Source: an uncultured Eubacteriales bacterium (lineage in GTDB: Bacteria; Bacillota; Clostridia; Christensenellales; Aristaeellaceae). From it: 32,007 bases of DNA. The stretch's first letter is position 1, and every line of letters begins with the position of its first letter. The position numbers were made by a program, and so were the translations under genes. This document shows positions 1 through 32,007 of the stretch, one piece after another. The DNA lies in NCBI GenBank assembly GCA_902793325.1, contig CADBCY010000046.1, forward strand, positions 1-32,007, in the 5' to 3' direction. The notes beneath the pieces are model-generated. The model ran no database searches. It saw only the letters and a list, made by a program, of their open reading frames with translations, and had not been told where the DNA came from.

Positions 1-98
1 GCGGCCAGCCCCGAGTCCAGCGCTTCCTGCACCAGCCCCGGCGTCTTTTTCGCCTTGCCCGCGATGACAATGTCCGCTACGTCCTGTAAAGTTGCCAT
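1..98 (-). CDS. Probable corrinoid (B12-binding) protein, N-terminal fragment
   Basis: Only the first 32 codons are inside the window; the gene runs off the left edge. The visible peptide begins MATLQDVADIVIAGKAKK and continues with a TPGLVQEALDSGL-like helix. This resembles the N-terminal helical cap of the small corrinoid proteins that serve as methyl carriers for methyltransferases (MtaC/MtbC/MtmC-like). Family members act in the cytosol with a partner methyltransferase. An AAGGGGG ribosome binding site lies about 9 bases before the ATG. The cobalt-binding DxHxxG motif would lie outside the window, so the call rests on the N-terminal pattern alone. The same-strand permease 198 bases upstream could be co-transcribed. 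Confidence 0.55.
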   Translation of the reverse strand, partial: MATLQDVADIVIAGKAKKTPGLVQEALDSGLA

Positions 99-296
99 TC
101 GATGAGTCCCCCTTGTTTGATCGTTGGTCGTTGGTGTCCGGCGCGCGCATCCTCGCGAATCCGCGCCCGCGGGTGACATAAAACCCAAAGCGTGCCGCGA
201 TTGGATTCTATATGCTTTATTGCCGGAGCGGGGCTGGTACTCCCGGCCCGGCAAAGCCGGGGAAGCGTTCGCGTCCCCGGCAGGGCATCATGGTCG

Positions 297-1706
297 TCAG
301 CACCCGAGCAGCCGGCACGCCGCCGGAATCAGGATCGCCACCAGCACCGCCACCACGATGGACGCGGGGATGCCGGTCTTGATCATGTCGCTGAACTTGT
401 AGTACTTGAATTTATAGGTAAACATCGGCACCGCATCGGTGGGCAGCACGAAGGTCACCGCCGACCAGAACGACACCAGTATGGCCGCGCCGGCGGGATT
501 GATGTTCGCCAGCACCGCCAGCTCCACGATGGGCACCACCGCCAGGCCCGCCACCGCGGGGCCGGAGGGGATGAGAATGTGTATGCAGCACACCAGGAAG
601 GAGATCAGCAGGAACACCGCGAACGGGCTCCAGTTGGCCGCGCCGCCCAGCGTGATGGTGATGAGCCACTTGGCCGCGCCGGTCACCAGCGTGGCGTCCG
701 CCAGCGCGCCGACCGAGCCGACCATGAAGGTGGCGTCCCAGCCGCCCTTCTGGGAGTACTCGTTCCAGCTCAGCACCTCGATGCCGGGGAACATGAACAG
801 GCACGTTCCCATCAGGGCCACGCAGGTGGTGTTCAGCACCGGGATCCAGGAGGAGGCGATCCACGCCACGAACATGGCCGCGATCACCGCCAGGGCCTTC
901 TTCTCGCGGAGGGTCAGGGGGCCGGCGCCGTGCACCATCTTCTGGGCCTCGCGCATGGCCTCGTTGGAGATCTCCTCCGGCTTGTGCACGAAGGTGATCC
1001 ACAGCGCCACCAGCACCGTCACCAGCAGGCCGATGGGATAGCCCTGGATCATCCACTTCAGGAAGGTCACGGGGCGGTCCATGGCCGCCAGGGTGTTCAT
1101 GGCGATGATGTTGGTGGGGCCGCCGGCGGGCGTCATGTAGCCGCCGATCACCGACGCGGCCGGAATGGCGATCATCAGGCACTTGCCCAGGTTGGAGGTG
1201 CCCGGCTTCGGGTCGCCGTTGGCCTTCAGCACCGCCAGGCCCAGCGACGCGAACAGCGCGCAGGTGGGGATGTTGGACATGATGGACGACAGCAGCGCCG
1301 TGCCGACCGCGAAGCCCACCACCAGCTTGCGGGGGGACTTCTTCGCCCAGGTCATGATCAGGCCCGCGATGCGGGTGGGAATCGTGGTGGAGGCCATGGC
1401 CGTGGTGATGGACATGGTACCGACCATGAAGAAGAACACCGAGCCGCCGAAGCCCTTGAACATGTCGCCCGGCGTCAGGATCTTCATGAACACCAGCAGC
1501 GTCGCCATGAAGATGCCGGTCACGGCCATGTTCATGGTCTCCGTCACCCACAGCACGATGGACGCCAGGATGATGCCGAAGGACTGCATGCCCGCGCGGG
1601 TCAGCCCTTCGGGGCAGGGCAGAATGCTGGAGAGCAAAATCAGGCATGCCGCGATGACGAGAAACAGGCCCCTGTTCCGGGTCTTCGCGACAGGTTGGGT
1701 TTTCAT
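297..1706 (-). CDS. SLC13/DASS-family anion permease (sodium:dicarboxylate type)
   Basis: A 469-residue integral membrane protein with roughly a dozen hydrophobic segments. It is probably a sodium-coupled importer of a dicarboxylate, tricarboxylate or other divalent anion. The first half carries GGYMTPAGGPTN, the family signature of form GGxxTPxGxPxN, and an SNIPT stretch that corresponds to the first substrate/sodium-binding SNT loop. The second half has the matching repeat ending IPSGPAVAGLAVVPI. The start is the ATG preceded by GGAGGAAACGGA; the frame stays open further upstream but has no ribosome binding site there. The substrate cannot be read from sequence. With a fumarase and a fumarate-reductase-like cluster in the same window a C4-dicarboxylate is tempting, but that is inference. 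Confidence 0.8.
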   Translation of the reverse strand: MKTQPVAKTRNRGLFLVIAACLILLSSILPCPEGLTRAGMQSFGIILASIVLWVTETMNMAVTGIFMATLLVFMKILTPGDMFKGFGGSVFFFMVGTMSITTAMASTTIPTRIAGLIMTWAKKSPRKLVVGFAVGTALLSSIMSNIPTCALFASLGLAVLKANGDPKPGTSNLGKCLMIAIPAASVIGGYMTPAGGPTNIIAMNTLAAMDRPVTFLKWMIQGYPIGLLVTVLVALWITFVHKPEEISNEAMREAQKMVHGAGPLTLREKKALAVIAAMFVAWIASSWIPVLNTTCVALMGTCLFMFPGIEVLSWNEYSQKGGWDATFMVGSVGALADATLVTGAAKWLITITLGGAANWSPFAVFLLISFLVCCIHILIPSGPAVAGLAVVPIVELAVLANINPAGAAILVSFWSAVTFVLPTDAVPMFTYKFKYYKFSDMIKTGIPASIVVAVLVAILIPAACRLLGC

Positions 1707-1751
1707 TTCCGTTTCCTCCTCCCGTGATCTCTGTGGACGAGATGGCCGCAA

Positions 1752-1780
1752 CATAACAATTCTAACCATTTCATAACAAT
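1752..1780. repeat. Direct repeat CATAACAAT x2 in the permease leader
   Basis: Two exact copies of the 9-mer CATAACAAT (1752-1760 and 1772-1780) start 20 bases apart, about two helical turns. They lie just downstream of the minus-strand -10 box of the permease. The phasing is what a dimeric regulator bound to one DNA face would need, but no regulator gene is adjacent, so the operator reading is tentative. Confidence 0.4.
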
Positions 1781-1791
1781 AATCCGCATTG

Positions 1792-1820
1792 ATTATATCA
1801 CATCCGCCAGACGCAGGCAA
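1792..1820 (-). promoter_or_regulatory. Sigma-A-type promoter for the anion permease
   Basis: On the minus strand TTGCCT (-35, 1815-1820) is followed by a 17-base spacer and a perfect TATAAT (-10, 1792-1797). The predicted leader before the permease ATG is about 80 bases and contains the CATAACAAT repeats. Confidence 0.65.
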
Positions 1821-1934
1821 CCCCTAAAAGCCGGGAATCGCCGCGGGAATTTAATCATTTCTTGCTTTTTTCTCGACACAAAAAATATCATGGAGTTTTC
1901 CGTCGCGCCATCGGAACGCAATGTTGACTTAACA

Positions 1935-1952
1935 GGCCGCCGCGCGGCGGCC
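1935..1952. repeat. 18-bp perfect palindrome in the divergent intergenic region
   Basis: GGCCGCCGCGCGGCGGCC is a perfect two-fold palindrome in the 388-base gap between the permease and the DHH gene. It has no loop and no T-tract, so it is not a good terminator. It may be a protein-binding site or chance in GC-rich DNA. Apart from the two divergent promoters and the CATAACAAT repeats I see nothing else in this gap. Confidence 0.35.
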
Positions 1953-2008
1953 GCGGCTGTGCACAATTTGTCGAAACGTGCGGAAAACGTTTTTTTCGTT
2001 CGCGCCTG

Positions 2009-2038
2009 TGGACATTCGCCCCGGGGATATGCTATAAT
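2009..2038 (+). promoter_or_regulatory. Sigma-A-type promoter with extended -10, for the DHH gene
   Basis: TGGACA (2009-2014), an 18-base spacer and TATAAT (2033-2038), preceded by a TGC extended -10 element. The DHH start codon follows 57 bases downstream of the -10. Confidence 0.75.
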
Positions 2039-2094
2039 GTGTATCGGCATGAAAATCATGATATTATAGCCGCAAGATCGTCTGGAGGTGCACC

Positions 2095-3024
2095 ATGGAG
2101 CAGAAAAAGAGATTGGTAACCCGGAGCGACTTTGACGGCCTCGCCTGTGCGATGATGCTGCGCGAACTGAACATGATCGAGGAGATCAAGTTCGTTCACC
2201 CCAAGGACGTGCAGGATGGCAAGGTCGAGCTCTCCAAGAACGACATCACCACCAACCTGCCCTACGATCCCCGCGTGGGGCTGGCCTTCGACCACCACGA
2301 GTCCGAGATGGACCGCCTGAAGGCCCAGGAGACCGGCGGCAAGCTGATTATCGATCCCAACGCCCGCAGCGCCGCCCGCGTGGTGTACGATTACTTCGGC
2401 GGCAAAAAGGCCTTCCCCCGGGTCAGCGACGAGCTGATGACCGCGGTGGACAAGGGCGACAGCGCCGACTTCAGCATCGACGAGATCCTGAACCCCACGG
2501 GCTGGGTGCTGCTGCATTACCTGATGGATCCCCGCACCGGCCTGGGCCGCTTCCGCCAGTTCCGCATCTCCAACTACGACCTGATGATGGAGCTGATCGG
2601 CTACTGCATGGACCATTCCATCGATGAGATCCTGGAGCTGCCGGACGTGAAGGAGCGCGTGGACCTGTACTTCGAGCAGGCGGAGGCGTTCAAGGCGCAG
2701 CTGCATCGCATCGCGAAGGTGTACGACAAGGTGGTCGTGCTGGACCTGCGCGACGAGGAGATCATCCACGCGGGCAACCGCTTCATGATCTACGCGCTGT
2801 ACCCCGAGACGCAGATCTCCGTCCACGTGGCCTGGGGCTTCCGCAAGCAGAACACCGCCGTCATGATCGGCAAGTCCATCGTGAACAAGGGCTCCGCCGT
2901 GGACATCGGCGAGCTGTGCCTGAAGTACGGCGGCGGCGGCCATCGCAACGCGGGCACCTGCCAGCTTGAGAACGACGTGGTGGACGGCGAGCTGCCGAAC
3001 ATCATCGCGGCGCTGAACGCATAA
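2095..3024 (+). CDS. DHH-family phosphoesterase (exopolyphosphatase/nanoRNase-like)
   Basis: A 309-residue cytosolic metal-dependent phosphoesterase of the DHH superfamily. Visible motifs are the N-terminal TRSDFDG metal-binding segment (residues about 10-15), the DHH triad followed by ESE (66-71), a central DKGD metal-ligand motif, and the C-terminal DHHA1-type substrate loop GGGGHRNAG (279-287). Family members hydrolyse short RNA, cyclic dinucleotide products such as pApA, or polyphosphate; the sequence does not tell which. The next gene is an HD-GYP protein, a family that degrades cyclic di-GMP to linear products, so a role in clearing short linear dinucleotides would fit. That pairing is inference. 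The start is the ATG after CTGGAGGTGCACC. The gene ends in a strong hairpin and so appears to be a separate unit. Confidence 0.85.
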   Translation: MEQKKRLVTRSDFDGLACAMMLRELNMIEEIKFVHPKDVQDGKVELSKNDITTNLPYDPRVGLAFDHHESEMDRLKAQETGGKLIIDPNARSAARVVYDYFGGKKAFPRVSDELMTAVDKGDSADFSIDEILNPTGWVLLHYLMDPRTGLGRFRQFRISNYDLMMELIGYCMDHSIDEILELPDVKERVDLYFEQAEAFKAQLHRIAKVYDKVVVLDLRDEEIIHAGNRFMIYALYPETQISVHVAWGFRKQNTAVMIGKSIVNKGSAVDIGELCLKYGGGGHRNAGTCQLENDVVDGELPNIIAALNA

Positions 3025-3043
3025 TCATGCATTGAAACAAACA

Positions 3044-3071
3044 CCCGCCGGCCCCGATGGCCGGCGGGTTT
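3044..3071 (+). terminator. Probable rho-independent terminator after the DHH gene
   Basis: A perfect 10-bp stem, CCCGCCGGCC (3044-3053) and GGCCGGCGGG (3059-3068), with a 5-base loop and only a short TTT tail. It lies between the DHH stop and the HD-GYP start. The short T-tract may let some readthrough into the HD-GYP gene, for which I see no separate promoter. Confidence 0.6.
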
Positions 3072-3098
3072 GAATCCTCAGGGACGGAGGCGCTTTCC

Positions 3099-4205
3099 AT
3101 GACCAGAATGGAAACCACGCGCAGGATGATCCAGCGGGGCGGCAATATCCTGTCCAAGGGCTGCAAGGTGAGCAGGATCGTGCTGTACGCGATCATCGTC
3201 GCCCACATCGCGCTGCTGGTGGGCGTGTTCGTGGACGGGCGGGTGGCGAAGGTCATCCAGGAGGCTTACGAGGACAACGCCGTCTACCGGTTCCTGAACG
3301 AAATCGCCTCCCTCGACCGCGTTCCCATGGCCTGGCGCGCCGCCATCGGCTGCGGGGCGGCGCTGCTGACCCACGTGGTGCTGCTGTGCTTCGTGAAGAT
3401 GATCTCCGGCATGATGGACCACCTCGCCGCGGGCGGGCTGCCCTTTGACGTGGCGGCGGCGCAGCGCATCCGGCGCTATTCGTACGTGATGCTGGCGCTG
3501 TCGCTGTACAACCTGCCGATGGGCCTCATCGTGTTCGGCCTGACGTTGTTGTTCTCCTACATCATCGAGTACGGCGCCTACATCCAGCAGCGGGCGGACG
3601 AGACCAACCGCATCCAGGAGGAGATGATCGTCTCCTTCGCGGAGATCACCGAGAACAAGTCCGGCCAGACGGGCCAGCACATCAAGCGCGTGTCCGAGTA
3701 CGCGCGGATACTGGCCGAGCAGCTCGGGCTGGGCGCGGAGGCGGTGGAGTCCATCCGCATCGCCTCCACCATGCACGACGTGGGCAAGCTGCTCATTCCG
3801 TCGGAGATCCTGGAGAAGCCGGGCAAGCTCACGGACGAGGAGTACGCCGTCATCCAGCAGCACACCACCTACGGCGGGCAACTGCTCGAGCACGTGGAGG
3901 GGGAGGAGATGGAGCTCTCCCGCACCATCGCGCTGCAGCACCACGAGCGCTACGACGGGCGCGGCTATCCCGCCCATCTCCGGGGAGAGGACATCAGCCG
4001 GGCCGGGCGCATCGTGGCCGTGGCGGACGTGTACGACGCCCTCACCAGCAAGCGCAGCTACAAGGACGCCTGGTCCGAGGATGACGCCGGGAAGGAGATC
4101 CTCCGGGGCCGCGGCACCCAGTTCGACCCACAGGTGGTGGACGCCTTCGAGGCCGCGCGCGACAGAATCCTCGAGGTGCGGCGGCGGTTCGCCGACGAGG
4201 GGTAA
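3099..4205 (+). CDS. Membrane-anchored HD-GYP domain protein (probable c-di-GMP phosphodiesterase)
   Basis: A 368-residue protein. The N-terminal half contains three or four hydrophobic segments (roughly residues 27-47, 82-107 and 128-165). A linker follows and then a C-terminal HD-GYP domain with the catalytic HDVGK (HD at 226-227), QHHERYDGRGYP (GYP at 289-291) and the downstream VADVYDALTSKRSYK. HD-GYP domains hydrolyse cyclic di-GMP. All signature residues are present, so an active enzyme is likely. The membrane part is not a recognised sensor domain. I chose the ATG after GGGACGGAGG; an upstream in-frame ATG at 3057 falls inside the preceding terminator hairpin and has no ribosome binding site. 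Confidence 0.85.
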   Translation: MTRMETTRRMIQRGGNILSKGCKVSRIVLYAIIVAHIALLVGVFVDGRVAKVIQEAYEDNAVYRFLNEIASLDRVPMAWRAAIGCGAALLTHVVLLCFVKMISGMMDHLAAGGLPFDVAAAQRIRRYSYVMLALSLYNLPMGLIVFGLTLLFSYIIEYGAYIQQRADETNRIQEEMIVSFAEITENKSGQTGQHIKRVSEYARILAEQLGLGAEAVESIRIASTMHDVGKLLIPSEILEKPGKLTDEEYAVIQQHTTYGGQLLEHVEGEEMELSRTIALQHHERYDGRGYPAHLRGEDISRAGRIVAVADVYDALTSKRSYKDAWSEDDAGKEILRGRGTQFDPQVVDAFEAARDRILEVRRRFADEG

Positions 4206-4233
4206 CGAAAACGACGAAAACCGTCAAAAAACA

Positions 4234-4262
4234 TGGACAAGCGCGCCCGAATATGTTAGAAT
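4234..4262 (+). promoter_or_regulatory. Sigma-A-type promoter for the secreted protein gene
   Basis: TGGACA (4234-4239), a 17-base spacer and TAGAAT (4257-4262), with a TGT extended -10 just before it. It lies in the short gap between the HD-GYP stop and the next start. The -35 is identical to that of the DHH promoter. Confidence 0.65.
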
Positions 4263-4297
4263 GCACAGGAGAGCATAAATATGAGGAGAACAATATC

Positions 4298-5248
4298 ATG
4301 AAGAAAATCCTTGCTCTGTTGATCGCACTGATGATGCTGGCCCTGCCCATGGCATCCGCGGAGACCGTGTTCACCTTTGCCGATCCCGTGCTGAAGCTGA
4401 ACATGGGCGAAGAGCAGACCATCGACCTGACCGGCCTGGAGCTGGTCCTCGCCGCGGGCGAGCTGGACAATGACTCGATTGGCCTGAAGCTCTCCATCAA
4501 CGGCGAAGAGCCGCTGTTCTGCCTGAAGGCCATGGTGATCGACAACCAGCTGATCCTGACGGCCGACGGTCTGAGCAACACCTACTTCGTGGTGCTCCCC
4601 GAGAGAGTGCAGAACATCCAGAACTTCGAGCTGCCCGAGAACATCGACCTCGAGGCCGTGATCGACACCGTGGTGAACGGCATCGAGATGGACGGCGACA
4701 CCATCCGCGTGCCCTACAACGTCATCAACGACGCGCTGAGCCAGCTCGTGCCCGCCCTGAAGGACGTCGAGATCCCCGGCGTGGACATGAACGACTTTGC
4801 CGACAACGTGAACAAACTGATCGAGTCCAACTCCGGCATCACCCTGGAGGGCACCTACAATGAGACCGACGGCGGCATGGACGTGGCTGCGAAGGCCTTC
4901 CTGGTGCAGAACGGCGAAGCTTCCGCCGATCCCGCGTTCAACCTGACCCTGTCCCTGGGCGAAAACATCAGCCTGACCATCGACGTGGCGGACGTGGGCA
5001 GCTTCAGCTTCAGCGTGGTGGGCGACCAGGTGACCATCGCCGCCAGCGCCGAAGGCCAGAGCTTCAGCCTGACCGGCAAGGTCGGCACCCGCGAGGAGGA
5101 CGTGGCGGTCGAGAACCTGGATGCCGTCAACGCCCTCGACCTGCAGAACCTGACCGATGAGGAGCAGGAGCAGCTTGGCAGCGAGCTGATGAACGCTGCC
5201 GACGGCCTGATCACCTATTTCTCCAGCGCGATGGGCGACGCCGCATAA
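4298..5248 (+). CDS. Secreted protein of unknown function
   Basis: A 316-residue protein I do not recognise. It starts with a clear Sec signal peptide (MKKILALLIALMMLALP, probable cleavage after ASA at about residue 22). No cysteine follows the cleavage site, so it is not a lipoprotein of the usual kind. The mature part is acidic and rich in Asp, Glu, Leu and Val, in alternating hydrophobic/polar stretches that suggest a beta-rich fold of the type seen in periplasmic or cell-surface lipid-binding-like proteins. No catalytic motif is evident. The start follows ATGAGGAGAACAATATC; an upstream in-frame ATG at 4253 overlaps the -10 box and is excluded. It has its own promoter and a strong terminator, so it is monocistronic. 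Confidence 0.75.
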   Translation: MKKILALLIALMMLALPMASAETVFTFADPVLKLNMGEEQTIDLTGLELVLAAGELDNDSIGLKLSINGEEPLFCLKAMVIDNQLILTADGLSNTYFVVLPERVQNIQNFELPENIDLEAVIDTVVNGIEMDGDTIRVPYNVINDALSQLVPALKDVEIPGVDMNDFADNVNKLIESNSGITLEGTYNETDGGMDVAAKAFLVQNGEASADPAFNLTLSLGENISLTIDVADVGSFSFSVVGDQVTIAASAEGQSFSLTGKVGTREEDVAVENLDAVNALDLQNLTDEEQEQLGSELMNAADGLITYFSSAMGDAA

Positions 5249-5264
5249 TATAAGCGCGCACATT

Positions 5265-5300
5265 GACGCCGCGCAGGGGCTTCCCGGCGCGGCGTCGTTT
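5265..5300 (+). terminator. Terminator hairpin between convergent genes
   Basis: A perfect 10-bp stem, GACGCCGCGC (5265-5274) and GCGCGGCGTC (5287-5296), whose 12-base loop can itself pair GGG with CCC, followed on the plus strand by GTTTGCTT. It lies 16 bases after the secreted-protein stop and 7 bases beyond the stop of the convergent deformylase gene. It may serve both, though only the plus side has a T-rich tail. Confidence 0.7.
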
Positions 5301-5302
5301 GC

Positions 5303-5713
5303 TTAAATGAGGATCCCCTCGAGGTGGTCCATTTCGTGCTGTATGATCTGCGCGATCCAGCCGGCGTAGGCCTGACGGTGCTTGCGCCACCGGTCGTCGC
5401 GGTACTCGACCTCGATCCGTTGATACCGCGTCGCGCGCCGCACGCCGTCCAGCGACAGGCAGCCCTCCTCCGCCTCGTAGGGCGAATCGCCGCCGAGCAG
5501 CACGGGGTTGTACATCACCACGTCGACCGGCCCCATGTTCACGATGATGACGCGCTTCTTCATGCCGATCATGTTGGCGGCCATGCCGACGCACCGCTCC
5601 CGGTTCGCCCGCAGCGTATCCCGAAGATCCCGGCCGACGGAGGCGTCGTCCGGGGTCGCCGGTTCGGACTTCTGGCCGAGGAAGAACGCGTCCCTGACGA
5701 CGGGCCGGATCAT
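5303..5713 (-). CDS. def: Peptide deformylase, variant motif 1
   Basis: A 136-residue protein of the peptide deformylase family, metal enzymes that remove the N-formyl group from new proteins. Motif 2 is EEGCLSLDG and motif 3 is QHEMDHLEG, so the three metal ligands (one Cys, two His) and the catalytic Glu are present. Motif 1 is CVGMAANMIG instead of the usual GxGLAAPQ: the conserved Gln that helps bind the formyl oxygen is replaced by Met. The protein is also shorter than housekeeping deformylases. It may be a second, divergent deformylase rather than the main one. It is the last gene of a same-strand run, 64 bases after the thioesterase, with a GGGGTGC ribosome binding site. Confidence 0.75.
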   Translation of the reverse strand: MIRPVVRDAFFLGQKSEPATPDDASVGRDLRDTLRANRERCVGMAANMIGMKKRVIIVNMGPVDVVMYNPVLLGGDSPYEAEEGCLSLDGVRRATRYQRIEVEYRDDRWRKHRQAYAGWIAQIIQHEMDHLEGILI

Positions 5714-5777
5714 GCGCGCACCCCGCCGCGCGCCGCGGGATCTGCAGACAGGCGGGGGCCGTGGACTTGCTTCATCG

Positions 5778-6203
5778 TCAATTCCTCCCCTCCTGCCCTT
5801 CGCGGCGCTGCGCCTCGATCGCGGCGCAGAATTCCGGCATGTCGCGCTTCATGCGCACGAGCCCGCCGTCCCTCCGGACGAATACGTGCTCGGAGCGCGC
5901 CTCGAGGACGACGTCCCCGCCCCTGCGCATGACGTAGCGTATGGCCAGCACGACGCCGTTGAACGATTCCACCTCGACGGTGATTTCGATTTCATCGCCG
6001 AAGGTGCAGGCCTTCCTGTACTGGCAGGAGAGCGCCCGGACCGGCGACAACACGCCTTCCGCCTCCATGCGCCGATAGGAATAGCCGATCTGATCCATGA
6101 AGTCGATGCGCGCCTCTTCCATCCAGTGGATGTAATTCGCGTGATGGGTAATGCCCATCATGTCCGTCTCGTAATACTGAACCTTCCTGACATAGGGTCT
6201 CAC
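5778..6203 (-). CDS. Acyl-CoA thioesterase, hotdog fold (YbgC/FadM-like)
   Basis: A 141-residue single hotdog (4HBT) domain protein. The N-terminus shows YYETDMMGITHHANY followed by WMEEAR, the classic signature with the catalytic Asp at residue 14 and the conserved HHxNY. Members hydrolyse acyl-CoA or acyl-ACP thioesters in the cytosol; substrate chain length cannot be read here. The start is a GTG preceded by AAGGCGG; no ATG lies in frame nearby. The gene is upstream of the deformylase with a 64-base gap and probably forms one transcript with it. A clear promoter in the 113 bases before it was not found. Confidence 0.8.
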   Translation of the reverse strand: MRPYVRKVQYYETDMMGITHHANYIHWMEEARIDFMDQIGYSYRRMEAEGVLSPVRALSCQYRKACTFGDEIEITVEVESFNGVVLAIRYVMRRGGDVVLEARSEHVFVRRDGGLVRMKRDMPEFCAAIEAQRREGQEGRN

Positions 6204-6316
6204 GGTTCACACCGCCTTTTAATATCACTTGCGCAGAGGAATTCGGGATCAATTTCCGAGAAGAGATTCCCGATTTGCCATGTTTGATTTGATATCCATA
6301 GGAATCATCCGTTCAG

Positions 6317-6858
6317 TCAGTCGTCGGCGTCGGCGTAAGTGTAGGGCAGATTGTTGTCGATGCAATACTGCTTTGCATAGGAGTCCCGACCGACGATGAT
6401 TTCGGTCAGGCTGTCACGCCGGTTAAACGCCCGGTCGCCGATGGACGTGATGCTGTCGGGGATACGAACGGTGGTCAGGCTTTTGCACCCGAAAAACGCC
6501 GAGTCGCCGATGGAGGTGACGCTGTCAGGGATGCTGACGGCGGTCAGGCCGGAGCACCAGGAAAACGCCCCGTCGCCGATGGAGGTGACGCTGTCGGGGA
6601 TGCTGACGGCGGTCAGACTGGAGCACTTGGAAACGCCCCGTCGCCGATGGAGGTGACCGGGTACCCATCCAGTTCGCAGGGTAAATCCAATTCTTTAGCA
6701 CTGCCTTTATACTTGGTGATTTCCACCGTACCGTCATCCAGCAGGGCATATGTATATTCACCGGATTCAAAGACTTCCCGTTCGGCCTCCTCCGCAAAGG
6801 CGGGGGCGCAGGCAAAGCATATCGCGAGGGTCAGCAACAGCGCAAGCATCTTCTTCAT
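6317..6858 (-). pseudogene. BspA-type leucine-rich-repeat secreted protein, frameshifted
   Basis: The 5' part encodes a signal peptide (MKKMLALLLTLAICFACAPAFA) and then a leader to the first repeat, DGYPVTSIGDGAF. It then runs into an early stop. In the next frame the protein continues through three more copies of the 23-residue BspA repeat (CSGLTAVSIPDSVTSIGDGAF-like) and a C-terminal cap ending YTYADADD before TGA. The break is at 6631-6633: this repeat has AAA on the plus strand where the neighbouring repeat has AAAA, so one lost base explains it. Restored, the product would be about 180 residues, a small surface LRR protein. The ribosome binding site AAGGAGG precedes tandem ATGs; I chose the second. 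The loss could be real, phase-variable or an assembly error. Confidence 0.75.
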
Positions 6859-6921
6859 CATTCGTTCCTCCTTGTCGTGTCGGTTGGTCAACCATTGGTC
6901 CGGTACAGTACCTTGCGGGGT

Positions 6922-8451
6922 TCATCCCCAATACTTCCGATCCAGCGTCCTGTATTGCACGGCCTCGGCCACCTGCGCCTCGCCGATCTCGCCGAAGCCG
7001 TCCAGGTCGGCGATCGTGCGGGCGACCTTCAGGATGCGGGTGTACGCGCGGTTGGACATCTTCAGCCGCTCGGTCGAGGCCAGCAGCAGCGCCTGCGCGT
7101 CGGGGGTCATTTTGCACGCCCCGGCCAGCGTGCGCGCGTTGAGGTCCGCGTTGCAGTGAAGGTTCGTCCCGGCGTAGCGATCGAGCTGGACCTGCCGCGC
7201 CCTGACCACGCGCGCGCGGATGTGGGCGCTGTCCTCGGCCAGCGTGGTCTCGGAGAGCCGCTCCGGCGGGATGGATTCCACCTCGATGTGCATGTCGATC
7301 CTGTCCAGCAGCGGCCCGGAGATGCGGTTCAGGTAGCGCCTTATTTCGTTGGGCGTACAGCGGCACTGCTTGGTGCGGCTGCCGAGGTTGCCGCAGGGGC
7401 AGGGATTCATGGAGCCGATGAGTATGAACCGGGAGGGATAGGTGCACTGGGCGTTCACGCGGGTGATGGTCACGAAGCCGTCCTCCATGGGCTGGCGCAG
7501 CGCCTCCAGCACGTCCCGCCGGTACTCGGGCAACTCGTCCATGTACAGGCAACCGGAGCTGGCGAGCGAAACCTCCCCGGGCAGCGCGTTGGTGCCGCCG
7601 CCGATCAGCGAGGCGTTGGACGCGGTGTGGTGCGGCGAGCGGAAGGGGCGCTCGGTGAGCAGGCCCTGCTCGGGCACCATGCCCGCCACCGAGTGAATGC
7701 GCGTGGCCTCCAGCGCCTCCTCGAAGGTCATGTCCGGCAGGATCGTGGGCATGCAGCGGGCCATCAGCGTCTTGCCGCTGCCGGGCGGGCCGATCATCAG
7801 CACGTTGTGCCCGCCCGCCGCGGCGATCTCCAGCGCGCGCTTGGCCTTGGCCTGGCCCTTCACGTGGCAGAAGTCCTCCGCGTACTGGCGGCGGCTGATC
7901 AGCGCCCGGTAGGGCACGGGCGCGACGGGCTCTATGGGCAGCTCCCCGGTCAGGTGGCGCACCGCGCCGCACAGCGTCGCGACGGGGTAGATCTCCAGCC
8001 CCTCGATGCAGCTCACCTCGTTGACGTTCCTGGCGGGCAGCATGACCTTCTTCACGCCGCGCTCCCGGGCGGAGATCACCATGGGCAGCGCGCCGCGCAC
8101 GGGGCGGACGGAGCCGTCCAGCGACAGCTCGCCGAAGATGCAGGCGTCCCCGGAGGCGTCCTGCGGGACGAGGCCCATGCAGGAGAGGATCCCCAGCGCG
8201 ATGGGCAGGTCGTAGGACGGCCCCTCCTTCTTCTGGTCGGCGGGGGCCAGGTTGATGGTCAGCCGCTCGGAGGGGAACTGGTAGCCGCTGTTCTTCAGCG
8301 CCGCGCGCACGCGCTCGCGGGATTCCTTCACCGAGGCGTCCGGCAGGCCGACGATCTCGCACATGGGCATGCCGTGGGCCAGGTTCACCTCGACGTCCAC
8401 GGGAAAGCCCTCGATGCCGTTCAGGCCGCAGCTTGAGATGAAAGCGAGCAT
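6922..8451 (-). CDS. comM: YifB/ComM-family Mg-chelatase-like AAA+ ATPase
   Basis: A 509-residue protein, the usual length of the family. The N-terminal ChlI-like domain starts with MLAFISSCGLNGIEGFPVDV and contains SLDGSVRPVRG. The central AAA+ core has Walker A GPPGSGKT (about residues 221-228), the Mg-chelatase landmark RPFRSPHHTASNASLIGGG, and Walker B CLYMDELPE. A Cys-rich CPCGNLGSRTKQCRC stretch and an arginine-rich C-terminal lid follow. ComM homologues are hexameric helicases that promote branch migration during integration of transformed DNA; in Firmicutes the role is less certain. The start is chosen so that GGGAGG sits 7 bases upstream; an ATG two codons earlier would touch the ribosome binding site. 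It has its own promoter and an approximately 95-base leader. Confidence 0.9.
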   Translation of the reverse strand: MLAFISSCGLNGIEGFPVDVEVNLAHGMPMCEIVGLPDASVKESRERVRAALKNSGYQFPSERLTINLAPADQKKEGPSYDLPIALGILSCMGLVPQDASGDACIFGELSLDGSVRPVRGALPMVISARERGVKKVMLPARNVNEVSCIEGLEIYPVATLCGAVRHLTGELPIEPVAPVPYRALISRRQYAEDFCHVKGQAKAKRALEIAAAGGHNVLMIGPPGSGKTLMARCMPTILPDMTFEEALEATRIHSVAGMVPEQGLLTERPFRSPHHTASNASLIGGGTNALPGEVSLASSGCLYMDELPEYRRDVLEALRQPMEDGFVTITRVNAQCTYPSRFILIGSMNPCPCGNLGSRTKQCRCTPNEIRRYLNRISGPLLDRIDMHIEVESIPPERLSETTLAEDSAHIRARVVRARQVQLDRYAGTNLHCNADLNARTLAGACKMTPDAQALLLASTERLKMSNRAYTRILKVARTIADLDGFGEIGEAQVAEAVQYRTLDRKYWG

Positions 8452-8493
8452 GTTCATGCCTCCCATTGCCGTCGGAAGAATCTTCGATCCAAG

Positions 8494-8518
8494 GGCCCCG
8501 CGAAGCGTCGGCGGGGCC
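8494..8518 (-). other. Hairpin in the comM leader
   Basis: GGCCCCGC (8494-8501) and GCGGGGCC (8511-8518) form a perfect 8-bp stem with a 9-base loop inside the predicted leader of the YifB/ComM gene. There is no T-tract, so it is not a terminator; a transcript-stability or translational role is possible. Confidence 0.4.
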
Positions 8519-8552
8519 GGTTCCGGGCGCGACATGCGCGCGCCGTGCTATT

Positions 8553-8581
8553 ATTATACACGCCTTTGGCGGGCATGACAA
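8553..8581 (-). promoter_or_regulatory. Sigma-A-type promoter for comM
   Basis: On the minus strand TTGTCA (8576-8581), a 17-base spacer and a perfect TATAAT (8553-8558). This is the only A+T-rich patch in the gap between the oxidoreductase and comM. Confidence 0.75.
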
Positions 8582-8621
8582 CCGCTTCTTCCGCGCCGGC
8601 GTTTTTGCGCCCAGGCGCAGC

Positions 8622-8648
8622 ACAGGCGCCGGCATCGGCGGCGCCTGT
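8622..8648 (-). other. Inverted repeat downstream of the oxidoreductase gene
   Basis: ACAGGCGCC (8622-8630) and GGCGCCTGT (8640-8648) form a perfect 9-bp stem with a 9-base loop, about 70 bases past the oxidoreductase stop. It could end that transcript but has no T-tract, so it is listed as a hairpin only. Confidence 0.4.
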
Positions 8649-8719
8649 CAAACGGGATTTCCCGACGCATCTCCCCGCGGCCCCGTCTCCCCGTGCCGGG
8701 CCGGGCCGCGGCGGTGCGA

Positions 8720-12211
<3,492 letters not shown>

Positions 12212-12270
12212 GGGGGAACCTCCTTTGTCGATCGGCGACGGGCGTTCGCCGCCGTCGCCGTGGATCTTTG

Positions 12271-12295
12271 AACCAAACCCGGCCGGTCGGCCGGG
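12271..12295 (-). terminator. Possible weak terminator between the amidohydrolase and oxidoreductase genes
   Basis: CCCGGCC (12278-12284) and GGCCGGG (12289-12295) form a 7-bp stem with a 4-base loop; on the minus strand it is followed by TTTGGTT. The tail is short, so partial termination between the two genes is the most one can say. Confidence 0.4.
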
Positions 12296-12320
12296 GTCGC
12301 GGGTCATCCGGCCGTCGCCG

Positions 12321-13124
12321 TCACTTCGCGCCGAACAGCGCCGCGGCGTTGTCGCGGAAGATCTTCCGGCAGTCCGCGTCGTCGAGCTCCAGCTTCATGA
12401 GGAAGTCGACGTCCCGTTGCTGCGGCCAGAGCGGGTAGTCGGTGCCGAACATCACCCGGTCCGGCGTCCAGATGCGGATCAGCTCCCGCGCCTTCGCGGG
12501 GGACACGGCGTAGAACGTGGACGAGCTGTCCACGACGATGTTCGGGAAGTCCGCGAGCACCCGCGCCGCCTCGTCCCACACGCTCCAGCCGCCGAAATGC
12601 GCGCCGATGAACTTCAGCCGGGGGAACGCCCGCAGCACCCGCGCCACGCGGGGCGGGTTGGAGAAGTCGTAGCGGTAATCGCCGGTGTGCGCGCACACAG
12701 GCAGCCCCGCGTCCTCGCACATGGCGAAGATCTCCATGGCGCGGGGATCGTCGAGCCGGAAGCGCTGGATGTCCGGGTGCAGCTTCACGCCGCGCAGGCC
12801 CAGCACGCGCAGCTCTTCGAAGTCGCGGCGCAGGTCGTCCGAATCCAGGTGCATGGTGCCCATGCCGATGAACGCGCCCTCCGACGCAGCCACGGCCCCG
12901 GCGATGAAGCGGTTGATGCTGGACACCTGGTGGGGCTTCGTGGCCACGGAGTGGACGACGAAGCGCGATATGCCCGCGGCCCGGCCCGAGGCCAGCAGCG
13001 TGGCCACCGTGCCGTCGTGGTGCTCGGCGGGCAGGCCGTCGTAGAAGCGGTCCACCGCCTCCACCGCCTTCAGGGCGATGCCGTCCGGGTAGATATGACA
13101 GTGGGAATCGATGATGTCGTACAT
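12321..13124 (-). CDS. Amidohydrolase-family metal-dependent hydrolase (TIM barrel)
   Basis: A 267-residue protein of the amidohydrolase-2 group. It opens with DSHCHIYP, the HxH metal-binding motif (His 8 and 10). It then shows a GVKLHPDIQ strand, CAHTGDYRYDF with a metal-ligand-type His, GAHFGG, and the conserved catalytic Asp in MFGTDYPLW (Asp 229). Relatives include ACMSD-like decarboxylases and many uncharacterised hydrolases, so the substrate is unknown. The start ATG has only a modest GAGGATTCC ribosome binding site. Two GC-rich hairpins separate it from the upstream fusion gene, and a weak terminator-like hairpin follows it. Confidence 0.8.
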   Translation of the reverse strand: MYDIIDSHCHIYPDGIALKAVEAVDRFYDGLPAEHHDGTVATLLASGRAAGISRFVVHSVATKPHQVSSINRFIAGAVAASEGAFIGMGTMHLDSDDLRRDFEELRVLGLRGVKLHPDIQRFRLDDPRAMEIFAMCEDAGLPVCAHTGDYRYDFSNPPRVARVLRAFPRLKFIGAHFGGWSVWDEAARVLADFPNIVVDSSSTFYAVSPAKARELIRIWTPDRVMFGTDYPLWPQQRDVDFLMKLELDDADCRKIFRDNAAALFGAK

Positions 13125-13138
13125 GGCGGAATCCTCGG

Positions 13139-13202
13139 CCCCGGGCCGATTGGCCCGGGGGATCGGAGGCGGTCGCGGCGGGGGAGCTTGCTCCCCCGCC
13201 GC
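13139..13202 (-). other. Two strong tandem hairpins in an intergenic gap
   Basis: The first is CCCCGGGCC (13139-13147) paired with GGCCCGGGG (13152-13160), a 9-bp stem with a GATT loop. The second is a 13-bp perfect inverted repeat, 13175-13187 with 13190-13202, with only TT between the arms. They fill most of the 84-base gap between the fusion gene stop and the amidohydrolase start. Neither has a T-tract, so they may protect the upstream 3' end or attenuate transcription rather than terminate it. Confidence 0.6.
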
Positions 13203-13208
13203 AGGGGC

Positions 13209-15656
13209 TTACGCCGTCTCGATGCTCGCGTCCTTCTGCAGGCCCAGCTTTTCGATGGCCTGCTCGCGCATCTTGTACTTCTGGATCTTGCCGGCGTCGT
13301 TCATCGGGAAGCTGTCCACGAACTCGATGTACTTGGGCACCTTGTGCTTGGCCATGTGGTCGAGCACGTACTGCTTCATCTCCTGGACGGTCATCTCCTC
13401 GCCCTCCTTCAGGATGACGCAGGCCATGATCTCCTCGCCCATGGCCTTGTCGGGCACGCCGATGACCTGCACGTCCGAAACCTTCGGGTGGGTGTAGATG
13501 AACTCCTCGATCTCCTTGGGGTAGATGTTCTCGCCGCCGCGGATGATCATGTCCTTGAGCCTGCCGGTGATGCGGTAGTTGCCCTCGGGTGTGCGGCAGG
13601 CCAGATCGCCGGTGTGCAGCCAGCCGTCCTTATCGATGGCGGCGGCGGTGGCCTTGGGCATCTTGTAGTAGCCCTTCATGATGTTGTAGCCGCGCGCGAC
13701 GAACTCGCCGATCACCTCGTCCGGGCAGTCCTCGCCGGTCTCCGGGTCCACGATCTTGCACTCCACCTCCGGGAAAGCGCTGCCCACGGTGGCCACGCGC
13801 ACCTCCAGCGGGTCGGTGGTGCGGCTCATGGTGCAGCCGGGGGAGGCCTCCGTCTGGCCGTACACAATCACGATCTCCGGCATGTGCATCTTCTCCACCA
13901 CGTCCTTCATCACGGCGATGGGGCAGGGGCTGCCGGCCATGATGCCCGTGCGCATGTGGCTGAAGTCGGTCCTGGGGAAGTCCTCGTGGGCCAGCATGGC
14001 GATGAACATCGTGGGCACGCCGTGGAAGGCGGTGATGCGCTCGTTGTGGATGCAGGCCAGCGACGACTTCGGCGAGAAGTAGGGGATGGGCAGTATGGTG
14101 CCGCCGTGGGTCATGGTGGCCGTCATGGCCAGCACCATGCCGAAGCAGTGGAACATGGGCACCTGGATCATCATGCGGTCCGCGGTGGACAGGTCCATGC
14201 CGTCGCCGATCATCTTGCCGTCGTTGACGATGTTGTAGATGTTGCACACGTCGTTCACATCCACGGCCGCGGCCATGCGGCGGATCTCCTCCGCCGGGGT
14301 CTTGGGGGCGTACTCCAGCGACTCCTCCCAGGTGAGCGCGCCGGGCATGCGGAAGCCCACGGTGATCACGTTCCTGAGGAAGGGCAGGCGCCTGGCGTGC
14401 ATGGGCTGGCCGGGCTTCAGGTCCTTCAGCTCCGGGCACAGCTCGTTCACGATCTCCCGGTAGTTGGAATCCCGGTAGCCCTCGATCATCACCAGCGTGT
14501 GGGTGTCGGACTGCCGCAGCAGGTACTCCGCCTCGTGGATCTTGTAGGCGGTGTTCATGGTCACCAGCACCGCGCCGATCTTGGTGGTCGCCCAGAAGGT
14601 CAGGAACCACTGGGGCACGTTGGTGGCCCAGATGGTCACCTTGCTGCCCGCCCGCACGCCCAGGGACACCAGGGCGCGGGCGAATTCGTCCACGTCGTCC
14701 CGGAACTGGCTGTAGGTGCGGGTGTAGTCCAGGGTGGTAAACTTCACCGCGAGCTGGTCGGGGAACTCCTCCACCATGGCGTCCAGCACCTGGGGAAAGG
14801 TCTTTTCGATCAGCGTCTCCTTCTTCCAGGGGAAGCGGCCCGTGTGGCTCTTGTTCCAGTACAGGTGCTTGCGCGCGCGGCGGGTGCTCGCGAAGCGGGA
14901 CATGCAGCTCGAGAAGTGGGTGAGTATGATCTCGATGTCGGACAGCCCGTCGACCCACGCCGGGTTCCACACCAGCGAGATAAAGCCGTCGTAGTTGACG
15001 GAGCGCAGCGCGTCCATCAGCTCCCCGACGGGCAGCGCGCCCTCGCCGATCAGCTCCGGCACCGCGACGCCGCCCTCCCGGCGGAAATCGTGGATGTGCA
15101 CGTGGCGCACGTAGGCGCCCAGGTTGGTGATGGTGGTCTCCGCGTCCTCCCCGGCGCACACGCAGGTGGAGTGCATGTTCCAGGTCGCGGCCAGCCGGTC
15201 GTCGGCGAAGGTGTTCAGCAGGTCGCGCAGCCGCGCGGTGTCGGCGTAGGCCCCGGTCGTCTCCACCAGCAGGGTCACGGGCCGGTCGCCCAACTGCTCC
15301 AGCAGCCGCCCTATGCGCTCCACGCAGGCGGGGGCGCTGTCCTCGTCGGTATGCACGCCCACGCAGGGAATGCCCAGATTCACCGCCAGCTCCACGCACT
15401 CGTCCAGCTCGCCGGGGAAGCCGGGGTCGGTGAAGTCGCCCACGGTATCCACGCAGGGCACGCTCAGCCCCTGCCGGATCAGCGCGCGCCGGGTGGCGGC
15501 GGCCAGCTCCGGGTTGGTGGGGCTGGCCTTGCCGCGGAAGGCGGGGCCGTTGACGTCGCAGATCTCAACGCCCTGCAGCCGGACGTCCGCCGCCACGGCG
15601 CAGAACTCGTTCCAGCCCAGGTCGTTCCAATTCTGAATGGAGAAGGATAGCTTCAA
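13209..15656 (-). CDS. Fusion: sugar-phosphate-isomerase-like TIM barrel plus AMP-dependent acyl-CoA ligase lacking the P-loop
   Basis: An 815-residue two-domain protein. Residues 1 to about 265 look like a xylose-isomerase-like (sugar phosphate isomerase/epimerase) barrel, with QGVEICDVNGPAF, HTDED, TWNMHSTCVC and HVHIHDF. From about 290 to the end it is an acyl-CoA ligase: YGQTEASPG (A5), GWLHTGDLA (A7), RLKDMIIRGGENIYPKE (A8) and NDAGKIQKYKMRE (A10, catalytic Lys). The A3 phosphate-binding loop (YTSGTTGxPKG) expected between VCNI and YNIVNDGK, residues 473/474, is absent. Comparison with the family pattern suggests an in-frame loss of about 17 residues. Without it, normal adenylation is doubtful. 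The start is a TTG, 9 bases after AGGAGG; the frame is open further upstream but without a good start. It lies 71 bases after the LeuA-like gene. Confidence 0.8.
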   Translation of the reverse strand: MKLSFSIQNWNDLGWNEFCAVAADVRLQGVEICDVNGPAFRGKASPTNPELAAATRRALIRQGLSVPCVDTVGDFTDPGFPGELDECVELAVNLGIPCVGVHTDEDSAPACVERIGRLLEQLGDRPVTLLVETTGAYADTARLRDLLNTFADDRLAATWNMHSTCVCAGEDAETTITNLGAYVRHVHIHDFRREGGVAVPELIGEGALPVGELMDALRSVNYDGFISLVWNPAWVDGLSDIEIILTHFSSCMSRFASTRRARKHLYWNKSHTGRFPWKKETLIEKTFPQVLDAMVEEFPDQLAVKFTTLDYTRTYSQFRDDVDEFARALVSLGVRAGSKVTIWATNVPQWFLTFWATTKIGAVLVTMNTAYKIHEAEYLLRQSDTHTLVMIEGYRDSNYREIVNELCPELKDLKPGQPMHARRLPFLRNVITVGFRMPGALTWEESLEYAPKTPAEEIRRMAAAVDVNDVCNIYNIVNDGKMIGDGMDLSTADRMMIQVPMFHCFGMVLAMTATMTHGGTILPIPYFSPKSSLACIHNERITAFHGVPTMFIAMLAHEDFPRTDFSHMRTGIMAGSPCPIAVMKDVVEKMHMPEIVIVYGQTEASPGCTMSRTTDPLEVRVATVGSAFPEVECKIVDPETGEDCPDEVIGEFVARGYNIMKGYYKMPKATAAAIDKDGWLHTGDLACRTPEGNYRITGRLKDMIIRGGENIYPKEIEEFIYTHPKVSDVQVIGVPDKAMGEEIMACVILKEGEEMTVQEMKQYVLDHMAKHKVPKYIEFVDSFPMNDAGKIQKYKMREQAIEKLGLQKDASIETA

Positions 15657-15727
15657 TGTGGTGTTCCTCCTATTATGGGAATCGGCGCAAGCGCAGGCGA
15701 GGGCGGGCGAACGCCGCCCGGAGCCCG

Positions 15728-17134
15728 TCACTCTTCTTCGTACACGATCTTGTTCAGCGCGCTGATGTAGGCGCGGATGGAGGCGCCGATGATGTCGGTG
15801 GAGATGCCGTTGCCGGAGTACAGCCGCCCGCCGGCGCGCAGCTTCACCAGGGCGCTGCCCATGGCCTCGCGGCCCTCGGTCACGGTCTGGATCTGGAAGT
15901 CGTCGAGCTCGTAGTGGTGGCCGATGATCTGCTCAATGGCCAGGAACGCGGCGTCCACGGGGCCGTCGCCGATGGCCACGCAGCGCAGCTTCTGGCCGTC
16001 CTTCTCCAGGGTGAGGTTGGCGGTGGCGGTGATGACGTTGCCGCTGTTGATCACGTAGCTGTCGATGCGGTAGGCCGAGGGCACCTGCATGGCGGTGCTC
16101 GCCACGATGGCGTCCAGCTCCCGCGTGCCCACGAAGTGCTTGCGGGTCGCCACGCGCTTGAACGCCTCGTAGACCTTGGCGTTGTCCTCGTCGGAGAGGT
16201 CGTAGCCCAGCTGGCGCACCACCTTGACGACTTCGCCGATCTCGTCGTTCGCGTCCAGGCACACGTTCGCCATCTCGCCGCTGACGCCGGTGTCGAAGGG
16301 GGAGGACTCGCTCTTGCGGGTCTCCAGCATGCGGTTCAACTGGCCGACGGTGCGCTCCAGCTCCGTGGTGCGCAGGTTCGCCGCGATGTCCAGCGCGCTG
16401 CCCTTCACGGACAGGAACTTCGCCATCTGGGACAGCGTGGGGCAGTCGCCGTGGGCGGCGCACTTCACGCCGTCCGCGCCGCGCGCCACGGCGGCCGCGG
16501 CGCAGGCGGCGGCCATGCTCATGGCGTCGGACGCCTGCACGAAGAACTCCACGCCCATGCCGCCGGGCACGGCGCTGCGGATGTCGGCGAAGAAGTCGGC
16601 GAACTCGTCGGGCAGCAGCACGCCCGCGGTGTCGCACAGCGTGATCCGCACCGCGCCGGCCTCGATGGCGGCGGTCACGGCCCGGATGAGGAACTCCCGC
16701 TCGGCGCGGGTGGCGTCCACGGCGGTGAACTCCACGCTCTCGCAGTGGAAGCGGCACGCCTTCACCTGGGCGGAGATGGCTTCCAGCATGGCGGGCGCCT
16801 TCTTGTGGCAGGCGTACTCCATCTGCACCGGGGACACCGGGGCCAGCACGTTCAACTGCGGGCTGCGGGCGTTGCGCACGCTGTCCCAGGTCTCGGCCAC
16901 GTTGTCGGCGGTCACGCCCACCGCGGCGGAGACCGCGGTCGTCACCATGGAGGCGATGGTCTTGTTCGAGAGGGCGTCGGCCTTGCCGCCCGCGAGGACG
17001 GGCAGCTCGATGGCGTCCACCTTCAGCCGGTCCAGCGCGCGGGCCATTTCCAGCTTCTCCTTGAAGGTGAGGGCGTTTTCCCGCTGGGACGCGGATTCGC
17101 GCAGGGTCATGTCGATCAGCTTGATTGCCTTCAT
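15728..17134 (-). CDS. LeuA-like protein (isopropylmalate synthase fold) without the HxH metal site
   Basis: A 468-residue protein with the two-part architecture of 2-isopropylmalate synthase. The N-terminal barrel starts with IDMTLRES (Asp 8, Arg 12 of the DxTLRD motif). The C-terminal LeuA allosteric/dimerisation domain is well conserved, with AIGDGPVDAAFLAIEQII and DIIGASIRAYISALN. The barrel departs from active enzymes: where they have VHCHND, this protein has VQASDA (Gln 200, Ser 202), and the later GxGERxGN loop reads CAAHGDCPT. Both metal-binding His and the Asn ligand are therefore gone. It may be an altered-function enzyme or a leucine-sensing regulator; I would not call it a working synthase. 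The start follows GGAGTGACACC. A T-box lies directly upstream. Confidence 0.75.
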   Translation of the reverse strand: MKAIKLIDMTLRESASQRENALTFKEKLEMARALDRLKVDAIELPVLAGGKADALSNKTIASMVTTAVSAAVGVTADNVAETWDSVRNARSPQLNVLAPVSPVQMEYACHKKAPAMLEAISAQVKACRFHCESVEFTAVDATRAEREFLIRAVTAAIEAGAVRITLCDTAGVLLPDEFADFFADIRSAVPGGMGVEFFVQASDAMSMAAACAAAAVARGADGVKCAAHGDCPTLSQMAKFLSVKGSALDIAANLRTTELERTVGQLNRMLETRKSESSPFDTGVSGEMANVCLDANDEIGEVVKVVRQLGYDLSDEDNAKVYEAFKRVATRKHFVGTRELDAIVASTAMQVPSAYRIDSYVINSGNVITATANLTLEKDGQKLRCVAIGDGPVDAAFLAIEQIIGHHYELDDFQIQTVTEGREAMGSALVKLRAGGRLYSGNGISTDIIGASIRAYISALNKIVYEEE

Positions 17135-17185
17135 GGTGTCACTCCTATGCATGTAATGTCGATTGCCCGGATATCGGGTCGGGTG

Positions 17186-17461
17186 AAAAAAAGCCCAGAA
17201 GCCGTAGCTTCTGGGACGATCGTGTTCAATCGCGGTACCACCCGGATTGCCGCATGTGCGGCCGCTCATCAGCGCTCAGGCAAGCGCTTAGCCATGGTAA
17301 CGGGGCCGCCGTACCTCCCTACTGCCCGGGGCGCGGGCGTTCAGGAGATCTGCTCAGGCAGGAGACTGCGCATCTGCTCGCGCGCCGGCTCACACCCGCC
17401 GCCGGCTCTCTGAAGCGCTGCACAAACCGCATAATGCCTTCATCGCATTTCCGATTCACTT
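17186..17461 (-). ncRNA. T-box riboswitch leader, probable leucine specificity
   Basis: The leader of the LeuA-like gene has the conserved T-box GGGTGGTACCGCG (17231-17243). It is followed by a terminator with a 9-bp stem (17194-17202 with 17207-17215), a UACG-type loop on the transcript and seven U's (17186-17192). Upstream, stem I has the AGAGAGCCGGCGG and GTGAGCCGGC distal-loop pattern. Pairing AGGCA (17435-17439) with TGCCT (17356-17360) and TGTGCA (17419-17424) with TGCGCA (17367-17372) leaves GUCUCC as the 3' side of the specifier loop. This contains CUC (Leu, 17362-17364) or GUC (Val). The UGGU bulge fits a tRNA with discriminator A, as in both Leu and Val tRNAs. The neighbouring LeuA-like gene favours Leu. 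Confidence 0.92.
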
Positions 17462-17467
17462 GCATGA

Positions 17468-17496
17468 AGTGTACCCCATCCGACCTTCGATGTCAA
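17468..17496 (-). promoter_or_regulatory. Promoter of the T-box operon
   Basis: On the minus strand a perfect TTGACA (17491-17496), a 17-base spacer and TACACT (17468-17473). Transcription would start at about 17461, just before the T-box stem I. With the T-box and the next promoter this accounts for the 526-base gene-free stretch 17135-17660. Confidence 0.7.
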
Positions 17497-17568
17497 GCGG
17501 TTTCCATGAATCTTAATACAAAACGCGGGCGCGCGTCGGAAAGCGGGAACGCCCTGGAAAATAACGGC

Positions 17569-17598
17569 TTGACGGGGGGTTTGTCACTATTATATAAT
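17569..17598 (+). promoter_or_regulatory. Sigma-A-type promoter for the Big2-like gene pair
   Basis: TTGACG (17569-17574), an 18-base spacer and a perfect TATAAT (17593-17598). It points away from the T-box promoter, about 70 bases away. Confidence 0.8.
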
Positions 17599-17660
17599 GA
17601 ACGCAGGTCGCGCCGGGGCACCGGCGCGGCGCAAGCATGAAGCGACGGGAGGGCAGGGGG

Positions 17661-18578
17661 ATGAAGCGTTTGTTTGCGATCCTGCTGGCGTTGGCGCTGC
17701 CGCTGGGCGGCCTGGCGACGGCGGAGGCAGACCCGGAACCCGCCATAGTGGATATCGTCCCGGAAACGGTGGTGGAGGCCGCGACGGAAGCGCCCGCGGC
17801 CGAGGTGAACGACGCCGCGATCGGCGGGGCCGACGAACCGGGGGCGGCGCCCGCCGATGCCAACGGCGCAGGCGTCGTCGTTACCGTCCGGAACAAGGGC
17901 AAGGTTTCCCTTTACGTCGGCGATCGCGTGAAGCTGGCGGTCAAGGGCAAGAAGATCCGCAAGTGCGTCAGCAAGAACAAGGGCGTCGCCACCGTGACGA
18001 AGAAGGGCGCGCTGACGGCGAAGGCGGCAGGCAGGGCGAAGATCGTCATCACGCTCGGGAACAACAAAAAGGTCACCGTCAACGTGACCGTGCGCGCGCT
18101 CCCGGACGCCGTGGAGCTTTCGGACTGCATCGGCCGGGACATGAGCGACGTGCTCGCGGCGCTCGGCGAGACGTCGGGCTATAAGTACGAGGACGAGGGC
18201 GTCGGCATCTTCATGTACGAGGGCGACGGCGTCGACTTCGTGATCCTGGAGGAGCCGCCGGAGAGCAGGTATTATCGGAAGGTCAACCAGATCCGGGTGG
18301 CCACCGACCGGTATGCGCTCTTCGGCATGGTCCGCGGCGAGGCCGCGGCCGACGCGCGGCGCAAGGCCGAGGGGCGGGGCTTTGTCTACGACGCGGCGGA
18401 GAGCACCGACGCCCGGCTGCAGCTCTACCGAAACAGCGAGGAGAACGGCGCGTATTACTACGAGGAGCTGACCGCCTACTGCCAGAACGGACGGGCGACG
18501 GAGTACAACTACATGGCCTACCGCGTGGACAGCCCCTATGTGCCCGACGCTTCCCCCACCCCGGACCAGCCCGCCTGA
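17661..18578 (+). CDS. Secreted Big2-like domain protein with one C-terminal module
   Basis: A 305-residue exported protein. A signal peptide (MKRLFAILLALALPLGGLATA) is followed by an acidic, Ala/Glu/Pro-rich linker to about residue 65. Next comes a bacterial Ig-like (Big2) domain, about 66-143, with SLYVGDRVKLAVKGKK, GVATVTKKGALTAKAAGRAK and a VTVNVTV end strand. The C-terminal ~150 residues hold one copy of a module I do not recognise, starting ELSDCIGRDMSDVLAALG and containing GMVRGEAAADARRKAEGRGF. The next gene has the same layout with three copies of this module. It is probably a cell-surface or secreted protein. The start is the ATG after GGGAGGGCAGGGGG, favoured over an ATG eight codons earlier because the signal peptide begins here. 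Confidence 0.8.
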   Translation: MKRLFAILLALALPLGGLATAEADPEPAIVDIVPETVVEAATEAPAAEVNDAAIGGADEPGAAPADANGAGVVVTVRNKGKVSLYVGDRVKLAVKGKKIRKCVSKNKGVATVTKKGALTAKAAGRAKIVITLGNNKKVTVNVTVRALPDAVELSDCIGRDMSDVLAALGETSGYKYEDEGVGIFMYEGDGVDFVILEEPPESRYYRKVNQIRVATDRYALFGMVRGEAAADARRKAEGRGFVYDAAESTDARLQLYRNSEENGAYYYEELTAYCQNGRATEYNYMAYRVDSPYVPDASPTPDQPA

Positions 18579-18731
18579 CGGGCCGCGATCCCCGTTACCC
18601 GTTCGCACCGGAGGGCCGGCGCGAAGAAAAGCGCGTCTCCAAAGCCCCAAAGCGCGCCTTCGGCGACCTGAACCGCGCTTCCCGGACCCCGGAAACGCGC
18701 CGGAAGGAATAAAAAAGGAGAGGAAAAGCCC

Positions 18732-20540
18732 ATGAAACGTTTGCTTGCGATCCTGTTGGCGATGGCGCTGCTGCTGAGCGGCATGGCGTTCGCCGAAGCG
18801 GACCCGGAACCCGTCCTGGAGGACCTGACGCTGGAAGCGCCCGTGGAGGCCGGCGCGGAGGAGGAATCCGCGGCGGAGGTGGGCGATGCCGTGATCGGCG
18901 AGGTCGGCGCGGCGGAGGAAGCGTCCGGGGAAGTGGCCGAGGAGAACGACTCGGCGACGCCCGTGTACGAGGAGATGGCGGTCAAGAACAAGCAGACCGT
19001 CTACATGACGCAGGGCGACATGCTGCAGTTGGTGGTAGACGGCCAGAAGATCAAGAAGTGCGCCCTGAAGAACAAGAAGTACAAGAAGGTCGCCACCGTC
19101 ACCAAGAAGGGCCTGGTGAAGGCCGTGAAGCCCGGCACGGCGAAGCTGGTCATCACCACCAAGAAGAAAAAGAAGATCAACATCACCGTGAAAGTGGTGG
19201 CCGATCCCCAGCCCTACACCGGCGAGCTGATGGACCTGGTGGGCAAGACCCTCGAGGACGCCGTGAGCACGGTCGGCGGCGACCTCAGGCTGATCCGCAA
19301 TGGCGCCTTCACCACTTCCTATCAAGCGGGCGGAATCCTGCTCGGCGTGCTGGGCAGCGGGGATCCGAAGAACAAGTTCAACAACCTCGTCGCCTTGGTG
19401 CAGAGCACGATCCCCACGGCCAGCGTAATGGGCATCGCGCCCGGGGAGGCGTCCGCGGACGCCAAGGCCAAGGCGCTGGCGGCCGGTTTTACTGTGCAAG
19501 ACGAGGAAGAAGCCTTCTGCACCCTGGAACGCTCCTATACGGAGGGCGAGTTGCTGTATGACGAGGGCGTCAGCCTTTCCTTTGAGGGCGGCGCGGTAAC
19601 CTCTGTAGCCTTCATCGCCTTTCCCGACCCCAACCAGCCCCACGAGAAGCTGGACATCGCCGACCTGAGCGTTTTCACCGGCAAGACGCTGAGCGAGGCG
19701 GCCCGGATGATCGGCAAGAGCGACGACGATATCGATGTGGACGACTACCAGGCGAACCTGTTTTATTACGATGATTTCATGCTGTCCTCCGTATTCAGCG
19801 AGGCGGGGAAACAGGCCCCCGGGGTCATCACCATGGTGGTCAGCTACTGCGGGGACTACCCCGTCAAGGGCGTCTGCGTGGGCGAGTCCAAGGCCAGCGC
19901 CCGGGCGAAGGCGGAGCAGCTGGGCATGGACGTCACCGTCATCGGCGAGGGCGGCGAGGAACTGTGGTCTCCCCGGGACCCCGAGAGCAGCGGCGAATAC
20001 GAGGAGAGCTTCAACGTCGATTACGAGAATGACAAGGTCTCCCTCGTGGCTTATACCCGCTATAGCAAAGCCGGCTCCATCGTGAAACTGGCGGACAAGG
20101 AGCTGTCCAATTACATCGGCAAGGATCTGAACGAGGTCGTCAAACAGGCGGGCGGCGACGAGGCCGACATCCAGAGCCAGGACAACGGGGATTACAGGAC
20201 GTACGGCTCCGATGGCGCCGGCTACACGCTGGAGGCGTTTCGCGTCCTGAGCCCGTCGAACCCGTGCTACGACAAGATCTGCAGGGTGTCCGCCAAGGGC
20301 TCGGGCTATACCGTGAAGGGCATCGCCGCAGGCGGGACCATGGAGGAAACGATCGCGAAGGTGAAGGCGGCCGGGTACACCCGGGAGAGCTATATCGAGG
20401 ACGACGGCACCTTTGCCAGCTTCTTCTTCAACGAGGAATACAACGACTCGGTATTCTACCATAACGAAATCCAGCTCTACGCCATGAACGGCAAGGTGAC
20501 GGACGTCGTCCACGTCTACTACGCCGCGGACCGGGACTGA
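18732..20540 (+). CDS. Secreted Big2-like domain protein with three C-terminal modules
   Basis: A 602-residue paralogue of the preceding gene. A nearly identical signal peptide (MKRLLAILLAMALLLSGMAFA) and an acidic linker precede a lysine-rich Big2-like domain (about residues 85-155; TVYMTQGDMLQLVVDGQK, ATVTKKGLVKAVKPGTAK). Three modules of about 115-150 residues follow, starting LMDLVGKTLEDAVSTVGGD, LSVFTGKTLSEAARMIG and LSNYIGKDLNEVVKQAGGD. Each has an internal GIAPGEASADAKAKALAAGF-like helix and ends in a beta strand before the next. No catalytic motif is seen. The gene follows its paralogue by 153 bases without a recognisable promoter or terminator, so they are probably one transcript. 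The start follows AAGGAGAGGAAAAGCCC. The basic Big2 core and acidic linker contrast strongly in charge. Confidence 0.8.
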   Translation: MKRLLAILLAMALLLSGMAFAEADPEPVLEDLTLEAPVEAGAEEESAAEVGDAVIGEVGAAEEASGEVAEENDSATPVYEEMAVKNKQTVYMTQGDMLQLVVDGQKIKKCALKNKKYKKVATVTKKGLVKAVKPGTAKLVITTKKKKKINITVKVVADPQPYTGELMDLVGKTLEDAVSTVGGDLRLIRNGAFTTSYQAGGILLGVLGSGDPKNKFNNLVALVQSTIPTASVMGIAPGEASADAKAKALAAGFTVQDEEEAFCTLERSYTEGELLYDEGVSLSFEGGAVTSVAFIAFPDPNQPHEKLDIADLSVFTGKTLSEAARMIGKSDDDIDVDDYQANLFYYDDFMLSSVFSEAGKQAPGVITMVVSYCGDYPVKGVCVGESKASARAKAEQLGMDVTVIGEGGEELWSPRDPESSGEYEESFNVDYENDKVSLVAYTRYSKAGSIVKLADKELSNYIGKDLNEVVKQAGGDEADIQSQDNGDYRTYGSDGAGYTLEAFRVLSPSNPCYDKICRVSAKGSGYTVKGIAAGGTMEETIAKVKAAGYTRESYIEDDGTFASFFFNEEYNDSVFYHNEIQLYAMNGKVTDVVHVYYAADRD

Positions 20541-20592
20541 TATCCCGGATCCGGCAAACCCAATTCTTATACTTATATCCTGAAAATAGAGG

Positions 20593-20622
20593 TTGCAATA
20601 CCGTCATGGAATCAGGTATAAT
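20593..20622 (+). promoter_or_regulatory. Sigma-A-type promoter for fumarase and possibly the hdr-frd cluster
   Basis: TTGCAA (20593-20598), an 18-base spacer and a perfect TATAAT (20617-20622). This gives a leader of about 80 bases before fumC. I find no convincing promoter between fumC and hdrB, so this one may drive the whole region. Confidence 0.65.
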
Positions 20623-20653
20623 AGAGTTACCCTGAATAAGTATGGTTTCTCGC

Positions 20654-20681
20654 GGGCGGCGCTTATTGGGTGCCGCCCTTT
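20654..20681 (+). other. Hairpin with short T-tail in the fumC leader
   Basis: GGGCGGC (20654-20660) and GCCGCCC (20672-20678) form a 7-bp stem followed by TTTCC. It lies after the promoter and before the fumC ribosome binding site, so it could act as an attenuator. The tail is weak and I see no alternative pairing that would make a clear switch. Confidence 0.35.
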
Positions 20682-20707
20682 CCTGTGGAGCATTGGAGGG
20701 AGCGATT

Positions 20708-22084
20708 ATGGAATACCGCATCGAACACGATTCCATGGGCGAAATTCGGGTGCCCGCGGACCGCTACTGGGGCGCGCAGACCGAGCGCAGCCACCACAAC
20801 TTTCCCATCGGCGTGGGCCTGGAGACCATGCCCCGGGAGATCACCCACGCCTTCGGCATCCTGAAAAAGGCCGCCGCGCTGGCCAACCACGGCCTGAAGC
20901 CCGAGAAGCTGACCGATGAAAAGCTGGCCGCCATCTCCCAGGCCTGCGACGAGGTCATCTCCGGCGCGCTGAACGACCACTTCCCGCTGGTCGTGTGGCA
21001 GACCGGCTCCGGCACCCAGTCCAACATGAATGCCAATGAGGTCATCGCCAACCGGGGCAACGAGATCGCCGGGAAGAAGCTGCTGCACCCCAACGACGAC
21101 ATCAACATGTCCCAGTCCTCCAACGACACCTTCCCCACCGCCATGCACATCGCCGCGGTGGTGGCCGTGGAGGATCGCGTGCTGCCGGCCATCCGCAAGC
21201 TGGCGCAGACCTTCCGCCGCCTGGAGGACGAGAACCGCGGCGTGGTCAAGTCCGGCCGCACCCACCTGCAGGACGCCGTGCCCATCGACTTCGCGCAGGA
21301 GATCTCCGGCTGGCGCGCCAGCCTGGAGCGGGACGCGGAGCTGCTGGCGCTGGCGGTCGGCCCGCTCAAGGAGCTCGCGCTGGGCGGCACCGCCGTGGGC
21401 ACCGGCCTGAACGCCCCCAAGGGCTTCGACGCCGCCGTGGCGGAGGAGGTCTCCCGCCTCACCGGCAAGGCCTTCGTCACCGCCCCCAACAAGTTCCACG
21501 CCCTCACCAGCAAGGATGAGATCGCCTTCGCGCACGGGGCGCTGAAGGCGCTGGCGGCGGACATGATGAAGATCGCCAACGACGTGCGCTGGCTGGCCTC
21601 CGGCCCCCGCGACGGCCTGGGCGAGATTCGCATTCCCGAGAACGAGCCCGGCAGCTCCATCATGCCCGGCAAGGTGAACCCCACCCAGTGCGAGGCCGTC
21701 ACCATGGTGGCCGTGCAGGTGATGGGCAACGACGTGGCCGTGGGCATCGCGGCGTCCCAGGGCAACTTCGAGCTGAACGTGTTCATGCCCGTGGCCGCCT
21801 ACAACTTCCTCCAGTCCGCGCGGCTGCTGGCGGAGAGCATCGAGTCCTTCAACGACCGCTGCGCCGTGGGCATCACCGCCAACCGCGAGAAGATGCACCA
21901 CAACCTGCACAACTCGCTGATGCTGGTCACGGCGCTGAACCCCTACATCGGCTACGAGAACGCCGCCAAGACCGCCAAGAAGGCCTTCAAGGAGAACATC
22001 TCCCTGAAGGAAGCCTGCGTGGCGCTGGGCTTCTTGACGCCGGAGCGGTTCGACGAGGTCTTCCACCCCGAACAGATGGTTTAG
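20708..22084 (+). CDS. fumC: Class II fumarase (fumarate hydratase)
   Basis: A 458-residue cytosolic enzyme that interconverts malate and fumarate. It has the oxygen-stable class II signature: YWGAQTERSHHNFPIG near the start, TGSGTQSNMNANEV, SQSSNDTFPTAMH, SGRTHLQDAVP with the catalytic His (186), and the lyase signature GSSIMPGKVNPTQ (from 315). The length is typical. The start is the ATG after GGAGGGAGCGATT. It lies immediately upstream of the hdr-flx-frd cluster, so its likely job is to supply fumarate as the electron acceptor for that cluster. That link is an inference from gene order. Argininosuccinate and aspartate lyases share the fold, but the motifs here are those of fumarase. Confidence 0.95.
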   Translation: MEYRIEHDSMGEIRVPADRYWGAQTERSHHNFPIGVGLETMPREITHAFGILKKAAALANHGLKPEKLTDEKLAAISQACDEVISGALNDHFPLVVWQTGSGTQSNMNANEVIANRGNEIAGKKLLHPNDDINMSQSSNDTFPTAMHIAAVVAVEDRVLPAIRKLAQTFRRLEDENRGVVKSGRTHLQDAVPIDFAQEISGWRASLERDAELLALAVGPLKELALGGTAVGTGLNAPKGFDAAVAEEVSRLTGKAFVTAPNKFHALTSKDEIAFAHGALKALAADMMKIANDVRWLASGPRDGLGEIRIPENEPGSSIMPGKVNPTQCEAVTMVAVQVMGNDVAVGIAASQGNFELNVFMPVAAYNFLQSARLLAESIESFNDRCAVGITANREKMHHNLHNSLMLVTALNPYIGYENAAKTAKKAFKENISLKEACVALGFLTPERFDEVFHPEQMV

Positions 22085-22090
22085 GGATTG

Positions 22091-22156
22091 GGCAACCGGC
22101 GCAAAGCGCGGTTGGCCGGGTCGGCGGTTACTGAAAGGAAACGCCGACAATCATGC
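22091..22156. repeat. 66-bp structured repeat, copy 1
   Basis: First of two near-identical 66-bp units. It can form two hairpins: CAACC-GCGC with GCGCGGTTG (one bulged G, AAA loop), and GTCGGCG with CGCCGAC around a 15-base loop. It begins 6 bases after the fumC stop. Confidence 0.85.
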
Positions 22157-22169
22157 CAGGAAGTGATTA

Positions 22170-22235
22170 GGCAACCGGCGCGAAGCGCGGTTGGCCGGGT
22201 CGGCGGTTGCCGAAGGGAAGCGCCGACAATCATGC
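22170..22235. repeat. 66-bp structured repeat, copy 2
   Basis: Second copy, 79 bases downstream of the first, differing at 5 of 66 positions. The differences spare both sets of hairpin stems, lying in loops or at stem ends. It ends 24 bases before the hdrB start, so the pair fills the gap between fumC and the cluster. It resembles small interspersed REP/BIME-like elements, or a duplicated mRNA-processing element. Confidence 0.85.
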
Positions 22236-22259
22236 TATTATTAGTTAGGGAGAGAACGT

Positions 22260-23063
22260 ATGATGAAATTCAGTTATTTCCCCGGCTGCACGCTGAAGAC
22301 CCGCGGCGCCGCGCTGGATCGGTGCGGCCGGGCGGCGGCGGAGGCGCTGGGCTTCGCGCTGGAGGAGCTGCCCGAGTGGCAGTGCTGCGGCGCGGTGTAC
22401 CCCAACGCCCGGGACGAGATCGCCACGCGGCTGTCCTCGGTCCGCGCGCTGATGGCCGCGCGGGACGCGGGCACGGAGCTGGTGACGCTGTGCTCCGCCT
22501 GCCACCACGTGATCAAGCGGGTGAACGGCGACATCCGCCGGGACGAGGACATCCGGGCCAAGGTGAACAACTACCTGAAGCCCGAGGCGCCCTACGCGGG
22601 CGAGGCCGAGGCCCTGCACTACCTGGAGGTGCTGCGGGACCGCGTCGGCTTCGACGCCGTGAAGCAGAAGGTCGCGGCGCCGCTGGCGGGCATGAAGATC
22701 GGCGCGTACTACGGCTGCCTGCTGCTGCGCCCGAGCAAGGAGCTGGCCTTCGACGACCCGGAGAACCCCTCCGTGATGGAAGACCTGATCCGCGCGCTGG
22801 GCGCGGAGCCCGTGGTGTACGCCATGCGCAACGAGTGCTGCGGCGGCTACGTGACCATCGAAAACCCGGACTACGCGAAGAAGCAGGCGCAGCGCATCGT
22901 GGACAACGCGAAGGCCCTGGGCGCCGAATGCCTGATCACCGCGTGCCCGCTGTGCATGTACAACCTGCGCGCCAACACCGACGGCAGCCTGCCGGTCTAC
23001 TACTTTACCGAGCTGCTGGCGAAGGCGTTGGGCGTGGACGGAGAGGAGGCAAAGCAGGCATGA
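22260..23063 (+). CDS. hdrB: Heterodisulfide reductase subunit B homologue (two CCG domains)
   Basis: A 267-residue protein with two complete cysteine-rich CCG domains. The first is C10, then C42-C43, then C78-x2-C81; the second is C153, then C193-C194, then C229-x2-C232. In HdrB these hold two non-cubane [4Fe-4S] clusters that reduce a disulfide. All cysteines are present, so a working thiol/disulfide or electron-exit site is likely. In non-methanogens the disulfide is not CoM-CoB; the partner is unknown here. It is the first gene of the cluster, with GGGAG before tandem ATGs, of which I took the first. Its stop overlaps the hdrC start (ATGA). Confidence 0.92.
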   Translation: MMKFSYFPGCTLKTRGAALDRCGRAAAEALGFALEELPEWQCCGAVYPNARDEIATRLSSVRALMAARDAGTELVTLCSACHHVIKRVNGDIRRDEDIRAKVNNYLKPEAPYAGEAEALHYLEVLRDRVGFDAVKQKVAAPLAGMKIGAYYGCLLLRPSKELAFDDPENPSVMEDLIRALGAEPVVYAMRNECCGGYVTIENPDYAKKQAQRIVDNAKALGAECLITACPLCMYNLRANTDGSLPVYYFTELLAKALGVDGEEAKQA

Positions 23064-23440
23064 TCGACATGATGGAGCAGATCACGCGCATCGCGGGCGT
23101 CAATCCCCGCAAGTGCATGCGCTGCGGCAAGTGCTCCGGCGCGTGTCCCGCCTACGACGAGATGGAGTACCATCCCCACCAGTTCGTGAGCATGGTGGAG
23201 AACGGCCGGATCGACGAGCTGATGCGCTCGAAGGGCATCTACACCTGCCTGAGCTGCTTCGCCTGCGTGGAGCGCTGCCCCCGCAGCGTGGAGCCGGCGA
23301 AGCTGATCGAGGCCGTGCGCTGCGCCGTGGAACGCCAGCAGGGCATGGACCGCCTGCGGCCCGAGGCCGTCCCCGGGCTGCTGAACCCCGACCTGCCCCA
23401 GCAGGCCATCACCAGCGCGTTCCGAAAATACAGGAAGTAA
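23060..23440 (+). CDS. hdrC: Heterodisulfide reductase subunit C homologue
   Basis: A 126-residue small iron-sulfur protein with two [4Fe-4S] motifs, CMRCGKCSGACP (from Cys 19) and CLSCFACVERCP (from Cys 63). It is shorter than methanogen HdrC but has the same layout. It relays electrons between HdrA and HdrB. The ATG overlaps the hdrB stop by four bases, implying translational coupling, with GGAGG 10 bases upstream. hdrA follows after 12 bases. Confidence 0.9.
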   Translation: MIDMMEQITRIAGVNPRKCMRCGKCSGACPAYDEMEYHPHQFVSMVENGRIDELMRSKGIYTCLSCFACVERCPRSVEPAKLIEAVRCAVERQQGMDRLRPEAVPGLLNPDLPQQAITSAFRKYRK

Positions 23441-23452
23441 GGAGGAAGAGGC

Positions 23453-25444
23453 ATGCAGAGAATTGGCGTATTCGTATGCTGGTGCGGCAGCAACATCGCC
23501 GCCACCGTGGATGTGGAAGCCGTCTCCCAGGCGCTCGCCAAAGAGCCCGGCGTGGTCTTTTCCACCAACTATCAGTACATGTGCTCCCAGACGGGCCAGG
23601 ACATGATCCAGAGCAAAATCCACGAGTACAACCTGTCCGCCGTGGTCATCTGCTCCTGCTCGCCGCGCATGCACGAGGCCACCTTCCGCCGCACCTGCGA
23701 GAAGGCCGGGCTGAACCCCTACATGGTGGAGATCGCCAACATCCGCGAGCAGTGCTCCTGGATCCACAAGGACAGGGCCGAGGCCACCGAGAAGGCCGTG
23801 ATCCTGGGCCGGGCGGCCATCGCCAAGGTGCAACTGAACGCGCCGCTCACCGCGGGCACCAGCCCGGTGACCAAGCGCGCGCTGGTCATCGGCGGCGGCA
23901 TCGCGGGCATCCAGACGGCGCTGGACATCGCCGACGCCGGCTTCGAGGTGGACATCGTGGAAAAGGAGCCCACCATCGGCGGCAAGATGACCCAGATCGA
24001 CAAGACCTTCCCCACCCTGGACTGCGCGGCCTGTATACTGACCCCCAAGATGGTGGACTGCGCCCAGAACGAGAAGATCACGATTTACGCCTACTCCGAG
24101 GTGGAGGCCGTCAGCGGCTTCGTGGGCAGCTTCCGCGTGAAGATCCGCCGCAAGGCGCGCTACGTGAAGGAGGATGTCTGCACCGGCTGCGGGCTGTGCA
24201 CCGAGAAGTGCCCCCAGAAGAAGGTGCCCAACGCCTTCAACCTGGGCCTGGACACCCGCCGGGCGATCTACATTCCCTTCGCGCAGGCGGTGCCCAAGGT
24301 GGCCACCATCGACGCCGACTACTGCACCATGCTCCGCACCGGCAAGTGCGGCGTGTGCAGCAAGGTGTGCGAGGCCGGGGCCATCGACTACAAGCAGAAG
24401 GACGAGGTCATCGAGCGCGAGTACGGCGCCATCGTGGCCGCCACCGGCTACAACCCCATCAGCCTGGCGCAGTTCGACGAGTTCGCCTACAGCCAGAGCC
24501 CGGACGTGGTGTCTTCCCTTGAGTTCGAGCGGCTGATGAACGCCGCGGGCCCCACCGGCGGCACGCTGCTGCGCCCCTCGGACGGCACGCACCCCAAGAC
24601 CATCGTGTTCGTGCAATGCGTGGGCAGCCGCTGCGACGGCGCGGAGAAGGGCAAGCCCTACTGCTCCAAGATCTGCTGCATGTACACCGCCAAGCACGCC
24701 ATGCTGTGCCGCGAGAAGTACCCCGACACCGACGTGTACGTGTTCTACATCGACGTGCGCACCCCCGGCAAGAACTTCGACGAGTTCTACCGCCGGGCCG
24801 TGGAGGAGTACGGCGTGCACTACATCAAGGGCATGGTGGGCAAGGTGGTGCCGGAGAACGGCAAGCTGAAGGTGCGGGCCAGCGACCTGCTGGACGGCCG
24901 CCAGTTGCACATCGACGCCGACATGGTGGTGCTGGCCGCGGCCATCGAGCCGGACAAGTCCGCCCGCCCGCTGGCGACGATGCTCACCGCCTCCATGGAC
25001 ACCAACGACTTCTTCACCGAGGCCCACCCGAAGCTGCGCCCCGTGGAGAGCCCCACGGCGGGCATCTTCCTCTCCGGCGCGTGCCAGGGCCCGAAGGACA
25101 TTCCCGAGACCGTGGCGCAGGCCGGCGCGGCGGCCAGCAAGGTCATCGGCCTTTTGAGCAAGGACCAGCTCACCTGCAATCCCTGCGTGGCCGCGCCGAA
25201 CGAGATGATGTGCAACGGCTGCTCGAGCTGCGAGAAGGTCTGTCCCTACGGGGCCATCACCTATGTAGATAAGGAGTTCCGCGGGCCCAACCGCACCACC
25301 CTCATCCGCCGCGTGGCCCAGGTCAACCCGGCGGTGTGCCAGGGCTGCGGCGCGTGCACGGTGGCCTGTCCCTCCGGCGCGATGGATTTGAAGGGCTTCA
25401 GCAATCGACAGATCATGGCGGAGGTGGATGCGATATGTCTGTAA
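23453..25444 (+). CDS. hdrA: Heterodisulfide reductase subunit A homologue (FAD, electron-bifurcating type)
   Basis: A 663-residue flavoprotein of full HdrA architecture. The N-terminal part starts with IGVFVCWCGSNIAATVDV. The FAD-binding VIGGGIAGIQTALDIADAGF motif is at about 145-164, followed by the DCAACILTPKMVDC cysteine stretch. An inserted ferredoxin follows (CTGCGLCTEKCP from 243; then CGVCSKVCEAGAI), the thioredoxin-reductase-like core continues, and two C-terminal [4Fe-4S] motifs close it (CNGCSSCEKVCP from 587, CQGCGACTVACP from 629). In known complexes the HdrA FAD bifurcates electrons between HdrB and a low-potential ferredoxin acceptor. All clusters are retained. The ribosome binding site is AAGGAGGAAGAGGC. 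The stop overlaps the mvhD start by 10 bases. Confidence 0.95.
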   Translation: MQRIGVFVCWCGSNIAATVDVEAVSQALAKEPGVVFSTNYQYMCSQTGQDMIQSKIHEYNLSAVVICSCSPRMHEATFRRTCEKAGLNPYMVEIANIREQCSWIHKDRAEATEKAVILGRAAIAKVQLNAPLTAGTSPVTKRALVIGGGIAGIQTALDIADAGFEVDIVEKEPTIGGKMTQIDKTFPTLDCAACILTPKMVDCAQNEKITIYAYSEVEAVSGFVGSFRVKIRRKARYVKEDVCTGCGLCTEKCPQKKVPNAFNLGLDTRRAIYIPFAQAVPKVATIDADYCTMLRTGKCGVCSKVCEAGAIDYKQKDEVIEREYGAIVAATGYNPISLAQFDEFAYSQSPDVVSSLEFERLMNAAGPTGGTLLRPSDGTHPKTIVFVQCVGSRCDGAEKGKPYCSKICCMYTAKHAMLCREKYPDTDVYVFYIDVRTPGKNFDEFYRRAVEEYGVHYIKGMVGKVVPENGKLKVRASDLLDGRQLHIDADMVVLAAAIEPDKSARPLATMLTASMDTNDFFTEAHPKLRPVESPTAGIFLSGACQGPKDIPETVAQAGAAASKVIGLLSKDQLTCNPCVAAPNEMMCNGCSSCEKVCPYGAITYVDKEFRGPNRTTLIRRVAQVNPAVCQGCGACTVACPSGAMDLKGFSNRQIMAEVDAICL

Positions 25445-25872
25445 ACGAGAGCTTCAGGCCGACCATCGTGGCCTTCTGCTGCAACTGGTGCTCCTACGCG
25501 GGCGCGGACCTGTCGGGCACCAACCGGCTGAACTACCCCGCCAACGTGAAGATCATCCGCATCCCCTGCTCCTGCCGGCTGAACCCCATGTTCATCCTGC
25601 GGGCGTTCCAGCGGGGCGCGGACGGGGTGATCCTGTGCGGCTGCCACCCCGGCGACTGCCATTATACCACCGGCAACTACTATGCCCGCCGCCGCATGAC
25701 CCTGCTGTTTTCCATGCTGGACTACCTGGGCGTGGAACGGGAGCGCACCCGCGTGGAGTGGGTCTCCGCCGCCGAGGGCGCCAAGTTCGCCGCCACGATG
25801 AATGAGTTCGTGGAAACCGTAACGAAGCTGGGCAAGAACCGGAGATTGGAGGATTTGCGATGCTCCAAGTGA
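25435..25872 (+). CDS. mvhD: MvhD/FlxD-type iron-sulfur subunit
   Basis: A 145-residue MvhD-family protein with FCCNWCSYAGAD near the N-terminus, IPCSCRLNP, and LCGCHPGDCHYTTGN. The cysteines bind an iron-sulfur cluster (a [2Fe-2S] in characterised relatives). This subunit docks onto HdrA and feeds electrons into it from a hydrogenase, formate dehydrogenase or NADH module. No hydrogenase is nearby; the flavin reductase subunit five kilobases along the same cluster suggests NAD(P)H as donor, making this the FlxD equivalent. The start is the ATG after GGAGGTGGATGCGAT and overlaps the end of hdrA; the stop overlaps the next start by 13 bases. Confidence 0.9.
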   Translation: MSVNESFRPTIVAFCCNWCSYAGADLSGTNRLNYPANVKIIRIPCSCRLNPMFILRAFQRGADGVILCGCHPGDCHYTTGNYYARRRMTLLFSMLDYLGVERERTRVEWVSAAEGAKFAATMNEFVETVTKLGKNRRLEDLRCSK

Positions 25873-26828
25873 AGGCCATAGAGCTGCTGGAGAGCGGCGC
25901 GGTCGACCGCGTGCTCGGCTGGAAGAAGGGCGATTTCTTCTACGACCTCACGCCCGCGGTGTTCGAATCCGCGGACGAGGTGCGGCGGGAGTTCGCCTAC
26001 GGCCCCTTCGCCGGCGCCAACCTCTCCAAGTACCTGATCGCCGAGAGCCGCAGGGGCGGCAAGGTCGGCGTGTTCCTGAAGCCCTGCGACACCTACTCCC
26101 TGGTGCAGCTTCTGAAGGAGCACCGCGTGCTCCGGGAGAACGTGTACGTCGTGGGCGTGCAGTGCGAGGGCATGTGCGATATCGAAAAGATCCGCGACGC
26201 GGGCTGCGCGGGCGTCACCGCCGTGGAGGAGGACGGCGACCGGCTGAAGGTCGCCACGCTGTACGGCGAGCGCACCGTGGACCGCCGGGACGTGCTGCTG
26301 GAAAAGTGCGCCGCCTGCAAGAGCAGGAAGCTCGTGATCTACGACGAGCTGATCGGCGAGCAGGGCGACGTGATCGACAGCAACCGCTTCGACAAGGTGG
26401 CGGCGCTGGAGGCCATGACCCCCGAGCAGCGCTACGAGTTCTGGCGGGGCGAGCTGAGCCGCTGCATCCGCTGCAACGCCTGCCGCAACGTCTGTCCCGC
26501 GTGCAGCTGCGAGAAGTGCGTGTTCGACAACCCCGATTCCGGCGTGCGGAACAAGGCCGCCGCGGATTCCTTCGAGGAGAACATGTTCCACATCATCCGC
26601 GCGTTCCACGTGGCATCCCGCTGCACCGACTGCGGCGAGTGCTCCCGGGTGTGCCCGCAGCACATCCCGCTGCACCTGCTGAACCGCAAGTTCATCAAGG
26701 ACATCAACGAGCTGTACGGCGAGTACCAGGCCGGAGCGGACTTCGATTCCCGCCCGCCGCTGATGGACTTCACCCAGGGCGATTGCGAGCCCTCCATCGT
26801 GTACCAAAGAGGGGGTGCGAAGGCATGA
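25860..26828 (+). CDS. 4Fe-4S dicluster protein with FrhB-like N-terminal part (Flx module)
   Basis: A 322-residue iron-sulfur protein. The N-terminal half resembles the FrhB/F420-dehydrogenase beta group (GVFLKPCDTYSLVQLLKEH, then VVGVQCEGMCD). A LEKCAACKSRK stretch follows, then two ferredoxin motifs, CIRCNACRNVCPACSCEKC and CTDCGECSRVCP. It fits one of the FlxB/FlxC electron-relay subunits of FlxABCD-HdrABC systems; I cannot say from sequence alone which letter applies, so no symbol is given. Translation starts inside the mvhD coding region, with GGAGG 7 bases upstream, and its stop overlaps the next start (ATGA). Confidence 0.8.
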   Translation: MLQVKAIELLESGAVDRVLGWKKGDFFYDLTPAVFESADEVRREFAYGPFAGANLSKYLIAESRRGGKVGVFLKPCDTYSLVQLLKEHRVLRENVYVVGVQCEGMCDIEKIRDAGCAGVTAVEEDGDRLKVATLYGERTVDRRDVLLEKCAACKSRKLVIYDELIGEQGDVIDSNRFDKVAALEAMTPEQRYEFWRGELSRCIRCNACRNVCPACSCEKCVFDNPDSGVRNKAAADSFEENMFHIIRAFHVASRCTDCGECSRVCPQHIPLHLLNRKFIKDINELYGEYQAGADFDSRPPLMDFTQGDCEPSIVYQRGGAKA

Positions 26829-27850
26829 TGAAGCGAATCCCCCGCGGCGAAATCGACCGGCTGTTCGCGGCCCTGGCGGGCATGCAGAAGCTGTACATCC
26901 CCGCGGACGACCCCTCCGGCCAGGCGCGGTTTACCCCCTGGGCCGAGGGCATGGCGCTGACGCAGCGCCTGAACACCGCGCGCAGCGCCAAGGACCTGTT
27001 CTTCCCCCAGGTGGAGAACCTGGTGGGCTTCAAGGTGACCGGCAAGCAGATTGAGATGATCGAAACCCGCGACCCGCTGGAGGACTTCATACTCTTCGGC
27101 GTGCGCGCCTGCGACCTGCGGGGCTTTGAGATTCTGGACAGCGTGTTCCTCTCCGATCCCGTGGACACCTACTACCAGAGCCGCCGGCAGCACGCGACCG
27201 TCGTCACGCTGGCCTGCTCCCGGCCCGAGGAAACCTGCTTCTGCGGCAACTTCGGCATCGACCCGGCCGAGCCCGGCGGCGACGTGAGCTGCTGGCTCAC
27301 CGAGGACAGCCTCTGCTGGCGCGCCAATACGGAAAAGGGCGAGGCGCTCACCGCGGCGCTGCCGTTCCTGGAGGACGGCGGCGAGGACGCGGCGCAGGCG
27401 CAGCGGGAGGCCGTCCGTGAGATCGCGGCGCGGCTGCCGCTCAACCGCCTCGACCTCTCGGCCTTCGGCCCCGGCAAGACGCAGGCGCTGTTCAACCGAC
27501 CCGAGTGGAAGCGCCTCTCCGAGGCCTGCCTGGGCTGCGGCACGTGCACGTTCGTGTGCCCTACCTGCCAGTGCTACGACATCGAGGAGTTCAACGACGG
27601 CGAGACCGTGCGGCGCTTCCGCTGCTGGGACAGTTGCATGTACTCCGACTTCACCCAGATGTCCGCCGGCCAGCCCCGGCCCACCCAGTTGGAGCGCTTC
27701 CGCCAGCGGTTCATGCACAAGCTGGTGTACTACCCCGACAACAACGACGGCGCCTTCGGCTGCGTGGGCTGCGGCCGGTGCCTGCAGAAGTGCCCGATCC
27801 ACATGAACATCGTCAAGGTCGTCAAAACGCTGGGAGGTGACGGAGCATGA
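26825..27850 (+). CDS. 4Fe-4S dicluster protein, AsrA-like (Flx module)
   Basis: A 341-residue protein like the A subunit of anaerobic sulfite reductase and hydrogenase beta chains. The N-terminal ~220 residues include FGVRACDLRGFEILD and LACSRPEETCFCGNFG. Two C-terminal [4Fe-4S] motifs follow, CLGCGTCTFVCPTCQC (from 235) and CVGCGRCLQKCP (from 313). AsrA-type proteins pass electrons from an AsrB/PyrK-like flavin subunit, and the next gene encodes exactly such a subunit. It is therefore the second relay subunit of an Flx-type module. ATGA overlaps occur at both ends, showing tight coupling with both neighbours. Confidence 0.8.
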   Translation: MMKRIPRGEIDRLFAALAGMQKLYIPADDPSGQARFTPWAEGMALTQRLNTARSAKDLFFPQVENLVGFKVTGKQIEMIETRDPLEDFILFGVRACDLRGFEILDSVFLSDPVDTYYQSRRQHATVVTLACSRPEETCFCGNFGIDPAEPGGDVSCWLTEDSLCWRANTEKGEALTAALPFLEDGGEDAAQAQREAVREIAARLPLNRLDLSAFGPGKTQALFNRPEWKRLSEACLGCGTCTFVCPTCQCYDIEEFNDGETVRRFRCWDSCMYSDFTQMSAGQPRPTQLERFRQRFMHKLVYYPDNNDGAFGCVGCGRCLQKCPIHMNIVKVVKTLGGDGA

Positions 27851-28674
27851 TGCGCGATCCGCTGATTCCCGCCGTGGGCGTCGTCACCAAGATCCGCGTC
27901 GACACCCCGGACGTCAAGACCTTCCGCGTGGTGGGCCTGGACGGAAAAAAGCCCTTTGAGCACATCCCCGGCCAGTGCGCCATGCTCTCCGTGCCCGGGG
28001 TGGGGGAAGCGCTGTTCTCCATCACGTCCTCGCCCACCGAGCCGGACTTCCTGGAGTTCTCCATCAAGAAGTGCGGCTGCGTCACCGACTGGCTGCACGC
28101 CATGGACGAGGGCCAGCAGGTCACCCTGCGCGGGCCCTACGGCAACGGCTTCCCCGTGGACACCGACTTCGCCGGGAAGGACCTGGTGTTCGTGGCCGGC
28201 GGCATCGGCCTGGCGCCGCTGCACTCGGTGATTAACTACTGCCGCCACTACCGGGACCGCTACGGCAGGATCGACATCGTGTACGGCTCCCGCTCCAAGC
28301 AGGATTTGGTGGACTACCAGGAGATCCTGGACACCTGGTGCAACGAGGACGGCATCAACGTCCACCTGACCATCGACCGGGAACAGCCCGACTGGGACGG
28401 CCACGTGGGCTTCGTGCCCAACTACGTCAAGGAGCTGGGCTTCGACACCTCCAGCACCGTGGTCATGTGCGGGCCGCCCATCATGATCAAGTTCACCCTG
28501 GCGGGCCTGATGGAGCTGGGCTTCGCCCGCGAGACCATCTACACCACACTGGAGCTTCGGATGAAGTGCGCGCTGGGCAAGTGCGGCCGCTGCAACATCG
28601 GCTCCAAGTACGTCTGCAAGGACGGCCCGGTGTTCCGCTTCGACCAACTGGACGAACTGCCCGACGAGTACTGA
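27847..28674 (+). CDS. flxA: FAD/NAD(P)H-binding oxidoreductase subunit (FlxA/AsrB/PyrK-like)
   Basis: A 275-residue ferredoxin-NADP-reductase-fold protein. The FAD-binding barrel has IPGQCAMLSVPG and LFSITSSP. The nucleotide-binding half has LVFVAGGIGLAPL and VVMCGPPIMIKFT. A C-terminal [2Fe-2S] motif starts at Cys 241 (CALGKCGRC with a fourth Cys at 257), as in PyrK and AsrB. It should oxidise NADH or NADPH and pass electrons to the preceding AsrA-like protein and on through MvhD to HdrA. Which pyridine nucleotide is used cannot be decided. The start overlaps the previous stop (ATGA) with GGGAGGTGACGG upstream. The FrdB-like gene follows after 15 bases. Confidence 0.88.
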   Translation: MMRDPLIPAVGVVTKIRVDTPDVKTFRVVGLDGKKPFEHIPGQCAMLSVPGVGEALFSITSSPTEPDFLEFSIKKCGCVTDWLHAMDEGQQVTLRGPYGNGFPVDTDFAGKDLVFVAGGIGLAPLHSVINYCRHYRDRYGRIDIVYGSRSKQDLVDYQEILDTWCNEDGINVHLTIDREQPDWDGHVGFVPNYVKELGFDTSSTVVMCGPPIMIKFTLAGLMELGFARETIYTTLELRMKCALGKCGRCNIGSKYVCKDGPVFRFDQLDELPDEY

Positions 28675-28689
28675 GGAGGCAGACTGACT

Positions 28690-29364
28690 ATGGAAAATAT
28701 GGTAAACGTCTATCTGTTCGGCAAGAAGTACAGCGTGCCGGACAACCTGACCATCATGGAGGCCATGGAGTATGCCGGCTATAAGCTGGTGCGGGGCGTG
28801 GGCTGCCGCAACGGCTTCTGCGGGGCCTGCGCCACGGTGTACCGCGTGAAGGGCGACCGCGAGCTGAAGGCCGCGCTGGCCTGCTCCACCAAGGTGGAAA
28901 ACGACATGTACGTGGCCACCCTGCCCTTCTTCCCGCTCATCAAGGAAGGGTACGACATCGAGAAGGTGCGCCCGGACGAGCAGGTCATGATGCAGCTCTA
29001 CCCCGAGATCTACGCCTGCGTGGGCTGCAACGCCTGCACCAAGAGCTGCTCTCAGGGCCTGAACGTGATGCAGTACATCGCCTACGCCCAGCGCGGCGAG
29101 TACGCGAAGTGCGCCGAGCTCAGCTTCGACTGCGTGATGTGCGGCATCTGCTCCTCCCGCTGCCCGGCGGGCATCAGCCACCCGCAGGTGGCCATGCTGG
29201 CGCGCCGGCTGAACGGCAAGTACCTGGCCCCCGAGTCGAAGCACCTGACCCAGCGGGTGAAGGAGATCGGCGAGGGCGCGTTCGACGCGGAGCTGGCGGC
29301 CATGATGGCCCGTCCCGTGGGCGAGCTGAAGGAACTGTACGACCACCGCGACATCGAAGCGTAA
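28690..29364 (+). CDS. FrdB/SdhB-like iron-sulfur protein
   Basis: A 224-residue protein with an N-terminal plant-type [2Fe-2S] domain (CRNGFCGAC at 39-47, further Cys at 65). Two C-terminal [4Fe-4S] motifs follow, CVGCNACTKSCSQGL (110-120) and CVMCGICSSRCPAGI (148-158). It matches the iron-sulfur subunit of fumarate reductases, except that both C-terminal clusters look like [4Fe-4S]. Together with the separate HdrB it holds the parts found in one chain in TfrB of thiol:fumarate reductase. It should connect the electron-transfer module to the following flavoprotein. The ribosome binding site is GAGGAGGCAG, slightly far from the ATG; a second ATG three codons on is possible. Confidence 0.85.
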   Translation: MENMVNVYLFGKKYSVPDNLTIMEAMEYAGYKLVRGVGCRNGFCGACATVYRVKGDRELKAALACSTKVENDMYVATLPFFPLIKEGYDIEKVRPDEQVMMQLYPEIYACVGCNACTKSCSQGLNVMQYIAYAQRGEYAKCAELSFDCVMCGICSSRCPAGISHPQVAMLARRLNGKYLAPESKHLTQRVKEIGEGAFDAELAAMMARPVGELKELYDHRDIEA

Positions 29365-29376
29365 GGAGGGGCGAAT

Positions 29377-30978
29377 ATGGTTTTCACCGAGGAAATGCTG
29401 GCTTCCATGAAGAAGGTCGAGGCCGCCCGGGCGGAGAACATCGCCCTGGAACCCCGGCGCATGACGGCGGACGAGAAGGACGCCCTGCTGGCCGCCTACC
29501 ATCCCGACTACCGGGACGAGGCCTTCACCGCCATCCGCCTGGGCCCGAACGCGGGCGAAAAGGTGCCGGTGGAGCTGAACGCCGTGCTGGAGGGCCGCAG
29601 CCGCGTGCTGGATTTGAAGGTCGACCTCGAGCGGATCGACTACGACGTGGACGTGCTGGTGATCGGCGGCGGCGGCGCGGGCTCTTCCGCGGCCATCGAG
29701 GCTGACGCCGCGGGCGCGAAGGTGATGATCGTCACCAAGCTGCGCATCGGCGACGCCAACACCATGATGGCCGAGGGCGGCATCCAGGCCGCCGACAAGC
29801 CCGGGGATTCCCCCGCCCAGCACTACCTGGACGTGATGGGCGGCGGCCACTACTGCAACCGGCCCGAGCTGGTGCGCAAGCTGGTCAGCGACGGTCCGGC
29901 CTGCATCCAGTGGCTGAACGAGCTGGGCGTCGAGTTCGACAAGGCGCCCGACGGCACCATGATCACCACCCACGGCGGCGGCACGTCCCGCAAGCGCATG
30001 CACGCGGCGGCGGACTACTCCGGCGCGGAGATCATGCGCACGCTGCGCGACGAGGTGCTGAACCGCAACATCCCCGTGGTGGACTTCACCGCCGCCATCG
30101 AGATCCTCAAGGACGCGGACGGCCGGGCCGCCGGCGCGGTGCTGCTGAACATGGAGACCGGCGAGGTGCGCGTGGCGCGCGCGAAGTGCGTGATCATCGC
30201 CACCGGCGGCGCGGGCCGCATGCACTACCAGGGCTTCCCGACCTCCAACCACTACGGCGCCACGGCCGACGGCCTGGTGCTGGCCTACCGCGCGGGCGCA
30301 AAGCTGCTCTACCAGGATACCCTGCAATACCACCCCACGGGCGTGGCCTTCCCCCAGCAGATCTACGGCGCGCTGGTGACGGAAAAGGTGCGCTCCATGG
30401 GCGCGAAGCTGATCAACAGCGAGGGCGAGTGCTTCATGCACCCGCTGGAGACCCGCGACGTGGCCGCGGCCTCCATCATCCGCGAGTGCTCCACCCGCGG
30501 CAAGGGCGTGAACACCGGCACGGGCAGGGCCGTGTGGCTGGATACCCCGATGATCGACGCCATCCACGGCAAGGGCACGCTGGAGAAGCGCCTGCCCGCC
30601 ATGCTGCGGATGTACCTCAAGTTCGGCATCGACATGCGCGAGACGCCCATACTGGTCTATCCCACGCTGCACTACCAGAACGGCGGCGTGGAGATCGACG
30701 ACCGCTGCCGCACCGCCGTGGAGAACCTGTACGTGGCCGGCGAGGCCGCCGGCGGCGTGCACGGCCGCAACCGCCTGATGGGCAACAGCCTGCTGGACGT
30801 GATCGTGTTCGGCCGCAACGCCGGGCAGCAGGCCGCCGCCGCGGCGAAGGACGTCGCCGAGCCGAAGGGCCTCAACCTCGCCCACGTGGACGCCTACGAG
30901 GCGGAGCTCTCCCGCCTGGGCGTGAAGGACGCCGAGCCCTCCCCGAAGCTGCTGCCGGATTACACGAGGAAGTTCTGA
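29377..30978 (+). CDS. Soluble fumarate reductase-like flavoprotein (FrdA/TfrA-like)
   Basis: A 533-residue FAD protein of the fumarate reductase/succinate dehydrogenase family. An N-terminal extension of about 88 residues precedes the dinucleotide motif VIGGGGAGSSAA (from 95). The active-site residues expected for fumarate reduction are present: His 319 (YHPTG), Arg 360 (TRDVAA), His 432 (PTLHYQNGG) and Arg 466 (HGRNRLMGNS). The His that binds FAD covalently in membrane Frd/Sdh (HTxxAEGG) is Asn 128 here (NTMMAEGG), so FAD should be noncovalent, as in soluble enzymes. No FrdC/D membrane anchor follows. It is the last gene of the cluster, 12 bases after the FrdB-like gene, with GGAGGGGCGAAT before the ATG. 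L-aspartate oxidase is a relative but lacks such a context. Confidence 0.88.
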   Translation: MVFTEEMLASMKKVEAARAENIALEPRRMTADEKDALLAAYHPDYRDEAFTAIRLGPNAGEKVPVELNAVLEGRSRVLDLKVDLERIDYDVDVLVIGGGGAGSSAAIEADAAGAKVMIVTKLRIGDANTMMAEGGIQAADKPGDSPAQHYLDVMGGGHYCNRPELVRKLVSDGPACIQWLNELGVEFDKAPDGTMITTHGGGTSRKRMHAAADYSGAEIMRTLRDEVLNRNIPVVDFTAAIEILKDADGRAAGAVLLNMETGEVRVARAKCVIIATGGAGRMHYQGFPTSNHYGATADGLVLAYRAGAKLLYQDTLQYHPTGVAFPQQIYGALVTEKVRSMGAKLINSEGECFMHPLETRDVAAASIIRECSTRGKGVNTGTGRAVWLDTPMIDAIHGKGTLEKRLPAMLRMYLKFGIDMRETPILVYPTLHYQNGGVEIDDRCRTAVENLYVAGEAAGGVHGRNRLMGNSLLDVIVFGRNAGQQAAAAAKDVAEPKGLNLAHVDAYEAELSRLGVKDAEPSPKLLPDYTRKF

Positions 30979-31004
30979 GCCGCATCGCGGCATAGAGCTT
31001 TCCC

Positions 31005-31045
31005 CACAAAAAGAGGGGCTGCTTCCTTTCGGAAGCAGCCCCTCT
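31005..31045 (-). terminator. Strong terminator for groEL, also ending the hdr-frd cluster
   Basis: A perfect 15-bp stem, 31012-31026 with 31031-31045, with a 4-base loop. On the minus strand it is followed by TTTTTG, a good rho-independent terminator for groEL. On the plus strand there is no T-tract, but the stem lies just past the fumarate-reductase-like gene and may end that transcript too. Confidence 0.85.
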
Positions 31046-31068
31046 GCATGTTGACGAAGTCGACATGC
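31046..31068 (-). other. Second hairpin between groEL and its terminator
   Basis: A 10-bp stem with one G-U-type pair and a 3-base loop directly abuts the terminator stem (GCATGTTGAC with GTCGACATGC). It lies 18 bases past the groEL stop and may stabilise the 3' end. Confidence 0.5.
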
Positions 31069-31085
31069 TGCAGAGCGTCAGTCGA

Positions 31086-32007
<922 letters not shown>

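Follow-up and report, generated by a model that had tools for sequence, protein, structure and literature searches.

We propose that a ten-gene operon in an uncultured Eubacteriales bacterium encodes an NADH:fumarate oxidoreductase, soluble and cytoplasmic, with ferredoxin as a second acceptor, in which HdrBC feeds electrons to an FrdB-like protein and an FrdA-like flavoprotein, and we consider this reading probable. The window, that is, the whole stretch of DNA analyzed, comprises 32,007 nucleotides. All ten genes that the sequence-only reading had listed, fumC and then nine hdr, flx, and frd genes, were recovered in place on the plus strand in the order fumC, hdrBCA, flxDCBA, frdB-like, frdA-like (Table 1). 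The tight spacing described there holds from hdrB onward, with successive gaps of -4, 12, -10, -13, -4, -4, 15, and 12 bases (range -13 to 15), but not between fumC and hdrB, where the gap is 175 bases and a dispersed repeat is present. This block is not a chance arrangement, because the same gene order recurs in dozens of genomes. The promoter-like site upstream of fumC is a consensus match only, in a region that holds two such sites versus 1.2 expected. Beyond frdA, a groEL-type match occupies positions 31086 to 32003 on the minus strand, and the T tract of the stem between the two convergent genes fits groEL rather than the operon. No hydropathy window exceeded 1.6 in any of the ten operon proteins, in agreement with the earlier statement that a membrane anchor is absent.

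Table 1. Positions of the operon genes and flanking elements in the window
Feature	Position	Strand	Evidence
Promoter-like site (TTGCAA, 18, TATAAT), 5' of fumC	20593..20622	+	10/12 consensus bases
fumC, class II fumarase	20708..22084	+	TIGR00979, 701 bits (above cut-off of 665)
Dispersed repeat, two copies between fumC and hdrB	22083..22235	+	74 bases matched, spacing 79
hdrB, two CCG domains	22260..23063	+	PF02754; ten motif cysteines all present
hdrC, two 4Fe-4S motifs	23060..23440	+	Fer4 family match
hdrA, FAD protein, inserted and C-terminal ferredoxin-type motifs	23453..25444	+	HdrA family match
flxD/mvhD (FlpD/MvhD family)	25435..25872	+	PF02662, 185 bits
flxC-like 4Fe-4S protein	25860..26828	+	Fer4 family match
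flxB-like 4Fe-4S protein (sulfhydrogenase beta/AsrA-like)	26825..27850	+	PF17179 (Fer4_22)
flxA-like FAD/NAD(P) protein (AsrB/HydG/PyrK-like)	27847..28674	+	PF00175, PF10418
frdB-like protein, 2Fe-2S and two 4Fe-4S motifs	28690..29364	+	Fer2 and Fer4 matches
frdA-like flavoprotein	29377..30978	+	PF00890 (FAD_binding_2), 242 bits
FrdA N-terminal extension, ~88 residues	29377..29640	+	no Pfam match
15-pair stem with T tract, between frdA and convergent groEL	31012..31045	-	

In the proposed mechanism, FlxA would take hydride from NADH, and FlxB, FlxC, and FlxD would pass electrons on to the FAD of HdrA, where electron pairs would be split. The low-potential electron would travel through the ferredoxin-type clusters of HdrA to ferredoxin, and the high-potential electron through HdrC, HdrB, and the FrdB-like protein to the FAD of FrdA, which would reduce fumarate supplied by the neighboring fumarase. 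The net reaction would be 2 NADH + fumarate + oxidized ferredoxin -> 2 NAD+ + succinate + reduced ferredoxin, with HdrB most likely serving as a direct wire rather than as a disulfide reductase. The data directly show which genes are present, their order and conservation, the key residues, and how scarce rival enzymes are in the genomes searched; we infer all four of the following: NADH as donor, complex formation, bifurcation, and direction. The case for bifurcation, and so for ferredoxin reduction, is built on homology of HdrA, which could also relay electrons without splitting them. The ferredoxin-coupled reaction is estimated to yield about -33 to -49 kJ/mol, which allows it. If the proposal is true, many gut and rumen bacteria save energy when they form succinate, without a membrane enzyme, and pass reduced ferredoxin on to hydrogen formation or Rnf; ATP, H2, and succinate would then have to be accounted for differently in these communities, and HdrB would gain a role that involves no disulfide.

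FrdA of the operon type was found in 40 of 291 class genomes (61 to 75% identity; next best at most 38%), and HdrA of the operon type (at least 56% identity) was also found in 40. Both were present in 39 of 41 genomes, a co-occurrence to which we applied a Fisher test; the two genomes with only one of them are MAGs that are 75% and 62% complete. At the 39 other class loci, frdA adjoins hdr or flx genes every time: 30 sets are complete, and the nine that are cut by contig ends still show flx genes. All nine genes stand in operon order at 29 of these loci, including one (L078) where frdA runs off the contig, while G269 has all nine but with frdBA first. Routine separation of hdr-flx from frd, which the sequence-only reading had named as evidence against itself, is thus not seen in the class, although it does occur among wider relatives (19 of 39 loci, discussed below). 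The best 80 named relatives include 62 complete loci, 12 that are cut but retain flx or hdr genes, and six cut too near frdA to tell, with no other arrangement among them. The class and named sets (39 and 80 loci) have four loci in common, and none of the 80 retained named loci comes from the genome of Pseudoclostridium thermosuccinogenes. Cultured carriers such as Ruminococcus flavefaciens (strain FD-1 among the named carriers) and Blautia glucerasea make the proposal testable in culture.

As controls, we took two (G022 and G037) of the three other class HdrA matches, the third being G065. Read by eye, the neighbors of the HdrA in G022 (48% identity) look like GlcD and GcvH, and those in G037 comprise flxDCBA matches and a frame resembling formate-THF ligase; no frdA match was found in the fetched stretches of either. 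The class sample also holds six weak FrdA matches (35 to 38% identity), and the one that was fetched (G015) has no hdr or flx match beside it.

The FrdA-like protein retains the dicarboxylate-site residues of complex II. H319, R360, H432, and R466, singled out earlier as fumarate-site residues, do align with the E. coli FrdA residues that we take to be those of the substrate site. These four and E336 are present in 157 of 157 relatives, and T335 in 156. The flavin-binding histidine is replaced by Asn128 here and by Asn in 156 of the 157 relatives. The top PDB match of the FrdA model is E. coli FrdA (5vpn/1kf6, E 5e-29, TM 0.58), no PF02910 match was found in the protein, and the N-terminal extension has a best PDB sequence match of E 0.45 and block pLDDT values of 82 to 96. 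Its partner, previously described as an FrdB-like Fe-S protein, does carry 2Fe-2S and 4Fe-4S motifs but does not qualify as a canonical FrdB, with a dhsB score of 32.9 bits (cut-off 88). Its 12 ligand-type cysteines make up one 2Fe-2S and two 4Fe-4S motifs and are kept in 152 to 153 of 153 sequences, and the 3Fe-4S pattern is absent from it. In its structure model, the placement of the domains relative to each other is unsure (pTM 0.48), and fold matches are weak; on the whole, the predicted structures contributed little. We rejected assignment to the complex II quinol:fumarate reductases given the lack of a membrane anchor, the low FrdB score, and the missing flavin-binding histidine.

By family type, the FlxABCD-HdrABC subunit set (HdrA, HdrB, HdrC, FlxA, FlxB, FlxC, and FlxD) is complete. 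Scores fall below the curated HdrA, HdrB, and HdrC cut-offs, which were set for methanogen proteins: HdrA reaches 799 bits against the HdrA2 profile (cut-off 1100), and HdrB scores highest in NCBIfam against SdhE (155 bits), a methylmenaquinol:fumarate reductase subunit, followed by CoB-CoM HdrB (146 bits), both below cut-off. Residues 3 to 660 of HdrA align with the solved HdrA 5odc_A over the whole length (694 bits). The HdrA motif cysteines at 243-306, 389-409, 587-597, and 629-639, which include the inserted and C-terminal ferredoxin-type motifs, are kept in 31 to 32 of 32 sequences, and C67, C394, and C544 in 19 to 30. The FlxB-like protein scores 173 bits against ShyB, below cut-off, and the FlxA-like protein 192 bits against the sulfhydrogenase gamma subunit 9nez_C in the PDB.

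In the fetched DNA of 119 loci, fumC lies near the operon at 62, a class I fumarase at 20, neither at 37, and both never; where the fetched DNA leaves enough space to either side (24 loci), the corresponding counts are 11, 8, and 5. Canonical dhsB exceeds its cut-off in only two of 40 carrier genomes. Methylmalonyl-CoA mutase was found in two of 40 carriers and not in this genome, in which PEPCK pieces are present. The constant class neighborhood, the two fumarase families, the intact residues of the active site and of the clusters, the rarity of canonical FrdB, and the presence of a single CCG protein support the earlier proposal that Flx-Hdr is coupled to a soluble fumarate reductase.

Flx-HdrABC might instead hand both NADH electrons to fumarate, with the ferredoxin-facing clusters of HdrA either idle or admitting reduced ferredoxin. 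Handing electrons from NADH directly to fumarate would release about 68 kJ/mol, and no RnfC above our threshold (E below 1e-72, a stand-in for a cut-off) was found in half of the operon genomes, which means that reduced ferredoxin does not in every case serve to build an ion gradient. RnfC occurs less often among carriers of the operon (20 of 40, this one included) than in the rest of the class sample (192 of 251; p ~0.0009 in a Fisher test, kinship ignored), a pattern at odds with a simple energy chain from Flx-Hdr to Rnf. A plain relay, however, would need no HdrA, the ferredoxin-type cysteines of HdrA are conserved, and FeFe hydrogenase, which like RnfC could draw electrons from ferredoxin, passes its cut-off in 33 of 40 carriers, including this genome. 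We think a non-bifurcating enzyme unlikely.

Ferredoxin-linked reduction through an HdrB wire must also be weighed against a thiol shuttle, in which HdrABC-Flx reduces some disulfide and FrdAB oxidizes the thiol, as in thiol:fumarate reductase. Both CCG motifs of HdrB are complete in 111 of 111 sequences, and the top NCBIfam match of FrdA is TfrA (347 bits, cut-off 718). Yet FrdB lacks the HdrB part that TfrB carries, and family profile searches gave no DsrC-type match among the operon proteins. In 37 of 40 carrier genomes, moreover, the sole two CCG matches sit within one frame of 261 to 322 residues, which speaks against a shuttle because a single HdrB would have to serve both half reactions. 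Flx-Hdr gives electrons to ferredoxin and thiols according to PMC7282089, but we judge a shuttle improbable here. Still harder to credit is that FrdA is an L-aspartate oxidase, or a reductase of another unsaturated acid, with the fumarase as a chance neighbor. Its NadB score is 287 bits (cut-off 453), and urocanate reductase and flavocytochrome c are among its relatives in the PDB. The position of NadB Glu121 is His199 here, and a search for NadA detected it in 15 of the 40 carriers but not in this genome, which makes aspartate oxidase unlikely; fumarases of two unrelated families recur near FrdA, and wider FrdA loci adjoin pyruvate carboxylase, malic enzyme, lactate/malate dehydrogenase, or succinyl-CoA synthetase (a single locus for each, among ten inspected).

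Several known systems resemble the operon in part. Desulfovibrio FlxABCD-HdrABC, reportedly described by Ramos in 2015, has the same seven subunit types by family matches; it is not known to come with FrdAB and has a thiol-type acceptor. The TfrAB of methanogens likewise combines FrdB-type and HdrB-type parts, and FrdA scores best against TfrA. TfrB, however, is a single fused protein carrying its own HdrB part, whereas FrdB (224 residues) and HdrB (267 residues) are separate here, and HdrA and Flx are added. We rejected TfrAB membership, given the lack of a fused FrdB-HdrB TfrB and the TfrA and TfrB scores (40 and 39 bits for the FrdB-like and HdrB proteins, curated score 385). In SdhABE, the HdrB-like SdhE, the best match of our HdrB, works with FrdB; that methylmenaquinol:fumarate reductase depends on membrane and quinol, in contrast to the operon with its lack of membrane-like segments. 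For the succinate operon proposal in P. thermosuccinogenes, PMC7282089 cites a 2019 preprint by Koendjbiharie and van Kranenburg.

The operon plan and the proposal of ferredoxin-linked fumarate reduction have already been published for that "succinate operon" (PMC7282089). According to that paper, fumarase, Flx-Hdr, and fumarate reductase genes follow one another in the same order as here, a likeness based on gene order; counted in steps of five, the locus tags RS03365, RS03360-30, and RS03325-20 would amount to one, seven, and two genes, respectively. There, a gene of no assigned function (a possible succinate transporter) follows, whereas here it is groEL on the other strand. The paper gives about 4-fold upregulation of that operon under CO2 limitation, not significant for every subunit. 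Papers on tubeworm symbionts and Thioflavicoccus describe tfrAB and flxABCD-hdrABC, the same two modules, in one reverse TCA cluster (PMC6315080, PMC11636981), and direct electron delivery to fumarate reductase was suggested for this type of cluster (PMC6315080). Unlike the present operon, these clusters are interleaved with korABCD and their enzyme is named thiol:fumarate reductase; tfrAB falls outside the expression pattern of its cluster (PMC11636981). Purified-enzyme proof was not found among the top-ranked papers of a library that holds only a minority of subscription papers and no bioRxiv preprints. New in the present analysis are the breadth of occurrence, the one-HdrB argument, and partner switching.

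Partner switching emerged from 39 wider FrdA loci. In 19 of these, no hdr or flx match was found in the fetched DNA (E 1e-10), counting one (L199) cut 106 bases upstream and three with only 2.1 to 3.2 kb upstream; L227 has no frdB match either. Four have hdrBC beside frdBA without hdrA or flx, and some wider loci adjoin a cytochrome b561-type or NapC-type protein. FrdBA thus switches partners and does not need Hdr-Flx. We see an even chance that FrdBA is a distinct soluble core that plugs into Flx-HdrABC, HdrBC alone, or membrane cytochromes across the phylum, that the bifurcating form is the main succinate route in many gut Clostridia, whose number may run into the hundreds, and that HdrB is a wire and not a disulfide reductase. 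In an FrdA tree of 111 of 160 sequences (thinned at 90% identity), hdr-flx linkage appears in several separate places, with 10 label changes where 300 shuffles gave 24.8 on average; contig cuts made some labels wrong (L117, L120, L137, and L160 as "none" and L077 as "hdrBC"). The proposed FrdBA core has as further traits an 88-residue N-terminal extension, no C-terminal domain, and non-covalent FAD in FrdA, and only 2Fe-2S and 4Fe-4S motifs in FrdB.

The window corresponds to contig C46 of a draft genome that totals 3.23 Mb across 67 contigs. On its forward strand, fumC is followed by hdrB, hdrC, hdrA, flxD (mvhD), flxC, flxB, flxA, a frdB-like gene, and a frdA-like gene; Pfam and NCBIfam matches agree with the names given in the sequence-only reading. 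That reading had described fumC and nine same-strand genes as mostly overlapping or <20 bases apart. The nine genes from hdrB to frdA do form a tight run, with every junction downstream of hdrB overlapping or spanning ≤15 bases, but fumC stands 175 bases off. This gap contains two copies of a repeat with 39 matches genome-wide, some of them in tandem. Hydropathy revealed no membrane-like segment in the ten proteins (FumC included), bearing out the earlier statement that a membrane anchor is absent.

The FrdA-like flavoprotein has an FAD_binding_2 domain; a Pfam search gave no match to PF02910. Its N-terminal extension of ~88 residues has a confidently predicted structure, no Pfam match, and no significant PDB sequence match. 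The top NCBIfam model is TfrA (347 bits, below the cut-off of 718), and E. coli FrdA provides the top PDB matches to the predicted structure. Alignment with E. coli FrdA and NadB places H319, T335, E336, R360, H432, and R466 at dicarboxylate-site residues, and each is conserved in 156 or 157 of 157 FrdA relatives; the four residues previously assigned to a fumarate site (H319, R360, H432, and R466) are among them. His199 is the counterpart of NadB Glu121. E. coli FrdA binds its flavin covalently by a histidine. Because Asn128 replaces this histidine, as Asn does in 156 of 157 relatives, the FAD should be non-covalent. The sole FrdA with His here (1 of 157) is encoded at 10001-11590 of locus L114. 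In E. coli FrdA variants and flavocytochrome c, non-covalent FAD goes with fumarate reduction over succinate oxidation, an analogy that favours the same preference in this FrdA.

The FrdB-like protein scores 32.9 bits against the canonical FrdB model (cut-off 88), and its 12 cysteines, conserved in 152 to 153 of 153 proteins, would fit one 2Fe-2S and two 4Fe-4S clusters. HdrA can be aligned end to end with solved HdrA proteins and keeps its motif cysteines in 31 to 32 of 32 cases, both CCG motifs of HdrB are complete in 111 of 111, and FlxA is nearest to sulfhydrogenase gamma and AsrB.

We examined conservation in an evenly drawn sample of 291 class genomes. FrdA of the operon type occurred in 40 at 61 to 75% identity (100% in the query genome), with the next matches at ≤38%; HdrA at ≥56% identity likewise occurred in 40, and the two were found together in 39 of 41 genomes. 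We fetched the FrdA surroundings for the 39 other carrier genomes. The nine genes kept the window's order at 29 loci (in L078, frdA runs off the contig), were rearranged as frdBA-hdrBCA-flxDCBA downstream of a class I fumarase in one genome (G269), and were cut by contig ends at nine loci, each with flx genes. In genome G173 (locus L069), hdrA consists of two overlapping pieces, one with an internal stop, reflecting a sequencing error or a broken gene. A scan of named genomes gave at least 584 FrdA relatives, of which we examined the best 80: 62 loci were complete (49 with fumC), 12 were cut yet had flx or hdr genes, six were cut too close to frdA to judge, and none of these 80 had another arrangement. 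The class and named sets overlap by four loci.

In a thiol shuttle, Hdr would reduce a disulfide and an FrdAB-type unit would oxidise the resulting thiol. In 37 of the 40 carrier genomes there are exactly two CCG matches (E 0.001), both in a single frame of 261 to 322 residues, which makes it unlikely that most carriers use a shuttle whose thiol is oxidised by a distinct HdrB-type unit. The exceptions are G179 and G269, each with two extra matches, and G071, which has none and whose operon contig stops within flxC. The best reading is the mechanism proposed earlier, in which NADH oxidised through the Flx subunits would reduce fumarate and, through a putative coupling, ferredoxin.

The expected co-occurrence of hdr-flx with frd held within the class, where none of the 39 loci lacked hdr/flx genes, but not throughout the phylum. 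In a sample of 398 phylum genomes, FrdA at 49 to 64% identity was present in 38 others (39 loci). At 16 of these loci hdrA is accompanied by flx genes, in various orders. The DNA fetched around four others showed hdrB and hdrC without a match to hdrA or flx, and that around the remaining 19 showed neither hdr nor flx matches; of these 19, L199 breaks off 106 bases upstream of frdA, only 2.1 to 3.2 kb precede frdA at three, and L227 shows no frdB. A class I fumarase lies near 11 of the 39, eight of them within the 19. Of ten loci inspected, one each adjoins pyruvate carboxylase, malic enzyme, lactate/malate dehydrogenase, succinyl-CoA synthetase, a NapC-type cytochrome, and a 4Fe-4S/cytochrome b561 protein. 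Given these varied neighbours, the FrdBA core swaps partners yet stays among C4-acid genes. This weakens the view that FrdBA and Hdr-Flx are always one unit and supports FrdBA as a module, fed by HdrBC in Hdr-linked cases.

In the fetched DNA of the 119 class and named loci, we found fumC at 62, class I fumarase at 20, neither at 37, and both at none (families verified by family check at two loci); restricting the count to the 24 class loci whose contigs extend far enough in both directions gave 11, 8, and 5 for fumC, class I fumarase, and neither. That fumarases of two unrelated families lie near this operon points to fumarate as its substrate. Genes for an Asp-Al_Ex permease (25 of 39 class loci) and a lactate/malate-dehydrogenase-type protein (20 of 39) are also nearby, each at 42 of the best 80 of at least 584 named loci. 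Among the 40 carrier genomes, matches above cut-off were found for canonical dhsB in two, NadA in 15, methylmalonyl-CoA mutase in two, and FeFe hydrogenase in 33, including the window's genome, where neither NadA nor the mutase was found and PEPCK pieces lie at contig ends. RnfC (called at E < 1e-72 as a cut-off stand-in) is present in 212 of 291 class genomes, the window's included, and is rarer with the operon (20 of 40 carriers versus 192 of 251 others, counting genomes irrespective of kinship).

The gene cluster was correctly recognized, and the operon is a further member of a kind already proposed in print. PMC7282089 describes a 'succinate operon' of Pseudoclostridium thermosuccinogenes, recounts that H2 addition nearly abolished succinate, and takes this as consistent with the coupling. 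In PMC6315080 and PMC11636981, Flx-Hdr delivery to TfrAB is proposed in sulfur-oxidising symbionts, the latter giving an expression pattern not shared by tfrAB. No purified enzyme of this kind appeared among the papers listed in our literature searches. The present analysis contributes the breadth of occurrence, the argument from a single HdrB, the Asn at the flavin position and the FrdB cysteine pattern as signatures, the operon rearrangement, and the changes of partner among more distant relatives.

At L077 and L181 (G269), the rearranged operon lies near an acetyl-CoA hydrolase/transferase-type gene, and the G269 genome encodes methylmalonyl-CoA mutase, which together suggest propionate formation. 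Pyruvate:ferredoxin oxidoreductase is another ferredoxin-reducing enzyme within the window.

Features of the window and their positions
Feature	Position	Strand	Details
Pyruvate:ferredoxin oxidoreductase	8720-12307	minus	1195 residues
Xylose-isomerase-like TIM barrel, then AMP-binding ligase	13209-15731	minus	one open frame; possible fusion
LeuA/HMGL-type synthase gene	15728-17269	minus	downstream of T-box leader
T-box leader	17209-17452	minus	Rfam, 101 bits
Dispersed repeat, two copies between fumC and hdrB	22083-22235		74 bases matched, spacing 79
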